Positions 1 to 64,000 of a DNA stretch of 64,000 nt are shown one piece after another. The DNA comes from Alphaproteobacteria bacterium (lineage in GTDB: Bacteria; Pseudomonadota; Alphaproteobacteria; Sphingomonadales; Emcibacteraceae). The stretch covers positions 62,001 to 126,000 of the forward strand of contig JAUIDN010000001.1 of assembly GCA_030428615.1 (NCBI GenBank), written 5' to 3'. The notes beneath the pieces are model-generated. The model made no database searches, was not told the origin of the DNA, and was given only the letters and a program-made list of their open reading frames with translations. The position numbers and the translations under genes were made by a program. Position 1 is the stretch's first letter. Each line of letters starts with the position of its first letter.

Positions 1-201
1 TTTTTGCGCGCGTAAAAGCCAGTCAAGCGCCGCTACAACCGTGGCTTTTTTGCCGGGGTCTTCGGGGAGCGGACCTTTATGATCCTTTTTTACTTCTGCC
101 TGCCCTTCGGGCATAAGCATCTGCAGTTCTTCCCAATGATGATATTTTCTGATCGCTTCAGATGGGATTATTTTTTTAAGCAAAGCCTTCATGAGTAACA
201 T
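1..201 (-). CDS. Unidentified protein, N-terminal fragment
   Basis: This reading frame stays open from an ATG at 201 to the left window edge, giving the first 67 residues of a protein whose remainder lies outside. The visible part is basic at the start (LLMKALLKKIIP) and ends with AALDWLLRAQ, a helix pattern often seen in alpha/alpha-barrel proteins. That is only a hint and I do not assign a family. It begins 9 bases after the ATP-grasp gene stops and on the same strand, so it is probably the next gene of the rml operon. A second ATG at 192 is possible. Confidence 0.6.
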   Translation of the reverse strand, partial: MLLMKALLKKIIPSEAIRKYHHWEELQMLMPEGQAEVKKDHKGPLPEDPGKKATVVAALDWLLRAQK

Positions 202-210
202 CGTGCCTTT

Positions 211-1380
211 TTATCGTTTTAAAATATGCTTTATCTTCTCGGCCACTTTACCCCATAAATAATATATAAATGGTAAAGGATCAGAAATTCTTGCAATTGC
301 TTCAACCGATGGCAGGCTTTTTTCAAATTTATCCTGCTCCGGGGTGGTCACTGTTTCACGGGAATATCGATTAATGGGATCCACGCGCCATAATTTCTGC
401 TCAACTTCCTTATGTAGCTTGGGAAAATCAATCCCTGTCTCGCTGCAATACTGCGCATAGACCAGGTTGACACCGTGAATCATAGCTACCTCATGTTGAA
501 GATCGGTTCTGGCGACTGTGGGTTCGATCATTAATAACTCACCCGTGCGGCTGTCCCGCTTAAATTCCATGCCGCCCATACCAATAAAACCGGCAGCTTT
601 AAAATATTTTCCCGTCGCATCCCGCATTTCATCAAGAAGTTCATATGCGCTGGTGCAGCTCGCAGTACCACCAACATTGGGAGGCCAGGAGCGAACCTTG
701 CGTCCCGGGAAATCGGCAATCACATTGCCTTCTCCATCGATATATTCGAGTAAGAAATAAATATCGCTATCGGTTCCTTCAATCCATTCCTGGATGACCA
801 TGTTGGGCACACGGTCACTTATTTCGGAGTAGATCTGTTTTATTTCGTCAAGCGAGTTTATTTTATACGCCTTTTTTATCTCATTACCGTATTTTGTATT
901 CTGCTCTGAAGGCTTGAAAATACAGGGAAAATTAAAATTCTTTGCGCCATCAATAAGCCCCGGTGCACTGACATTCAAAGTACGCGGGTATCTAATCCCT
1001 GACTTTTCCGCCATTTCAATAACGCCATTCTTATTCATCAATGCCATCAGGTTTTCATGGTCCGGCATGGTAAACCGATAAATATCCAATAATTTTTCGC
1101 GTTGTTCTGAAATGGTTCGCAGGCTTTTTTCCATAGTGATAAACAGAACAGGATTATCGTCAAACCTTTCGCGAAGTTTGATAAGATCCTCAATCAGCTC
1201 ATCGCCTTCGAGATTTCGGATTTTTATTTTTTTGGCTGAATTTGTTTTACCGCTTGGTTTATCGAATGATTTATCCACGGCCGTAACCGGAACACCTTCT
1301 TGATGCAACCAACGTGTTATCCCTAACCCATTGATATCCAGTCCGACCACAACGGTGGCTATTTTTCTGTCTGAATTCAT
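211..1380 (-). CDS. ATP-grasp carboxylate ligase-like protein
   Basis: The protein resembles ATP-grasp enzymes that couple a carboxylate to an amine or thiol through an acyl-phosphate. It has a Rossmann-like N-terminus (VVVGLDINGLGITR), an ATP-binding middle (FPCIFKPSEQN, then MVIQEWIEGTDSD) and a late metal/ATP segment (GMGGMEFKRD followed by LLMIEPTVARTD). The frame is open back to 1434, but the ATG at 1380 is preferred because the longer start runs 43 bases into rmlD; the chosen form has 389 residues. It lies 11 bases after rmlD and just before the partial gene at the left edge. Its substrate is unknown. In this EPS setting it could modify a sugar acid or an amino-sugar, which is inference. 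Confidence 0.7.
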   Translation of the reverse strand: MNSDRKIATVVVGLDINGLGITRWLHQEGVPVTAVDKSFDKPSGKTNSAKKIKIRNLEGDELIEDLIKLRERFDDNPVLFITMEKSLRTISEQREKLLDIYRFTMPDHENLMALMNKNGVIEMAEKSGIRYPRTLNVSAPGLIDGAKNFNFPCIFKPSEQNTKYGNEIKKAYKINSLDEIKQIYSEISDRVPNMVIQEWIEGTDSDIYFLLEYIDGEGNVIADFPGRKVRSWPPNVGGTASCTSAYELLDEMRDATGKYFKAAGFIGMGGMEFKRDSRTGELLMIEPTVARTDLQHEVAMIHGVNLVYAQYCSETGIDFPKLHKEVEQKLWRVDPINRYSRETVTTPEQDKFEKSLPSVEAIARISDPLPFIYYLWGKVAEKIKHILKR

Positions 1381-1391
1381 TTGTGCGCGCT

Positions 1392-2258
1392 TTAATATTT
1401 TTCGGTTATTATTTTTTTGACGGCACTTTGCCAATCACTGGCATTGATATCACACAAATCCTTAATTTTTTTACAATCCATCACGGAATTTTTTGGTCTT
1501 TTTGCGGCGGTTGGATATTCGTCAGCGCTGATCCCCTTAACAAATACCCGGCGAGGGATTTTATCTGCCTCAAATGCGGTTTTGAAAATAAATTTCGCAT
1601 AATCGGCCCACGACGTTATCTGATCACCTGTAAAATGAAATATTTCATGATCAATTGTATCCTGCTTTTGCAAAATCGTGTAAATGACATCCGCAATATC
1701 CCCTGCGTAGGTCGGTGCGCCCATCTGATCAGAAACTATATTCAGCCTGTCCTTTGTTTCTCCGAACCGCATCATGGTTTTTAAAAAATTTGTTCCAAAT
1801 TCACTAAATACCCAACTGGTTCTAATTATTGCATATTTTGCCCCACTCCTGATAATCGCCTGCTCTCCTTCGGCCTTGGTCTTGCCATATATATTAATCG
1901 GGTTTATTGGGTCCGCTTCCTTATAGGGCAGGCTTGCTAGGCCATCAAACACATAGTCCGTTGATATATGAACCAGAAAGACATTGTTATCCCTGCACGC
2001 AGCAGCAAGTTTTTTTACGGCAAGTGCATTGACCTCCCTCGCCCGTTCCTCTTCAACTTCCGCTTTATCAACGGAAGTATAGGCGGCCGTGTTTATGACG
2101 ACATCCGGCTTATGAGTTTTGAAAATTTCTTCGATTTTACGGTCAGAGGTGATATCAAATTCATCTGATCCAAGCGCAACAACCTCCACATCACCCGGAA
2201 CATGTTCCTGAAGCGATGTTCCAAGTTGCCCATTAGCCCCTGTGATGATCACCTTCAT
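1392..2258 (-). CDS. rmlD: dTDP-4-dehydrorhamnose reductase
   Basis: This enzyme makes the last step of dTDP-L-rhamnose synthesis, the NAD(P)H-dependent reduction of dTDP-4-dehydro-L-rhamnose. The 288-residue protein starts with the nucleotide-binding motif TGANGQLG, has the STDYVFDG stretch typical of RmlD, and carries the SDR catalytic pair in YGKTKAEGE. Length matches the family. Its start overlaps the rmlC stop by 4 bases (ATGA), indicating translational coupling. It is the fourth gene of an rmlB-A-C-D operon, and the rhamnose is presumably used by the glycosyltransferases of this locus. Confidence 0.95.
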   Translation of the reverse strand: MKVIITGANGQLGTSLQEHVPGDVEVVALGSDEFDITSDRKIEEIFKTHKPDVVINTAAYTSVDKAEVEEERAREVNALAVKKLAAACRDNNVFLVHISTDYVFDGLASLPYKEADPINPINIYGKTKAEGEQAIIRSGAKYAIIRTSWVFSEFGTNFLKTMMRFGETKDRLNIVSDQMGAPTYAGDIADVIYTILQKQDTIDHEIFHFTGDQITSWADYAKFIFKTAFEADKIPRRVFVKGISADEYPTAAKRPKNSVMDCKKIKDLCDINASDWQSAVKKIITEKY

Positions 2259-2791
2259 TTGGGAAGCGCTTCCAAACCAAGACCTCCTTTATCCTTCTCT
2301 GATAGGATAGGATTTTTTATCGGCCAGTCAATAGAAACGGTCGGATCGTTCCATGAAAGCGTGTATTCATCCGCAGGATCGTAATATTCCGTGCATTTAT
2401 ATTCGAAATCCGCCTGCTCAGAAAGCGTAAGAAAACCGTGGGCAAAACCCGGCGGAACCCATAATTGACGCTTGTTTTTACCCGACAGGCAAACGCCAAC
2501 CCATTTACCATAAGTTTTTGAGGCGCGCCGTATATCAACAACAACGTCGTAGACCTCGCCCGAAACAACCCTGATCAGTTTTCCCTGCGCTTTCTTATGC
2601 TGAAAATGAAGGCCGCGCAGCACACCATAAGTAGAGCGGGAATGATTATCCTGGACAAATTCATTGTCAATATTTGCGAAATTTTTATAACGCTCTTTAT
2701 TGAAGCTTTCCAAAAAGAATCCGCGATCATCACCGAATATTTTTGGTTCGATGATCAAAACATCTTCAATATCCGTTTTAATCACATTCAT
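2255..2791 (-). CDS. rmlC: dTDP-4-dehydrorhamnose 3,5-epimerase
   Basis: A cytosolic cupin-fold epimerase that converts dTDP-4-dehydro-6-deoxyglucose to the L-rhamno form. The 178-residue sequence shows the family landmarks: FGDDRGFFLESFN near the N-terminus, the RGLHFQ segment that carries the catalytic His, and WVPPGFAHGF in the barrel. It lies between rmlA (19 bases upstream) and rmlD (4-base overlap downstream). Confidence 0.96.
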   Translation of the reverse strand: MNVIKTDIEDVLIIEPKIFGDDRGFFLESFNKERYKNFANIDNEFVQDNHSRSTYGVLRGLHFQHKKAQGKLIRVVSGEVYDVVVDIRRASKTYGKWVGVCLSGKNKRQLWVPPGFAHGFLTLSEQADFEYKCTEYYDPADEYTLSWNDPTVSIDWPIKNPILSEKDKGGLGLEALPK

Positions 2792-2810
2792 TTATTAAAT
2801 TCACCCACCC

Positions 2811-3695
2811 TTACTTAAACCCGTCTGCTAATTGCAGCAAATAACGCCCATAGTCAGTTTTACTATAATAGTTCGCCCGCTCTCTGAGTTCCGAATTAGT
2901 GATCCATCCCTGCGAATAAGAAATTTCTTCTAAACATGCGACCTTGAACCCCTGTCTTTTTTCAATTGTCTGAACAAAATGGCCTGCTTCCATCAGGCTA
3001 TCATGGGTCCCCGTATCAAGCCAGGCAAATCCCCGCCCCAGAAGGCTGACATTCAAATCTCCGCGCTCGAGATACGCCCTGTTCACATCCGTTATTTCAA
3101 GTTCCCCGCGGGCGGAAGGTTTGATATTTTTGGCGATATCCACCACGTCGTTATCGTAAAAATAAAGGCCGGTTACCGCATAATGCGACTTTGGTTGTTT
3201 TGGCTTTTCTTCGATTGAGACCGCTTTTCCGTGATCATCAAACTCAACGACCCCAAAACGTTCCGGGTCAACAACATGATAACCAAACACCGTTGCGCCG
3301 TTTTCACGCGCAACCGCATCTACCAGTTTGTCGGAAAAATGCTGCCCGTAAAAAATATTATCTCCCAATACCAGACTTACATTATCGTCATCGATAAAAT
3401 CTTCCCCGATAATAAATGCCTGTGCCAACCCATCCGGGGATGGCTGTTCCTCGTAGCTGAACCGGACACCAAACTGCGCACCATCACCCAGAAGCCGCTT
3501 GAAATATGGTAAATCTTCGGGGGTTGAAATGATCAGAATTTCGTTAATTCCTGAAAGCAGGAGAACAGAAATGGGATAATAAATCATAGGTTTATCATAG
3601 ATAGGCAGTAATTGTTTTGATACGCCCTGTGTTATCGGGTGAAGTCTTGATCCCGCACCGCCGGCAAGCACAATCCCTTTATATTTTTTTGTCAT
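2811..3695 (-). CDS. rmlA: Glucose-1-phosphate thymidylyltransferase
   Basis: This enzyme forms dTDP-glucose from glucose-1-phosphate and dTTP, the entry step to dTDP-rhamnose. The 294-residue protein has the nucleotidyltransferase signature ([13 protein letters not shown] followed by [16 protein letters not shown]), the [10 protein letters not shown] metal-binding segment and [20 protein letters not shown]. It is full length and lies 9 bases after rmlB. Its glucose-1-phosphate substrate is shared with the galU product at 22170-23045. Confidence 0.97.
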
Positions 3696-3704
3696 ATTCT
3701 ATCC

Positions 3705-4769
3705 CTACCTACCCGAACCCAGGCGAGCCAATTGATAATCACCACTTAAAACGCGTTTCCACCAGTCCTCATTGTTGAGATACCATTTTATGGTCTTGGT
3801 CATTCCACTTTCAAATGTTTCCTCAGGCACCCAGCCCAATTCCTTCTGTATTTTACTGGCGTCAATTGCGTAACGTACATCATGGCCGGGTCGATCTTTC
3901 ACATATGTTATCAGGTCTTTATAATCGCTTACACCCTCAGGTTTGGCGGGGCCGTATTGTTCAAGCAATTCACAAATTGCATGAACGACTTCCAGGTTAG
4001 TTTTCTCGTTATGCCCGCCGATGTTGTATGTTTCCCCAATTTTACCCTTTGTCGCTACAAGATAAAGTGCCTTGGCGTGATCTTCAACATAGAGCCAATC
4101 CCTGACCTGGCTTCCGTCGCCGTAAACAGGAAGCGGCTTGCCATCAAGTGCATTTAAGATCATATGCGGGATTAATTTTTCCGGAAAGTGGTATGGTCCG
4201 TAATTATTTGAACAATTGGTAATCAGCGTTGGGAAACCATAAGTCCTGTGCCACGCTCGAACGAGGTGATCCGAACTGGCCTTTGATGCTGAATATGGTG
4301 AACTCGGGTCATACGCCGTGTTTTCTGTAAACAGGGCGTCCCCGTGGCCAAGATCTCCATATACTTCGTCCGTCGAAACATAATGAAAACGGAAACCATT
4401 CCTTTTTTCATCCTCAAGGGATGCCCAATAATCCCGCGCGACATCAAGGAGCACAAAGGTACCGACAATATTGGTTTTTATAAATTCACCTGGCCCATCA
4501 ATTGACCTGTCAACGTGAGATTCAGCCGCCAGATGAATAATGATATCTGGCATAAATTCTTCAAATACGGCTTTAATTGCGCCGGTGTCGCAAATATCAT
4601 GTTGTTTAAACTGATATCTGTCACTCTTCGCAGCATCCGCGACTGAATCCAGATTTCCCGCGTAGGTCAGCTTATCAAGATTGAGCACATGATGATCTGT
4701 GTGATCATTGATAAAGCGGATCAACGCACTTCCGATAAACCCTGCACCACCGGTTACAATAATATTCAC
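3705..4769 (-). CDS. rmlB: dTDP-glucose 4,6-dehydratase
   Basis: This extended SDR enzyme converts dTDP-glucose to dTDP-4-dehydro-6-deoxyglucose. The 354-residue protein contains TGGAGFIGS for NAD binding, the [10 protein letters not shown] catalytic segment with Asp-Glu, and [12 protein letters not shown] with the Tyr/Lys pair. It is the first gene of the rml operon. The upstream 126 bases are shared with the divergently transcribed glycoside hydrolase gene, so both promoters should lie there. Confidence 0.97.
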
Positions 4770-4895
4770 AAATTTACCTCATTCACGGATCAAAAGTTCT
4801 GTTTACTTGGACAAATATATAAGCATAATATTTACATTAAATAAACGCCCATCCACTAATAATAAATACTTCAATATTCTTAGGCTTGTTATTAG

Positions 4896-7502
4896 ATGAC
4901 ACAAATTAAAGTTTTATTATCGCTGATAATATTTTTCTGCTTCCATCAGCAGGGTTGGGCACAACAATGTCAAATGTCTTTTGATGATAAAACCGGCTTG
5001 TTTACCATCAAGTCAAACTCTGTTGACCTGGTAAAAGCAAACTATGTTTTTTGGGAAACTAATTGGGGTTGGGCCGATACAAAATCTGTTTCGACTATCA
5101 ATGGACTTAAAACATATAGTACGAACGCAACTGTTGAAAAACTCGGACTTAATATCACGAGTGTAACCAAAGTCAGCGAACCGAACCAGTTAAATTGGGA
5201 TTATACCCTGAGCGCACAAAGGGAAATCAACGATGTGATTGGGGGTGGAATTGCTTTTATCATTGACCCGGGTGATCAAAATGATGTGAATGTTGAATTG
5301 TTACCCGACAATACCGGCTGGATAATGGATGGCCAGAATGGGTGCAAGAACGTTACAGTTCGTTTTTCTGAACCCGTTAAAAACATATATTTTGAAGGCA
5401 GAAATAAACATCACATCAGAGCCTTCTTTTATGAAAAGAAAATATTGACTGAAACCGCCCAGAACAGGATGAGCGTCACCCTGCCCTATGACGCCGAAGT
5501 GATTGGCACAATTTCCGAACAATTGGGCGGCCAAGCGGGAATAACCTGGCATCGGGATATGCTTCATCCCTTTTATTCCCCAGTTGATCTCAGTTTCATG
5601 AATGAAAATGAAATTCCCGCCGGAAAACACGGGTTTTTGAAAGCGTCCGGCGAAGATTTGCAATTCGAGGACGGGACCAAAGCACGATTCTGGGGAACCA
5701 ACATACAGGCCTATACACTGTTTGCAACAAGTCCCAGTCAAATGAAAACACATGCCAAAAGACTTTCGCAGTTGGGATTTAATCTGGTGCGCTTTCACCA
5801 TCATGATTCCGGCTGGGTAAATCCAAATATTTTCGGCAACAAGGCACCAGATACGAAGCGGCTTGACCGGGAGTCTCTTAAGCTTCTTGACCTATGGATA
5901 AAAGCATTAAAAGACGAAGGAATTTATATATGGCTTGATCTTAACGTCGGTCGGGAATTCACAGATAAAGACGGGATCGAAAATTTTGCCGAAATTGCAA
6001 AAGGACGAAATATTACTCCGGCAAAGGGGTTTAATTATATTGATGATGACGTTGAGGCCCTGATGAAAGAATTCAATGAAGCCTATCTCAATCATGTCAA
6101 CGAATATACGGGGCTTGCCTATAAAGATGATCCGGCAATCATTAATGTGTTACTGACCAATGAAAATGATCTCACCCATCATTTCGGAAATGCGCTTCTT
6201 CCTGATAAAAATGTACCCGTATCAAACAAAAAATACATGCAACTCGCCGAACAATTCGCAAATGACAATGATCTGTCAACAAATCAGACCTGGCGCTCAT
6301 GGGAGCCCGGCCCCTCCAAAATTTTCCTGAATGATCTCGAACGATCCTACAACCAGCGTATGATCAATCATTTAAGATCCGTGGGACTTAAATCGGGCAT
6401 ATCAACCACCAACAGTTGGGGGGCAATGCCACTTTCCAGCCTACCAGCACTGACCACAAGCGACATAATTGATGTCCATAGCTACGGCAGAAACAATTTC
6501 TTCAAATCCAATCCGAGATACAAGGACAATTTCATCAGCTGGATCGGCGCAGCCCAGGTTATCGGCAAACCTCTTTCCGTAAGTGAATGGAATGTAGAAC
6601 GCTTCCCTGACACATTTGATCGATTTTCAAGCCCCGTTTATCTTGCTGCAATTTCGGCATTGCAGGGTTGGGACGCGCTCATGCAATACGGGTATAGTCA
6701 ACAACCACTTAATAACGAAGGAAGGCCAAGTAACTATTCCACCTTTAACGATCCCGCGTCAATGGCCTTGATGCCGGCAGCAGCACTGATTTATCGTCAG
6801 AACCATGTCAGTGAGGCCGAAAATACATATTCTTTATCACTCACCAAAGAACAATTCTTTGGTAAACGAATTGACCCCTCAAATGCGGCATCTATACGTA
6901 CGGTCATTGAGCAAAGCAAGCTTCTGATAAAAATGCCAACGGTGCCGGAACTTACCTGGCTTGATCAGGCGCCGTCCCCCGAAGATGGAATTGAGATATT
7001 AAACCCAGACAAGGACTTTATTCCAGAAGGGCAAAATTTTGTTCAATCTGACACACGGGAGCTAACAAGAGATTGGAATGAGGGTATATACACCATTAAT
7101 ACGGCGAAATCGCAAATTGCCATGGGTTGGATCGGCGGTAAAATCATCATTCTCGATAACATCGAAGTCGACCTGTTAAACAAGAATGCTGCCGTCGCCG
7201 TTCAAAGCCTTGATAATAATCCCATTGCCAGTTCTGACAAAATATTGATATCCTTTGCCACCCGAACGGAACCATCACAGGGAAACAACATGCCCTATCT
7301 GTCTGAACCCTTAAATGGTTCGATGTCGATTAAAGCCAAGGAAGGGTTAAATCTTTATCTTCTAAATAAATACGGCAAAAAACTTGACCATCCCGTCAAT
7401 TATTCGAATGGCTCCTATCACCTAGCATTAGATCGTACTGTCAAATCATATTGGCTTGTACTTGAAAAAAAAATGGGTACAGAAATTGCGGGTAATCAAT
7501 GA
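4896..7502 (+). CDS. Secreted clan-A glycoside hydrolase (cellulase-like)
   Basis: An 868-residue exported protein. Residues 1-22 form a Sec signal peptide ending WAQ. About 200 residues of beta-rich sequence follow, then a (beta/alpha)8 hydrolase domain. Candidate catalytic acids are visible: Glu423 in TNEND (acid/base) and Glu564 in SEWN (nucleophile), with conserved aromatic/His stretches such as LVRFHHHDSGW. The last ~250 residues are probably an accessory beta domain. I cannot assign the GH family number. The gene is translationally coupled to the following acyltransferase and is divergent from rmlB. An EPS-trimming or depolymerising role is inferred from context. Confidence 0.75.
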   Translation: MTQIKVLLSLIIFFCFHQQGWAQQCQMSFDDKTGLFTIKSNSVDLVKANYVFWETNWGWADTKSVSTINGLKTYSTNATVEKLGLNITSVTKVSEPNQLNWDYTLSAQREINDVIGGGIAFIIDPGDQNDVNVELLPDNTGWIMDGQNGCKNVTVRFSEPVKNIYFEGRNKHHIRAFFYEKKILTETAQNRMSVTLPYDAEVIGTISEQLGGQAGITWHRDMLHPFYSPVDLSFMNENEIPAGKHGFLKASGEDLQFEDGTKARFWGTNIQAYTLFATSPSQMKTHAKRLSQLGFNLVRFHHHDSGWVNPNIFGNKAPDTKRLDRESLKLLDLWIKALKDEGIYIWLDLNVGREFTDKDGIENFAEIAKGRNITPAKGFNYIDDDVEALMKEFNEAYLNHVNEYTGLAYKDDPAIINVLLTNENDLTHHFGNALLPDKNVPVSNKKYMQLAEQFANDNDLSTNQTWRSWEPGPSKIFLNDLERSYNQRMINHLRSVGLKSGISTTNSWGAMPLSSLPALTTSDIIDVHSYGRNNFFKSNPRYKDNFISWIGAAQVIGKPLSVSEWNVERFPDTFDRFSSPVYLAAISALQGWDALMQYGYSQQPLNNEGRPSNYSTFNDPASMALMPAAALIYRQNHVSEAENTYSLSLTKEQFFGKRIDPSNAASIRTVIEQSKLLIKMPTVPELTWLDQAPSPEDGIEILNPDKDFIPEGQNFVQSDTRELTRDWNEGIYTINTAKSQIAMGWIGGKIIILDNIEVDLLNKNAAVAVQSLDNNPIASSDKILISFATRTEPSQGNNMPYLSEPLNGSMSIKAKEGLNLYLLNKYGKKLDHPVNYSNGSYHLALDRTVKSYWLVLEKKMGTEIAGNQ

Positions 7503-8599
7503 CACAATTAACCAATACCGATTTAAAACTCACTCATGAACAAACGACACTCGCAATCCAAACCAGTGAAGCCGTAAACGTGACCCGCGGTTTCATGGTG
7601 CTTCTATTGGTATTTGTTCATTGGTCTCCGGGGGTATTCGAACGATTATCATGGGATTATCTTGCTGTGACAAACCCTTTATTTAGAATCGCCACACCCG
7701 GCTTTGCCATCATATTCGGTTTGTCAATGGGGCTTTATATTTTTCAACGCTTTAAAATAGACACACACAAGACCTTGAAACGGCTACGAAAATCCTTTCT
7801 GACCTTGGCGTCCGGCATCATTATTCTTGCTGCTATAAAATACAGCATTTTACTACTTGAAGGCACTATGTCCGAAAAAAATGTGCCGTCTGTCGTATTT
7901 TTTTCCGTCCTTCTCTATTATCTTTTGGCCATCGCATCGATACCTGTTTGGTATTATGTTTTAAATAAATTCAACCATATCATCATCGCCACCCTTTTTG
8001 CTTCAGCCGTTATGTATATTATCGGATACGGTGTTAAGATAATACTTCCGACTAGTGAAAACCTTGAAGGGTTTATGCAACTCGGGGGCTTAATGCTGGA
8101 GGCCAAATATAATTATTTCGATATGAGTGCCGTTGTCTTCCTTGGAATTGCTCTTGGTCTATATGTGAAACATCTTCTCAAAATGGAACAAAAAGGATAT
8201 CACCTGTTCGGCGTCGGCCTACTTCTGATCATTTTTGGGGTCATGGTTTCGTATGAAACAGACCAAATCAACCTTTGGCTTACAGTAGAGATGACACCGA
8301 TCTGGATGGATATTACCTATCTTGGAGTTGTTACGGTTATTTTGTCGTTTGCCTTAAGCTACAGCTATCGGGTAAGAAAAGCCCTGATACCCAAATTTAC
8401 ATTCAGGCTGACAGCCGTCCTCGGCACGCTTTCATTGTTTATATATATTGGCCACGGATTGGTAATCCCTTTCAAGGACTTGCTGCTGGCAATGGGTTTG
8501 CATTACCTGCCCTCAATAAGTATATCGATGATAATTTTTATAATCGCGATTTGGATACCCGCCCAACGCCGGTACAGGAAATTTTACCAACAAAAATAA
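7499..8599 (+). CDS. Multi-pass membrane acyltransferase-like protein
   Basis: A 366-residue integral membrane protein with roughly ten hydrophobic segments. The first helix contains NVTRGFMVLLLVFVHW, matching the Arg...His arrangement of acyltransferase-3/OpgC-type enzymes that move acetyl or succinyl groups across the membrane onto glycans. A later segment reads FIYIGHGLVIPF. The start ATG overlaps the hydrolase stop codon by 4 bases, so the two are co-translated. Probable role is O-acylation of the EPS. A DUF1624-like transferase is the main alternative. Confidence 0.6.
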   Translation: MTQLTNTDLKLTHEQTTLAIQTSEAVNVTRGFMVLLLVFVHWSPGVFERLSWDYLAVTNPLFRIATPGFAIIFGLSMGLYIFQRFKIDTHKTLKRLRKSFLTLASGIIILAAIKYSILLLEGTMSEKNVPSVVFFSVLLYYLLAIASIPVWYYVLNKFNHIIIATLFASAVMYIIGYGVKIILPTSENLEGFMQLGGLMLEAKYNYFDMSAVVFLGIALGLYVKHLLKMEQKGYHLFGVGLLLIIFGVMVSYETDQINLWLTVEMTPIWMDITYLGVVTVILSFALSYSYRVRKALIPKFTFRLTAVLGTLSLFIYIGHGLVIPFKDLLLAMGLHYLPSISISMIIFIIAIWIPAQRRYRKFYQQK

Positions 8600-8602
8600 G
8601 GC

Positions 8603-9541
8603 TTACTGTTTTGCTTTTTTAAGCAGATATTTAGCCAGATTTTGATCATGGATAATCAGGGCCGGCCCATCTGTACTATCGGGTATTTCATAAAGCTGAT
8701 TTGTTTTTGTCTCATTTACTTCCGAATAATGAAGAATGCCATGACGCCCTTTATCGGCGATCACTTTTTCGATAAGTTCCTTTGAAACCTCTTTTGTATC
8801 TTCTGAGAATGCGTATATAAGCGCAGTATCGCAGATAATATTAATCAGACGCGGAATACCACGGCTCGCCATGTAAATATATGTACATGCTTCGTCTGAA
8901 AATATTTTTTCTTCACATCCGGCAACTTTTAACCGGTGCTCTATATATGCTTCCACCTCTTCAAGATTGAAAGGTTTTAAGTAAAAATCAGATGAAATCC
9001 TCTGTGAAAACTGTACCAGTTCCGGCCGTTGCAACAAGTCCTTAAGTTGAGGCTGACCCACGAGAATGAGCTGTAAAAGCTGATGTTTATCCGCATTTAT
9101 GTTGGATAACATGCGAAGCTGTTCAAGCGTTTTTGGGCCCAGATTTTGCGCCTCATCGACGATAAGGACAGTTTTGCGTCCTCTGCCATATTGAGCAATA
9201 AGATATTTCTGAAACTGATCAAATAATTTTACAGAAGAAACCTCGTCAAACGGTTGGTCATAAGCCATTAACACCCACTGTAAAAGGTCACCCTTATCGT
9301 CCTGAACATTTGAAATGAGACCGACATTAAGGTCCTCGCTCATGTTGTTAAGCAGATGACGAATAAGGGTTGTTTTACCGCATCCGACCTCGCCGGTGAT
9401 GACCGTAAAACCTGCCTGATTCAGGATACCATATTCAAGCATACTGAACGCGAGCGAATGATTGTGCCCCCAATAGATGTAATCGGGATCAGGCAAGATC
9501 GAAAACGGTTTTTCTGTTAGTCCAAAAAATTCATTATACAT
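8603..9541 (-). CDS. Exosortase-system AAA ATPase (ExeA-like)
   Basis: A 312-residue AAA-type ATPase resembling the ATPase found beside XrtA-type exosortases and ExeA/GspA secretion ATPases. It begins YNEFFGLTEKPFSILPDP, has Walker A GEVGCGKT at residues 50-57 and Walker B VLIVDEA at about 125-131, followed by a sensor-like ILVGQPQL and arginine-rich ISSDF region. No transmembrane segment follows, unlike classical ExeA. It is the third gene of the exosortase operon, 22 bases after the TPR lipoprotein. It is probably a cytosolic motor or regulator for EPS/protein export. Confidence 0.85.
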   Translation of the reverse strand: MYNEFFGLTEKPFSILPDPDYIYWGHNHSLAFSMLEYGILNQAGFTVITGEVGCGKTTLIRHLLNNMSEDLNVGLISNVQDDKGDLLQWVLMAYDQPFDEVSSVKLFDQFQKYLIAQYGRGRKTVLIVDEAQNLGPKTLEQLRMLSNINADKHQLLQLILVGQPQLKDLLQRPELVQFSQRISSDFYLKPFNLEEVEAYIEHRLKVAGCEEKIFSDEACTYIYMASRGIPRLINIICDTALIYAFSEDTKEVSKELIEKVIADKGRHGILHYSEVNETKTNQLYEIPDSTDGPALIIHDQNLAKYLLKKAKQ

Positions 9542-9563
9542 AATAGCTTAGTGTCTTTTTTGT

Positions 9564-11987
9564 TTAGCTTGGCGTCTTCAGTTGCTCAAGCAGGTTTTTA
9601 ACCTCTTCCAATTGATCAAATGGCTGACTTTGCGCCAGTTTAACAACTTCTTCAAATTCCCTCGCCGCAGCGGCGTCTCTATCACCCGCCATGTAACTCA
9701 TGCCCAAATGATATCTGAAAATAACATTCGTCGGCATTTGTTCCACTACATCCTGTAAAATGGATGTTGCTGACTGTATATCACCAACTTTATAATAAAT
9801 CCATCCAAGAGTATCCTTGAAATGCGGCACGGAAGACTGGCGAAACCTTTTGGCCAGTTCCTCTGCCCTTGCCATACTTTCCGCGTCTGTTCGATATTCG
9901 GACAACAAACTCGCCAGATTATTTACGACAATATCCATATTAGGGTTTTCAGCATACATCTCGTCATATATAGAAATTGCTGTCTCAAAATCGGCGTCTC
10001 GTTCGTAAATATTGGCTTTTATGAGCTGCAACCCAACTTTATTTTCCACTGTTTGCAACGCATCATTTATGGTCTTCAACGCTTCAGCATTATTTGACGA
10101 CCTTATGTAATGACTAACAAGATTCATATAGGCAGCATCCAATTTTGGATCGGCCATCGCTGCTTTTTCAAAGCTTGCAACCGCCTCGTCATTTTTCTGT
10201 TCAATAAGATACATTTGCCCTTTTAAAACAAGCGCCTGATAATTATTTTCGTCGTCTGCAAGCACACCATCCAAGAATTCCTGTGCTTCATCTATCTGAC
10301 CGGCACGTGCATAGGAAGCGATCAACGATGAAAGCGGCCTGCTTGAGCCGGGCGTGTTGAAATAAGCATTTCTAAAGGCAACGATGCTTTGTTCGTAATT
10401 TTGTTGCCCGGTCAGTGCCAATCCTTCAATTTGCGTCGCCAGAATTTCATCATTATCCAGCTCTTTTATGGCGTCAGCCACTTCTTGCGCACCCAGCCAG
10501 TTTTGACGCATAAGCCTTACCCGCGCCAGAGATCTTAACAGGTCAAGATGCCGCGGATTGGTATTAAGCACATCCACCAATACGTCCTCCGCCCGCGCAA
10601 CGGAAGATTGTTTTGTAAGAAAATCTGCGTAGGCAATCGCGACTTCAGGGTTATTTTCACTGTAGCGAAGCGCATCCGCCAAAGTGTCATCAGCAAGTTC
10701 GATTGAGCCGTTTAGCTCATATGCTCTTGCAAGCAGCAAAGAAGCACGTACAGAATCCGGCTTTTCGCTGAGCACAATACGCAGATCCTGAATGGCGTTG
10801 TCGTAATTATTTTCATTCAGATAAATAGAACCCCGCATTTCAAGCGCCTGTATATTTGCGGGATCAATTTCAAGAATCTGCTCAATAATTAGTGATGCCG
10901 CCTCATAATTCTGGTCGGCCATTTCAAGTTCGCCAATTTTAGCGCGCGCGATCAGCCCATCTTCCGAACTTCCGGTTCTTTCAACTATCTTTCCAAGGAC
11001 TTCGCGCGCCGCAGTTATTTCATCCCGACCAAGATAGAAATCAGCGAGCGCCAACTGGTACCTCACGACATCGGTGCCGCGTTGAATAAGGGCATTAAGT
11101 TCCGCCTCTGCCGCCGCCGGCCCTTTATAGGTGTTCAGGAAACGCACAACATCAATGTTTTTTTCGTAATTTGCTGTATCGCGTGCGGCAAGATTTCTCA
11201 TTTCCCGTTCGCCCGCATCAACATTTTCGTGTTTGACATAAAAATTTACAAATGCCATGCGAACTTCGTCGTCATCGGGAAAGGCATCGATTAGACTACT
11301 GAAAGTTTCCTCCGCCTTATCAATCTGACCCATCGTTTCATAGATCATGATCGTGATAAGCATAAGATCTTTATTTTGCGATGGATCTACGTTGCTTTGG
11401 TTGATATATGCGAGTGCGCCTTCATAATCGCGGTTGGAATATCTCTCCGCCGCCAAAATCTGAATGGCGCTAAGATTACCGGGCTCTATTTCAAGTGCCC
11501 TATTGGCAAAATCAAGTGCACCTTCGATGTCTTCAAGTTTCAAAAGTACCGCAGCACGAAGCGCGAGCACTTCCGGATTCTGATTATCAAGTAAAAGCGC
11601 CGTTTCGCTTATTTCAACGGCTTTATCCAGTTGCCCTACCATCATCATCAACGCGCCAAGGCGCACTTGTGCTTCAATATGTGTTGGTTCCAGCTCAATA
11701 ACCTTATTCAGTAAGATAATGACCTTTTCCCACTCCTCATTTTCTTCCTCAACCAGAGACATGCCGTACCATGCAGGGACAAAAGTATCGTCGATCTGTA
11801 GCGCATTTCTAAACTCAAGACTTGCTTTAACAATATCGTTTTCTTCAAGCAACTCCATGCCATTCTCGTAGTGCGATTGCTTTATTTCCTCAGGGGAACT
11901 GCAAGCCGCAAGCCCGACGAACATTGCTGTAAGTAGCAACGACCTTACCGGTGTTTTGAATTTTGAAGCTTGGTTATCTTTTGTCAT
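9564..11987 (-). CDS. prsT: PrsT-like TPR lipoprotein of exosortase system
   Basis: An 807-residue protein made almost entirely of tandem TPR units (for example ALDFANRALEIEPGNLSAI and AIQDLRIVLSEKPDS). The N-terminus is a lipoprotein signal with lipobox LAAC, modified Cys29, followed by SSPEE. This matches the PrsT family described for exosortase/PEP-CTERM loci, somewhat shorter than many members. It is likely anchored in the periplasmic leaflet of a membrane, where the TPR superhelix would scaffold EPS polymerisation or export. It is the second gene of the exosortase-TPR-ATPase operon, with 30- and 22-base gaps. Confidence 0.85.
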   Translation of the reverse strand: MTKDNQASKFKTPVRSLLLTAMFVGLAACSSPEEIKQSHYENGMELLEENDIVKASLEFRNALQIDDTFVPAWYGMSLVEEENEEWEKVIILLNKVIELEPTHIEAQVRLGALMMMVGQLDKAVEISETALLLDNQNPEVLALRAAVLLKLEDIEGALDFANRALEIEPGNLSAIQILAAERYSNRDYEGALAYINQSNVDPSQNKDLMLITIMIYETMGQIDKAEETFSSLIDAFPDDDEVRMAFVNFYVKHENVDAGEREMRNLAARDTANYEKNIDVVRFLNTYKGPAAAEAELNALIQRGTDVVRYQLALADFYLGRDEITAAREVLGKIVERTGSSEDGLIARAKIGELEMADQNYEAASLIIEQILEIDPANIQALEMRGSIYLNENNYDNAIQDLRIVLSEKPDSVRASLLLARAYELNGSIELADDTLADALRYSENNPEVAIAYADFLTKQSSVARAEDVLVDVLNTNPRHLDLLRSLARVRLMRQNWLGAQEVADAIKELDNDEILATQIEGLALTGQQNYEQSIVAFRNAYFNTPGSSRPLSSLIASYARAGQIDEAQEFLDGVLADDENNYQALVLKGQMYLIEQKNDEAVASFEKAAMADPKLDAAYMNLVSHYIRSSNNAEALKTINDALQTVENKVGLQLIKANIYERDADFETAISIYDEMYAENPNMDIVVNNLASLLSEYRTDAESMARAEELAKRFRQSSVPHFKDTLGWIYYKVGDIQSATSILQDVVEQMPTNVIFRYHLGMSYMAGDRDAAAAREFEEVVKLAQSQPFDQLEEVKNLLEQLKTPS

Positions 11988-12017
11988 GATGTTTGTCCAT
12001 ATTCATCTTCGTTAATC

Positions 12018-13580
12018 TTAACTTGGCAAATAATTCGGCAAGCTTGGTGAAATAATATTTATAAAACTTTTCAACCTGTCTTCCGCCGCAGCCATATCTT
12101 CATCGCCTAATATTGGTGTTGTAACCCGCACGAGCGAACCATCCGTCCTGTTCATAAAAATAGCGTCCTTAACCAAATGCCATTTCATAATATACTCATT
12201 CGAAATTTTACGGCCTCGTTGATCGAACCAGTAATATACCAACTGTCGTGCCCCGTTGCGTTCTATTATAACACGATTGACCGGTAAGGGCTCTTTTTCA
12301 CTGGCAACGTCGATTTCTATCCTGTCAAACTCGGTGATCAGCCACCCACCTCCGGGAATGCAGACACGCGGAGAGTGTGGCGATACCCCTTTGCGTTGCG
12401 ACGCATAATATGCCACATAAAGGTTTACCGGGCGATTAAGCGCGGGTGAGCGGTAATCGGCAAGAATATAATCGTCAAGCCCCAATGCCGTTTCCACATT
12501 ATTTTCCAAATATGACTTGCGGGATGGCCACCCGTCAACTTCGGCAGGGAATGACACAAAACGGAACCTGTCAGGTGTATTCTCAACCCGGTCCGTTACA
12601 TTTATGGTGAAAATCACGGCCGCTACAAGACAGGTCAACGATATCACAGCAGGTGCGAGACTGCGGCTTTTATCGGCATTATTATCAACCGCTACGGCCT
12701 TGACTTCCGGTAGATCGAACAGCTCGAAAAAGTCGCCACCCTTGCCTAACCGGATAAAAAGCCACACTTCGCCACAGAGAATTGCGGCACATGCCATGAA
12801 AATAACCCATCCTTCAAAATAGTGAAGTAGGCCATCCGCCATGCCCCCTCCCCAATATTCCACAAGCACACCCACCATGCCTATGCGGAAGCTATTCATT
12901 AAAATTGTGATTGGAATGGTCGACAGAAAAATAATTGCCCGCTGCCATAATGGCGCCTTGTAAAGATATGCTACCAGAAATCCAAGGCTCGTGAGCGGGT
13001 ACAGATAACGAAGGCCACTGCAAGCATCAACAACCTGAAGCTTATAACTCCCCAGATCAATCACATTACCTTCAAGAAAAACAGGGATACTGAAAATACG
13101 GATAAAAAACACCCCGAGTTCCGATGAAATAAGCTGCAAACGCCATGATAAAATTGAATCCAGAAAATAGGGCATTGGGATCGCGAAGAGCAAAAACAGA
13201 ATTGGCAGCAATGTCAACCGAAGTACGGGCATTCCCCCGAACACAAGCGCAATACCAATCAGAGACACAATAAATCCCGTCTGAACAAGGATAAAAATAG
13301 CACTCAATTCACCAACCAGCAGCATAAATGCAGAAAGCAGAATGACGGGAATTCCAACCCATGATGGCCTATCAATACTCGACATCAATGCGTCACGTCT
13401 GTCCCACAACATCCACAGCGAAATCAAAGGAATAAGAAACCCGTGGCTATATTCCTCCTGTCCCATCCAACGGCCGTATTGATTGGCAAGTCCCCCGCTG
13501 AACGCCACTAAACTGAACAAAAGAGATATACCCAGTAACAGGAAATGAAGCCCGTTAGGTTTTAAAATATTATTTTGCAT
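12018..13580 (-). CDS. Exosortase fused to EpsI domain
   Basis: A transpeptidase-like integral membrane enzyme that cleaves C-terminal PEP/VPLPA-CTERM sorting signals. Residues 1-290 are the multi-pass exosortase domain with the conserved EEYSHGFLIP motif and the catalytic trio Cys187 (DACSGLRYL), Arg232 (NSFRIG) and His253 (LLHYFEGW). Residues ~310-515 are a periplasmic EpsI domain (HSPRVCIPGGGW). With VPLPPA substrates at 34143-35306 it fits an XrtD/XrtA-type fusion; the subtype is not certain. The start has no strong Shine-Dalgarno. It is the first gene of its operon. Confidence 0.92.
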   Translation of the reverse strand: MQNNILKPNGLHFLLLGISLLFSLVAFSGGLANQYGRWMGQEEYSHGFLIPLISLWMLWDRRDALMSSIDRPSWVGIPVILLSAFMLLVGELSAIFILVQTGFIVSLIGIALVFGGMPVLRLTLLPILFLLFAIPMPYFLDSILSWRLQLISSELGVFFIRIFSIPVFLEGNVIDLGSYKLQVVDACSGLRYLYPLTSLGFLVAYLYKAPLWQRAIIFLSTIPITILMNSFRIGMVGVLVEYWGGGMADGLLHYFEGWVIFMACAAILCGEVWLFIRLGKGGDFFELFDLPEVKAVAVDNNADKSRSLAPAVISLTCLVAAVIFTINVTDRVENTPDRFRFVSFPAEVDGWPSRKSYLENNVETALGLDDYILADYRSPALNRPVNLYVAYYASQRKGVSPHSPRVCIPGGGWLITEFDRIEIDVASEKEPLPVNRVIIERNGARQLVYYWFDQRGRKISNEYIMKWHLVKDAIFMNRTDGSLVRVTTPILGDEDMAAAEDRLKSFINIISPSLPNYLPS

Positions 13581-13637
13581 ACTCTCAGAAATAACACTTA
13601 TCCATATATTTTATTATTGTTGTTAAATTTAAGTCGG

Positions 13638-13652
13638 ATTATCACAGATAAT
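13638..13652. promoter_or_regulatory. Short inverted repeat upstream of exosortase operon
   Basis: ATTATC-ACA-GATAAT is a perfect 6-bp inverted repeat about 60 bases upstream of the exosortase start codon, within an AT-rich 146-base gap. It could be an operator for the exosortase-prsT-ATPase operon. The arms are short, so chance is a serious alternative. Confidence 0.25.
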
Positions 13653-13726
13653 ACTTAAAAAACCGTGTATAATCCTTCACTTAAATTATCAACGAATACC
13701 CCTATTTATTTGATTTACTACCCTTT

Positions 13727-14821
13727 TTATTTTCCAGTGACCATAAAGCTTAGTTTATTGAGTTCAAGTATTTTTGCTATCTGTTTGCTTACCCCTATTA
13801 TACTCACTTGACGGTCAATTTCCGTCATTTTCTTCCACAGAATCAACAAAAGCCCCAGTGTCGACTGATCAATATATGTAACACCTTTCATATCTACGGT
13901 AAAATCACAGTTTTGTGTGACAAGTCTTTCAAACTCCACTCGGAGCTCCGGAGCAATTTTCTGCGTGAGACTCCCCTTAAGATTAATCAAATGATTGTCG
14001 TCATCCACGCTTATCCTGGGCGTTGAATAAGCGGGTTTATTCCTTATTATACGCCGGTAAGCCAGAACATTTGTGGCCAGTAATTTCAGAAACGATAACC
14101 CGTCGTGCCAATAACGACCAAACAGCCCTGGTTCTTCTTTTATGCGCCATAACCATTCAAGATGAAAGTTTTGTACCCAGTCCGGGGCCCTCTTAACGTT
14201 CCCTGCAATAAAATTTACCACGGCACCTAAATGGCTAATGACATTCGCATCGAGCTTAATGCGGTTTTTCTCGATCCACTCCTGACCTTTTGCAGCACCC
14301 AATGAAACAATTACAAAGTCAGGGTTAGCTTTGTTTATTTCATCAATAATCTCCGGCCTGCTCATTTCCTGAACCGTACCAAAGCCCGGGTTTAGATATC
14401 CAGCGCTAACCAACCCGCGCTTCTCTTCATTAAGGACTTTGTGAGCTTTTTCGGCAATTCCATCCTGTCCGCCAAAGAAAAACACCTTAATCGGTTTTTT
14501 GATGCAATCTTCATTACGCCTAAGGGCATCGATCAAACTGGAGCCGGCAACGCGTTCTCTGATCGGGATATCAAGAAGTTTGCACATGAAAACAATGGGC
14601 ATGCCATCTGCAATACTTAGATCTGAGTTAATCACGGAATCACGAAACGATTCATTTGCCTGCGCTGCAATAAGAAAATTCAGATTCGGTGTCGATATAA
14701 ACAGCTTTCTCTTTTCCGATATGGCATCAGTCACGGCCTTAACCGCACCATCCATATCAATCGCATCGAAACCAACGCCAAGAAGATTATAGAGATCGCG
14801 TTCAAAATCCCGGTTATCCAT
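13727..14821 (-). CDS. WecG/TagA (GT26) glycosyltransferase with C-terminal STAS domain
   Basis: Residues 1-250 match the WecG/TagA/CpsF family, which transfers a sugar (often ManNAc or a hexosamine) to a lipid-linked acceptor: STPNLNF near 43-49, the catalytic-site ADGMPIV at 71-77, and FFFGGQDG. Residues ~270-364 are a STAS fold (FTVDMKGVTYIDQSTLGL), which is not usual in this family. The phosphoacceptor position after the STAS Asp is Gln319. The frame is open to 14890, but the ATG at 14821 has a GGAG ribosome site and is preferred (364 residues). It overlaps the upstream GT2 stop by 8 bases. Confidence 0.85.
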   Translation of the reverse strand: MDNRDFERDLYNLLGVGFDAIDMDGAVKAVTDAISEKRKLFISTPNLNFLIAAQANESFRDSVINSDLSIADGMPIVFMCKLLDIPIRERVAGSSLIDALRRNEDCIKKPIKVFFFGGQDGIAEKAHKVLNEEKRGLVSAGYLNPGFGTVQEMSRPEIIDEINKANPDFVIVSLGAAKGQEWIEKNRIKLDANVISHLGAVVNFIAGNVKRAPDWVQNFHLEWLWRIKEEPGLFGRYWHDGLSFLKLLATNVLAYRRIIRNKPAYSTPRISVDDDNHLINLKGSLTQKIAPELRVEFERLVTQNCDFTVDMKGVTYIDQSTLGLLLILWKKMTEIDRQVSIIGVSKQIAKILELNKLSFMVTGK

Positions 14822-15746
14822 GATGACTTCTCCGCCACAAAGCTTCTTTCCGGTCGTTAATTTCCTGGATAGCTTTCTTTTTTCCGACAATCAATGCCCG
14901 GCGCTGATACCGCCTGATAAACTTAATCAGTGTCTTATCGGATTGCTGGTCGGCACCGCTCAACAAGCTTTTCAAATATCCCCACGCCATTGCCAAGCCG
15001 CCAACAATATATGGTGGGCGCATCATTCTATAGACAGCGGTTGCCATAAAATAGATGAAACTGCTGCCCATATAATACTGGCCAAACCCATGACGCATGC
15101 GGCCGGTTAATATACCCTTTTCGCTTGATCCCATCGGCCTTAAATGAATGAAACGGATGTCTTTCGCATCACTGCTTCGCGCAATCCAGCCCATAAACCG
15201 CGCGCGGTGACAATCAATCGCATCCCACATCACTTCGCGGACAAACCCGCCAATTTCCTCAAAACATTCGCGTCTGTAAAACTTTGATGCCCCAACACAC
15301 ATTTCATCGCCGCATTTCTCACTTATTTCCTCCCCATTGGAAATATAATATGGCTTGCCACTAAAGCAACCAAGACGGGGATTGTCTTCCATTTCTTTCA
15401 TTAGCAATTTAAAGTAATCCGGTGGCAGAATTAAATCCATATCCAGCTTACAGATATAATCATAGTCATTTGCATTGATCGTTTCATATCCGCGGTAAAA
15501 CGCTTCGATAACCCCTGGGCCAACGGCTCGTTTGCCTCGATCATCGTTCCTGATCACGCTGATCCAATTATATTTTCTGATATATTCTGCTATAATGTCT
15601 GGCGTTTCATCGGTGGACCCATCATCGACAATCACCCATTTAGCGGGTAAAACACTTTGCGCGACAACACTGTCCAGTGTTTTTCGCATGAAATCAGCTT
15701 CATTGCGGCAGGGAGAAATTATCAAATATGACATCTTGCTATTCAT
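14814..15746 (-). CDS. Family 2 glycosyltransferase
   Basis: A 310-residue GT-A enzyme with VDDGSTDETPD (nucleotide-sugar binding), the DXD-type KLDMDLILP motif and an acceptor-side region PYYISNGEE. The C-terminus has a hydrophobic segment (FIYFMATAVYRMM) suggesting membrane association. The frame is open to 15815, but the ATG at 15746 is preceded by GGAAGAGA at good spacing and slightly overlaps the previous gene, so it is chosen. It belongs to an operon of four transferases ending with the GT26-STAS gene. The donor sugar cannot be told. Confidence 0.85.
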   Translation of the reverse strand: MNSKMSYLIISPCRNEADFMRKTLDSVVAQSVLPAKWVIVDDGSTDETPDIIAEYIRKYNWISVIRNDDRGKRAVGPGVIEAFYRGYETINANDYDYICKLDMDLILPPDYFKLLMKEMEDNPRLGCFSGKPYYISNGEEISEKCGDEMCVGASKFYRRECFEEIGGFVREVMWDAIDCHRARFMGWIARSSDAKDIRFIHLRPMGSSEKGILTGRMRHGFGQYYMGSSFIYFMATAVYRMMRPPYIVGGLAMAWGYLKSLLSGADQQSDKTLIKFIRRYQRRALIVGKKKAIQEINDRKEALWRRSHHG

Positions 15747-16938
15747 TGAATATCTCTTCCAGCCGGTCAATATTGACATCTCGTCCGAACTCATCAACCA
15801 CATGCTTTGCCGCATTCTCGATCATTGACTGCTGTACGTCGCGTTCCAAAATGGCGTTTGCCAGAGCCTCCGCATTTTCCGGTTCAACCAACAGGCCTGT
15901 TTTCCGATCAATTACCAGTTCGGGGATACCGGAAATTTGGGTGGTGATTACTGGTACCCCGAGCATCATGGCCTCCATCAACACAACAGGAATACCGTCC
16001 ATATCGCCATTGCTGTCTATTTGGCACGCAAGAGCAAAAATATCAAATGATGACATCCACTCAGCCACCTTCGCATTCTCCAACGCTCCCACCATGGTAA
16101 TCTCATCCTGTAATCCTAAAGCGGCAATCTTGTTAATGATTTTTTCTTCCTGCGGACCATCACCCGCAATTGACAACGATATCGGCACACCCCTTTTTTT
16201 TAACATGCCGACCGCTTCAACCAACGTCAACATTCCTTTTTTTTCAACAAGTCTACCTAACGAACAGATTCTGATAACCTCACTTTTTGGTTTTGCTTTT
16301 TGGTCAAATTTGAGGTCCACACCGCACCGGACAACCCTTATTTTTTCGTCAGGCATCCCTATTTTTCTGAGGTAACGCCTATTAAACTCTGAAATGGTGA
16401 CAAAGTATTTTGCCCTTTCAGCTTTACGGGTAAGGAGCAACCCATGTTCAAAGATATCATTGGCATGCGATGTCACCGTGAATGGTATTCCGGTTATTGC
16501 AGAGGCATACATTGCCACTTGGCAAGGGACATTTGCAAAATGTACATGAATATGTTCCGTGCCGTTTTTAACAACAATCTGTGCTGCGCTGCAGGCCGCA
16601 AAAAATTGATAGATCAACTTATATGCACCCAGTTTAAAAATACCCACATTAATAAAATCTGAAATCAGCCACCCAAGCCCTTTGAAAAAACCAATCGGTT
16701 TTGTAAACAAGCAAATAAAAAACGAAAACAGAAATTGAATAAAACCTTCCCGATAAAGATAATGAACAGGCCCCATTCTGGCCGCAACATTTTCAGACAC
16801 GTTATCGGGTTTATGTATTGAAAGCGCATGAATCTTCGTACCACGCTCTCTTAAAGCAAAAATTTCGTTATAAACGAATGTTTCCGAAAGCGCGGGAATC
16901 GCAGGGGCGATGTATGTTATGACTTTTTTCTTCGTCAT
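15739..16938 (-). CDS. Family 4 glycosyltransferase
   Basis: A 399-residue GT-B retaining transferase of the GT4 type. The C-terminal donor domain shows VRICSLGRLVEKKGM, SIAGDGPQ and the E-X7-E region in VVLMEAMMLGVPVI. The N-terminal acceptor domain carries HVHFANVPCQVA. It resembles enzymes of colanic-acid-like gene clusters. It starts 3 bases after the acetyltransferase gene, and its end overlaps the next GT2 start. Confidence 0.88.
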   Translation of the reverse strand: MTKKKVITYIAPAIPALSETFVYNEIFALRERGTKIHALSIHKPDNVSENVAARMGPVHYLYREGFIQFLFSFFICLFTKPIGFFKGLGWLISDFINVGIFKLGAYKLIYQFFAACSAAQIVVKNGTEHIHVHFANVPCQVAMYASAITGIPFTVTSHANDIFEHGLLLTRKAERAKYFVTISEFNRRYLRKIGMPDEKIRVVRCGVDLKFDQKAKPKSEVIRICSLGRLVEKKGMLTLVEAVGMLKKRGVPISLSIAGDGPQEEKIINKIAALGLQDEITMVGALENAKVAEWMSSFDIFALACQIDSNGDMDGIPVVLMEAMMLGVPVITTQISGIPELVIDRKTGLLVEPENAEALANAILERDVQQSMIENAAKHVVDEFGRDVNIDRLEEIFNE

Positions 16939-16941
16939 ATT

Positions 16942-17454
16942 TCAGTTTTCTTTGTCTTTTACGGATCGGGCCGGTATGCCTACCACTGTGTCCCCCTGTT
17001 CCACATCTTTTAAAACTACGGCATTTGCCCCTATCCTACAATGATCACCGATTTTCACACGCCCGAGTATTTTCGCACCCGCGCCGATATCAACATGTCC
17101 GCCTACTTCCGGTACCTTCGCCTCTGTTCCCGCGCTCCCGATAGTGACCTGCTGAAAAATTAGACAGTTTGGCCCAATCACCACATTTGGATGAATTACA
17201 ATTCCATTTGGATGCGGAATAAGAAGCCCGCCGCCGATCCGGCAGGACAAATCAATCTCTGCCCCGGTCACCACAGACCAAAAGCGATGTGAAAGAACCC
17301 AGTATTTTTTATATATCATTCCAAAAAATCCAGTCTTTTCACTATCCAGTGCCTGATATTTCCGAATAGCACGAAGAAGACGCCGACCCGGATCCCAAAA
17401 TTTTCGCGGGCATTCTCTCTGCCAATCTGGACGCTCAGCCGATACTTCGGACAT
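16942..17454 (-). CDS. Serine acetyltransferase-like hexapeptide O-acetyltransferase
   Basis: A 170-residue left-handed beta-helix acetyltransferase. Hexapeptide repeats are visible from about residue 70 onward (IGGGLLIPHPNGIVIHP, then VVIGPNCLIFQQVTIGSAG and IGDHCRIGANAVVLKDV). It looks like serine O-acetyltransferases, but within EPS operons such proteins usually acetylate sugars. Its start shares one base with the stop of the upstream GT2, so it is tightly coupled. Likely role: acetyl-CoA-dependent O-acetylation of a repeat unit. Confidence 0.8.
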   Translation of the reverse strand: MSEVSAERPDWQRECPRKFWDPGRRLLRAIRKYQALDSEKTGFFGMIYKKYWVLSHRFWSVVTGAEIDLSCRIGGGLLIPHPNGIVIHPNVVIGPNCLIFQQVTIGSAGTEAKVPEVGGHVDIGAGAKILGRVKIGDHCRIGANAVVLKDVEQGDTVVGIPARSVKDKEN

Positions 17455-18446
17455 TAATCTGTCTCTTTCCTATTTTTATATTCTATAATGGTTTGCTGCT
17501 TTCCCGTTATTTTAGCGTAATGATACTTGAGAAATCCTAAAAATTCCGGAAATTTATCCAACACACAAAATATCGCAAATAACATCCGGTGTTTGGGCGC
17601 GTAAGGAATTGTAAGTTTTGTGTATATCCTAATCATTTGCAACGGGTAAGCCATGATCAGAAGTGATGCGATAACGGGCGATAAAAAAACTGATAAAATA
17701 ATTAAAGCGGGCAGCATTCCGCCCCAGAAAACCAGACTTCTTCGTGCTTTCTGCCAACGGCCCCATTCTTGTGCATTAGCGTATGAAAACCCCGTTCGAA
17801 CTGATCTGGTCCACCACTGGGCATAATTTGTGATGCCACTATCATGTCTGCCCATTTCGTTTTCAAGACATAAAAGTTTATACCCTTTCTGACGTATCCG
17901 TTGGTAAAATTCTGGCTCTTCACCTGCAATCAGATTTTCATTAAAACCACCGACTTTTTGAAAAATATCTGCCCTCACCGTGGCAATTCCGCCGCAGGAT
18001 TGAATTTCACCCGGTTTAATGTACCATCCAACGTCGGAAAGCAGGCGAAATACTGCACCCTGCCAGTTTACTTCCCTAAGGCGGCCGCAAACAACTGCAA
18101 CCTCCGCTCGGCAATCAAGCACTGAAACAGCGGAATTTATCCAACCCGGATTCAGATCACAATCACCATCAAGCATATGAACATACGATAAATCAGGTAT
18201 ATTTTCCGCTAACCATTTAAAACCGGCATTGCGCGCCCTTGCCGCGCTGAGCGGGCGCTCCGAACTTAATTCGATATAGGGAACAGCATTTGATTTCGCT
18301 ATTTCTATACTATTGTCAGATGATGCAGAATCAACATAAATAGCCCTAAGTCCGACTTTCTGAACCGATTTAATCGCGCGTTCAAGTCGCTCTCCTTCGT
18401 TTCTGCCAATAATGATAACGCCAACGCGGCTTAACATTTCCTCCAC
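17454..18446 (-). CDS. Family 2 glycosyltransferase
   Basis: A ~330-residue GT2 enzyme with IIIGRNEGERLERA, YVDSASSDNS and the DXD-like MLDGDCDLNP; acceptor-side residues include GEEPEFYQRI. Two hydrophobic stretches near the C-terminus (LPALIILSVFLSPVIASLLI) suggest a membrane anchor. The start is uncertain: GTG at 18446 has AAGG at good spacing, TTG at 18449 and ATG at 18437 are alternatives. It is the first gene of the transferase operon, 118 bases after the PP-loop genes; I see no clear terminator in that gap. Confidence 0.83.
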   Translation of the reverse strand: MEEMLSRVGVIIIGRNEGERLERAIKSVQKVGLRAIYVDSASSDNSIEIAKSNAVPYIELSSERPLSAARARNAGFKWLAENIPDLSYVHMLDGDCDLNPGWINSAVSVLDCRAEVAVVCGRLREVNWQGAVFRLLSDVGWYIKPGEIQSCGGIATVRADIFQKVGGFNENLIAGEEPEFYQRIRQKGYKLLCLENEMGRHDSGITNYAQWWTRSVRTGFSYANAQEWGRWQKARRSLVFWGGMLPALIILSVFLSPVIASLLIMAYPLQMIRIYTKLTIPYAPKHRMLFAIFCVLDKFPEFLGFLKYHYAKITGKQQTIIEYKNRKETD

Positions 18447-18564
18447 CAAGAACCTTTTTCGAAATCCAATTTATATTCGCACATTCTGTCTCTGAATTAT
18501 TTTTTGCATGGAACGATCCTGCACTGAAAATATATACTCCAGACGTTAATATATTGATACCGCT

Positions 18565-19758
18565 TTATTTTCCGGACTTTTCCGGCCAGACTACTTCCAC
18601 ACCCGCTTCTTCCAACATATCCGCAAAAAGTTTGGCATGGTGTAAATCTTTTCTGAATTCCGAAATTTTCGGATGGGGGTTTTCCATTGGGTAATTCACT
18701 TCCCGACCCAAAAGTTTTGTTCCTATCAATGGTCTTATATCACGCTGCGCAACGATACCAAGATCGGCATTTGCAATTATTTTACTGACATTTGGCCCAT
18801 GATATCCCGATAAAACCAGCATATCCATTATGGCGCGCAGAAAACTCATATGACCGCCCTGAAGACTGCTACATACTTCCCAAACTCGCTGAATTACAAT
18901 AGGCTGGAAATGATGTCCGACAATCGTATGAATGAATTGCGGCATCAAATATGAGAATTTTTTATATGAACGCCGGAAAAAACGCTGCGGTTCTACATAT
19001 GGCGTAATGAAATTCTTCCAGTCGTGTGTCAGATAGGCGTCACCTAGTTGCCCTTTCCAGAGAATGGCATTTTTGCTGTATTCATCCGAAACGTTGCAAA
19101 GATCCACCCCCCATCTCCAATGCGTAAGATCGGCACGGCAACACGCCTCAAGTGCCTCACTTTTAAGCCTTACAGGATCATTCGGATCTTTCAGTTCGCG
19201 TATCGGAATATCTAGATTGTTATCTTTAATAAATTTGCGCACAAGAGGGTAATTTGGTTTAGCACTTAACGCAATAATCGGGTTCTTCCAGGGCAGAAGA
19301 AGCAGATTCATGCTATCCCTTCCCCCACACATGATGATGTTTGTCTTGCCCGGATTTTTTTGTTCTATAAGTTCAATATCCTTAACCATCCCATCGGCGA
19401 TCGCAGATACATACTCATCAACATTGTTGTAACGAAAACTGCATTCATGGGGCGCGCCAATTTTGGCAATTTCCTCATCAATTGTGTAATTACCATTATG
19501 ATTTGAAAACATCTCATCTGATAACGCGTCCAGTGCAACCTGATTAATTTTTAAACTGTTTTTTTTAAGAATTAACGCGAATGGAGAGTAGGAATAATAA
19601 TTATCGAATTTATATATATTATAGAAAAAAGGCGTCCCTTCGAACCGATCTGCCTGCCAAATAAGCGGGCCGTGTTCCTGCCACACCATATCTTCCGTAA
19701 GCACCGGAACCCGCCGGGGAGTTTTAACTTTTTCTCTTACAGTTTCAATATAGTTCAT
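18565..19758 (-). CDS. Asparagine-synthetase-like PP-loop protein, copy 1
   Basis: A 397-residue protein of a family I cannot name. The P-loop CGGRDSMNLLLLPW (Cys144-Asp148-Ser149) matches the SGGxDS pyrophosphatase motif of asparagine synthetase-type ATP enzymes, followed by ALSAKPNYPL, paired Cys206-207, HWRWG (213-217) and WKGQLGD (234-240), which may stand for the acidic pocket. Residues 25-75 (GPLIWQADRFEG...YSYSPFALIL) resemble the tail of the class-II glutaminase domain, but there is no N-terminal Cys nucleophile. It is the third of three tandem paralogues, 14 bases after copy 2. It probably adenylates a carboxyl or carbonyl group; the substrate is unknown. Confidence 0.6.
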   Translation of the reverse strand: MNYIETVREKVKTPRRVPVLTEDMVWQEHGPLIWQADRFEGTPFFYNIYKFDNYYSYSPFALILKKNSLKINQVALDALSDEMFSNHNGNYTIDEEIAKIGAPHECSFRYNNVDEYVSAIADGMVKDIELIEQKNPGKTNIIMCGGRDSMNLLLLPWKNPIIALSAKPNYPLVRKFIKDNNLDIPIRELKDPNDPVRLKSEALEACCRADLTHWRWGVDLCNVSDEYSKNAILWKGQLGDAYLTHDWKNFITPYVEPQRFFRRSYKKFSYLMPQFIHTIVGHHFQPIVIQRVWEVCSSLQGGHMSFLRAIMDMLVLSGYHGPNVSKIIANADLGIVAQRDIRPLIGTKLLGREVNYPMENPHPKISEFRKDLHHAKLFADMLEEAGVEVVWPEKSGK

Positions 19759-19772
19759 TGATTGCCTTTAAA

Positions 19773-20975
19773 CTAATCCCGGGAGTTAATTATCTCTATG
19801 TCATTGCTTTCAAGCAGATCAACAAAGAGCTCCGGATTATGTAAACCAAGCCGTTTATCAGAAATTCGCGGCGCAGGATTTTTTCTCGGATAAATCACTT
19901 TCCTCCCCAAAAGAGCCTCACCTATCTCATCCCGGATGTCTTTCTGTGCAACTTTCCCAAGATCTGCCGATTTTAAAATTTTGCTCATACGTTTCCCATG
20001 ATAAGCGGAAAGAACAAGGCACCCCGTAATTGCGCGAATAAAACCAACATGAGCCCCCTGCGCGTTTGCACCATATTTCCATACTCGCTGCTCTACACCC
20101 GGCAAAATAATTTTTGCGCCTATTTCATTAAGAACAGGCGGCAGATAAGGTGATATTTTACCATATATTTTGCATAGAAATGTATAAAGATTATTTTTAC
20201 CGTAGGTGTATGTTTTCCAACGTGTCGACATGTACAAATCCCCCATCTGCCCCTTCCAGATCACAACTTTTCGGTCAAACATTTCTGATATCTTGTTAAG
20301 ATGCTGCCCCCATCGCCAGTGAACCGCGTTAAACCGACAGCAAAGCTCGGCGATTTCCCGTTTTAAAAAACCATCTGTAACATCGTCACTTAGGCGAAGC
20401 ACATCAATATCCAGGCCATTATGTTCTACAAATTCACAGACGAGCGGATAATTCGGTTCAGCACTGACAGCAATCACTGGATTTCTCCATGGCAAGAGAA
20501 GCAGATTCAGACTGTCTTTACCGCCGCACATAACAACGTTTGTGTGTCCGGGGTTTTTTTCTTCAATATCCGCAATATCATCTTTCAGGGCATTGACTAT
20601 TTTTGCGCAATAATCATCTGAATCCGTAATTTCATTTGTTGAACTATAAGGCGCCCCAAGACGCTCAATTTCCACATCAATCAATTGCTCATGTGAAAGC
20701 GCTGCAAAATCTGCTGACCCGGCTTTTTCATAAGCGTTTCTATTTAAAACCAATTTCTTCTTTTTTAGGATCAATGCAAGCTGGGAATAGGAATAGAAAT
20801 TCTTATAGCGATATACGGGGTAAAAAAACGGCTTTCCGTCGAATTGGTCTGCCTGCCAGATAAGTGGCCCGTGAGTTTCCCACATCATATCTTCCGTAAG
20901 CAGTTCGACCTTCTTTGGCGAATTTACTTTCTCTTTGATATCGTCGATATATTCAAGGGAGCTTTTATTCAGCAT
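19773..20975 (-). CDS. Asparagine-synthetase-like PP-loop protein, copy 2
   Basis: A 400-residue paralogue of the genes on either side. Its P-loop is CGGKDSLNLLLLPW at 150-163, with Lys in place of the Arg of copies 1 and 3, followed by VSAEPNYPL, ELCCRFNAVHWRWG and VIWKGQMGD. The shared N-terminal block (TEDMMWETHGPLIWQADQFDG) and C-terminal blocks (GAHVGFIRA, LSAYHG) are all present. Its ATG lies inside the end of copy 3, overlapping by 7 bases, which implies coupled translation. Function is not known. Three intact diverged copies argue for distinct substrates or a hetero-oligomer rather than recent duplication. Confidence 0.6.
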   Translation of the reverse strand: MLNKSSLEYIDDIKEKVNSPKKVELLTEDMMWETHGPLIWQADQFDGKPFFYPVYRYKNFYSYSQLALILKKKKLVLNRNAYEKAGSADFAALSHEQLIDVEIERLGAPYSSTNEITDSDDYCAKIVNALKDDIADIEEKNPGHTNVVMCGGKDSLNLLLLPWRNPVIAVSAEPNYPLVCEFVEHNGLDIDVLRLSDDVTDGFLKREIAELCCRFNAVHWRWGQHLNKISEMFDRKVVIWKGQMGDLYMSTRWKTYTYGKNNLYTFLCKIYGKISPYLPPVLNEIGAKIILPGVEQRVWKYGANAQGAHVGFIRAITGCLVLSAYHGKRMSKILKSADLGKVAQKDIRDEIGEALLGRKVIYPRKNPAPRISDKRLGLHNPELFVDLLESNDIEIINSRD

Positions 20976-22141
20976 ATCCTGATACCATTTTCTTCCAGCA
21001 TATTAATAAATTGTTCGGGGTTATGAGCGTCTTGACGGAATTTTGAAACCTCTGGACCCGGATTTATATGCGGGTACCAAGCCTCCCGGCCCAGTAATTT
21101 TCTGCCTATAGCGGCGCGGATATCATGCTGAACCGCCCTTGCCAAATTTACTTTCTTATAAAGCTTTGTCATTTCCTTGCCATGATATGCGGAAAGTGCC
21201 AGCGTGTCGCATAACGCTCTTATAAACCCCATATGGGCACCCTGTCGCTGTGCGAAAATATGCCATGCTCTGACATATCCACCCTTGAGAATTTTTTCAC
21301 CAATCCAGTATTTTAAGAAATTCGGCATGAGAAAAGAAAGTTTCCGATATGCTTTCGATCCATATATATTAAACTTCGTCTTCGGAAATACGTATTCTTT
21401 CCAATATGGGGTCAATAAATTATCACCGAATTGCCCTTTCCAGATAATCGCCTTTTTTCCGTAATCTTCCATAATTTTCTTCAAATGCCCACCCCATCGC
21501 CAATGCACCATATCAATTCGGCAACAGCATTCAAGGCTTTCATGTTTCAGGGTATTTTTGTCAAACGGGTCTTCCAGCCGCCTGACTTCGATATCGAGAT
21601 CGTTATTTTTTACAAATTCAAGTGCCAAGGGATAATTTGGCTCCGCACTTAGGGCGACAACCGGATTATTCCACGGAAGAAGCAGTAAATTCAGGCTATC
21701 TCTGCCACCACATAGCACCAGGTTTGTATATCCGGGGTTTTTTTCTTCAATTTCATTTATATCCATTTTCAAAGCCCGTATTATGTGATCAACATAATCA
21801 ATCGGGTCTATGATACTGTTTTCAGAAACAGCCACGCCCCCAATCCGGACGATTTCTTCATCTATAATTTCGAAACTGGCCAGCGCTTCAAAAGCGGGGT
21901 GTGCCGCTTTTTCAAAAGCGCTGCGGTTAACCTTCAGGTTTCCTTTTTTGATAATCAGCGCCAAAATAGAGTACGAATAATAATCCTTCCAATGATAAAC
22001 CGGATAAAATGTCGGCGTGCCATCAAATTTGCTTGCCTGCCATATCAACGGCCCGTGAGTTTCCCACATCATGGCTTCGGTGAGACAGGACACCCTCTCC
22101 GGTTCTTTGATATTTTGCCTGATGTGATCAATATAATTCAT
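20969..22141 (-). CDS. Asparagine-synthetase-like PP-loop protein, copy 3
   Basis: A 390-residue member of the triplet and the first transcribed, 28 bases after galU. It has the P-loop CGGRDSLNLLLLPW beginning at Cys144, then ALSAEPNYPL, LECCCRIDMVHWRWGGH and IIWKGQFGD, plus GAHMGFIRALCDTLALSAYHG. All motifs expected to hold ATP are intact, so it is unlikely to be a pseudogene. No signal peptide or membrane helix is visible, so it should be cytosolic. The placement behind pgi and galU ties its expression to UDP-glucose supply. Confidence 0.6.
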   Translation of the reverse strand: MNYIDHIRQNIKEPERVSCLTEAMMWETHGPLIWQASKFDGTPTFYPVYHWKDYYSYSILALIIKKGNLKVNRSAFEKAAHPAFEALASFEIIDEEIVRIGGVAVSENSIIDPIDYVDHIIRALKMDINEIEEKNPGYTNLVLCGGRDSLNLLLLPWNNPVVALSAEPNYPLALEFVKNNDLDIEVRRLEDPFDKNTLKHESLECCCRIDMVHWRWGGHLKKIMEDYGKKAIIWKGQFGDNLLTPYWKEYVFPKTKFNIYGSKAYRKLSFLMPNFLKYWIGEKILKGGYVRAWHIFAQRQGAHMGFIRALCDTLALSAYHGKEMTKLYKKVNLARAVQHDIRAAIGRKLLGREAWYPHINPGPEVSKFRQDAHNPEQFINMLEENGIRIC

Positions 22142-22169
22142 TTGACGCCACCCGTTATCTCCGAGACGC

Positions 22170-23045
22170 TCAGAACAGATCTTTATTGGTTTGCAAAAAT
22201 TCTTTTATACCGTCCCTCATGTCACCCCTCTCCATCGCAAAAGCGAGGTTCGCAAGTATGAAACCCGTCTTATCACCACAATCAAATCGCTCACCTTCAA
22301 AAAGCAGCCCATGAAACGGTATAGTGCCCAGCATTTCGGCCATGGCATCTGTCAATTGGATTTCCCCACCCGCGCCAATTTTCTTTTTCTCAAGAAACGT
22401 AAAGACTTCCGGCTGCAATATATAACGTCCGATGATGGAAAAATTAGAAGGCGCATCTTCCGGCGCTGGTTTTTCAACAAGGCCCTGAACCTCAATCACA
22501 TTTCCGTTTTGACTGGCCACATCAAGAATACCATAACTTGATGTTTTTTCCTTCGGCACTTCTTCAATCGCGACAATGTTTCCGCCTTTTTGCTCATAAA
22601 TGTCAAGCATCTGTCTAAGACATGGCCGCTTCGCGCGCACAAGGTCATCTGCGAGCAGTATCGCAAACGGTTCATTGCCAACAATGTTTTTTGCACAATA
22701 GATAGCGTGCCCGAGACCCAATGCTTCCTGCTGACGGGTATAGGAAATGCTTCCTTCATTTGGAAGAAGATCCATCAATTCATCAAGAATTTCCGTTTTA
22801 TTCTTACGGGCCAGCATATCTTCCAACTCGTAAGAGTGGTCGAAATGATTTTCAATCGCCGTTTTACCACGCCCGGTTACAAAAATTATTTCTTCAATAC
22901 CTGCCGCCCGTGCTTCTTCAACCGCATATTGGATAAGCGGTTTATCAACCACCGGCAGCATTTCCTTGGGCATGGATTTGGTGGCGGGTAAAAACCTTGT
23001 CCCCATGCCCCCCACGGGGAAAACCGCTTTTCTGACCGGTTTCAT
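22170..23045 (-). CDS. galU: UTP-glucose-1-phosphate uridylyltransferase
   Basis: This enzyme makes UDP-glucose from UTP and glucose-1-phosphate, a precursor for EPS sugars. The 291-residue sequence shows VFPVGGMGTRFLPATKSMPKEML at the N-terminus (nucleotide and phosphate binding), LPVVDKPLIQY, LLADDLV with the metal-binding Asp, and LVEKP. It lies 12 bases after pgi and 28 before the PP-loop triplet in one operon. No UDP-glucose dehydrogenase gene is present in the window. Confidence 0.95.
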   Translation of the reverse strand: MKPVRKAVFPVGGMGTRFLPATKSMPKEMLPVVDKPLIQYAVEEARAAGIEEIIFVTGRGKTAIENHFDHSYELEDMLARKNKTEILDELMDLLPNEGSISYTRQQEALGLGHAIYCAKNIVGNEPFAILLADDLVRAKRPCLRQMLDIYEQKGGNIVAIEEVPKEKTSSYGILDVASQNGNVIEVQGLVEKPAPEDAPSNFSIIGRYILQPEVFTFLEKKKIGAGGEIQLTDAMAEMLGTIPFHGLLFEGERFDCGDKTGFILANLAFAMERGDMRDGIKEFLQTNKDLF

Positions 23046-23057
23046 TTAAATTCCTTA

Positions 23058-24437
23058 CTATTTTTTCTTTGTTTTTATTTTCGCGCTTTTTTTGGGCACG
23101 ACCTTTGCTTTTGGGACCGGAATAGTCTGTTTCATGGTGTGCAAATGGGATAAATATTCCTTGGTAAGGTTTTTACCATATTCCACAGACGGCTGATTGT
23201 GCGGATCAACGCCGATTAGTTCCGCTGTGATAATGGTTTCCAGAATGAAATGCATAATCAGCGCACCAAGCGTTCTTTCATTAATTTCATGAATTTTGAT
23301 ATGTCTGATGGGTTTACCCCGTTCGCCTAATGCTTCCACTGTGCTGTTTGCTTCAGCACTAACCAGATCGCCAATTGTTGCACCTGCCATAAATCGATAT
23401 TCATCATCATCGATAAGCATGGAATCGATCGTTGGACCTTCACCCTTGCTTGAGGTTGTTATAACCGTAAAATATTTATCGTTTGGCCCGTCGAGGAATA
23501 ATTGCAACTGGCTATGCTGATCCATTGGCCCAAGGGCACTAAACGGTGTTGTACCCTTGCCGTTTTTTCCCAGGCTTTCTGCCCACAGCTGTTTATACCA
23601 GCTGGAAAACCTTTCCAGCCGACATTCATAAGGCATCATCACATTGATATTGATATTTTGCTTATTCTGAAGTTCATAGGACGCTATTGCCCCCATCGCC
23701 GGCGCCATATCACAGACATGCTCCGCTTCCATGACGGTGTTCAAAACCCGTTGTGCACCGTCCCGCAGCGCCACGACGTCCAGTCCCACAATCATCGCTG
23801 GCAATAACCCGACAATGGAAAAAACCGAAAACCGCCCGCCCAAACCAGGATCATGATAGTGGATCGGAAGCCGCCATTTAACGGCAAAATCGTGTAAAAA
23901 ACTTGGACCTGGTTGAACGATAACCGTAAAATACTTTTTTATTTCCTTCTCACCGACCAGCGTTAACAGATTGGAAAAACACGCCAGCATCTGTGCAATT
24001 GTTTCGGCGGTGCCCCCTGATTTGGATATCACCAGAAAATGAGTGTTGGATAAATCAAGTTCCGAAATTAACTGCTGCATCGTATGCGGACCAAGGTTAT
24101 CGGGAAAATGAATTCTTGCCTTGCCGTTTTGCACATAAATCTGTTCCCCAAGAAGAGAAACCAACATCTGCGCACCGAGACTGGAACCGCCGGTGCCAAG
24201 AACGACAACGTCCTTGAATGATTTTGAAATACGGCTCGCTGTTTTTCGGATGTCGGTCAGATCCGCCCGTTCACTTGGCAATTGCAGATAAGGATAAAGG
24301 TATTTACGACTGCTGTTTCCATATTTGCGTTTTTCACGCAATGTCGAAAGAAAGCTTTTTATTTTCTTATCGTAGCCTTCCAGATCAATGTCATCGCACT
24401 TGTCGAATACATTATCGAAATATGTTTCGTATAGCAT
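23058..24437 (-). CDS. pgi: Glucose-6-phosphate isomerase
   Basis: This enzyme interconverts glucose-6-phosphate and fructose-6-phosphate. The 459-residue protein has the sugar-phosphate site GTGGSSLGAQML, VISKSGGTAET, the family signature around GLGGRFSVFSIVGLLPA and a late QPSVEYGKNL segment. It is the shorter bacterial type. A Lys-rich tail (last ~20 residues) has no counterpart in the core family. As first gene of the pgi-galU-PP-loop operon it may divert carbon into nucleotide sugars. Whether it is the only pgi in the genome cannot be told. Confidence 0.92.
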   Translation of the reverse strand: MLYETYFDNVFDKCDDIDLEGYDKKIKSFLSTLREKRKYGNSSRKYLYPYLQLPSERADLTDIRKTASRISKSFKDVVVLGTGGSSLGAQMLVSLLGEQIYVQNGKARIHFPDNLGPHTMQQLISELDLSNTHFLVISKSGGTAETIAQMLACFSNLLTLVGEKEIKKYFTVIVQPGPSFLHDFAVKWRLPIHYHDPGLGGRFSVFSIVGLLPAMIVGLDVVALRDGAQRVLNTVMEAEHVCDMAPAMGAIASYELQNKQNININVMMPYECRLERFSSWYKQLWAESLGKNGKGTTPFSALGPMDQHSQLQLFLDGPNDKYFTVITTSSKGEGPTIDSMLIDDDEYRFMAGATIGDLVSAEANSTVEALGERGKPIRHIKIHEINERTLGALIMHFILETIITAELIGVDPHNQPSVEYGKNLTKEYLSHLHTMKQTIPVPKAKVVPKKSAKIKTKKK

Positions 24438-24512
24438 CTTTTAATACCTGATAGCCCAAATATAATCCGTTGTTATGAATAGACTATATTCCTTTATATT
24501 GCATTAATTCTG

Positions 24513-25892
24513 TTAAATTACAGTGAAATTAATGATTGCCATCTTTACCGCAAATCCCGCACCATACCCAATGACTGCCGCAGGCAACATACGAATTTCA
24601 TATTTTGGAATAAGCATACCCTTGCTGCCTCGGTAAATGATATCAATGATCGCAGTAACCAGATGAACTGATACCAGTCCCCAAAGCGCCCCCTTCAGAC
24701 CCATCTGAAAATAAAACGCCGGCATCGCAGTAGCCAACACCAACAATTCTACCGCTTTTAAAAATGCTGGAAATTTTGAATTTCCGATTGAATACATCAA
24801 CACTGACGAAATAATAGGCGCGGTAAACAACAGTGTTAATGCTAAAATTTCAAGCATCCCACCAGCTTCCACATACCTGTCGTCATACAGAAATAAAATT
24901 ATGGCTTCGGCACTAGCAAAAAGAAAACCAGCAGAAAAAATAGCTAGGGCATCTGTTCTAAGACGTATTTTATAATAATATTCGACAAGTTTTTCGCTAT
25001 TTTCTCTGGCAACCTCACTAAACATGGGAAAGAAAACCATACTGTTTATTTTTCCCAATATACCTTGAAAAGAAGATGAAAGAAAATAAGCTATTCCGTA
25101 GATCCCCATCATTTCGGCTGAGATAAAGAATCCAAGAAACAATCGGTCTCCCTGGAAATAAAAAGCCGTAATAACGGAAGACGCAAATATCCATTTTCCA
25201 AAATGAAATATTTCCCAGAATGCCTCTTTATCCCAGTGAAACCTGTTTTTTTCACCCGGAAAGCTGGTGTGTGTGAGAATCATGTAGGAAAATGAGGTCC
25301 AAAGTGCCCCAGCAACCAAAGCCCAAATTGACCGGTCATAAAGCGCCCAGACAACCATTATCATTAGTCCGCTAACCTGACTGATTAATCCCAATATCGT
25401 GAGGCGCCCCAAAAACAAGCGTCTATTTGCAAGATAAGTATTTGTTGAATTGCCGCTGGAAATAATCAGAGACAATGACATCACGGATAAAATCAGAGGA
25501 AAATCTTCAGCTGCATACGCTGAATTTTCTAAAAACCAGCCCAGATCATTTGCTTGATTTATGAATTGCGCGACCAACAGAACCCCTGACATCATCAGTA
25601 ATCCCCGGATAATTTGTATTGTCCAGGCTGTATTCAAAAATGCTTGTTCTTCACCGCGTTTACTTGTAATGACGCTCGGCTTAATTCCTACATCTGAAAT
25701 CAGGCCGATTATGTAAAGAAATACTTGTGTCAACGCCATTAACCCAAACATCTCGGGCACCAGCAATCTTGTCATAATAAGGTTGCTTCCCAACCTCAAT
25801 AATTGACCTGCCCCATAACCTGCTAAAGTCCATGAACCCGCTGCAACAACCCGCGATGTCAGGCTACCTGTTGATTTTGTTACATTTTCCAT
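24513..25892 (-). CDS. Wzx-type polysaccharide flippase
   Basis: A 459-residue membrane protein with about 12-14 hydrophobic segments, resembling the oligosaccharide flippase/polysaccharide biosynthesis family (MOP superfamily). The N-terminal segment GSWTLAGYGAGQLLRLGSNLIMTRLL with LVPEMFGLMALTQVF is characteristic. It should move lipid-linked repeat units across the inner membrane. It is a single gene, 75 bases upstream of pgi and divergent from the glycosyltransferase at 26099. Confidence 0.88.
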   Translation of the reverse strand: MENVTKSTGSLTSRVVAAGSWTLAGYGAGQLLRLGSNLIMTRLLVPEMFGLMALTQVFLYIIGLISDVGIKPSVITSKRGEEQAFLNTAWTIQIIRGLLMMSGVLLVAQFINQANDLGWFLENSAYAAEDFPLILSVMSLSLIISSGNSTNTYLANRRLFLGRLTILGLISQVSGLMIMVVWALYDRSIWALVAGALWTSFSYMILTHTSFPGEKNRFHWDKEAFWEIFHFGKWIFASSVITAFYFQGDRLFLGFFISAEMMGIYGIAYFLSSSFQGILGKINSMVFFPMFSEVARENSEKLVEYYYKIRLRTDALAIFSAGFLFASAEAIILFLYDDRYVEAGGMLEILALTLLFTAPIISSVLMYSIGNSKFPAFLKAVELLVLATAMPAFYFQMGLKGALWGLVSVHLVTAIIDIIYRGSKGMLIPKYEIRMLPAAVIGYGAGFAVKMAIINFTVI

Positions 25893-26098
25893 ATCTTTAT
25901 TTATAGCCTTTAACGCAAATTAACGCATTGCTTTATCAATTATCTCTTTAGCTTATATAACAGGATACTGATTTAGAATTAATTAAATTAGTTGGTGGTC
26001 GCGTCGCGCAGGTTAAATTATTTATTTGTTAATTGGAATGTTGTAGAAACGCCAATATAAACTGCTGTGAGTGCTTATATTGCGTTACTGGAAATACA

Positions 26099-27250
26099 TT
26101 GAAGAAAAAACAGCTCAAACTTGCTACATACTATCCAATGCATGTGACGACTTATGGAATTGGCGACGCGGCGTTGAATATCACACAAAATATGAACTCA
26201 AGTGACCTTTCCGCGACGCTTTTTTGCCCTATCAGCGCCCCTTCGGTTTCAAAATATTGCAAGAAAGATTTACTACCACCCATTTTTAAGAAAATCTATT
26301 TAATGCTTCTTAATAGCAGGGCACAGCAAGCACTGGCCAACATGTTATTTCTAATGAGAACGAAATCAGCTGATATTATATATATCTGGCCTAGCTTCTC
26401 TGTAGATCTGATAAAAAAAATCAAATCCCGTGGCCAGATTGTTGTAATAGAAAATATCAATTGCCATCAGCAAACGGTGAAACAAATTCTTGATCAAGAG
26501 TATAAATTGTTGGGAATAAAAAACCCAAACAGGATCACAACTGCAGAGATCGAAAATGAAACCGAAGTTCTATCGATTTGCGATTTTGTCTTTAGTCCAA
26601 GTCCGCAGGTGACTCTCTCGTTGCAAAAAGCAGGAATTTCTGAAAAAAAAATCTTAACTGTGAGTTATGGTCTCAAACAGGAACACCGGCTGCCATTTAG
26701 CCCCCCTGAGAATAAAAATCGCCCCTTTACCGCCATTTTTGTTGGGCGAGTGGGCATAAGGAAGGGAGTTCACTTGCTGCTTGATTATTGGGTTTCTGCA
26801 AATATAGAAGGAACGCTAAAGATAATCGGCGCAGTTGAGCCCGAATTTGACAAAATTATGGATACCTATAATGATCATGCAAACATAGAGTTTATAGATT
26901 TTACGGACAACCTTGCAAAATATTACTCTTCTGCTGATCTTTTCATTCTTCCGAGCTTGGAGGAAGGTAGCCCATTGGTTACATATCAGGCCATTGGGGC
27001 CGGACTCCCTGCTCTTGTCTCCCCTATGGGGGGCGAAGGCGTTATACGCCACGGGATAGATGGCTATATAATTCCGCCTCACGACAAGAATATTTGGGTG
27101 AAACATATTCGCGAGATTGCAACCAGTCCTTCGTTATGCAAAAATCTGTCAAAAGCATCGCATGAGCGCTCGCAGGAGTTCCTTTGGCAAAACACGGGAA
27201 AATCCAGAGCTGAAATGCTGTTATCAAAACTGGAAGAGAAGAATATATGA
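26099..27250 (+). CDS. Family 4 glycosyltransferase
   Basis: A 383-residue GT-B enzyme. The donor domain shows FTAIFVGRVGIRKGVHLLLD, DLFILPSLEEGSPLVTYQAIGAG with the E-X7-type motif, and SPMGGEGVI. The frame is open to a TTG at 26033, but the extra 22 residues are Cys-rich and unlike the family. The TTG at 26099 preceded by GGAA is preferred. It opens a plus-strand operon with the epimerase (4-base overlap) and the polymerase/ligase-like gene (4-base overlap). Confidence 0.82.
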   Translation: MKKKQLKLATYYPMHVTTYGIGDAALNITQNMNSSDLSATLFCPISAPSVSKYCKKDLLPPIFKKIYLMLLNSRAQQALANMLFLMRTKSADIIYIWPSFSVDLIKKIKSRGQIVVIENINCHQQTVKQILDQEYKLLGIKNPNRITTAEIENETEVLSICDFVFSPSPQVTLSLQKAGISEKKILTVSYGLKQEHRLPFSPPENKNRPFTAIFVGRVGIRKGVHLLLDYWVSANIEGTLKIIGAVEPEFDKIMDTYNDHANIEFIDFTDNLAKYYSSADLFILPSLEEGSPLVTYQAIGAGLPALVSPMGGEGVIRHGIDGYIIPPHDKNIWVKHIREIATSPSLCKNLSKASHERSQEFLWQNTGKSRAEMLLSKLEEKNI

Positions 27251-28203
27251 ATATTCTCGTAATCGGCGGCACGGGCTTCATTGCTTCCCATATTGTTGAA
27301 GCTCTTCTGGAAGAGGATAACAGAATACGAATAATTGACCGCACTATCAAATATTGTTTTGAGGATCCCGACAATCGTGTTGAATATATGTGTGCTGACT
27401 ATGGCGACCAAAAGATTCTAAAGAAAGCGCTGAAAAATATTGACTGCGTAATTCACCTTGCAAGCAGCACAGTACCAGGCACGTCAAATGAAAATCCAAT
27501 TGCGGATATAGAAAATAACCTTATTAATTCTGTCAGGTTACTTGAGGAAATGAACGCTGCCGGTGTTAAAAAAATCATATATTTTTCATCCGGTGGAACA
27601 GTATATGGGGAAGCCAAAATCCTTCCCATAGCAGAAGAGCACGAAAAAAATCCAATTTGCTCTTATGGCATTACAAAGCTGGCGATAGAAAAGTATATTT
27701 TTCTGCACCAACATCTTTACGATCTAGAACCCGTTATATTACGACCTTCAAATCCTTTTGGCCCACGACAGGGACATCTGGGATCGCAAGGTGCGATAGC
27801 TACCTTCACAGATAGGATAATAAATAAAAACCCAATAACCTTATGGGGAGATGGTCAGATTATAAGGGATTACGTTTACATCAAAGATTTGGTTGATGCC
27901 TGCCGTGCAGCTATTCGCTCATCTGTAACCGGTATATTCAATATTGGCAGCGGCAAGGGTACGACGCTTACCGATATCATTAGAATGATCGAAACATGCA
28001 CAGGCATTAAAGCAAAAATTGAACACAATCCTCCCCGTAATTTTGATATTCAAAAAATTATACTGGATATCTCAAAAGCTGAAAAATATCTGAACTGGGC
28101 ACCTTCTATTGACATTGAATCTGGAATAAGGTTGCATTGTGATTGGTACATCCAAAATATGAACCGAACTGAAAGCAAAGAGCCTAAAGGCGAAATGCCA
28201 TGA
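27247..28203 (+). CDS. NAD-dependent sugar epimerase/dehydratase
   Basis: A 318-residue extended SDR protein. It begins ILVIGGTGFIASHI (NAD binding), has SSGGTVYGEA and the catalytic pair in YGITKLAIEKY, and substrate-side LRPSNPFGPRQG. Closest in appearance to UDP-glucose/UDP-GlcNAc 4-epimerases, but the exact substrate cannot be assigned. It is coupled by 4-base overlaps to both neighbours. Confidence 0.85.
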   Translation: MNILVIGGTGFIASHIVEALLEEDNRIRIIDRTIKYCFEDPDNRVEYMCADYGDQKILKKALKNIDCVIHLASSTVPGTSNENPIADIENNLINSVRLLEEMNAAGVKKIIYFSSGGTVYGEAKILPIAEEHEKNPICSYGITKLAIEKYIFLHQHLYDLEPVILRPSNPFGPRQGHLGSQGAIATFTDRIINKNPITLWGDGQIIRDYVYIKDLVDACRAAIRSSVTGIFNIGSGKGTTLTDIIRMIETCTGIKAKIEHNPPRNFDIQKIILDISKAEKYLNWAPSIDIESGIRLHCDWYIQNMNRTESKEPKGEMP

Positions 28204-29771
28204 CAGAAGAAATCAGAGCACTCATATTTATATTTGCCATCGTTACGGGGCCTATCTACCTATTTCTTCGGTTTTCTTCGTCTCAAAATCTGAAAAAGGA
28301 AACCAAAGGCTGGATTATCGTCTGGTGTTGTACAACGGTTCTCGCTTTTCTATCACCGAACTTCTGGATATATGCGGCGTTTCTTTTTGTTGGTTTAAAT
28401 TATTATGCGGGACCAAACCCAATCCAGCGTATCTGTTTATTCTTTGTCCTGCTCCCTTCCCTTCCTGCGGCAACTATAGCAATACCTGGTTTCGGCCTGA
28501 TCAATTACCTTTTTTCTATCGGTCATCACCACGTTTTAATACTTTCATTACTGGTGCCACTAATACTCAAAAAATCGAACGGCATAACCATTAACCGTTC
28601 AGTGAATTTTATGCTGCTTCTATATTTCGCACTTTTGTTTATTGTTTTCCTACGGGATCAGACCATTACAGAAGTTCTGCGCAATAGCACTGTTCTGGTG
28701 ATCACCATGCTGATCCCTTTTTTTGCAATCAGCAAGACTGTAAAAACTTTGGAAGACTTCAAAAAAATCATGTTTGCAATCCTGTTCGGTATCTTGGTGC
28801 AAGCCACAATTGGTATCGCTGAAACCTTAAAAAGCTGGCATCTGTATAATGGGGTCGTGTTGTCGCTCGGTGTTGATTGGGGATTTGGTGGCTATCTGGG
28901 CAGGAATAACCTACTTCGCGCCTCCGGCGCACTCGGTCATCCAATTGCTCTTGGGTATATTTGTGTTATTGGTTTAGCAATGATCATGCAATTTTATGAT
29001 AAAAAAAAGAGATCAGCGGTTAAACTTTATTGGCTGTTTGTAGCCATATTGACTGGAGGGCTGGTAGCCACGTTATCCCGCGGGCCCTGGGTTGGGGCCG
29101 CCTTAGCTATTCTAGCTTATATTTTAAGCGGTCAGAAAGCACTCAACAAACTCGTTAAATTAGGAATGGCCGGCCTTGTTGCGCTTGTGATTCTTTCCGC
29201 CACACCTACCGGACAAAGCTTCATTGACTTGATCCCGTTTGTTAGCAGTGATGAAGAAAGCCACGCAGCGAGTACTATAAGTTATCGCCAAAGACTGATG
29301 GAACAGTCATGGATTGTGATAAAGCGGAATCCGATTTTTGGCACTGCCGATTTCCTTGATACCCCGGAAATGGAAAGCATGCGCCAAGGTGAAGGTATAA
29401 TTGATATCGTGAACACTTATCTCTCTGTGGCGCTTGAAACTGGTTTGGTCGGACTTTCAATTTTTCTTTCAATTTTTCTAATTCCCTTAGCGCGATTATA
29501 TAAAATGCTACCTAAGTTAAAAGGAAATATAGAACTGAATGATTGGCTGATAAAAAACCGCGTTTTGATGGCCATGATAGTCGGCGTGATGTTTACAATC
29601 TTTACAGCCAGCAGCATCGGGGTTATCCCCATCTATTATTGGAGCATGCTAGGATTGGCTTGCGCATTTGTAAAGGCGGCACGAACGGAACTATTAAAAC
29701 AAATTATGATGAAAAATAACGAACAGATGCCCCTTAAACATACCCCCGCCACTCATCATCAGACTTATTAA
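28200..29771 (+). CDS. O-antigen ligase/polymerase (Wzy-like) membrane protein
   Basis: A 523-residue protein with about 11-12 transmembrane segments and a large periplasmic loop near residues 345-410 (SYRQRLMEQSWIVIKRNPIFG), the arrangement of the Wzy_C/WaaL superfamily that polymerises or ligates lipid-linked glycans. In this locus a Wzy-type EPS polymerase is the most likely role because a flippase and Wzc are present. The last 38 bases overlap the 3' end of the opposite-strand kinase gene. Confidence 0.78.
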   Translation: MTEEIRALIFIFAIVTGPIYLFLRFSSSQNLKKETKGWIIVWCCTTVLAFLSPNFWIYAAFLFVGLNYYAGPNPIQRICLFFVLLPSLPAATIAIPGFGLINYLFSIGHHHVLILSLLVPLILKKSNGITINRSVNFMLLLYFALLFIVFLRDQTITEVLRNSTVLVITMLIPFFAISKTVKTLEDFKKIMFAILFGILVQATIGIAETLKSWHLYNGVVLSLGVDWGFGGYLGRNNLLRASGALGHPIALGYICVIGLAMIMQFYDKKKRSAVKLYWLFVAILTGGLVATLSRGPWVGAALAILAYILSGQKALNKLVKLGMAGLVALVILSATPTGQSFIDLIPFVSSDEESHAASTISYRQRLMEQSWIVIKRNPIFGTADFLDTPEMESMRQGEGIIDIVNTYLSVALETGLVGLSIFLSIFLIPLARLYKMLPKLKGNIELNDWLIKNRVLMAMIVGVMFTIFTASSIGVIPIYYWSMLGLACAFVKAARTELLKQIMMKNNEQMPLKHTPATHHQTY

Positions 29772-30546
29772 GCACGGTACCAAGCAGGTTTTTAGAACTC
29801 AGAAGACGCATGCTTTCCTCAATTTCCGATTTGGAACACATACCATTTCCAACGACAAGTAACACACAGTCAACATTCGGTAAGAACGCAATCGCATCAT
29901 CGGTCGCAAGAAGCGGCGGCAAATCAAATATTATGATCCGCGATTCGTATCTGTGCTTAACCTCTTCAACAAATGACCTCATCTTGTTTGAAGACATTAA
30001 TGTAGAGCTGTCCTTATAGGCTTTATTATTTGGCAGTACGACTAACCTCGGCACGGCCGGATTAACCAGCATTTCATCAAGTTCCACCTTGTCGTCAAAA
30101 TAATCCATAATGGAATGATCAACCTTAAGGCCCAGGTTTTTTGCCACTTCTGGTTTTTTTAAATCAAAATCCGCAAGCATGATCGAAAAATCATTATAAC
30201 GAGCCATGGAAATGGCCAGATTGACCGATATCACGGTCTTACCGCACCCTTGCGTCGGAGACGTCACGGCGATTGTTTTCCATCCATTTTGTTGCATTTT
30301 CGAGATAATTTTTGTTCTCAGAATATCAAAAATTGTCGATTTTACATCCTGCTGATTATAAACAATAATGCGATTTTTCTCGAGATGCGGCCCATCCAGT
30401 TCAACAGTTTTTGTGCTCACATACGAGAATTCGTCAAGGTCGGCCTCTCGCCCGTTCGCGTTTACACGTCCTCTTTTCATGGCCTTGAGATCATTGGGCT
30501 GATTATGCTTTTTTACTTTTTCAATTGCTCGTTTTATTCGCTCCAT
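29734..30546 (-). CDS. BY-type tyrosine kinase for EPS export
   Basis: A 270-residue cytosolic kinase of the CpsD/CapB class that partners a separate Wzc-like membrane protein. It has Walker A SPTQGCGKT (96-104), Walker A-prime MLADFDLKKP (123-132) and Walker B IIIFDLPP (204-211). The C-terminus ends WRGYV with a single Tyr269 instead of the usual Tyr cluster. It is the last gene of a four-gene export operon, 25 bases after the chain-length gene. Confidence 0.9.
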   Translation of the reverse strand: MERIKRAIEKVKKHNQPNDLKAMKRGRVNANGREADLDEFSYVSTKTVELDGPHLEKNRIIVYNQQDVKSTIFDILRTKIISKMQQNGWKTIAVTSPTQGCGKTVISVNLAISMARYNDFSIMLADFDLKKPEVAKNLGLKVDHSIMDYFDDKVELDEMLVNPAVPRLVVLPNNKAYKDSSTLMSSNKMRSFVEEVKHRYESRIIIFDLPPLLATDDAIAFLPNVDCVLLVVGNGMCSKSEIEESMRLLSSKNLLGTVLNKSDDEWRGYV

Positions 30547-30571
30547 GGGGAGACCCTTTCAAATTCAAACA

Positions 30572-32158
30572 TCAGCTGATCCGTGACCAAACCTTGAAGA
30601 AAAATATATCAAGCGGAAGATATAAAAAATGAACAAGAACCAGTGCACAGACAACGCTGGCAACCGAAAACCCGGCGACAACCTTTACACGGTTCTTGGT
30701 TTTCAGCGTTTCTTCCCACGTTTCTATATATGGAATATTGGCAAGCGGCTGTTGTTGTACGGCTTCGGTAAGCCTCGCCATGCCGTACACACTTCCATCA
30801 ATCATCTCTATAAGAAAAATTGCGCCAATACCGGAAGCAACCGCCAGGAAGAACCCAAGAACCATTATTTTTTTTCTGTTGGGCCGTATTGGTGTTTCCG
30901 CGAGAACCGGTGGTTCCAACACAAGAAACCTCTCAGCCTTCTTCTCTTCTTCAAGACTTTCTGAAAGTTGCGCATCCATCAGTTTCGCTTTGATACTTTC
31001 ATATTGCTGCAGCGCATTTTCATAACCACGATTAAGTGCTCGTAATCCGCGCTCCACTTGAGGAGTTTGAATAATTGTTTGCTCGAGTTCAGCAATATTC
31101 TGTTCAATTTCCTGCTTCAACAGTTTTTGCGTCTCAATGGTTTCGTCAATAGAATTCATTCTCGCCTGTATCTTTGCAGCAACCGGATCACCAATAATTC
31201 CTTCAGACTCTTCTGAACCTCCTTCACCATTTGCGATGGTTTCTTTTAACTGGCTGATTTTTCGTTTAAGAGAAACTATATCCGGATGAGACGCTCCGTA
31301 CACCGTTGATTTCTCAAGAAGCTGCGCCTCCAGCTTTGCAAGCTCCTGCTCTGGATTAAGCGATATTTCGGTTTGACCATTCCCAGAACTATAAGTTACG
31401 GATGACAAATCAATTTCCAGAAGACTTCTTTGCGATTCAAGAGTTTTGATATTTAAATCTATATCCTCCGCTGCTCTGATGGCGCGTTCCCTTTGATTAA
31501 TTCTAAGGTCAAGATGCTCAGGCAGCGCAGCGCTATTTTCCTGTTTAAAATCGGCAACCTGATTTTCTATAGCCTCGAGTTCATTTTTTAATTTGATTGT
31601 TTCATTATTTAAAAAATCCGTGGTCTCGGACGCTCTGGAAATTCTGTTTTTTAGATTTTCATCAAGAAAAAGGGTAACAAACTCATTTGCAACACTAAAT
31701 GCCAAATTCGGCTTATCATGTTCAACGGATATTTTAAAAGCAATGGCCGTCCGCGCGTTATTTTGCTGCCCCTGAACGTTAGCACTTATTATTTCAACCC
31801 CCACCATACTTCTCATTCGCTCGACGAGCTGCGAAGCGGGAACACTGCGTCGTTCATTACCAAAAAGATTGAATTTATCAATTATTCTAAGGAGATTTTC
31901 ACGTATCATAACCCGTTGAGTTATCACACCAATTCGTTCATCCGCATAACTGGTTACCGTTGACTGAACAAAATTATCCGGAATTTGCTGAGATTCAACC
32001 ATGATCGTGCCAGTGGATTGATAAACCGGCGCCATAAAAGCAGAAACACCGATACTGACCGTTAAAACAAGCACAAAAGGAATTATCAGATAAAGATATC
32101 GCCGCTTCAATATAGCGAGATAATCTCTTAACGTTAATTCTGCTTCCGTATATTCCAT
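30572..32158 (-). CDS. Wzc/GumC-like polysaccharide chain-length determinant
   Basis: A 528-residue inner-membrane polysaccharide co-polymerase without a kinase domain. Helix 1 is at about 20-40 (YLIIPFVLVLTVSIGVSAF), a long periplasmic region with coiled coil runs through ~180-410, helix 2 is at ~428-448, and an additional hydrophobic segment lies near the C-terminus (VASVVCALVLVHFLYL). The Pro-rich PPVLAETPIRPNRK motif before helix 2 is typical. It works with the kinase downstream and the Wza-like exporter upstream to set chain length and gate export. Confidence 0.9.
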   Translation of the reverse strand: MEYTEAELTLRDYLAILKRRYLYLIIPFVLVLTVSIGVSAFMAPVYQSTGTIMVESQQIPDNFVQSTVTSYADERIGVITQRVMIRENLLRIIDKFNLFGNERRSVPASQLVERMRSMVGVEIISANVQGQQNNARTAIAFKISVEHDKPNLAFSVANEFVTLFLDENLKNRISRASETTDFLNNETIKLKNELEAIENQVADFKQENSAALPEHLDLRINQRERAIRAAEDIDLNIKTLESQRSLLEIDLSSVTYSSGNGQTEISLNPEQELAKLEAQLLEKSTVYGASHPDIVSLKRKISQLKETIANGEGGSEESEGIIGDPVAAKIQARMNSIDETIETQKLLKQEIEQNIAELEQTIIQTPQVERGLRALNRGYENALQQYESIKAKLMDAQLSESLEEEKKAERFLVLEPPVLAETPIRPNRKKIMVLGFFLAVASGIGAIFLIEMIDGSVYGMARLTEAVQQQPLANIPYIETWEETLKTKNRVKVVAGFSVASVVCALVLVHFLYLPLDIFFFKVWSRIS

Positions 32159-32180
32159 TTAAATCCAGCCTTCTAGTATA

Positions 32181-33305
32181 TTAATATTGAAGTGAGATAA
32201 AGAAAGAATTAGATATACCCCAGTCGTTTGAAAGTCCAATACGTTGGCGACGTAACCGGTATGAGAATCTGACCTGTAAATCTTCAATAACTTCAAAACT
32301 AACCCAAGGGCTCAAGCCGATAAATTCATCGTTAAGGCTGAGCAGATTATTTAATCCTTTGCTTCTACGCCAAGACGCCTCAACCCCCATGTTCGTACCT
32401 TCGGAATAATTATAGGTTGTCCCTACAGCAATGGATTCTGTCTGTCTTAACCCACCAAGGCCACTTGGTGTGATCTCCCTTGCAGCCCGCAACGAAAACT
32501 GATTATTTTCAAGCTGATGTGTAATTTCTGCAACCGCGCTCCACCTGAATGTATCTTCCAAATATGTCGCACCACCTGTAATTGTGATAACCGTATCTTC
32601 CGTCAGTTGATGACTAATGCCTGCCAGATAACTGAAGCTGTCATAAGATGCCGCAAGTCCCGCCTGCGGTTCAAAATGCAGATACCCGAAATCCTGCACA
32701 AGCGAAGTCCTTTCATCTATCGCAATATCAACGCCTGCACCCGCATTATTGGACCAGAAATTATTAAAATTCATCGTCGAATAATCGATAAGCTGAAAAT
32801 TGTCTGACAACCTGAATGTAATTGTTTCGCTCAAGTCATTGGCATAACCGAAAGAGGCATGCGCGCGATCCCTTGTCGCATTATTTAAAAATCGACCGGT
32901 ATCTTCAAATTCAGTGTCAAAAACCGACTGATGATCGTAACCGGCGCCAAGGGAAAGAGTAGAATACTCATACTGATAATTACCCTGAACATTGCCGCCA
33001 TATGTAAATCGGTCCGCCTCAACAGCTTCATCAGAAGATTTGCTATAAGTTCCTGTTGCGGTGAAAATTGTTTGCGAACCTTCGTCCTCGACAATAAAAC
33101 TTGCCGTTGGCGTCACCCGATACAGATACAGTGATCTTTTGTTTGTCGTGCTCAAGTATCTGTTGTCATCGTAACTTGCTTCAGCACTAATGCCAAGGTC
33201 CACACTTGATTCCGCCCCAACCGCATTTTGACAGCCAATTAACGCAATAGTGCTTATACCTGCCGCCAATGCGTTTAACTTTGTTATTGATTTTTTTTCT
33301 GGCAC
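32181..33305 (-). CDS. Outer-membrane beta-barrel of exosortase/EPS locus
   Basis: A 374-residue protein with a signal peptide (residues ~1-31, ending AVGA) and alternating hydrophobic/polar strands throughout, ending FFISLQY with the aromatic terminus of outer-membrane barrels. It matches in position and size the barrel proteins found with XrtA-type EPS clusters. The start codon is GTG with AGGG 8 bases upstream. It probably forms a channel or scaffold for EPS passage. Sequence identity to a named family is weak. Confidence 0.72.
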   Translation of the reverse strand: MPEKKSITKLNALAAGISTIALIGCQNAVGAESSVDLGISAEASYDDNRYLSTTNKRSLYLYRVTPTASFIVEDEGSQTIFTATGTYSKSSDEAVEADRFTYGGNVQGNYQYEYSTLSLGAGYDHQSVFDTEFEDTGRFLNNATRDRAHASFGYANDLSETITFRLSDNFQLIDYSTMNFNNFWSNNAGAGVDIAIDERTSLVQDFGYLHFEPQAGLAASYDSFSYLAGISHQLTEDTVITITGGATYLEDTFRWSAVAEITHQLENNQFSLRAAREITPSGLGGLRQTESIAVGTTYNYSEGTNMGVEASWRRSKGLNNLLSLNDEFIGLSPWVSFEVIEDLQVRFSYRLRRQRIGLSNDWGISNSFFISLQY

Positions 33306-33330
33306 TTTATTAACCCTTTATCACTATTTC

Positions 33331-33894
33331 CTATGGTACGATGACCACATCGCCGGCTTTGAGTATAAACCCCATGGATTCAATACTTTTCCCTGACAAC
33401 AGGTCATCATAATTATATTCAAAATAGTGAACCACACCATTTTCAATACGTTGTATTTTAATGCTGTTCCCGTCGGCAAAACGGTCAAGTCCTCCCGCGA
33501 GACTTAACACCTGGGAAACAGTCATTTCTGAGTTCATGATAAATTCGCCAGGCTGGACAACTTTACCAATTACAAACACTCTGTTTCCGCCAACGGAATT
33601 AATCAAAACAGTCACTTCCGCGCCCGGGACATGATCTTCCAGTTTTTGCTCAATAATATTTTCAAGCTCTACACTTGACACCCCCACGACGCTCACACTT
33701 CCAATGAGTGGAAATGTAATCTTTCCGTCGGGAAGCACGATAACCTGTTTATCAAGCGTTTCCTCACGCCAAACCGAAATATGCAGCTCATCACCCGGAT
33801 TCAATGTATATGCCGCAGCAATTTGCGCATTAGAATTTAAAATGCTTGCAAAAAACGTGCTTATTACAGCAGCTACAATAGTTATGGATCTCAT
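33331..33894 (-). CDS. Wza/GumB-like polysaccharide export protein
   Basis: A 187-residue periplasmic/outer-membrane exporter. A signal peptide (to about residue 24, SNAQIAAA) is followed by the Poly_export domain (YTLNPGDELHISVWREETL, LPDGKITFPLIG) and an SLBB domain (NRVFVIGKVVQPGEF). No lipobox is present, so it is not a canonical Wza lipoprotein. First gene of the wza-barrel-wzc-kinase operon, with its promoter in the 248-base gap upstream. Confidence 0.92.
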   Translation of the reverse strand: MRSITIVAAVISTFFASILNSNAQIAAAYTLNPGDELHISVWREETLDKQVIVLPDGKITFPLIGSVSVVGVSSVELENIIEQKLEDHVPGAEVTVLINSVGGNRVFVIGKVVQPGEFIMNSEMTVSQVLSLAGGLDRFADGNSIKIQRIENGVVHYFEYNYDDLLSGKSIESMGFILKAGDVVIVP

Positions 33895-34086
33895 CTGATA
33901 CTCACCCGGCTCATTTAATAGATATCGACAATTTATAATATATATTGTTCTTATAAAATAAAATAATTAACAATTGATAAGTAACATTATTAAAGTTTGA
34001 TTGCAAAAAAACCATATAACCTATTTATCAATAGGAATAAATCATATACTGGGAAATAATGGTGAAATTCAGGTGAAAACAAAAAA

Positions 34087-34110
34087 ATAAGGGAGATCTC
34101 TCTCCCTTAT
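34087..34110 (-). terminator. Rho-independent terminator after first VPLPPA gene
   Basis: A perfect 10-bp stem ATAAGGGAGA / TCTCCCTTAT closes a TCTC loop. Read on the minus strand it is followed by a run of seven T after the stem, the classic intrinsic terminator. The plus-strand side is also T-rich, so it may act in both directions. It separates the VPLPPA genes from the export operon. Confidence 0.85.
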
Positions 34111-34142
34111 ATTATTTTTCCATTGAGGAATGGTACTCAGTA

Positions 34143-34646
34143 CTAACTTTTTTTAATTCTTCTACGCCGCGCCAGATATCCTAACCCAAACATCGCTGAC
34201 ATAAATACGACAACTGACGGCGGCAACGGATTTGAAATAAGCTCAGGCCCTTTGATCCAACGACTTGTAATTTCCAGCACATATTCAGCGTGGCACGCAA
34301 TTGCAATCCAGAATTCCTGATCGATAATTGCCCCCAAATCATCCGTTAAAACAAAGGTGTTCAATTCAATAAGATTATCGCCATCTCTAATGCTCCACAC
34401 AGCCGTCAAATCTGCCAATGAAGCTGGGGGTATTATCCCTGCAAAATCATCTGAATCGTAATGAACATCATATTCATCATCTGGAAAGATATCGTACGTA
34501 CCATTTATATTTTCCCAGTCAATTGGGCTTCCGAATATGTATGGGAGCGTATCGACAACATTGATCGTAGCTGCTTTTGCACCGGATGTGACCGTACATA
34601 ATACTGCAAGAAAACTGATTACAACGATTTTAACTTTACTGATCAT
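34143..34646 (-). CDS. VPLPPA-CTERM sorted protein, variant motif
   Basis: A 167-residue exported protein with a signal peptide (1-25, ending AKA) and a C-terminal exosortase signal: NPLPPS at 139-144, a hydrophobic helix, then ARRRR. The mature domain is acidic and of unknown function, with a single Cys118. The frame is open to 34673, but the ATG at 34646 with AGGAA is preferred. It is the probable substrate of the exosortase at 12018-13580. It follows the other VPLPPA gene by 132 bases and ends at a strong terminator. Confidence 0.85.
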   Translation of the reverse strand: MISKVKIVVISFLAVLCTVTSGAKAATINVVDTLPYIFGSPIDWENINGTYDIFPDDEYDVHYDSDDFAGIIPPASLADLTAVWSIRDGDNLIELNTFVLTDDLGAIIDQEFWIAIACHAEYVLEITSRWIKGPELISNPLPPSVVVFMSAMFGLGYLARRRRIKKS

Positions 34647-34737
34647 CGACTTCGTTCCTGGCTGCACCAACATTAAGAGATACTTGTTCGGTAAAGCATA
34701 AACAAAAGAACATTCATGCTTGAAACTTATAGGGTGG

Positions 34738-34763
34738 TAGAGGTGCGTTAAACCGCACCTCTA
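34738..34763. repeat. Perfect hairpin between the two VPLPPA genes
   Basis: TAGAGGTGCG and CGCACCTCTA form a perfect 10-bp stem with a 6-base loop. It lacks a T-run on the minus strand, so it is not a strong intrinsic terminator. It may stabilise the 3' end of the upstream transcript or weaken read-through into the second gene. Confidence 0.55.
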
Positions 34764-34778
34764 ATCCAAAAAATCGTC

Positions 34779-35306
34779 TTAAGAAAAAAGGGCTTTCTGT
34801 TTTCTTCTTCTGCGAGCAAGGAAACCAACACCAAGCATTGCAGTAGAGAAAGCAATCACAGCTGGTGGAAGCGGAACCGCTGAGACACCAATTGAATAGT
34901 TACTATCGCCAAAAAATGTTCCTGTTACAGTAAGAACATATTGCTGACCGGAAACCATAGCTTCCCAGAAAGGTGTCATTGTAGTATCTTCTACGCCAGC
35001 ATTATCCGTAAACAGATATGAATTTCCTGATCCAGTTGTCCAACTAAACAGAAGGTCTCTAACACCATTCACCGGATTAGATGTATCAACATCAAATTTA
35101 ACATCCCCGGTAAAATTAGAATTGAATGTGAAAGTGTGCGAAAATGGCACTTCCCCTGAAGCACTAACCACGGTGTATGAAAATACATCATTTACGTTCA
35201 CTGCAGTAACGATCGGCGGCACAACCACCGCTGCGCTCGCTGTACTCACCATATATACAAGCGAAAGAAGTGCTGCACTTATAGTAATATAAATCTTTTT
35301 TAACAT
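34779..35306 (-). CDS. VPLPPA-CTERM sorted protein
   Basis: A 175-residue exported protein. Residues 1-25 form the signal peptide (STASA cleavage). The mature part (FTFNSNFTGDVKFDVDT) is beta-rich and low in charge. The C-terminus carries VPLPP at 144-148, a hydrophobic segment to about 163 and LARRRRKQK, a complete VPLPA-CTERM tripartite signal. It has a strong GAGGAA ribosome site 7 bases before ATG and a sigma-54 promoter about 70-85 bases upstream. It is probably a surface or EPS-associated protein released by the exosortase. Confidence 0.9.
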   Translation of the reverse strand: MLKKIYITISAALLSLVYMVSTASAAVVVPPIVTAVNVNDVFSYTVVSASGEVPFSHTFTFNSNFTGDVKFDVDTSNPVNGVRDLLFSWTTGSGNSYLFTDNAGVEDTTMTPFWEAMVSGQQYVLTVTGTFFGDSNYSIGVSAVPLPPAVIAFSTAMLGVGFLARRRRKQKALFS

Positions 35307-35616
35307 AATACGTTCCTCAACGGTTATTTTACTTTTATGTATTAATTGGGTTTTTCCAATAACAGGTAGAGATATGCAATAACTGTGCCAAAATCTTTTT
35401 TACCTTTATAATCAATACTTTAACTTATCACCGATATACTCCAAAAACTACAATTGTAAAGATTCTTAACAGTTTACTTATCCAATTCCTACTTTGGGAC
35501 ACTTGCATTTTTCAAGCAATTATCTTCACCCGAAACTCAAGGCGACAATATAGTATTTTTTTTGAAATGAACATAAAATTCTTGTTAAATTTTATAAAAA
35601 ACAATCGTTATTCTGA
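35307..35616. other. AT-rich intergenic region between VPLPPA and WcaJ-like genes
   Basis: This 310-base stretch separates two divergent genes. It holds the sigma-54 site (35375-35390), a TACAATTGTA palindrome at 35449-35458 that might be an activator site, and A/T tracts just upstream of 35617. I see no open reading frame or RNA gene in it. A sigma-70 promoter for the plus-strand gene is expected but no convincing pair of hexamers stands out. Confidence 0.6.
35375..35390 (-). promoter_or_regulatory. Sigma-54 (RpoN) promoter of the VPLPPA gene
   Basis: The minus strand reads TGGCAC-AGTTA-TTGCA, an exact match to the TGGCAC-N5-TTGCA core with GG and GC separated by 10 bases. Transcription would begin about 12 bases downstream of the GC, leaving a leader of roughly 60 bases before the ATG at 35306. 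This fits the known RpoN/PrsR control of PEP-CTERM genes in some exosortase species. The regulator genes are not in this window. Confidence 0.8.
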
Positions 35617-37167
35617 TTGACCAAAAAAAATATAAGTTTATTAATCGCTTATTCATCATCTCACAGTAAAATTACGCAAATATTTCGCAGGGAAAATATA
35701 AAAAGGTCACAGAAATTGCACGAGACCACAAAAAAAACGACATCTGATTCACGGAGTACTGCAAAAAACATCCCAATTTCCCATGCTGTCCTTACCGGAT
35801 TGTATGTCATGTTTGACGGATTGTGGATCGCATTAAGTGGTGCCGTTTGCTACTATCTGATATTCGGTTTATCGGTAGTTAATTCCAAAATATATACTTC
35901 AGCAATCATTTTTGTCGTTTTCTGTTCCTGGTTTCTTTCCCACTTTGCAAGTCTTTATACCTTCGAAACCTTCATTACACCGTTTCAAAACATTTCCAAA
36001 TTTCTTGTGGTTCTGGTAACGGCCTTTTGCCTTTTTATATCCATTGCTTTTTCTTTGGATGTAACAGATTATTTTTACCGAAATTGGATGGGATATTTTG
36101 CCATCAGTTCAACATTCCTTGTGATTTTAGGCAGGGTTATGGGCTACTACTTAATAACCTTCATGGCTAAGCACAGGCTTTTTGCGAGAAATGTAATTAT
36201 TGTTGGCGGTGATAAACGGGCGGAAATGTTGATTGAAAAAATTGATAGCGAAAATCCAAAGCTTAACAAGATTCTTGGAATATTCGATGATCGTAGTGAC
36301 AGAATTGGACCTGAGGTATGCGGCTATCCGGTTTTGGGGAACCTTGATGAATTGAGAAACTATATTCGAAATAATAACGTCGATGACGTAATTATAACAT
36401 TGCCCTGGAGCGCCGATACAAGACTTTACGATATAGCCCGTAAATTGCGGGTTCTTCCCGTTCATATTTACTTAAGCTCTGATCTTGTGGGATATAAAAT
36501 TCCCTATAAACCATCTACGAATCATTTCATTGGTGTGCCAATGATCGAAGTTGTCAGAACACCATTTTCTGACTGGATGATCTTCATAAAAAAAATTGAA
36601 GATATTATCCTTTCTCTGATCGCATTGATTATCTTTGCTCCGTTAATGTTGCTTATAGCTGCTGCAATTTGGCTTGAAAGCCCAGGACCGGTGATTTTCA
36701 AACAAAAACGATATGGCTATAACAACAAAATATTTGAAATCTATAAATTCCGCTCCATGGCCCATAATCCGGCGCCAGAAGAAAAAACCATGCAGGCAAC
36801 CAAGAATGACAGTCGAATAACGCGCGTAGGAAATTTCATAAGAAAAACAAGCCTTGATGAATTGCCACAAATATTTAACGTCCTTAACGGCAGCATGTCA
36901 CTTGTTGGTCCCCGCCCCCACGCCGTTGACCATAATGAAGATTATGCCAAAGTCATTGACGGGTATTTTGCCCGCCACCGGGTAAAACCGGGAATAACCG
37001 GCTGGGCACAAATTAACGGCTTTCGCGGCATAACGGATACGGTCGATAAAATGCGTAGCCGAGTGGAATATGACGTCTACTACGCGGAAAACTGGTCATT
37101 ATTCTTTGATCTTCAAATCCTGCTTGGCACCGTTTTTGTTGGCTTCATCAACAAAAACGCGCATTGA
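35617..37167 (+). CDS. Undecaprenyl-phosphate sugar-phosphate transferase (WcaJ-like)
   Basis: A 516-residue initiating enzyme that loads a hexose-1-phosphate onto undecaprenyl phosphate. It has about four N-terminal membrane helices, a Rossmann-like middle ([15 protein letters not shown]), a further helix ([19 protein letters not shown]) and the catalytic C-terminal domain with [21 protein letters not shown] and [15 protein letters not shown]. The TTG start at 35617 has no clear ribosome site and the first ~45 residues are unusually basic, so the true start may be internal. It is single and convergent with glpT, stops abutting. Confidence 0.92.
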
Positions 37168-38511
37168 TCAACCTATTGCGTTGGCGCGTTGTTCCGCTTT
37201 CAGGGTAAAAGCAACCAGCACCATCGACATAATGCAGGCTCCCAAAATAAGGCCAAACCCGGCATCCCACCCCGCCATATCCACGGCATATCCAATAACG
37301 ACATTCGCCGAAACCGCACCGCCGACATATCCAAACAATCCTGTGAACCCAGCTGCAGTACCTGCCGCTTTCTTCGGCACCAGATCCAGAGCAAATAACC
37401 CGATAAGCATAACCGGGCCATAGATGAAAAAACCTATAATAATAAGCATTGCTATATCAAGTGCGGGATTTCCCGCTGGATTAAGCCAATACACAAGTAC
37501 ACAGACCATCGTGATCATCATGAATATAATAAGCACAGGTGATCGGTGAGCTTTAAAATATCTGTCTGAAACCCACCCGCAAATAATCGTACCCGGAATA
37601 CCCGCCCATTCGTATAACGCGTAAGCCCAGCCTGTTTCAGCAAAAGAGAAATCCTTAACCTCACTGAGATAAGTCGGCGCCCAGTCAAGAACCCCGTAGC
37701 GTACAAGATAAACAAAAGCGTTCGCTACCGCGATCGCCCACAAAAGTTTGTTGTTCAAAACATAATCAAAGAAAATCTGCTTCGCAGAAAATTCCTTTTC
37801 ATGCGCTTCGTGATATTCGAAAGCGGTCGGATAATTCTGGTGATATTCTTCAATGGTCGGCAGCCCCTGTGATTGCGGTGTATCGCGCACCGCCAGATAG
37901 ATAAATATTGCTATGAGAACTGCAATCATGCCATGGAAATAAAACACCGCATGATAATCGGCAAATATAGCCATTCCAAGAACCGCCAACGGCCCCACAA
38001 GGCCGCCACCAATATTATGCGCAACATTCCAGATAGCCATTTTGGTTCCGCGTTCTGACGGGGAAAACCAATGAACCATCACCCGACCGCTTGGTGGCCA
38101 TCCCATTCCCTGAAACCATCCATTGACCAAAAGAAGGCAAAACATGATCATAACTGTGCTCGTGGCCCACGCCATTGTACCCATTGCGATCATTGTAAAA
38201 GCAGACGCCATCAGACCTATAGACATAAAATAACGTGCATTGCTGCGGTCCGATACGCTCCCCATGATAAATTTAGATAGACCATATGCAATTGCGACAC
38301 CGGAAAGCGCAAATCCAAGTTCTGTTTTCGAATAGCCTTCCTCAATTAACGACGGCATCGCCAGTGTAAAGTTTTTCCTGACCAGATAGTAGCCCGCGTA
38401 GCCGATAAAAATACCGATAAAAACCTGAAACCTGAGACGCTTATATTCACCGTCTTTTTTTTCTTCGCCTATCTCATCCTTATGTGGCGCTGGTTTTAGA
38501 AATCCAATCAT
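37168..38511 (-). CDS. glpT: Glycerol-3-phosphate/organophosphate transporter
   Basis: A 447-residue MFS protein of the organophosphate:phosphate antiporter family. The signature FIGYAGYYLVRKNFTLAMPSL at the first helix carries the phosphate-binding Arg. Twelve hydrophobic segments are visible. GlpT is preferred over UhpT because the operon also has glpQ and glpD. The ATG at 38511 with AGAGGA is chosen over the upstream frame start at 38541. Confidence 0.87.
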   Translation of the reverse strand: MIGFLKPAPHKDEIGEEKKDGEYKRLRFQVFIGIFIGYAGYYLVRKNFTLAMPSLIEEGYSKTELGFALSGVAIAYGLSKFIMGSVSDRSNARYFMSIGLMASAFTMIAMGTMAWATSTVMIMFCLLLVNGWFQGMGWPPSGRVMVHWFSPSERGTKMAIWNVAHNIGGGLVGPLAVLGMAIFADYHAVFYFHGMIAVLIAIFIYLAVRDTPQSQGLPTIEEYHQNYPTAFEYHEAHEKEFSAKQIFFDYVLNNKLLWAIAVANAFVYLVRYGVLDWAPTYLSEVKDFSFAETGWAYALYEWAGIPGTIICGWVSDRYFKAHRSPVLIIFMMITMVCVLVYWLNPAGNPALDIAMLIIIGFFIYGPVMLIGLFALDLVPKKAAGTAAGFTGLFGYVGGAVSANVVIGYAVDMAGWDAGFGLILGACIMSMVLVAFTLKAEQRANAIG

Positions 38512-38548
38512 ATATATCCTCTTTCCCTGATATGACCCCAATCATCAA

Positions 38549-39577
38549 TTATCGGCCCAAAAACTCCAATGTCCTATCGGGAAAATCGCTAAAAACCCCA
38601 TCAACGCCAATCTGGTTAAGAAACAATTCCAACAAGCCTTCATAATCTCCTGCGAATTCCGGTATGGCGGCTTTCTCTTGGCGGAATGTATATGGATGAA
38701 CCACCATCCCAGCTTCATGAGCATTTTTGACAAGGTCGGTAATTTTATAGGTTTTTCCACTATCTTCTGTTGCCGTGATCATAAACATACTCGGTCCTAT
38801 ACCGTCCGCGTACGTCGCAAGCTGTGAAATCCCTTCTTTTGTAATAATATCTTTATAAGCGTCTTCACCGCCCATAAGCTGCACCAACCTGATGTCCATA
38901 TTCAACATTGGAAGAAGTTCGTCATGAACCCGTTTTAATTCTTTGATCTCAAAAGTTTGAAAAAAAACCTTACTTGTTTTCTTTGTATACCCATATCTCT
39001 TTAATGTTTCCAGGATCGCACGGCTCAAATCCTTCCCTTCTTTAAGATGAAATCCTGGGCTTTTTGCCTCTGGATAGATACCAATATCACCCCCAGTAGA
39101 TTTATTTAATCCCTGAATAAGTTCAATTTCCTCCGCAAATGTATGAACTTTAAACCGGGATTTTCCAAGCGGAAACCGGTCTTTGAATACGGCGGTTTTT
39201 ACACCATCATCGTCAATCCGGTAACGTTCACTAACATCAAGTGTACGAACTTCATCCAGAGTAAAATCAATCACATAATAACGACCATCCTTCCTTTTCC
39301 GGTCAGGGAATTTTTCCTGCACATCCGTCACGCGGTCCAGAAAATGATCATGAAGCACCACAAGCTGACCATCTCTGGTCATGACCACATCCTGCTCTAT
39401 ATAGTCAACACCCATAGCATAGGCCATCGCTTTTGCTGCAATTGTATGTTCCGGGAGATATCCGCTGGCACCACGGTGAGCAATTACTATTTTTTCCGCC
39501 GCTATCGTCACTGGGGCAACTCCACAATAAAAGCTAAAAGCCAATAAAACACAAATATATTTCAGCATTCTTTTCAT
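38549..39577 (-). CDS. glpQ: Periplasmic glycerophosphodiester phosphodiesterase
   Basis: A 342-residue exported enzyme that hydrolyses glycerophosphodiesters to glycerol-3-phosphate plus alcohol. A signal peptide (to about residue 26) precedes the GDPD motifs IAHRGASGYLPEHT and EQDVVMTRDGQLVVLHDH, which supply the two catalytic His and metal-binding acids. It lies between glpD and glpT; its product would be imported by GlpT. Confidence 0.94.
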   Translation of the reverse strand: MKRMLKYICVLLAFSFYCGVAPVTIAAEKIVIAHRGASGYLPEHTIAAKAMAYAMGVDYIEQDVVMTRDGQLVVLHDHFLDRVTDVQEKFPDRKRKDGRYYVIDFTLDEVRTLDVSERYRIDDDGVKTAVFKDRFPLGKSRFKVHTFAEEIELIQGLNKSTGGDIGIYPEAKSPGFHLKEGKDLSRAILETLKRYGYTKKTSKVFFQTFEIKELKRVHDELLPMLNMDIRLVQLMGGEDAYKDIITKEGISQLATYADGIGPSMFMITATEDSGKTYKITDLVKNAHEAGMVVHPYTFRQEKAAIPEFAGDYEGLLELFLNQIGVDGVFSDFPDRTLEFLGR

Positions 39578-39683
39578 TTAATCCTACCCGTAAGTTATTT
39601 TGATCTGAACGTTTATCAGAGTGCAAGAATTAACCTTTTATTGCAATTTAATTTACAGGTGACCTAAAAGTTTAACATTGCCG

Positions 39684-41177
39684 TTAATCGGGGCGGCGAT
39701 TTGCCAACCAGTGAATAAAGGCGCCCTGCTGATCTTGATTCATATGTAGTCCCATCTTTGTTCGTCGCCATAAAATATCTTCGGCTGTCATCGCCCACTC
39801 CTCGTCCATAAGATATAGCACTTCTTTCTCATAGAGGCCTGCGCCGAAATCCTGTCCCATGCCTTCCAAATTGTCTACATCACCAAGCATTTCCCATGCT
39901 TTTGTCCCATAACTTCTGAACAAACGGTGCAAAACAGACTTTTCAAGGAATGGATAATCACGCCCCAGTTTATTTTGATAATATTCGAATTCTGAGAATC
40001 TGAAATTTCCACCGGGCAACGGGTTTTCTGACGTCCATTCTGCCGCCATGCCTGGGAAGAGTTTTTTTAACTTGGCCAACGCCTTTTCCGCGAGAACACG
40101 ATATGTTGTGATTTTACCGCCAATAATATTGAGCAGCGTTTTTTGTTCATTAAGCCGGAGAACAAAATTACGCGTTGCTTCCTGTGCCGCGCTTGCGCCA
40201 TCATCGTAAAGCGGCCTGACACCCGCATAATGATGAATAACCTGTTCGGGGTTGATCTCAGCCTTAAAATATTCACTTGCCATTTCACAAAGATAATTTA
40301 TTTCATCTTGTGAAATTGTGACATTCAATAAATCACCCTGAAAATCCTTATCCGTCGTCCCGATAAGCGTAAAGTCATCTTCGTATGGAATGGCGAATAT
40401 AACGCGCCCGTCTCCTCCCTGAAAAATATAGGCCCTGTCATGATCATATAGCTTTCGAACAATGATATGACTTCCCTTGACAAGACGGATTAACTTACGG
40501 GTGGTCACGTCCAAGGTTTCTTCGATTACTTCATCTATCCAAGGACCTGAGGCATTGATTAGGATTTTTGCCTTAACCGTTTTATAGTCCCCATTATTCA
40601 TATCTCTAATACCGACATGCCAACAATCCGCGCTCCTTGATGCTTTAACACATTTATGCCGCGGTAATATAATGGCCCCTTTATCGCGCGCTACACAGGC
40701 ATTCAAGACAACCAGACGCGCATCATCAACCCAACAATCCGAATATTCAAATGCCAGTTCAAATTCACTTTTCAGTATCCCTGGATATTCGCCCGTGCGC
40801 AGATCCACCTTCGACGTTGCGGGTAGCAGTTTTCGCCCGCCTAAATGATCATAGATAAAAAGGCCAAGTCGGATTAGCCATGCTGGCCTGAGCCCCTTAT
40901 GATAAGGCAGCAAAAATCTAAGCGGCCTTATAATATGTGGCGCGACGTTCAGTAAGACTTCCCGTTCGTGAAGCGCTTTTCTAACCAGCAGAAATTCATA
41001 ATGTTCGAGATAACGAAGTCCGCCGTGGATGAGTTTCGTACTTGCAGACGATGTGCCCCCGCCCAGATCACCCTGCTCTGCGAGAACCACCGAAAGGCCC
41101 CTGCCCGCTGCATCAGCAGCGATTCCAACACCGTTTATTCCCCCACCAATAATAAAAATATCGGCGATATCGCTCAA
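39684..41177 (-). CDS. glpD: Aerobic glycerol-3-phosphate dehydrogenase
   Basis: A 497-residue membrane-associated flavoenzyme that oxidises glycerol-3-phosphate to dihydroxyacetone phosphate and feeds quinone. It starts with FIIGGGINGVGIAADAAGRG (FAD binding) and STKLIHGGLRYLEHYE, and carries the family's C-terminal domain (DFGAGLYEKEVLYLMDEEW). The TTG at 41177 preceded by AAGGA is preferred over the upstream TTG at 41222 and gives the family length. It starts a glpD-glpQ-glpT operon; no glpK is seen. Confidence 0.94.
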   Translation of the reverse strand: MSDIADIFIIGGGINGVGIAADAAGRGLSVVLAEQGDLGGGTSSASTKLIHGGLRYLEHYEFLLVRKALHEREVLLNVAPHIIRPLRFLLPYHKGLRPAWLIRLGLFIYDHLGGRKLLPATSKVDLRTGEYPGILKSEFELAFEYSDCWVDDARLVVLNACVARDKGAIILPRHKCVKASRSADCWHVGIRDMNNGDYKTVKAKILINASGPWIDEVIEETLDVTTRKLIRLVKGSHIIVRKLYDHDRAYIFQGGDGRVIFAIPYEDDFTLIGTTDKDFQGDLLNVTISQDEINYLCEMASEYFKAEINPEQVIHHYAGVRPLYDDGASAAQEATRNFVLRLNEQKTLLNIIGGKITTYRVLAEKALAKLKKLFPGMAAEWTSENPLPGGNFRFSEFEYYQNKLGRDYPFLEKSVLHRLFRSYGTKAWEMLGDVDNLEGMGQDFGAGLYEKEVLYLMDEEWAMTAEDILWRRTKMGLHMNQDQQGAFIHWLANRRPD

Positions 41178-41262
41178 AATTAATCCTTTAAGTGTGATTT
41201 CCCGTTCATATTTGTTACACAATATTACATTGAATTCAAGAATTCTGGAAATGGGAAAATTA

Positions 41263-41511
41263 ATGGATACTATAAAGCTACTGATTGATATTATAGGTTG
41301 GATCGGTGCGGGGTCTCTGCTTTGCGCCTACCTTTTAATCTCCAACAGAAAATTCGATGCCAATTCATATTTTTATCAGAACCTCAATATTTTAGGCAGT
41401 TTCTGCTTAATCGCCAATACATATTATTATGGTACATATGCGTTGGTATTTTTAAACTCTGTTTGGGCAATTATTGGCCTTAATGCAATACGGAAAATGA
41501 AGTTTTCGTGA
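41263..41511 (+). CDS. Small two/three-helix membrane protein (CBU_0592-like)
   Basis: An 82-residue protein with hydrophobic segments at about 6-28, 43-60 and 63-75 (DIIGWIGAGSLLCAYLL, LNILGSFCLIANTYYYG, ALVFLNSVWAIIGL). This looks like the small CBU_0592-type membrane family of unknown function. The ATG at 41263 is chosen; an in-frame ATG at 41251 is possible. It is divergent from glpD. Confidence 0.7.
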   Translation: MDTIKLLIDIIGWIGAGSLLCAYLLISNRKFDANSYFYQNLNILGSFCLIANTYYYGTYALVFLNSVWAIIGLNAIRKMKFS

Positions 41512-41632
41512 CTTAAAATGAATATTTTCTGTATGGATTTCAATTTTTCCAGATAACAATAAGTTTATTTTAATTCTTTTTTTTTAATCTCAAACTATAC
41601 TTAATAACCTTTCACACCTTGGAATAATCTCA

Positions 41633-44029
41633 ATGGCGTCGGTGTTCAAAAAAAAATATCTCAAGACAACGAGCATATGTATGCTTTCCTTAACGGTTGC
41701 CGCCTGTGGTGGCGGCAGCACTGGTGGTGGTAGCACCACCGCTTCACCAACCACTCAGGCCCCACCGGCACCCGCGCCCAATCCCGGCCCCACACCAATC
41801 GCCTATAATACAGCCGAATATCAGGAAAATCCTTCACTCGCACAAATGAATGCCCAGGCAGCCTATTTAAATGGTATTATCGGTGACGGTGTTTTGGTTG
41901 CCGTGATTGACAGCGGCGTAACAGAAATTCCGGAGTTACAGGGGCAACTCCATCCCGACAGTATTAACATCGTAACAACGAATGACGCCGATATTGATGA
42001 TTTTAACGGACATGGTACGGCCATGGCGGGCATCATCGCCGCCAGAAGGGATGGTGCCTTCAATAATGATCCCCCGGAAATCAATATGCATGGGATCGCG
42101 TTTAACGCCCAAATCCTGAACATCAATACGACCAGTGCGGCAAATTGCGATGCAGATGACTGCAATTTCTTTAATTCGGATATTGCCGATGCTTATGACT
42201 ACGCGAGAATACACAACGTGGACGTCATTAACGAAAGCCTCGGTTCCGACAACCCGTCCTCGGCAGCGCTCCTAGCTGCGGCCCAGAGGGCTGTCGACGC
42301 GGATATTCTCATCGTTGTACCCGCAGGAAACAGAGCGGACCCGTCCACCCCTCCAACGGTAACGGAACAGTCTGTTCAACAATCTGCCGCGTTTGCTTAT
42401 GCCCCTTGGGCCAATGGACAGGTTATCATTGCGGGCTCCGTCGATGAGGATAACACAATTTCTGATTTCAGCTATTATGCCGGTGATGATGCACAGGGTG
42501 TGTTTCTTGTCGCACCGGGCAGAGGAATTGTCACCCCGGATTACGACACCACAAATGATTATGACTATGTTTCCGTGACCGGGACATCAGCTTCCACAGC
42601 GCAGATTTCAGGTGCCGCCGCACTCATGTTTGAAGCCTTCCCAAATCTTTCAGCAGCACAGGTTGCTGATCTTTTCTTTACAACCGCAACAGACCTTGGC
42701 GCGCCGGGTACCGACAACATTTATGGGCGTGGTCTTATAAACCTAGAAGAAGCATTCTCAGCGCAAGGTCAATTGACCATTGCCGGTTCCGGGTTTGCGG
42801 CGGGTGTCGGGGTTGGCACAAACGATAACGTCGCGCAGCAAAATTTGTTTTTCTCCGGCGGCGCGTTCGGGGCCGATATTTCATTTGCCGCCGCGCTTGA
42901 TAATATCATGGTGCTGGATAAGTACCAAAGATCATATCATATTGATTTTTCGCAGAGTATTTATAACCAGCAACCCTATACAAGCCTTGATGCGTTTATG
43001 AATAATGGTCTGACCAGTAAATATCAGAATGTTTCTTTAGACGAAAATACGACCTTAAGGCTGGGTTGGCGCCGGGACGACCGTTTTTCAGATATAGATA
43101 AAAAATTCTTTTCAAACCATCTTGGTCGTGACAGAAAAGCCGGTGATCTGAGGATGGCGGTAACCTACAATTTAAACAAAACACAATCCGCTGTCGCGTC
43201 CGCCGGCATGTCGCTTACTGAAATGATGGAAGATTACAGACCAGACGACTATATGGCGCCCGGTAAACACGGGTTTAGTTCACTATTAACACCCGATGGC
43301 ACGCAGGCGGCTTCCTTTAAAAACCAATTCGGCAAAAAAACAGCGCTTCAAAGCGCATATGCCAACAGTAAAGCTTCTTTTGGTGAGGAACTGTTTTCCC
43401 GGAAAATAAATGTGGAAAGTTCGCTATTTTTAAACCGCATTTCACATCAGGTAACAAATAATTTGACCATGGCCCTTGATCTTGGGTTTCTTGAAGAAAA
43501 AGGAAGTGTGTTGGGGGCCGTCTCACGTGGTGCCGTTGAAATCGGCAAGGGCGCCAGTACGGGATTTGTCGGCACAAAACTCGATTATTTTCTTTCCAAT
43601 GACAGTCAGCTTTTCGCCCGTGCATCATACGGCATCACTAAAGTGGATCAAAGCAGTCGCAGCATTCTTGGTAATATTTCCTCCTTGAAATCATACAGTT
43701 ATCTGATCGGCATTAAATCCCGGACCTTATTGTTTGAAAATGATGAGCTTTCCTTCACATTCAGCCAGCCACTGCGCCTTGATGGCGGTTCTGCCTCCGT
43801 CAGCCGGGCGAGTGGACGCAATTATGAAACAGGCCAGTTTACGACATCATTCGAGCGTATATCTTTAAATCCCAGTGGCACAGAACGTGATTTCGAACTT
43901 TCATATTCGATTGCCAATATTTATGGTGCAAGAGTGCAGCTTAATCTGCTTCATCAACTTAACCCCGGACATATCAAATCCATAAATAGTGCGACCAGCC
44001 TTCTCTTCCGGCTTGGATCAGCGTTTTAA
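41633..44029 (+). CDS. Lipidated S8 (subtilisin) protease with C-terminal barrel-like domain
   Basis: A 798-residue protein. The N-terminus is a lipoprotein signal (LTVAAC, Cys25) followed by a Gly/Ser/Pro linker to about residue 56. The S8 catalytic triad is Asp93 (VIDSG), His127 (NGHGTAMAG) and Ser319 (GTSASTA), with oxyanion Asn233 (PAGN). From ~385 onward the sequence is strand-rich with alternating residues and ends LFRLGSAF, consistent with an outer-membrane barrel. The layout resembles autotransporter lipoprotein proteases such as NalP. Surface proteolysis is likely; targets are unknown. Confidence 0.85.
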   Translation: MASVFKKKYLKTTSICMLSLTVAACGGGSTGGGSTTASPTTQAPPAPAPNPGPTPIAYNTAEYQENPSLAQMNAQAAYLNGIIGDGVLVAVIDSGVTEIPELQGQLHPDSINIVTTNDADIDDFNGHGTAMAGIIAARRDGAFNNDPPEINMHGIAFNAQILNINTTSAANCDADDCNFFNSDIADAYDYARIHNVDVINESLGSDNPSSAALLAAAQRAVDADILIVVPAGNRADPSTPPTVTEQSVQQSAAFAYAPWANGQVIIAGSVDEDNTISDFSYYAGDDAQGVFLVAPGRGIVTPDYDTTNDYDYVSVTGTSASTAQISGAAALMFEAFPNLSAAQVADLFFTTATDLGAPGTDNIYGRGLINLEEAFSAQGQLTIAGSGFAAGVGVGTNDNVAQQNLFFSGGAFGADISFAAALDNIMVLDKYQRSYHIDFSQSIYNQQPYTSLDAFMNNGLTSKYQNVSLDENTTLRLGWRRDDRFSDIDKKFFSNHLGRDRKAGDLRMAVTYNLNKTQSAVASAGMSLTEMMEDYRPDDYMAPGKHGFSSLLTPDGTQAASFKNQFGKKTALQSAYANSKASFGEELFSRKINVESSLFLNRISHQVTNNLTMALDLGFLEEKGSVLGAVSRGAVEIGKGASTGFVGTKLDYFLSNDSQLFARASYGITKVDQSSRSILGNISSLKSYSYLIGIKSRTLLFENDELSFTFSQPLRLDGGSASVSRASGRNYETGQFTTSFERISLNPSGTERDFELSYSIANIYGARVQLNLLHQLNPGHIKSINSATSLLFRLGSAF

Positions 44030-44049
44030 ATTCATGGAAAATTATTGCA

Positions 44050-44226
44050 ATGGCTGAAATAATATCTTTAAACAAAGCCCGGAAAAGGAAAATGCGCGAG
44101 GACAAAGAAAAACGCGCTGGGGAAAACCGTGCGAAGTTTGGCCGTAGCAAAGCGGAAAAGAAACTAAGCAAAGTCAAAACAGAAAAGGGAGAAAAAAATC
44201 TGTCCGATCATAAAATCGACGATTAA
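44050..44226 (+). CDS. DUF4169 family small protein
   Basis: A 58-residue, Lys/Arg/Glu-rich, probably helical protein beginning AEIISLNKARKRKMRED and containing AGENRAKFGRSKAEK, the hallmark of the alphaproteobacterial DUF4169 family. Function is unknown. It starts 20 bases after the protease gene, and its stop codon overlaps the stop of the convergent DUF2889 gene (positions 44223-44226). Confidence 0.88.
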   Translation: MAEIISLNKARKRKMREDKEKRAGENRAKFGRSKAEKKLSKVKTEKGEKNLSDHKIDD

Positions 44227-44780
44227 TTTTCCTTATAGTATTCCGGTAAATGCATTTTCACCACTTCGCTATCCTCTGCCCAAGCATGGCAGCTGTTTAA
44301 AACCATTGGCTTAATGTGTTTTTTACTTTCTGCCTGTTGCGAAGCATTTTTCTGAATATTTCCCATCAGCGTCTGAAATGTCACTGTCGCAAGCGGTGCC
44401 AACAACTCCGTAATGTGGGTACAGCCATTTTTTCCTCTGACTTTCTCGTTGATGGCACGACGCCAGCCGCGGCCAATTCTAATCCCGATAAGCTGTTTAT
44501 AAGCATCCGTAATCGCTGGGCACATCTGAAAGGGGCTGTTGTCTGTCACTGCTTCAACATCCGTGACCAGAAAAGTGTCATCCACGGTTAGCCGAACCCA
44601 CATTTCGTGAATAGGCTCACCCGCCGAAATGCCACCCCGCCACTGGTTTTCAATGTCATATGTTTTGATATCCGTCATATGGGCTTCAATGTCCCAAAGT
44701 CCGTCATCACGATGATATCCATTAAGTTCTATGCTGCGTGTATGAATTTTTTTTCGTAACGCGGGTTTCGAAAGTGGCAT
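44223..44780 (-). CDS. DUF2889 family protein
   Basis: A 185-residue cytosolic protein matching DUF2889: HTRSIELNGYHRDDGLWDIEAHMTD at the N-terminus, HEMWVRLTVDD in the middle, then IGRGWRRAINEKVRG and GCTHITELL. The family has no assigned function. The single Cys/His-containing CTHITEL segment is conserved-looking. The start ATG at 44780 is divergent from queC (98-base gap), and the 3' end meets DUF4169. Confidence 0.85.
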   Translation of the reverse strand: MPLSKPALRKKIHTRSIELNGYHRDDGLWDIEAHMTDIKTYDIENQWRGGISAGEPIHEMWVRLTVDDTFLVTDVEAVTDNSPFQMCPAITDAYKQLIGIRIGRGWRRAINEKVRGKNGCTHITELLAPLATVTFQTLMGNIQKNASQQAESKKHIKPMVLNSCHAWAEDSEVVKMHLPEYYKEN

Positions 44781-44878
44781 TTTTTGTCCCTTATCTCAGA
44801 TCAATAACTTTCTTATAATAGATCAGGAAAAAATAGTCATGGTATTCTCTTATAATTTACGCTATCTGATGCAAAGAA

Positions 44879-45580
44879 ATGGATATTGATATGACAAAAA
44901 AAGCAGTGATTTTGCTCAGCGGTGGCCTTGACAGCTCGACCTGTGTTGCGATCGCACAGGATGAGGGCTTCGATGTTTATGGACTCAGTTTTCGCTATGG
45001 CCAGCGTGATACCCGTGAACTTGATGCTGCTGCGGCCGTTGCAAAAGCAATGAATATTTCGCGGCATGTCATTATCGATATTGATCTGCGTGCTTTTGGC
45101 GGCTCCGCCCTGACCGATGACATTGATGTCCCTAAAGGCCGCAATGAAGATGAAATGGCAGGTGAAATCCCGGTTACCTACGTCCCTGCCCGCAATACGA
45201 TCTTCCTGTCATTCGCCCTTGCCTATGCAGAAACGCTTAAAGCGAATGAGATATTTATCGGCGTTAACGCGTTGGATTATAGCGGCTATCCTGATTGTCG
45301 GCCCGAGTATATAGCAGCGTTTCAGAATATGGCACGCCTAGCCACCAAAATCGGGGTCGAAGGCGATAAAGATGTACATATAAACACCCCACTCATCAAT
45401 ATGACAAAAGCGGAAATTATCAAGACGGGCATCAGCCTTGGTGTCGATTACAGCCTGACAACAAGCTGTTATGATCCGGATAAAAACGGCGTGGCCTGCG
45501 GTGAGTGCGATAGTTGCCTGCTGCGCCTGAAAGGGTTTTCGGATGCCGGCACCGAAGATCCGATTGAGTATCAGTCATGA
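44879..45580 (+). CDS. queC: 7-cyano-7-deazaguanine synthase
   Basis: This enzyme converts carboxy-deazaguanine to preQ0 with ATP and ammonia in queuosine synthesis. The 233-residue protein has the PP-loop [10 protein letters not shown] and the C-terminal zinc site [17 protein letters not shown]. The ATG at 44891 would give the more usual N-terminus ([11 protein letters not shown]); neither start has a strong ribosome site. QueE overlaps by 4 bases. No preQ1 riboswitch was recognised upstream. Confidence 0.96.
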
Positions 45581-46203
45581 CCTATTCGGTTAAGGAACTG
45601 TTTTTTACCCTTCAGGGCGAAGGAGCCCATGCCGGAAGGCCTGCCGTTTTCTGCCGATTTACCGGGTGTAACCTGTGGTCCGGCCATGAAAAGGATCGCG
45701 CAGACGCAAAGTGCAATTTTTGTGATACTGATTTTGTTGGCACCAACGGTGAGAACGGCGGAAAATATAAAACCGCAAAACAGTTAGCAAACGCAGCCAT
45801 CAACCTATGGCCCGGTGGTGGCGAACCCTATATTGTCTGCACTGGCGGTGAGCCACTTCTACAACTGGACGTCCCGCTTATCAGGGCCTTTCAGAAGGCC
45901 GGGTTTAAAGTGGCCGTTGAAACCAACGGAACCATCGCCGCACCAAAAGAACTTGATTGGATATGTGTCAGCCCGAAAGTCATGGATGAACTGGTGCAAA
46001 AAACCGGGGATGAGCTGAAATTAGTCTATCCTCAGGATCATATTACCCCTGAAATGGTCGAACATCTTGCGTTTGACAACTATTATCTACAGCCGAAGGA
46101 TGAAAAAGACATGGACCATACTGACAGTGTTGTCAAATATTGCCTCACCCATCCAAAATGGAAATTAAGCCTTCAAATTCATAAGATTATTGGAATTTCT
46201 TAA
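45577..46203 (+). CDS. queE: 7-carboxy-7-deazaguanine synthase
   Basis: A radical SAM enzyme of queuosine synthesis. The 208-residue sequence has [26 protein letters not shown] with the first cluster Cys, followed by a C-X14-C-X2-C cluster motif instead of the common CX3CX2C; this longer spacing is known in a QueE subclass. The SAM motif [11 protein letters not shown] follows. The start overlaps queC by ATGA. Confidence 0.94.
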
Positions 46204-46205
46204 AG

Positions 46206-47606
46206 CTATTTATAAATTGATTTCGATTTGCCATCAGTTCTGAATATCGCCAGTCCAAGGGACGCGATAATCAGGGCAACCATGAAATTCAGATAATTTA
46301 AAAACGACCATGGCATGTAATCAATCACCGATACACCCATCACCGCTGAATAAAAGGCGCCGCCAAGCGACCATGGCATCAACGGTGTTATCAATGTGGT
46401 GCTTTCCTCGACAGTTCTAGACAACATCTGCCGTTTCAAGCCCATTTCATCATATTTGTTTTTAAATAGCTGCGATGTCAGCACAATGGAAATATAGGAC
46501 TGCCCGGTGGCAATACTACTGACAATCCCTGTCAGCATGGTCGCCGCAAGAAGAGATACCACACTTTTTAGATGCTTTAATATCCCCTGTAGCATTGATG
46601 TCAGATACCCCACCTTGTCAAGCATCCCGCCCAAGGCCATGGCAAAAAGCGCCAGTGAAAATGTCCGCATCATACTTTGAATACCACCGCGGTTCACAAG
46701 CGTATTAAGTCCAGTGTGGCCAGTGTCCGCCTTATACCCATCCTGAAGGCTGGCCAGAATGGATAATATGTCATGCTTCTGCTGAACCACCGCCAAAAGA
46801 ATAGCAACCGCCGACGCCGCGATCATGGAGGGTTCAGCCGCAAATCTTCTGAAACTGAGACCGAATAACACGATCACCGGAATAAATCCCCAAATGCTTA
46901 CCACATAATGATCTGCAATGGCTGCTCTGAAGTTTTCAATATCGTTCGTCACCAGCGCATCGGACGAATATTGAAAACCAATAATGGTAAAGATAATCAG
47001 ACAGATAATATATGTCGGGATTGTCGTATAAAGCATCGATTTTATATGCGTATAAAGATCGGTACCCGCCGATGCCGCCGCAAGGTTCGTCGTATCAGAA
47101 ACCGGCGACATTTTATCGCCAAAACTAGCCCCCGCAATCACCATACCGGCGACGATGGGAAGCGGCACGCCCATCGCTTCACCCATGCCGATCAGAATCA
47201 CGCCTGCTGTCGCCACAGTTCCCATCAGCGTTCCGACGGATACCGACATAAAACTGCATAAAAGAAGCCCCGCTGGTAGGAATACCGCCGGATGAATAAG
47301 GTCCAGACTATAATAAACAATGCTGGCAATGGTGCCACTTTCAATAAAGCTTGCAACCACAATACCGATAAGAATAAACACATAGGCCGCCGGAAGACCA
47401 TTGGATATACCGCCGGACATCAGGTCCTTAATATCCTTAAATTTATATCCCAGCGTCAATGTATGAAGGCAGGTCCAGATAATGCTTATTATCAGCAATA
47501 CATGGATGTTGATGTTAAAAAGTATAACCCCCGCCACAATGATCACCAGCACGCCGCCAAAACACAGCAGCGACTGCCAGAAATCCGGAACCTTAAATGT
47601 TGTCAA
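46206..47606 (-). CDS. nhaC: NhaC-type Na+/H+ antiporter
   Basis: A 466-residue integral membrane protein with about 11-12 helices. Regions SVSVGTLMGTVATAGVILIGMGEAMG and ASFGDKMSPVSDTTNLAAASAG are typical of the NhaC family, and TGQSYISIVLTSQLFK is the mirrored partner. It starts at TTG (47606) preceded by GGGA 7 bases away. It exchanges Na+ for H+ or possibly other pairs, as some family members do malate/lactate. It is convergent with queE, two bases between stops. Confidence 0.85.
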   Translation of the reverse strand: MTTFKVPDFWQSLLCFGGVLVIIVAGVILFNINIHVLLIISIIWTCLHTLTLGYKFKDIKDLMSGGISNGLPAAYVFILIGIVVASFIESGTIASIVYYSLDLIHPAVFLPAGLLLCSFMSVSVGTLMGTVATAGVILIGMGEAMGVPLPIVAGMVIAGASFGDKMSPVSDTTNLAAASAGTDLYTHIKSMLYTTIPTYIICLIIFTIIGFQYSSDALVTNDIENFRAAIADHYVVSIWGFIPVIVLFGLSFRRFAAEPSMIAASAVAILLAVVQQKHDILSILASLQDGYKADTGHTGLNTLVNRGGIQSMMRTFSLALFAMALGGMLDKVGYLTSMLQGILKHLKSVVSLLAATMLTGIVSSIATGQSYISIVLTSQLFKNKYDEMGLKRQMLSRTVEESTTLITPLMPWSLGGAFYSAVMGVSVIDYMPWSFLNYLNFMVALIIASLGLAIFRTDGKSKSIYK

Positions 47607-47690
47607 TCGTCCATCCCTATATTTATTTTTCTAAACAGTAATCAGGAAAGACTGAATTTACAATTCATAATTTTCCAGGGATAACCGGGA

Positions 47691-48707
47691 CTAATCCCAG
47701 CCCTCCAGAACATATTTACCAATCGCCCGGCCTTCTTCAATGGTCGCGTGGACTTTTCGGATATTTTCTGCGTTGATCGGGCTGATCACTTCGGCAACAG
47801 TGGTGATTAATTCCCCGCTATCTATCATTGCCGCCGTTTCGGTGAGCAGCGCATTAATTTCGTCCATATCTTCCGTGTGATGCATCGAGCGCGTAAACAT
47901 AAATTCGAATGCGAATGTCGCGCTTTTCGGCTTTAACAGATCCAGATTTCCATCTTCAAAAAAATCAACAATGGTGCAGATTTTTCCCTGAGGCTTTACT
48001 ACGTCGGTGATGGTTTTCCAGTATCCGGCAATATTTGTCAGACAAAGAACATAATCCACCTGCGGATGACCGAGCGCGTCGAGTTGCGCCGGAATATCTT
48101 CATAGTGATTAATCACGTGATTGGCGCCACGCGCAATACACCAATCACTGGATTCCTTACGGGATGCCGTCGCAATTATATTCAGATTAGCCAGTTTTCT
48201 TGCAAGCTGAATGGCGATTGATCCGACACCACCGGCCGCACCAATCATCAGAATTGATTTTCCAGCATCCTTCCCGCCTTTCGATATACCAAGACGCTCA
48301 AACAGAGATTCCCAAGCCGTGATCGTGGTCAACGGCAATGCCGCACTTTCAGCGAAGTTGAGCGTTTCAGGCTTTTTGGCGGCAATGCGTTCATCAACAA
48401 GCTGATATTCGCTGTTGGATCCCGGCCGTGTAATACATCCTGCATAGTAAACTTCGTCCCCCACTTCAAACATCGTCACGTCATCGCCGACCTCGGTAAC
48501 AACCCCGGCAGCGTCCCAACCAAGGATACGAAGTGTTTCATCCGGGTGCGGGCGTTTACGCACTTTTGTATCTACCGGGTTTACCGATATTGCTTTAACT
48601 GCCACAAGTAAATCCCTGCCGGTTGCTTTTGGTGTTTCCACTTCCACATCCAGAAACGCCTCTGGTTCGTTTACAGCAAGTGATTTATAGGATCCTACGG
48701 CTTTCAT
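47691..48707 (-). CDS. Zinc-binding alcohol dehydrogenase-family quinone reductase
   Basis: A 338-residue MDR-superfamily oxidoreductase. It has VKAISVNPVDTKVRKR, GWDAAGVVTEVGDDV and the NADPH motif IGAAGGVGSIAIQLARKL. No structural zinc cysteine cluster is visible, so it is of the quinone-oxidoreductase type. It stands alone, convergent with no close partner; upstream 154 bases are shared with the M24 gene promoter. Confidence 0.85.
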   Translation of the reverse strand: MKAVGSYKSLAVNEPEAFLDVEVETPKATGRDLLVAVKAISVNPVDTKVRKRPHPDETLRILGWDAAGVVTEVGDDVTMFEVGDEVYYAGCITRPGSNSEYQLVDERIAAKKPETLNFAESAALPLTTITAWESLFERLGISKGGKDAGKSILMIGAAGGVGSIAIQLARKLANLNIIATASRKESSDWCIARGANHVINHYEDIPAQLDALGHPQVDYVLCLTNIAGYWKTITDVVKPQGKICTIVDFFEDGNLDLLKPKSATFAFEFMFTRSMHHTEDMDEINALLTETAAMIDSGELITTVAEVISPINAENIRKVHATIEEGRAIGKYVLEGWD

Positions 48708-48861
48708 ATTTTAGTCCTCTACGCATGTGTTTTATTATTGCCATATTTATAAACAGATTCTCTATTATGGTATTAGTGTTTTTTTATAAAACTCTTTTTA
48801 AATTGTCCAATTTCTGTTTAATTGGGCACACAAAAAATAATATTTAGGGAAATGACCAACG

Positions 48862-50259
48862 ATGAAAAAAATATTTCTATCTGTTTTTTTTACATATATC
48901 ACGCTCGCAATTGCGACCGCACAGGAAGCTATAGTAGCGCCTGCCCCATCACTCGAGAGTAAAATTCTTCCCCTGCGCGAACGGGCAAAAGTCATGGATG
49001 AGCTGCTAAAGGACAGATTGGATACGCTGGTGCCTATGCTGATGCGGCGCGAAGGGATTGAAGCCTGGGTGATAATTTCCCGCGAGTATAATGAGGATCC
49101 GGTACTTAAAACCATGCTTCCCGCCACTTGGCTTAGCGCACGGCGGCGGACGGTCCTGATTTTTCTGGATCACAGCCAAAATGACCCGGACAGCGAACAA
49201 GGTGTCGAACGAATGGCGATTGCACGTTATGACGTCGGCGATATTTTCAAGGGTAATTGGAACCCGGACGAAGACCCGGATCAATGGCGACGCATCGCCG
49301 CCATCCTTGACGAATTCGATCCGGAAAATATTGCCCTGAACTATTCGGACGACTGGGCGCATGCTGACGGACTTACATATTCCGAGCAACGCGATTTTGT
49401 TCGCGCCATTCCCGACCGGTTACGCACCCGGATTATATCAGGTGAGCGCCTTGCGGTCGGATGGCTTGAAACGCGCACGGAAAAAGAGATGCAGGTTTAT
49501 GAAGACGTGATGGACATCGCCCATAGCATCATCGCAGAAGGGTTCTCCGGAAAAAACATCACACCGGGTGTGACAACCCGCGATGACCTTGTCTGGTGGT
49601 TCAGGCAGCGAATAAACGATCTGGGCCTTGATACATGGTTTCACACCAGCATTGAGCCGCAAAGATCAGATGCCTCAAAAGAAAATATTGAAGAAAATAA
49701 CCTTGACCCCGATGTGCTTTATAAAGGGGATAGTATATGGATTGATTTTGGTATTTCTTATCTTGATCTGCAAACAGATACACAGCAAAACGCCTATATT
49801 TTGCAGGACGGGGAAAATGATGTTCCCGAAGCATTGAAAATAGCCCTCCAAGGCGGAAACGCGTTGCAGGATATGCTCACCGCTAATTTTCAAGTTGGTC
49901 GCACTGGAAATGAGATTCTCTCTCTCACCCGCGATCAGGCTATTGCAAACGGCATTGGCCCGATAATATACACTCATCCGATTGGCCTTCATGGTCACGC
50001 GGCGGGGACGACAATCGGCATGTGGGATAAACAGGAAGGCGTGCCGGGCAGCGGCGATTATCCCATGCATGCAAATACGGCATATTCAATTGAACTCACC
50101 GCGCTGGTTGACGTGCCCGACAGTTGGAGCGCGGACCCCATGCGCATGCGGCTTGAACAGGACGGTTTCTATGATGGTCAGACTTTCCGGTATATTGGAG
50201 AACGGCAAACCAGATACCACATCATTGATCCCAAACCCGACCAGCCCGATGAACAATGA
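48862..50259 (+). CDS. Secreted M24 (Xaa-Pro dipeptidase-like) peptidase
   Basis: A 465-residue exported protein. A signal peptide (to about residue 20, ATAQ) precedes an N-terminal creatinase-like domain and the M24 pita-bread domain. Candidate metal ligands are IDFG (Asp), TDTQQ (Asp), GLHGHAAG (His) and the Glu of SIELTALVD. Followed 21 bases later by a beta-lactamase-family hydrolase, with which it is probably co-transcribed. Exact substrate unknown. Confidence 0.85.
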   Translation: MKKIFLSVFFTYITLAIATAQEAIVAPAPSLESKILPLRERAKVMDELLKDRLDTLVPMLMRREGIEAWVIISREYNEDPVLKTMLPATWLSARRRTVLIFLDHSQNDPDSEQGVERMAIARYDVGDIFKGNWNPDEDPDQWRRIAAILDEFDPENIALNYSDDWAHADGLTYSEQRDFVRAIPDRLRTRIISGERLAVGWLETRTEKEMQVYEDVMDIAHSIIAEGFSGKNITPGVTTRDDLVWWFRQRINDLGLDTWFHTSIEPQRSDASKENIEENNLDPDVLYKGDSIWIDFGISYLDLQTDTQQNAYILQDGENDVPEALKIALQGGNALQDMLTANFQVGRTGNEILSLTRDQAIANGIGPIIYTHPIGLHGHAAGTTIGMWDKQEGVPGSGDYPMHANTAYSIELTALVDVPDSWSADPMRMRLEQDGFYDGQTFRYIGERQTRYHIIDPKPDQPDEQ

Positions 50260-50280
50260 TTTTAAAAGGGTTTAGCAAAA

Positions 50281-51807
50281 ATGAAACTTCTTAAAACGAC
50301 AATTATCTTTTGCCTTCTGCCGTTTTCTGCGTGGGCGAAAGATATAAGCGCATCCGAAATTGACGATATCGTCAATGAAGCCATGGATGTATTTTCCGTT
50401 CCCGGCATTGCCGTTGGCATCATTCAGAATGGAAGGGTATTTCACGCGAAAGGCTACGGCGTAACGGCATTGAATAACGGTGCTGATGTTGACGAACATA
50501 CCTATTTCGGAATTGCATCAAACAGCAAGGGTTTTACTGCAACCGCCCTCGCAATCCTGGTAGAGGAAGAAAAAATCGCCTGGGACGATCCGGTAAAAAA
50601 ATACCTGCCGGAATTTGAAATGTGGGATCCCTATGTCACCGAAAACTTCACCATTCGTGACCTTCTTTCTCATCACACCGGATTGCCATTGGGGTCAGGC
50701 GATCTCATGTGGTGGCCGGATGCAAATTATCCCGCTGACGAAGTCATCCGAAATATGCGTTACCTTAAGCCCAATCGCGGCTTCAGAACCACTTATGCCT
50801 ACAATAACACCCCGTTTATCGTTGCTGGTGCTATCATCCCCGCTGTAACCGGGAAATCCTATCAGGATTTCCTGCAGGAAAGAATATTTAGTCCCCTGAA
50901 CATGGACCGCTGCACCGCCAACACACCGAAGATGGCGAATGATAAAAACCTTACCGAACCACACGCCGTACTTGATGGCACACTTCAGCAGGTCAAAAGA
51001 TATCTCATTCTGGACCAGGTTGTCGGCTCTATGGCGGCAGCAGGAATTCAATGCAGTGTTGATGACCTGCTTAAATGGGAAATGATGCATTTAAGGCATG
51101 GCGAAGGACTAATGAAAGCGCGAACCCATGATGCTCTATGGCAGGTCAATACGCCCATTGCCGTAACGTCTGCTCAAATGGAAAGCGACAAAACCCATTT
51201 TCGCGGCTATGGTCTGGGCTATAGCCTGAATGATTATCACGGCGTTAAGGTTATTTCTCACAACGGGGGATTGGTTGGTATGTATTCGCACCTGACCATG
51301 GTGCCTGAACTTGATTTTGCCATTGCAATCACGACAAACCAGCAATCGGGCAGCGCCTATAATGTTATAAAAACCAAAATTCTTAATCTCATACTGGATG
51401 TTAAAGATACTCACAATGCCGCAGATATATTTGCGCATGAACAGAAACAGAAAAAAGACGAACAAAAGCGCATTGCCGCACTTAAGGGCAACGACACCCC
51501 TTCGCTTGATCTGATGGCCTATACCGGCCCTTATCATGACAAATGGTGGGAAGATGTTGATATAACCCTGGAAGACGGGAAATTATATTTCGCCTCCCGA
51601 CGCTCCCCATCGCTACGCGGCTATCTTGACCATTTTGAAGAAAATACATTTATTGTGCGTTGGGACGACCGCACCCACGAAGCCGACGCATTTGTTTATT
51701 TTTCAATGAATGCCAAAAGTAACATTACGGGCTTTACCATGAAAGCCGTGTCAAATAGGACCGATTTCAGTTATGATTTTCATCATGTCAATATGATGAA
51801 AAAATAA
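50281..51807 (+). CDS. Secreted serine hydrolase (class C beta-lactamase-like)
   Basis: A 508-residue exported protein with signal peptide (1-19, SAWAK). The catalytic motifs of the serine beta-lactamase-like family are visible: SNSK at 80-83, YNN at 174-176 and HNGG in the third box. The C-terminal ~110 residues resemble DUF3471. It is an esterase or D-aminopeptidase rather than proven beta-lactamase. Paired with the M24 peptidase; both could degrade peptides outside the cell. Confidence 0.88.
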   Translation: MKLLKTTIIFCLLPFSAWAKDISASEIDDIVNEAMDVFSVPGIAVGIIQNGRVFHAKGYGVTALNNGADVDEHTYFGIASNSKGFTATALAILVEEEKIAWDDPVKKYLPEFEMWDPYVTENFTIRDLLSHHTGLPLGSGDLMWWPDANYPADEVIRNMRYLKPNRGFRTTYAYNNTPFIVAGAIIPAVTGKSYQDFLQERIFSPLNMDRCTANTPKMANDKNLTEPHAVLDGTLQQVKRYLILDQVVGSMAAAGIQCSVDDLLKWEMMHLRHGEGLMKARTHDALWQVNTPIAVTSAQMESDKTHFRGYGLGYSLNDYHGVKVISHNGGLVGMYSHLTMVPELDFAIAITTNQQSGSAYNVIKTKILNLILDVKDTHNAADIFAHEQKQKKDEQKRIAALKGNDTPSLDLMAYTGPYHDKWWEDVDITLEDGKLYFASRRSPSLRGYLDHFEENTFIVRWDDRTHEADAFVYFSMNAKSNITGFTMKAVSNRTDFSYDFHHVNMMKK

Positions 51808-51816
51808 GGAGTAACA

Positions 51817-52311
51817 TTGGAGCGCAAAACAAAAAGACTGCTTTACCTTGTTTTCGGATGGCTGATGTTCGCTCTGGGCTTTATTGGGGCATTTCTGCCA
51901 GTCCTTCCGACTACGCCGCTGATGATCCTTGCATTATGGGGGTTTTCAAATGGCTCGGAAAGTCTGCATAACTGGCTTTACCACCACCCGAAATATGGCC
52001 CGGCACTGCGCGATTGGGACCGCTACAGGATGATCCCGGTTAAAGCCAAGATGACGGCCATAACGATGATGTCAATAAGTGCAGCATATCTGATTTTCCT
52101 ATCCGATGCCCCAACCATCGCGATCATCTGTGCCATTGGGTTGATGGTATGGGGTGCTATATATGTGTTAACGAAACCAAGCCGGATTGTTAAACCACAG
52201 ATTAAAGCCGACACCGATTTAAAATTAGATAAAAATATCCCGCTTTCAGAAGAAACTCAGAAAGAAGGAAGCCACACTCCCGAAAGCGTCACTCCGCCTG
52301 AAGTTCCATGA
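51817..52311 (+). CDS. DUF454 (YbaN-like) inner-membrane protein
   Basis: A 164-residue membrane protein with the DUF454 core (LMFALGFIGAFLPVLPTTPLMILAL, then a helix pair around ISAAYLIFLSDAP and GLMVWGAIYVL). The start is TTG with AGGAG at close-to-ideal spacing. A polar C-terminal tail of ~40 residues extends beyond the family core. Its last 23 bases overlap the convergent MarR-GNAT gene. Confidence 0.85.
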   Translation: MERKTKRLLYLVFGWLMFALGFIGAFLPVLPTTPLMILALWGFSNGSESLHNWLYHHPKYGPALRDWDRYRMIPVKAKMTAITMMSISAAYLIFLSDAPTIAIICAIGLMVWGAIYVLTKPSRIVKPQIKADTDLKLDKNIPLSEETQKEGSHTPESVTPPEVP

Positions 52312-53233
52312 AATAATCTGCACGTTCATAAGGCGTTTTTTCCGGCGCGGGAACTTCAACAAAACCGTATTTTTTATAAAGCGTGATTGCCGGCACCAGA
52401 CTGCTATTCGTTTCAAGAAACAATTCGCTACCGCCACGGGCTTTATATCTTTCGAGTACTTTTTCAACCAGCAAATTGCCGATACCATGTCCCCGCGCCT
52501 GTGGGATTACGCCCATCTTGCTCAGTTCAAATCGGGTGGGTGAATGCTTTTTCAGGGCAATAGCCCCGACCGGTTCTCCGTCAAGAAGCGCAAAATATAT
52601 TTCCCCGCCCCGGTCAAGAACATATTTTTCCGGATCGTTCAGATTGACGATATCTTCTTCTTCCAGCTTGAACAGCTTCTCAATCCACTGCTGATTTATG
52701 ATACGCCAATTTTCGCGGTATCTGACGTCATAAGGAATGATTTCGATATCCGTTTTCTCCGTTCTCTTTTTCCCCTCCCAATACCGCTGGGTAAATGACT
52801 GCTGGTCTAACACCCTTTCAAAATCCCCGAAGGCTTCTAAGATATTAGTGTCGCATTCCCGGATAACCCCAACCATCACTTGCGTTGAAAGCTCCCAGAT
52901 CGGTTTCAATTTTTCTATTAACCTCTTACCTTCGTCGCTGAACTGGACAATTTTACTTCTTGCGTCTTCCCCTGGGTTTAAAGAAAGGATATTTTTTGAA
53001 ACAAGTTTTTTTACGGTTTGACTTACGGCCGAATGCGACAGGCCGGAAAGCTTCTGAATGTCGGCAATCGTTAGAGGCCCCCGATGAAGAACACAATATA
53101 CGATCGGAAATTCACGAACACTCATATTGACATTTTCATCCTTGTATATAGCGTCCATTTCTCCCGACAGACGTTCATAAATTCGACGACAGCGTGTCCC
53201 AATTCCAATTTCAAGAAATAACTCTTCGGTCAT
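52289..53233 (-). CDS. MarR regulator-GNAT acetyltransferase fusion
   Basis: A 314-residue two-domain protein. Residues ~30-140 are a MarR-type winged helix (VYCVLHRGPLTIADIQKLSGLSHSAVSQTVKKLV), and residues ~160-310 are a GNAT domain with the acetyl-CoA motif GVIPQARGHGIGNLLV and ELFLETNSSLVPAITLYKKYGF. The ATG at 53233 is chosen over TTG at 53239. It is likely autoregulated through the palindrome at 53243-53270. The small-molecule or amino-acid substrate of the GNAT domain is unknown. Confidence 0.88.
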   Translation of the reverse strand: MTEELFLEIGIGTRCRRIYERLSGEMDAIYKDENVNMSVREFPIVYCVLHRGPLTIADIQKLSGLSHSAVSQTVKKLVSKNILSLNPGEDARSKIVQFSDEGKRLIEKLKPIWELSTQVMVGVIRECDTNILEAFGDFERVLDQQSFTQRYWEGKKRTEKTDIEIIPYDVRYRENWRIINQQWIEKLFKLEEEDIVNLNDPEKYVLDRGGEIYFALLDGEPVGAIALKKHSPTRFELSKMGVIPQARGHGIGNLLVEKVLERYKARGGSELFLETNSSLVPAITLYKKYGFVEVPAPEKTPYERADYFMELQAE

Positions 53234-53242
53234 AGCCAATCC

Positions 53243-53270
53243 ATATTTATATTAACATTAATATAAATAT
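53243..53270. promoter_or_regulatory. Perfect 28-bp palindrome, probable MarR operator
   Basis: Arms ATATTTATATTA and TAATATAAATAT are perfectly complementary around ACAT, 9 bases upstream of the MarR-GNAT start codon. A minus-strand promoter candidate (TTGAAA at 53295-53300, TATATG at 53272-53277, 17-base spacer) lies directly before it, so binding here would block transcription start. Winged-helix dimers of this family bind such repeats. The AT-only composition is a caution. Confidence 0.7.
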
Positions 53271-53307
53271 TCATATAATACCATGAATGATTTATTTCAA
53301 GAAAAAT

Positions 53308-53964
53308 TTAACTTTCCGGTTTCCAGCCCTTAAGCCACTCTTCAAGCAGAACAATGTCGGGCGGATTACCATTGGCACGATACCAGCTATCAATGGCATA
53401 TGACCGCCCGCTATCCTTTTCGATCAGCGTGGCCGTATTATGCAGCATCATAAAATCAAGTTTATTCCCTCTGATGGCGATCTGACCAATATCATGGTAA
53501 TTTATGTAGCCCGCTTTCAGCAGTAAATTGAGGTAGGTTGTCGTATTTATACTTTCATCAATGCAGTCAAGCTGACCCTGCGGCATAAATGTAAGCATCC
53601 AGGATCTTGCAATATCGTCGCTGGTCCCGGTTTTCGGCCCAACGATCTTTTCCATAAGGGCAATAGCTTTTGAAATGGTTTCCCGTTCTTCTTCTGCGGT
53701 TTTCACAGGTGTGTCGAATATATGCGAAACAGACATCCATTCGGTATCTTCGAATGAGACCTGTTGTATCTTATTGCATCCATATGAAGAACAATGGCTG
53801 AAAAGGGCAATTTCCGGCTCAGGGACGCCAACTGATGCCTTGACCCGCTCCGCCGTCGTATAAGCGCAGCCGCTGGCCGCGAACAGAGCCGCGACCAGTG
53901 CAATGTGAATAAGCAACTTCAATTTAGTTTGAAGACGTATCGCTCGAACTTGAATCATTGCCAT
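53308..53964 (-). CDS. Lipoprotein with possible transglutaminase/papain-like fold
   Basis: A 218-residue protein of unrecognised family. It has a basic n-region, a hydrophobic core and a lipobox ending ASGC (Cys33). The mature part has Cys134 (LDCIDES), His175 (MLHNTATL) and Asp192 (AIDSWY), spaced and ordered like the Cys-His-Asp triad of bacterial transglutaminase-like cysteine proteinases. This is inference from order alone. ATG 53964 is chosen; TTG 53967 is adjacent. It overlaps the upstream gene by 41 bases. Confidence 0.6.
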   Translation of the reverse strand: MAMIQVRAIRLQTKLKLLIHIALVAALFAASGCAYTTAERVKASVGVPEPEIALFSHCSSYGCNKIQQVSFEDTEWMSVSHIFDTPVKTAEEERETISKAIALMEKIVGPKTGTSDDIARSWMLTFMPQGQLDCIDESINTTTYLNLLLKAGYINYHDIGQIAIRGNKLDFMMLHNTATLIEKDSGRSYAIDSWYRANGNPPDIVLLEEWLKGWKPES

Positions 53965-54436
53965 CAAAACATCCCAGAGCCCAACAGGCCCCTAAGCCGA
54001 CACCGACCAACGCAATTCCCCAAAGCAAGCCACTACCGTTTCCATTTCCGTTACCGAAAACATTCTTCTGCTCACCATTGAAGATTAGTTCACGGTTAGC
54101 AAGGCTCATTGAATTCAACCCATTCTTACTAAATCCGCTTTGGAAAAGGTTCAAGTCCCTTGTGTAACCATACTTAAATGGGTTCGAATTTCTCATCTCC
54201 TGACCGTAAGTCATTTTAAACCCGTAAAATGCTTTTTTGGTTCCCTTATCCAAATGCCCGAAAGGTACCGACAGGCCAATCTGGCCCGTAAGACCGCGGG
54301 AATTAATTTTACTTTTTATATAACTGTCCTTCATATGGTCAAAGGCATCAAAATGAAAACTTTGTGCAAGTGACAATGAAGTCTGAACCCATACAAATAA
54401 GATGGTTAACATCGCAGTAAGTAACGTTTTTAACAT
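53924..54436 (-). CDS. Unidentified exported protein with C-terminal membrane anchor
   Basis: A 170-residue protein I do not recognise. Residues 1-24 form a signal peptide (SLSLAQ). The middle has YGFKMTYGQEMR and a Gly/Asn-rich GNGNGNGSG linker, followed by a hydrophobic helix (~137-155, LLWGIALVGVGLGACWAL) and a Ser/Asp tail. The first gene of a two-gene unit with the lipoprotein, with which its 3' end overlaps. An envelope role is likely. Confidence 0.65.
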   Translation of the reverse strand: MLKTLLTAMLTILFVWVQTSLSLAQSFHFDAFDHMKDSYIKSKINSRGLTGQIGLSVPFGHLDKGTKKAFYGFKMTYGQEMRNSNPFKYGYTRDLNLFQSGFSKNGLNSMSLANRELIFNGEQKNVFGNGNGNGSGLLWGIALVGVGLGACWALGCFDGNDSSSSDTSSN

Positions 54437-54702
54437 AATATCCCCTTACATTAATTATGATTGTTTCAGTTTTGTATTGCCCTGCAAAAGACCTACGCCA
54501 CCTAATTTTCACAGATATAACTGAACAGCCGAATCCCCTTTTCCCATGAAGGGCAATGCTTAATGATAACAAAAATAGGTCAAATTTTCAAGAAAGCGGC
54601 AAACTGCCTTTGGAAATGATCTCTTATCATATGAATGTTCTTCCCAAGAGCCGTTTTTCCAATTATATAAGCGTAGTTTTATAATTACCGTTTGGAAATA
54701 TT

Positions 54703-55671
54703 TTGGCCTATGTAGAAGTAATTGCAGGACTGATTCTACTGATTGTCGCGGGTGACATAATGATCCGCGGTGCCGTCTCCATCGCGGCAAATTTCGGCCT
54801 AAGCAAACTTGTCATCGGCCTTACTGTCATTGCGTTTGGCACGTCCGCCCCGGAACTGGTCGTCGGCATTGACGCCGCACTGGAAGGTGTGCCTACCATG
54901 GCACTTGGAAACGTCGTAGGCAGTAACACCGCCAATATACTGCTCGTCATCGGGCTTCCTGCTATTTTCTACCCGTTCACCTGCGACAACAACGAGGTGA
55001 AACGTAATTATTATATCATGCTGGGTGGCACCGCGTTATTTATTCTACTATGCACCATCGGACCATTAAGTTACTTTCATGCAATCCTGCTGCTTATTCT
55101 TCTGGTCGCATTTGTAACCAATTCCTATAGAGTAGGTCGGCTTGGAAATGAAGTAGCGGATTCTGAAGGCGAAATTGGTGAACATGCCTATGAAGACCTG
55201 GATGAACTGCCGGAAAATCCGTTGCCTACCCTTCGGGCATCCTTGTACGTTATTGTGGGACTTGCGGGTCTTGTGTTTGGTGCGGATATTCTCGTCCGTG
55301 GCGGTGTTGAGATCGCTAAATCATTCGAAATTTCAGAAGCGGTCATTGGCCTTACGATTATTGCGATCGGCACCAGTCTTCCGGAACTGGTAACAGCTGT
55401 TATGGCCGCGAGACACGGTCATGGTGATGTTGCGTTGGGGAATGTGATCGGCAGCAATATATTCAATTTATACGCCATAATGGGGGGGACCGCCCTTGTT
55501 GCCGATGTCCCCGTCCCGGAAAGTTTTATGCGTGTTGACTTGTGGGTCATGGCACTTTCATCGGCAGCACTTATACCTTTTATTCAATGGAAAATACGCT
55601 TTAACCGTGTAATTGGTTTGACCTTTACTTTAGGCTACATCATTTATCTTTGGTCACTCAGTATCGGTTGA
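54703..55671 (+). CDS. Calcium/sodium antiporter (CaCA, YrbG-like)
   Basis: A 322-residue membrane protein with two repeat halves, each carrying the exchanger motif: GTSAPELVVG in the first and GTSLPELVTA in the second, followed by GNVVGSN and GNVIGSN. About 10 helices. The start is TTG with GGAAA upstream. It is divergent from the envelope gene pair; folB follows by 15 bases. Confidence 0.92.
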   Translation: MAYVEVIAGLILLIVAGDIMIRGAVSIAANFGLSKLVIGLTVIAFGTSAPELVVGIDAALEGVPTMALGNVVGSNTANILLVIGLPAIFYPFTCDNNEVKRNYYIMLGGTALFILLCTIGPLSYFHAILLLILLVAFVTNSYRVGRLGNEVADSEGEIGEHAYEDLDELPENPLPTLRASLYVIVGLAGLVFGADILVRGGVEIAKSFEISEAVIGLTIIAIGTSLPELVTAVMAARHGHGDVALGNVIGSNIFNLYAIMGGTALVADVPVPESFMRVDLWVMALSSAALIPFIQWKIRFNRVIGLTFTLGYIIYLWSLSIG

Positions 55672-55686
55672 CAGGGAACTTAAAAC

Positions 55687-56106
55687 ATGACAGGCAAAAT
55701 ACAAAAAAGCAACCTCACCCCAATGAAATATGCCGATGCCTCACGCAGTGTACGGCACGTGTTTGTTCGTGATCTTGAACTTGAAAGCTCAATCGGGATA
55801 TATGATCACGAAAAGCAAAAAACACAAAAAATCAGAATAAATATAGATCTATGTGTTAAGGAAGACACCACACCGTTAAATGATGATTACAGGAATGTTG
55901 TCTGTTATGAAAAGGTCGTCACCGGGATTAAGAATATTGTTCATTCCGGACATGTGGGGCTCGTGGAAACACTTGCTGAAAAGATTGCTGATATTAACAT
56001 GATTGACCCCCGGATCGTGAGTGTAAGAGTTCGTGTTGAAAAACTGGAAGCCATTAAAAACACCACCAGTGTCGGCGTCGAAATTGAACGTCACCGAAAT
56101 TCCTGA
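55687..56106 (+). CDS. folB: Dihydroneopterin aldolase
   Basis: A 139-residue enzyme of folate synthesis that cleaves dihydroneopterin to 6-hydroxymethyl-dihydropterin and glycolaldehyde. It has the FolB features VFVRDLELESSIGIYDHEK, CYEKVVTGIK and VGLVETLAEKIAD, and the late VRVEKLEAIKNTTSVGVEI. It has an N-terminal extension of about 20 residues. Ribosome site GGGAA. Same strand and close to the antiporter gene. Confidence 0.88.
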   Translation: MTGKIQKSNLTPMKYADASRSVRHVFVRDLELESSIGIYDHEKQKTQKIRINIDLCVKEDTTPLNDDYRNVVCYEKVVTGIKNIVHSGHVGLVETLAEKIADINMIDPRIVSVRVRVEKLEAIKNTTSVGVEIERHRNS

Positions 56107-56574
56107 TTTATGATCGACGCTATTGTTTTAATCATTGTTACATTAATGTTAAATCATTGAAAAACCAGCATATTATTATTCGAACATTTTTTGATTTTCG
56201 TACAAGTTGTCAACAGCACTAATTTTTACAATTTTCCGTCAAAACGGCATTTGTCATTTATTTAAAAATATAAATTAAAAGATCGTTGACATTAAAATAT
56301 TTCTTTAATTTCAATAAGTTAACTCATTTGCCTAAAAAATAGGCAATTTGCTCTAAACTGAGTAGTTCCGCCATCTTTGCATTTGTATAAAAACTTATCC
56401 ACCAGTTTATCCACATAATCCGTGGATAAGTTTTTTGCGAATCCTGGTGTCTGTCATTAACCATTGAATCCGTTGGATATTTACCAATCATTAACCAAAT
56501 GGTGTATAAATAGTTACAACTGAAACATAATTTTCACCGTGGACATCGTCTCTTTGTTTGCTTAAATTACATCC
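56107..56574. other. AT-rich 468-bp intergenic region with DnaA boxes
   Basis: No ORF or RNA gene was found here. It contains an inverted repeat TTGCCTA-AAAAA-TAGGCAA at 56328-56346, the DnaA-box cluster (56390-56434), GAATC (GANTC methylation) sites at 56439-56443 and 56466-56470, and a direct repeat TCATTAACCA at 56454-56463 and 56488-56497, with an upstream TTGACA at 56286-56291. Together it looks like a control region for uvrC or an origin-type element. Confidence 0.6.
56390..56434. promoter_or_regulatory. Three DnaA boxes in a 13-bp inverted repeat
   Basis: Arms AAAACTTATCCAC and GTGGATAAGTTTT are perfectly complementary. Within are three 9-mers: TTATCCACC (56395-56403), TTATCCACA (56407-56415, exact consensus) and TTATCCACG on the minus strand (56421-56429). 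Spaced 12 bases apart, this fits cooperative DnaA binding. A terminator reading is possible because T follows the right arm. Confidence 0.6.
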
Positions 56575-58413
56575 ATGATTGATGGCGTCGAAATTATAAA
56601 ATCTTATCTTAAAAATTTGGGCACAAACCCTGGTGTTTACCGCATGCTTGATAAGGACGAAAATGTCCTTTATGTCGGCAAAGCCAAGAACCTCACCAAC
56701 AGAGTAAAAAGCTATACAAATTTGCGGGGATTGTCACATCGCATCGCCAAAATGGTGTCCCTCACCCGGTCAATGGAATTTGTGACAACCCATACGGAGG
56801 TTGAAGCACTTCTGCTGGAAGCCAACCTGATCAAACGCTATAAACCACAATATAATATACTACTACGCGACGATAAATCCTTTCCCTATATATTAATTGA
56901 CACAAGCCATAAAAGCCCTCAGGTGTTAAAACACCGCGGGGCAAAAAAACGCAAAGGTTATTATTTTGGACCATTCGCATCCGTGAGTGCTGTAAATGCG
57001 TCATTGAATATACTTCAAAAGGCTTTTACACTTAGAACGTGTAGTGACAGTATCTTTAATAGCAGAAGCCGACCATGTCTACTCTATCAGATCAAAAGAT
57101 GCTCCGCACCCTGCGTTGGAAAAATCAGCGACGAGGAATATGACGCCCTTGTCGAAGAAGCTCATAATTTTCTGAGCGGCAAAAGCGATGCGATCAAGGG
57201 ACGTTTCACAAAAAGAATGGAACAGGCTAGCAACGATAAGCAATATGAGTTGGCTGCCGTTTACCGAGACCGCCTGAAGGCACTCGCAGCTGTTCAAAGC
57301 AGACAGGATGCTACAAACGGCAGGCTTGAAGAAGCCGATGTCATCGCCGCTTTCAAGGACGGTGGGCAAACGTGTATTCAGGTGTTCTTTTACCGCGGCG
57401 GGCAGAACTGGGGCAATAAGGCTTATTTTCCCCGCCATGATAAGGAGCAGCATATTGATGAGATACTCCCCGCATTTATTTCACAATTTTACGACAACAA
57501 ACCACCACCAAAAAAAATATTGATCAATAGCTCAATAAAACAGAAATCCCTGCTTGAAGAAGCACTGGCGATTAAGGCCGAACGTAGGGTAAAAATTACG
57601 ATGCCTCAGCGCGGCTCAAATCTTCTGCTGATGGAAATGGTTGAAAAAAATGCCCGCGAGGCGCTTGAACGAAAAGTGGCTGAAACATCATCCCAGGCAA
57701 AGCTCCTTCAGGGTGTGGCGGATCTTTTTGACCTTGAGGCGCCCCCTACCCGCATTGAAGTATATGATAACAGCCATATTTCAGGCACCAGTGCACTTGG
57801 AGCGATGATTGTCGCCGGACCCGAAGGATTTGAAAAAGGGTCATACCGGAAGTTTAACATTAAATCGGAAGATCTTGCCCCGGGTGATGATTTCGGTATG
57901 ATGCGCGAGGTCATGACGCGACGCTTCAAACGACAGCTCAAGGAAGACCCGGACCGATCCGCGCCAACCTGGCCCGATCTCCTTCTTATTGACGGTGGAC
58001 TGGGACAACTCAATGCTGTTTTAGGTGTGCTTGAGGACCTTGGCCTTACCGATATTCCGGTGGTCTCCATCGCCAAGGGTCCGGACCGGAACGCCGGTCG
58101 GGAAGATTTCTACCAGCCGGACAAATCCCCTTTTAAATTGCCGCCAAATAATCCTGTTCTTTATTTTCTGCAACGTCTGCGCGACGAGTCTCATCGCTTT
58201 GTCATCGGCTCCCATCGAAACAGACGGGCAAAAAAAATACATAAGTCACTTCTGGATGGCCTGCCCGGTGTAGGAGCCGTTCGCAAGAAGGCATTGTTGC
58301 TGCATTTTGGCTCTGCCAAGGCCGTTTCCGGAGCGGCCATTCCTGATCTTGAAAAAGTAAATGGCATCAGCCGCGCGCTCGCCACCCAGATATATGATTA
58401 TTTTCATCCCTAA
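56575..58413 (+). CDS. uvrC: Excinuclease ABC subunit C
   Basis: A 612-residue nucleotide excision repair nuclease that makes both incisions. The GIY-YIG domain is at ~15-95 (GVYRMLDKDENVLYVGKAKN), then a UVR motif (YELAAVYRDRLKAL), the RNase H-like domain with YDNSHISGTSALGAMI and LLIDGGLGQL, and C-terminal HhH pair (LPGVGAVRKKALLLHFGS). Full length. It leads uvrC-pgsA-moaD-moaE, a common alphaproteobacterial order; the control region sits upstream. Confidence 0.97.
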   Translation: MIDGVEIIKSYLKNLGTNPGVYRMLDKDENVLYVGKAKNLTNRVKSYTNLRGLSHRIAKMVSLTRSMEFVTTHTEVEALLLEANLIKRYKPQYNILLRDDKSFPYILIDTSHKSPQVLKHRGAKKRKGYYFGPFASVSAVNASLNILQKAFTLRTCSDSIFNSRSRPCLLYQIKRCSAPCVGKISDEEYDALVEEAHNFLSGKSDAIKGRFTKRMEQASNDKQYELAAVYRDRLKALAAVQSRQDATNGRLEEADVIAAFKDGGQTCIQVFFYRGGQNWGNKAYFPRHDKEQHIDEILPAFISQFYDNKPPPKKILINSSIKQKSLLEEALAIKAERRVKITMPQRGSNLLLMEMVEKNAREALERKVAETSSQAKLLQGVADLFDLEAPPTRIEVYDNSHISGTSALGAMIVAGPEGFEKGSYRKFNIKSEDLAPGDDFGMMREVMTRRFKRQLKEDPDRSAPTWPDLLLIDGGLGQLNAVLGVLEDLGLTDIPVVSIAKGPDRNAGREDFYQPDKSPFKLPPNNPVLYFLQRLRDESHRFVIGSHRNRRAKKIHKSLLDGLPGVGAVRKKALLLHFGSAKAVSGAAIPDLEKVNGISRALATQIYDYFHP

Positions 58414-58499
58414 TTTCCATTTATGAGGTTTATTTAATCGCCTCCACATATTATACATAAAGCCTGACCAACAACTTCGGATACTGGAAGCTGACTTAA

Positions 58500-59045
58500 G
58501 TGAACAATTTCGCCAACATACTTACCTTCTCGCGGATCATTATGATCCCGCTCATGGTGGCTTCATTCTACCTGAAGGGCGATTTAAGCAATTGGGTAAG
58601 CTTTGCCATCTTCACATTGGCCGGAATCACTGACTTTTTTGACGGGTTTGTGGCGCGCAAGTTCAATCAGATGTCAAAGCTTGGTGCTTTTATGGATCCC
58701 ATTGCTGACAAATTGCTGATTGCGACGGCGCTGATGATGATGGTTGCCTATGGCCGGATAGAAGGGTATTCGGTAATCGCTGCAATTGTCATCCTGTGCC
58801 GCGAATTTGCGGTTTCCGGCCTTCGGGAATTTCTTGCGGATTTGAAAGTAAGCATTCCTGTCACCTATCTTGCTAAATGGAAAACAACCCTGCAGATATT
58901 TGCGCTTGGTTTTTTGCTTGTTGGAAGTGCAGCCCCCGACTGGATCCCCGCTGTGATAATCGGCGATTATTGCCTGTGGGCCGCAGCCATTTTAACCCTG
59001 TATACCGGCTATGATTATCTTAAGTCCGGCCTTAAACATATGTGA
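58500..59045 (+). CDS. pgsA: CDP-diacylglycerol-glycerol-3-phosphate 3-phosphatidyltransferase
   Basis: A 181-residue membrane enzyme making phosphatidylglycerophosphate. The CDP-alcohol phosphotransferase motif is complete from TDFFDGFVARKFNQMSKLG to AFMDPIADKLL. The start GTG at 58500 has GGAAG about 9 bases upstream. The stop overlaps the moaD GTG start. Confidence 0.94.
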   Translation: MNNFANILTFSRIIMIPLMVASFYLKGDLSNWVSFAIFTLAGITDFFDGFVARKFNQMSKLGAFMDPIADKLLIATALMMMVAYGRIEGYSVIAAIVILCREFAVSGLREFLADLKVSIPVTYLAKWKTTLQIFALGFLLVGSAAPDWIPAVIIGDYCLWAAAILTLYTGYDYLKSGLKHM

Positions 59046-59302
59046 ACACAATGAATATTCTTTATTTTGCCCTGATACGCGAACATATCGGCAAATCTTC
59101 CGAAACAATCGACCTGCCATCAGGTATTAATACAGTTGGCGGTGTCATTGATTATCTTGAAGGGCAAGGCGATAATTATCAAATCGCCTTTGCGCAGCCC
59201 GATTTGATCCGGGCGGCGGTCAATGATGAATATGTCGGACTTGATCATGCTGTTTCCGATGCTGACGAACTGGCTTTTTTCCCGCCGATGACCGGGGGCT
59301 GA
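59042..59302 (+). CDS. moaD: Molybdopterin synthase small subunit
   Basis: An 86-residue ubiquitin-like sulfur carrier for molybdopterin synthase. It ends FPPMTGG, where the C-terminal Gly becomes the thiocarboxylate. The GTG start overlaps the pgsA stop (GTGA); an ATG at 59051 (MNILYFALIREH) is an alternative start. It is followed at once by moaE. Confidence 0.93.
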   Translation: MNTMNILYFALIREHIGKSSETIDLPSGINTVGGVIDYLEGQGDNYQIAFAQPDLIRAAVNDEYVGLDHAVSDADELAFFPPMTGG

Positions 59303-59303
59303 T

Positions 59304-59753
59304 ATGAAAATATCCGTCCAGTCAGATGATTTTGATATATCCGAAGAAATAAAGCAATTAACCGACGGGCGAACCGATATCGGCGCCGTGGCAAGCTTCG
59401 TCGGGCTGGTTCGCGACATCCATGGCGTTAAAAAAATAAACAAACTTACCCTTGAACATTTCCCGGCCATGGCAAAAAAGGAGCTCAATAAAATCGCCAA
59501 TCAGGCAATGGACAGATGGCAGGTGGAAGATTTAACCATCATTCACCGTTATGGTGAGATGCTACCCGGGGATCAGATTGTTTTGGTCATCACCACATCC
59601 CATCACCGCGAAGCCGCCTTCACAGCTGCGCAGTTCATCATGGACTGGCTTAAGACTGATGCCCCCTTCTGGAAAAAGGAAGAAACCGAAGACGGCACCC
59701 ATTGGGTTGCCGCCAAAACGGATGATGATGAAAAAAAAGAGCGCTGGAAGTGA
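59304..59753 (+). CDS. moaE: Molybdopterin synthase catalytic subunit
   Basis: A 149-residue subunit that transfers sulfur from MoaD to precursor Z. It shows GAVASFVGLVRD, LTLEHFPAMAKKEL, the basic HRYGEMLPGDQIVLV and the active-site Lys region around DAPFWKKEE. It begins 1 base after moaD stops. Its stop directly abuts the ilvE stop on the other strand. Confidence 0.95.
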   Translation: MKISVQSDDFDISEEIKQLTDGRTDIGAVASFVGLVRDIHGVKKINKLTLEHFPAMAKKELNKIANQAMDRWQVEDLTIIHRYGEMLPGDQIVLVITTSHHREAAFTAAQFIMDWLKTDAPFWKKEETEDGTHWVAAKTDDDEKKERWK

Positions 59754-60635
59754 TTAAACCTGCCGGTTGTTCACCAGATCATCATAATCATGAACCATGT
59801 TCATGCACATTTCACCCACTTCGAATGTATACTCACCTATCTGGCAAAGCGGCATGACTTCTGCTGCTGTTCCGGTAATGAAGGCCTGCTCGAAACCCTC
59901 AAGTTCTTCCGGCATAATCGCCCGGACCACCACCTCAATACCGCGCTTTTTAGCAAGTTCAATTGCCGTCTGGCGGGTAATTCCGTCCAGAAAACAATCC
60001 GGTGTCGGGGTGTGAAGCACGCCATCTTTATAGAAAAATACGTTAGCCCCCGTCGCTTCCGCCACCTGACCGCGATAATCAAGCATTAATGCGTCATCAA
60101 ACCCGTTTGCCATCGACGCATCCTTACACATGGATGCAATCATATAAAGCCCGGCTGCTTTTGATGCCGTCGGCGCTGTATCCGGTGCAGGCCTGCGCCA
60201 TTTCGCAAATTCAAGCCGCAGCCCTTTTTTCTTTGCTTCCTTACTGAAATATGATGGCCATTCCCATGCGGCAACCGCCACATGAATTTTTGTGCCCGCC
60301 GTAGCAACCCCCATCATTTCAGAACCGCGCCACGCGACAGGACGAACATACGCATCCACAAGTCCGTTTGCTGCCACAACCTCATCCGCCGCCGCATCAA
60401 GCTCATCAGCGGTATATGGTACATCCATCCCCAGTATTTCACCGGATCGGATCAGGCGCTCACTATGTTCATGAAGTTTGAATATTTTGCCGCCGTATGC
60501 GCGCTGTCCTTCAAAAACGCAGCTGCCATAATGAAGTGCATGTGAAAGTACGTGAAATTTGGCATCACGCCAATCAACAAGTTTACCGTTATACCATATT
60601 ACGCCGTCGCGATCATCAAATGGAAGTATGGACAT
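59754..60635 (-). CDS. ilvE: Branched-chain amino acid aminotransferase
   Basis: A 293-residue fold-type IV PLP enzyme. Visible signatures are LSHALHYGSCVFEGQRAYGG, the PLP-Lys segment TASKAAGLYMIAS and the class motif EATGANVFF...TPTPDCFLDGITRQ. It interconverts Val/Leu/Ile and their keto acids with glutamate. It is divergent from the MarR gene over a 67-base gap. Confidence 0.95.
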   Translation of the reverse strand: MSILPFDDRDGVIWYNGKLVDWRDAKFHVLSHALHYGSCVFEGQRAYGGKIFKLHEHSERLIRSGEILGMDVPYTADELDAAADEVVAANGLVDAYVRPVAWRGSEMMGVATAGTKIHVAVAAWEWPSYFSKEAKKKGLRLEFAKWRRPAPDTAPTASKAAGLYMIASMCKDASMANGFDDALMLDYRGQVAEATGANVFFYKDGVLHTPTPDCFLDGITRQTAIELAKKRGIEVVVRAIMPEELEGFEQAFITGTAAEVMPLCQIGEYTFEVGEMCMNMVHDYDDLVNNRQV

Positions 60636-60666
60636 TTTTTGAAACCCTCAAAAATCAAATTAATTC

Positions 60667-60694
60667 TTGACCTTTCTATCACTTACTTTAAAAT
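60667..60694 (+). promoter_or_regulatory. Sigma-70-type promoter of MarR gene
   Basis: TTGACC (60667-60672) and TAAAAT (60689-60694) are separated by 16 bases. The predicted start of transcription falls at about 60701-60703, essentially on the ATG, so the mRNA would be leaderless. Confidence 0.65.
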
Positions 60695-60714
60695 ATGTCA
60701 ACATGGCTGACATA
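60694..60714. promoter_or_regulatory. MarR operator overlapping the start codon
   Basis: A perfect inverted repeat TATGTCA-ACATGGC-TGACATA. The ATG at 60703-60705 lies in the 7-base centre. It overlaps the -10 box and start site, so binding would block transcription. It probably mediates autorepression. Confidence 0.75.
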
Positions 60715-61206
60715 AATTTTACAAACATTGATTTAAGCGAGATAAACGAAGAGGAATTGTTCCTTAAATCAACGGAACTGCTTTACTTCGCGTATCGCGA
60801 TTTTATCGCCTGGCCTGATGATCAGTTGCAAAAATATGGTTTTGGCCGTGCTCATCACAGGGTGCTTTTCTTTGTCAGCCAAAATCCCGGCATGACAGTT
60901 GCGGAACTCCTCAATGTTTTGAACATTACCAAACAAAGTCTCTCACGTGTCCTCAGTGCATTAATTGATAAAGGTTATATCATCCAGAATATAGGACCAA
61001 ACGACCGCCGTCAGCGGCTTTTAAACCTTACGGATAAGGGCGATGCCCTTCTTGCGGAAGTATCTGAACATCAGAAAGAACAAATGTTAAAAGCCTGCAG
61101 GGATGCGGGCCTTACTTCGGTTGACGGTTTTTGGAAAGTCCTCATGTCTTTGATCAAACCAGAAAATCGCAATGAAATACTGAAATTAATATTTAAAAAT
61201 AAATAA
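60703..61206 (+). CDS. MarR-family transcriptional regulator
   Basis: A 167-residue winged-helix dimer regulator. The recognition region is VAELLNVLNITKQSLSRVLSALIDKGYI, the wing is NDRRQRLLNLTDKG. The frame extends upstream to a TTG at 60667, but that TTG is the -35 element and ATG 60703 begins MADINFT. It may also control the divergent ilvE. Ligand unknown. Confidence 0.9.
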   Translation: MADINFTNIDLSEINEEELFLKSTELLYFAYRDFIAWPDDQLQKYGFGRAHHRVLFFVSQNPGMTVAELLNVLNITKQSLSRVLSALIDKGYIIQNIGPNDRRQRLLNLTDKGDALLAEVSEHQKEQMLKACRDAGLTSVDGFWKVLMSLIKPENRNEILKLIFKNK

Positions 61207-61236
61207 TTATATCATTTTATTAATTTATTACATTAA

Positions 61237-62415
61237 TTATACATATTGGCCAGCAGCGTGCCCGGAAGCCCACGCCCATTGAAAATTATACCCCCCCAAA
61301 TGGCCCGTAACATCCACGACTTCGCCGATGAAATAAAGCCCCGGCACTTTGTGACTTTCCATTGTTTTGGATGATAATTCATCTGTGCTCACGCCGCCGC
61401 GCGTTACTTCCGCTGTTCTGAACCCTTCTGTGCCGTTCGGTCGCAAACGCCACTGATTAATCAAACTCGCGATGATTTGCAGTTTTTTATGCGGCAGGTC
61501 CGCAAGTTTCCCTGACACTCCAGTATGCTCACACAGATACGCGACCAGTCGTTTAGGTAAAATCGCAGCAAGTGCCGTTTGTATTTCATGTTTCGGATGC
61601 CTTTGTTTTTCTTCTTTCAACAGATTAAAGACATCACTACCCGGTGCCAGATTAATGACAATATCCTCCCCGCTGCACCAATATGACGAAATTTGCAATA
61701 TTGCCGGACCGCTAAGCCCCCTATGGGTAAATAAAAGTGCCTCATCAAACGATGTTTTTGCGCAGAGGACATTAACATCAACCGCAACACCACTAAGCGC
61801 TCTGAAATCAAAAATAAAATCCTCGCCGAAAGTAAGCGGCACCAACGCAGGAACCGGATCAACGATCTTCAGCTTAAACTGTCTTGCCACATCATACCCC
61901 CACCCAGTTGCGCCCATTTTCGGAATGGACGGCCCCCCGGTTGCGATAACCACTGACGATGCTGACATGTCGCCTTTGTCCGCGACAATTTCAAATTTTT
62001 TGTTGTTCTTTGCAACGGATTGTACGGTTGTTGATGTTAAAATTTCAACACCATATTCTTCACATTCAGATAACAGCATGCCAATAATATCATTGGCACT
62101 TTCATCACAAAATAACTGACCGAGTGTCTTTTCGTGGTACTCTATACCGTGTTTTTCGACCAGTTTGATGAAGTCAGTCGGCTGATACCTTTTTAACGCG
62201 GATTTTGCAAAATGGGGATTTTCAGAAATAAAATTGGATGGGCTTGTATGTATATTGGTAAAATTGCAGCGACCGCCACCGGAAATACGTATTTTTCCCG
62301 CCACTGACGCCCCTTTTTCAATGGTAATTACGCGGCGCCCTCTTTTGCCTGCTTCAATCGCACACATAAGGCCGGCAGCACCGCCACCGATTATGGCCAC
62401 ATCATAATTTGCCAT
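61237..62415 (-). CDS. BaiN/HI0933-like FAD-dependent oxidoreductase
   Basis: A 392-residue flavoprotein with IIGGGAAGLMCAIEAGKRGRR for FAD, ISGGGRCNFTN, ATGGPSIPKMGATGWGYD and the C-terminal GLYFIGEVVDVTGHLGGYNFQWAWASG, the signature of the HI0933/YhiN/BaiN family. Its physiological substrate in most bacteria is unknown. It follows proC by 3 bases in the operon. Confidence 0.9.
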   Translation of the reverse strand: MANYDVAIIGGGAAGLMCAIEAGKRGRRVITIEKGASVAGKIRISGGGRCNFTNIHTSPSNFISENPHFAKSALKRYQPTDFIKLVEKHGIEYHEKTLGQLFCDESANDIIGMLLSECEEYGVEILTSTTVQSVAKNNKKFEIVADKGDMSASSVVIATGGPSIPKMGATGWGYDVARQFKLKIVDPVPALVPLTFGEDFIFDFRALSGVAVDVNVLCAKTSFDEALLFTHRGLSGPAILQISSYWCSGEDIVINLAPGSDVFNLLKEEKQRHPKHEIQTALAAILPKRLVAYLCEHTGVSGKLADLPHKKLQIIASLINQWRLRPNGTEGFRTAEVTRGGVSTDELSSKTMESHKVPGLYFIGEVVDVTGHLGGYNFQWAWASGHAAGQYV

Positions 62416-62418
62416 TTA

Positions 62419-63273
62419 CTAGCTCGCGAGTTCTTTGGAGCGATTTTTGGCTTCCTGCATAGCACGGCGCATAATTGTTGCAATACCCTGATCAGACATA
62501 AGAACATCAAGCGCAGCGGCGGTTGTGCCGCCCGGGCTCGTCACATTTTCACGAAGCCTTGTTGCACTTTCATCAGACTGCTCCAATAAGGCTCCCGCGC
62601 CACTAACCGTCTGCCGGGCCAGCGTTTTTGAAAGTTCAGCAGGAAGTCCAATTGCCTCCCCCGCTGCTGCCATCGCTTCCACCATACAAAATACATATGC
62701 CGGGCCACTGCCACTAAGCGCTGTAACCGCATCCATCAGATTTTCATCCTCGATCCATTCAACAAGTCCGACAGTACCGATCAGCATGGTTGAGATTGCC
62801 TTTTGATCAACACTTACCAGCCCATTGGCACAACAAACTGTTATACCCTTTCCGATTGCTGCTGGCGTGTTGGGCATTGCGCGAATTACGGCCTGGGTTT
62901 TACCCAGATATCCTTCAAAATAATATATTGGTTTTCCGGCCGCCACTGATAAAATCACCGCGTCGGAAATCTTTAATTCCTTAAGCGCGGACAGCGCCTG
63001 ATCCATTAATTGCGGCTTTACCGCCATAATAACAAATGATGGTGAAAGCCTTTTTGGCAATGTATCTACCGTTTTATGCAGCTTCTTTGCTGGCAGGTTA
63101 TTAAAGGCGGCCTTAATCGGCTCAAGCTGCGGATCCACAATATAGACCGCATCCGGATCAAGCCCCTGCTCAAACCAGCCGGACAGCATCGCCCCACCCA
63201 TTTTCCCGCATCCAACAAGCAAGATAGGGTTTTTGGGGGTGATATCCTTTAATTTCGGCATCAATTGGCTCAC
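62419..63273 (-). CDS. proC: Pyrroline-5-carboxylate reductase
   Basis: A 284-residue enzyme of proline synthesis. It has LLVGCGKMGGAML for NAD(P)H, AVIRAMPNTPAAIGKGITV and the signature around ALSGSGPAYVFCMVEAMAAAG, with TVSGAGALL and TSPGGTTAAAL near the C-terminus. The GTG start overlaps the YbjN stop (GTGA); ATG 63261 is an alternative. Operon ubiK-ybjN-proC-baiN. Confidence 0.95.
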   Translation of the reverse strand: MSQLMPKLKDITPKNPILLVGCGKMGGAMLSGWFEQGLDPDAVYIVDPQLEPIKAAFNNLPAKKLHKTVDTLPKRLSPSFVIMAVKPQLMDQALSALKELKISDAVILSVAAGKPIYYFEGYLGKTQAVIRAMPNTPAAIGKGITVCCANGLVSVDQKAISTMLIGTVGLVEWIEDENLMDAVTALSGSGPAYVFCMVEAMAAAGEAIGLPAELSKTLARQTVSGAGALLEQSDESATRLRENVTSPGGTTAAALDVLMSDQGIATIMRRAMQEAKNRSKELAS

Positions 63274-63770
63274 GCGTTACCTACAGTTTCAAGCATAGCA
63301 GCATCAATGGCTTCTGACGGTGTTTTCCCGCCCCAGATAACAAACTGGAACACTGGAAAATAACGGTTTATTTCCGCAAGTATCGTTCTTGTTACATGAT
63401 CGCATGACGCAACCACATCGGCACCGTTTGTTGCCGGGAGAAATGAGTGCTTAAACATAATGGTATCGTCATCAGACCAAATGGAAAAATGGCCCATATC
63501 CAATCGTTCATTCAGTTGTGTGATCAATTCAACGACAGGTGCGCGTTTTTTATCATGAACGCGAATATCAAGCTGCCCACTGCACAGCAGTAGATTTTTG
63601 TCCGAAAGCCATATGTAACGAAGATGAAAATCACACCACTCTGCACTGACGGCGGCGACAATCTCTTCATCACCCAGACGTTCATAAGGCCATTCATTTT
63701 GTCCAACAAGAATTTCAAGAGTATCCAACGGATTAATCTTGTTTTCGTCCATTTCTGGTACAGTTAGCAT
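63270..63770 (-). CDS. YbjN domain protein
   Basis: A 166-residue YbjN-type protein, structurally related to type III secretion chaperones. It begins NPLDTLEILVGQNEWPYERLGDEEIVA and continues WCDFHLRYIWLS, with the family's HFSIWSDDDTIMFKHS. It starts one base after the ubiK stop. Role in the cell is not established. Confidence 0.88.
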   Translation of the reverse strand: MLTVPEMDENKINPLDTLEILVGQNEWPYERLGDEEIVAAVSAEWCDFHLRYIWLSDKNLLLCSGQLDIRVHDKKRAPVVELITQLNERLDMGHFSIWSDDDTIMFKHSFLPATNGADVVASCDHVTRTILAEINRYFPVFQFVIWGGKTPSEAIDAAMLETVGNA

Positions 63771-63771
63771 T

Positions 63772-64000
63772 TTATTTCTTCTTTTTCTTTAAGGCAGAGA
63801 GTTCTTTTTCCAGCTTTTCAACCCGGCCAAGCAGTTCCGCATTTTCTTCCCGGGCGGCAACCGCCATTTCACGAACCACTTCATATTCCTCTCGGGTGAC
63901 CAGATCCATATCCGAAAGAACACTTTCAAGACGCGATTTTATCTGATCTTCAATTTCCGATTTGACACCGTGAATGGTTCCGGCTGCGCTTTGCCCCAGC
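63772..64000 (-). CDS. ubiK: UbiK/BMFP-type accessory factor, C-terminal fragment
   Basis: The reading frame runs in from the right window edge and stops at 63772. The visible 75 residues (IEDQIKSRLESVLSDMDLVTREEYE, VREMAVAAREENAELL, ending KKKK) match the BMFP/UbiK coiled-coil family involved in ubiquinone synthesis complex assembly. The start is outside the window. It heads the ubiK-ybjN-proC cluster. Confidence 0.85.
   Translation of the reverse strand, partial: LGQSAAGTIHGVKSEIEDQIKSRLESVLSDMDLVTREEYEVVREMAVAAREENAELLGRVEKLEKELSALKKKKK

Follow-up and report, generated by a model that had tools for sequence, protein, structure and literature searches.

The closest described systems are enzymes of the AsnB fold. 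The beta-lactam and carbapenam synthetases share this fold, do not use glutamine, and retain a longer N-domain together with a Tyr-Glu dyad. WbpS and WbqG (eps_aminotran_1) carry the glutaminase. According to excerpts of PMC7468200, WbpS is an AsnB homologue that forms a uronamide in the A-LPS of Porphyromonas gingivalis, and AsnB-like genes are present in some exosortase loci. Like the family reported here, WbpS and WbqG, which are linked to uronamide formation in O-antigen and A-LPS, are AsnB relatives at surface-polysaccharide loci, some of them beside exosortases (excerpts of PMC7468200). An AsnB-like enzyme that makes a nitrile is also known (excerpt of PMC13060819).

The window (the whole 64-kb stretch of DNA that was analyzed) was found to encode three proteins with the predicted fold of this group, here designated PPx1 to PPx3 (Table 1). 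The preliminary description had reported three intact, paralogous, tightly spaced and partly overlapping genes, and this was borne out by the open reading frames and their alignment. Copies 3 and 2 overlap by 7 bases, copies 2 and 1 are separated by 14 bases, and the pairwise identities are 206/390, 183/390 and 182/394 (46-53%). The conserved blocks quoted earlier were likewise found in the alignment, together with the LWKGQ and GGHMSFLRA variants of copy 1, with a small departure in copy 2 (VIWKGQ, where IxWKGQ had been given). With a threshold of E 10, a search of the host genome gave 3 matches, and these were the three copies themselves. The galU gene lies upstream of PPx3 in the same gene run with a gap of 28 bases, and co-transcription of PPx with pgi and galU is suggested by gene spacing. 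Scanning the window for Rfam families and tRNA genes returned nothing.

Table 1. Genes of the PPx locus, in window coordinates.
Feature	Position	Strand	Remarks
Exosortase fused to EpsI domain, XrtD (VPLPA-CTERM) type	12018..13580	(-)	TIGR04152, 566 bits (cut-off 400)
WecB/TagA/CpsF glycosyltransferase with C-terminal STAS-like domain	13727..14890	(-)	Family-model matches
GT2 glycosyltransferase	14814..15815	(-)	PPx cassette partner; in the same 4/60 relatives as PPx
GT4 glycosyltransferase, EpsE/WcaL-like	15739..16938	(-)	PPx cassette partner; below EpsE/WcaL model cut-offs
LbH hexapeptide acetyltransferase, EpsC/CysE-like	16942..17454	(-)	PPx cassette partner; NF041874, 121 bits (below cut-off of 150)
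GT2 glycosyltransferase	17454..18449	(-)	Retained also in relatives without PPx
PPx1 (copy 1)	18565..19758	(-)	397 aa; CGGRDS; 47% identity to copy 3
PPx2 (copy 2)	19773..20975	(-)	400 aa; CGGKDS; 53% identity to copy 3
PPx3 (copy 3)	20969..22141	(-)	390 aa; CGGRDS at residues 144-149; structure-prediction query
galU, UTP-glucose-1-phosphate uridylyltransferase	22170..23045	(-)	blastn matches to annotated galU; same order in L012 and L015
pgi, glucose-6-phosphate isomerase	23058..24437	(-)	Named in the preliminary description and by eye; same order in relatives
Wzx-type flippase	24513..25892	(-)	Polysacc_synt_3 match

The PPx genes were found in an exosortase-type EPS locus, with the XrtD gene about 5 kb away. 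Their neighbours resemble products of the eps gene cluster (NCBIfam models EpsA, EpsC, EpsD and EpsE), the methanolan cluster, with scores of 127 bits for EpsA, 121 for EpsC and 176 for EpsE that all fall below the model cut-offs; the locus differs from that cluster in that PPx matches no NCBIfam model.

An AlphaFold model of PPx3, built from an alignment of 20 family members, was obtained with a pLDDT of 95.2 and a pTM of 0.92. It supersedes an earlier model from 8 rows (pLDDT 69, top match AsnB at 4.5e-5). By Foldseek, the top matches were carbapenam synthetase (8.3e-7), the hydroxyamidotransferase TsnB9 (6.3e-6), AsnB (5.1e-5) and beta-lactam synthetase (7.5e-5), and VIA-align gave Z scores of 15.4 for beta-lactam synthetase, 15.3 for carbapenam synthetase and 15.2 for E. 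coli AsnB (1ct9_D), with 305 residues of the latter aligned over residues 5-390 of the model. The beta-lactam (1mbz, 1jgt) and carbapenam (1q15, 1q19) synthetases were the best structural matches overall; with Z scores of 14.9-15.4 they are tied with AsnB, and the match to them is therefore not specific. LarE represented the next fold class, at Z 9.2. In the BFVD set of viral structures, the best matches were AsnB-like and glutamine-amidotransferase proteins, too general for use. Thus, PPx is predicted to have the two-domain fold of the asparagine, beta-lactam and carbapenam synthetases, and the structural check proposed in the preliminary description points, at the level of this model, to AsnB-fold enzymes and not to an unrelated fold.

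This likeness was not recovered from sequence. A profile comparison of PPx with AsnB by hhalign scored 25.4, and the best of 20 column-shuffled controls scored 25.8 (next best 23.3; reversed 17.7). An alignment that appeared reasonable by eye (FYPVY on PLYY, CGGKDS on SGGIDS) was thus equalled by a shuffled control, and the sequence-level link was dropped. None of the 20 PPx members matched Pfam PF00733 (Asn_synthase) at E 5, and none of the 7 places in the host genome that match this family is a PPx gene. NCBIfam returned 0 families for the three window copies at E 10; WbpS and WbqG fall in TIGR03108, and by this test PPx is therefore not WbpS/eps_aminotran_1. Pfam, NCBIfam, PHROGs and PDB sequences, queried with the alignment or with copies from the window, yielded nothing relevant, and plasmid and phage records contained no PPx match. 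Viral contigs gave none with a single-protein query and one locus with alignment queries (L031), whose list of open reading frames is identical to that of the Tranquillimonas locus L024. In the excerpts of openly licensed literature returned by topic searches, a description of the PPx family was not found.

We compared the putative active site with that of AsnB (PDB 1ct9). The two share the fold over nearly the whole PPx model, the GGxDS motif and the metal-binding Asp in a GxxxD loop. The PP-loop is present in all 20 rows (G145, G146, D148 and S149 each 20/20), D240 is Asp in 19 rows and Glu in one, and both features are kept in members of down to 33% identity. PPx differs from AsnB in the first residue of the loop, C144, which is Cys in 19/20 rows, Thr in one and never Ser, and in its N-terminus. 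Met-Cys is invariant at the start of 9 AsnB rows and begins none of the 20 PPx rows; five rows (L014, L021, L022, L023, L029) were cut inside the start, and the stretch upstream of these also lacks Met-Cys. The catalytic-Cys part of the glutaminase domain, along with about half of that domain, is absent, as the preliminary description had stated for the Cys.

Two residues that are invariant in AsnB, E353 (the Glu that follows the metal Asp) and K450 (gene numbering), are apparently not kept, judging from a local motif alignment in place of superposed structures. By this alignment, the equivalent of E353 is PPx position 241, where N, L, A, I, V or T was found and Glu in 0/20 rows; for K450, no Lys column of the alignment reaches 18/20 rows. 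The same alignment places the Tyr of the beta-lactam and carbapenam synthetase dyad at PPx position 237, which is Q in 15, A in 4 and T in 1 of the 20 rows. Of the earlier proposal that PPx adenylates a substrate as AsnB does, the fold, the PP-loop and the metal Asp hold; AsnB-like adenylation itself is unproven and may have been lost, given that the E353 place is never Glu and that a conserved Lys is missing from the 20 rows. PPx adds to the asparagine-synthetase fold a family that no Pfam or NCBIfam model covers; this family has lost the glutaminase and, apparently, some known catalytic residues, and has retained the ATP loop.

This pattern bears on whether PPx is an enzyme at all. The AsnB fold may serve here as a subunit that binds sugars or nucleotides and either holds or regulates the cassette's acetyltransferase or glycosyltransferases, with no AMP-forming catalysis. 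The apparent loss of the Glu353 place and of any conserved Lys would agree with this, as would the abundance of invariant Asn and aromatic positions (N151, N169, N180, N360, W157, W216, Y319, Y356), residues of a sort common in carbohydrate sites. By contrast, GGxDS in 20/20 rows and D240 in 19/20 down to 33% identity exceed what a dead site would need, and in G009 two copies are located at a distance from the cassette. We consider such a non-catalytic role unlikely, though deserving of some weight. A second possibility is a different PP-loop chemistry on a sugar, for instance the transfer of sulfur, a nitrile or an amidine, as seen with LarE, TtuA or QueC-type proteins. Next among the structural matches come LarE, TtuA, NcsA and NadE, the PP-loop Ser is replaced by Cys in 19/20 rows, C207 is found in 17/20, and the nitrile-making AsnB-like enzyme offers a precedent (excerpt of PMC13060819). 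The two-domain AsnB architecture fits far better, however (Z 15 vs 9), and C144 is the sole Cys conserved in at least 18/20 rows, which makes a conserved Fe-S cluster unlikely. We regard this chemistry as very improbable.

PPx proved rare and patchy: a pattern scan covering 84,980 species detected 20 loci. In a single genus, one and the same place in the operon was found to hold 0 copies (G004, G008), 1 (G009), 2 (G010) or 3 (the window). The GT2 at 14814, the GT4 and the EpsC-like acetyltransferase largely appear and vanish together with PPx; when the GT2 was searched as 14814-15740 with a presence threshold of E 1e-40 among 60 relatives, its distribution coincided exactly with that of PPx. 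Homologues of some of the partner genes were also detected near PPx in four distant lineages (L014, L016, L017, L020). Not every genome has a strictly intact cassette: a search of G006 at E 1e-20 did not find the LbH gene, which is represented there by two pieces of 36-50 residues only. Dependence of the cassette GT2 on PPx was also considered and is contradicted by G308, which has the GT2 without PPx. Outside the genus, 10 of the 14 searchable PPx genomes lack the cassette GT2 at E 1e-20, and six Nannocystis, Cecembia and Tranquillimonas have neither this GT2 nor an exosortase. The recurrent linkage to polysaccharide genes anticipated in the preliminary description was supported save for four copies (two in G009 and those in L019 and L024), which have no recognised polysaccharide gene beside them among the genes inspected. 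In the window, PPx is part of an optional cassette (PPx, LbH acetyltransferase, GT4 and GT2) of an exosortase-type polysaccharide locus; elsewhere it occurs also in other polysaccharide loci. Because this small cassette differs naturally between genomes in presence and copy number at a single place in the operon, its influence on polysaccharide structure lends itself to a direct test.

A strict tie to exosortases was not upheld, as only 10/18 PPx genomes have an exosortase (6/14 outside the genus) and 8/18 do not. Exosortases were found in 19/142 genomes of the class vs 22/31 close relatives, host genome included, and kinship thus explains part of the co-occurrence. G012, which belongs to this genus, lacks PPx and carries a distant exosortase, and a search at E 1e-5 of the 19 kb surrounding that exosortase found none of 25 queried window genes.

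By a PF03721 search, no uronate source was found in the locus, and a uronate substrate is thus not backed by any gene there. The one clear NDP-sugar dehydrogenase of the host genome is TviB-like and lies outside the locus. UDP-glucose-dehydrogenase-type matches of 1e-62 or better were detected in most PPx genomes outside the genus; within it, G006 has a middling match (4.4e-51), and G000, G009 and G010 have no strong one (best 1.8e-37). These results bear on a WbpS/AsnB kind of synthetase, which would form a uronamide or an aminoacyl amide by placing free ammonia or an amino acid on an EPS uronic acid; this is a special case of the ligase reading, and their probabilities overlap. The shared fold, the WbpS precedent in A-LPS and the AsnB-like genes of some exosortase loci (excerpts of PMC7468200) favour it, and the TviB-like dehydrogenase could still supply an amino-uronate. 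The lack of an NCBIfam match for the three copies, the apparent loss of the AsnB catalytic residues and the weak dehydrogenase matches in G000, G009 and G010 make it, in our estimate, improbable.

The explanation that we favour, and to which we give an even chance, is that PPx is a tailoring enzyme that uses ATP and belongs to a variable EPS cassette. The analysis shows the gene anatomy, the predicted fold, the kept PP-loop and D240, the missing glutaminase Cys, the neighbourhoods and the cassette behaviour; ATP use, reaction and substrate are what we infer. That PPx keeps company with certain sugar-transferase genes makes a role in decorating the polysaccharide probable. In the cytoplasm, PPx would bind ATP at the CGG(K/R)DS loop and activate a group on an EPS building block (a nucleotide sugar or lipid-linked precursor) with release of pyrophosphate. 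A nucleophile other than glutamine-derived ammonia would then attack the activated group, so that one sugar ends up bearing an amide, an ester or a comparable decoration. The three paralogues, which are apparently old, may differ in the residues that they modify or in their donors. The first proposal, in which acyl or amide groups are transferred to EPS sugars, is plausible.

In a phylogenetic tree, the three window copies cluster with their respective G009 counterparts (support of 100/99 in the case of copies 1 and 3, and of 84/81 in that of copy 2), and the paralogues appear to be older than the species. One PPx copy was found inside a prophage, between tail-fibre and holin-like genes, and one of the G009 copies lies two genes from a relaxase gene. 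These two copies, and one beside a XerC-like gene, would suit mobile-element cargo unrelated to EPS that landed in EPS loci by chance; the variation of copy number at one operon position along with the partner genes, and the recurrence of partner homologues near PPx in four distant lineages, argue against it, and we view it as highly improbable. A bolder and very unlikely extension of the tailoring reading is that PPx represents a new class of glycan-tailoring PP-loop enzyme with non-AsnB chemistry, whose amine- or acyl-bearing sugar would, in exosortase loci, be the acceptor for VPLPA-CTERM proteins, with the paralogues and the prophage copy varying this acceptor or a phage receptor. Were the PPx product an acceptor sugar, it would be relevant to the identity of the molecule to which exosortases join proteins. 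The XerC-like recombinase gene that adjoins another PPx copy was recognised by eye, and xerC is often a housekeeping gene.

Three intact paralogues of a protein family, here termed PPx, were found in the ORFs of the window with the motifs quoted in the preliminary description, were 46-53% identical to one another, and were the only PPx copies detected by search of their own genome. On their upstream side were genes for a Wzx-type flippase, pgi (assigned by eye) and galU, and on their downstream side a glycosyltransferase of type GT2 (named by its lower coordinate as GT2(17454)), an EpsC-like hexapeptide acetyltransferase (LbH), a GT4, a second GT2 (GT2(14814)), a WecB/TagA/CpsF-type glycosyltransferase and an exosortase-EpsI fusion of the XrtD (VPLPA-CTERM) type. 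The WecB/TagA/CpsF-type protein carried a C-terminal STAS/anti-sigma-antagonist-like domain, a fusion that looks unusual. Near this exopolysaccharide (EPS) locus, on the opposite strand, an 868-aa protein was encoded that by eye is possibly a glycoside hydrolase; a similar-looking 862-aa ORF was in the same place in G008, a genome of the same genus.

Coordinates of PPx genes and other features in the window and in PPx-bearing loci (L-numbers) of other genomes
Feature	Location	Strand	Remark
PPx copy 1	18565-19758	minus	intact ORF
PPx copy 2	19773-20975	minus	intact ORF
PPx copy 3	20969-22141	minus	intact ORF
LbH	16942-17454		
GT4	15739-16938		
WecB/TagA/CpsF-type glycosyltransferase	13727-14890	minus	
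868-aa protein	4896-7502	plus	
Small protein 1	34143-34673	minus	NPLPPSV...
Small protein 2	34779-35306	minus	AVPLPPAV...
AsnB-type amidotransferase	L018:8613-10628		Nitrospirae
Prophage PPx	L024/L031, around 10004-13085		Tranquillimonas
PKD-domain protein	L014:7617-9800		Burkholderiales
PKD-domain protein	L016:11194-13362		Planctomycetota
Frame change in PPx	L030, about 10351-10384		G006

No NCBIfam family matched any of the three copies, and Pfam gave only two chance-level matches, both to copy 2 (E 0.17 and 0.19). Across 20 PPx members, Pfam returned four unrelated families, one member each (best E 0.13), and solved structures searched by sequence yielded no convincing match. An AlphaFold model was obtained from a 20-row alignment (the three window copies, five from the genus and 12 others, with the other rows 33-54% identical to copy 3) at mean pLDDT 95.2 and pTM 0.92. 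Its best PDB matches were carbapenam synthetase, the hydroxyamidotransferase TsnB9, AsnB and beta-lactam synthetase (VIA-align Z 13.9-15.4 over 290-330 residues), followed by the single PP-loop domain of LarE (Z 9.2, about 150 residues). In the model, the first ~100 residues stand where the AsnB fold has a portion of its glutaminase domain, and the part bearing the catalytic Cys is missing from PPx. Sequence-profile comparison with AsnB scored 25.4 (E 0.04), a level also reached by the top-scoring of 20 shuffled controls (25.8), and the assignment of the fold therefore depends on structure prediction. We regard PPx as an uncharacterised form of the asparagine-synthetase fold whose genetic context is clear.

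Catalytic residues were compared to those of E. coli AsnB and eight further AsnB-type proteins (gene numbering), in all nine of which C2, the SGGxDS loop, D352, E353, Y358 and K450 were invariant. In the 20 PPx rows, G145, G146, D148 and S149 were invariant, position 144 was C in 19 and T in one, and position 240 was D in 19 and E in one; position 237 was more variable (Q in 15, A in four, T in one). With PPx 237-241 mapped onto the AsnB loop by local motif, position 241, next to the Asp and the presumed equivalent of the invariant E353, was Glu in none of the 20 rows. No Lys was conserved in at least 18 rows, and the only basic residues so conserved were H320, R342 and R369. Conservation of the PP-loop and of Asp240 points to binding of ATP/PPi. 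That the Glu and Lys of AsnB are apparently lost suggests that catalysis is altered, perhaps with R342 or R369 taking part; a non-catalytic role for PPx is the main rival explanation. The paralogues are real and were well read in the preliminary description, with the reservation that the AsnB-like adenylation given there is only putative. We favour PPx as an ATP-using tailoring enzyme that would modify an EPS building block and whose nucleophile would not be ammonia derived from glutamine. Uronamide synthesis is a special case of the tailoring-enzyme reading, so the odds of the two overlap; no uronate source was found at the window EPS locus, and a TviB-like dehydrogenase of the same genome was located away from it. 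In PMC7468200, the Porphyromonas AsnB homologue WbpS is described as making the uronamide of a sugar carrying secreted proteins, and the authors speculate there on exosortase systems; its likeness to PPx is by analogy only.

PPx was detected in 4/60 genomes searched as relatives (own included), all in one genus, and at E 1e-5 only in the own genome among 385 sampled from the class. When 84,980 species were scanned by pattern, a method that detects only copies bearing the conserved peptides, 20 loci were obtained: Emcibacteraceae and other Alphaproteobacteria, one each from Burkholderiales, Pseudoalteromonas, Planctomycetota and Nitrospirae, six from Nannocystis and one Cecembia record. The alignment excluded three Nannocystis loci, L026-L028, which resemble those retained and of which L027 and L028 shift frame towards their ends, together with the partial L006/L009/L030 and with L011-L013, L015 and L031, repeats of copies already included. 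The PPx copy at the contig end in G006 (L030) also changes frame, by assembly error or decay. In the tree, each window copy paired with its own counterpart from G009 of the same genus (100/99 for copies 1 and 3, only 84/81 for copy 2), and the three lineages therefore appear to predate these species; the program flagged L029, L022 and L024 as long branches and eight rows as uneven in composition.

Within the genus, the operon Wzx-pgi-galU-...-GT2(17454)-...-WecG-exosortase was compared. At the PPx position, no copies were present in G008 and G004, where galU adjoins GT2(17454), one in G009 (L015), two in G010 (L012) and three in the window, and the G006 locus broke off at its first copy, where the contig ends. 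LbH, GT4 and GT2(14814) were all at the locus in the window genome, G009 and G010, and all missing from it in G008 and G004, whose LbH homologues were elsewhere, adjoining a dapB-like gene (by eye). G006 had GT4 and GT2(14814) (78-72% identical) and only two pieces of LbH (36 and 50 residues; not found at E 1e-20). At E 1e-40, GT2(14814) was found in the same 4/60 relatives as PPx and no others, a match that, owing to kinship within the genus, does not represent four independent events. In the class sample it occurred in 2/385 genomes, the own and G308, the latter without PPx.

Outside the genus, GT2(14814) was detected at E 1e-20 in 4/14 PPx genomes (L014, L016, L019, L020) and also in the Pseudoalteromonas locus L017. 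Window homologues near PPx were GT2(14814) (59%), GT4 (44%), GT2(17454) (39%), WecG (47%) and LbH (49% over 78 residues) in L014; GT2(14814) (56%), LbH (53%) and GT2(17454) (37%) in L016; GT2(14814) (59%), GT4 (43%) and an immediately adjoining LbH (61%) in L017; and GT2(14814) (57%) and GT2(17454) (37%) in L020. Large PKD-domain proteins, 31% identical, adjoin PPx on the opposite strand in L014 and L016, with a second relative further along L016. GT4- and epimerase-type matches were found at 6/6 Nannocystis loci, of which L025 had a flippase, GT4 and nucleotidyltransferase by Pfam. The Cecembia copy was set among glycosyltransferases and an ABC exporter (by eye), and the Sphingosinicella copy near a flippase, methyltransferase and pyruvyltransferase. 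In Nitrospirae (L018), PPx was flanked by a sulfotransferase and, immediately after it, an AsnB-type amidotransferase with a glutaminase domain; thus, a single run of genes can carry both types. Among the genes examined, no recognised polysaccharide genes were near L011, L013, L019 (four neighbours scanned) or L024. The last, a Tranquillimonas prophage copy on the opposite strand, lies between tail-fibre and holin-like genes (holin match weak, 2.6e-4) and is possibly a cargo gene altering the host surface.

An exosortase was found in 10/18 PPx-bearing genomes (that of L017 not among them), 4/4 inside the genus and 6/14 outside, and none in the six Nannocystis, Cecembia and Tranquillimonas genomes; background frequencies were 19/142 in the class and 22/31 in close relatives (own genome included). 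Exosortase EPS loci are a natural setting for PPx, yet it is not confined to them. Two small proteins of the window, each with a VPLPP-like motif, a hydrophobic stretch and RRRR at the end, are probable VPLPA-CTERM substrates for the XrtD exosortase encoded in the same region, as judged from the motif by eye.
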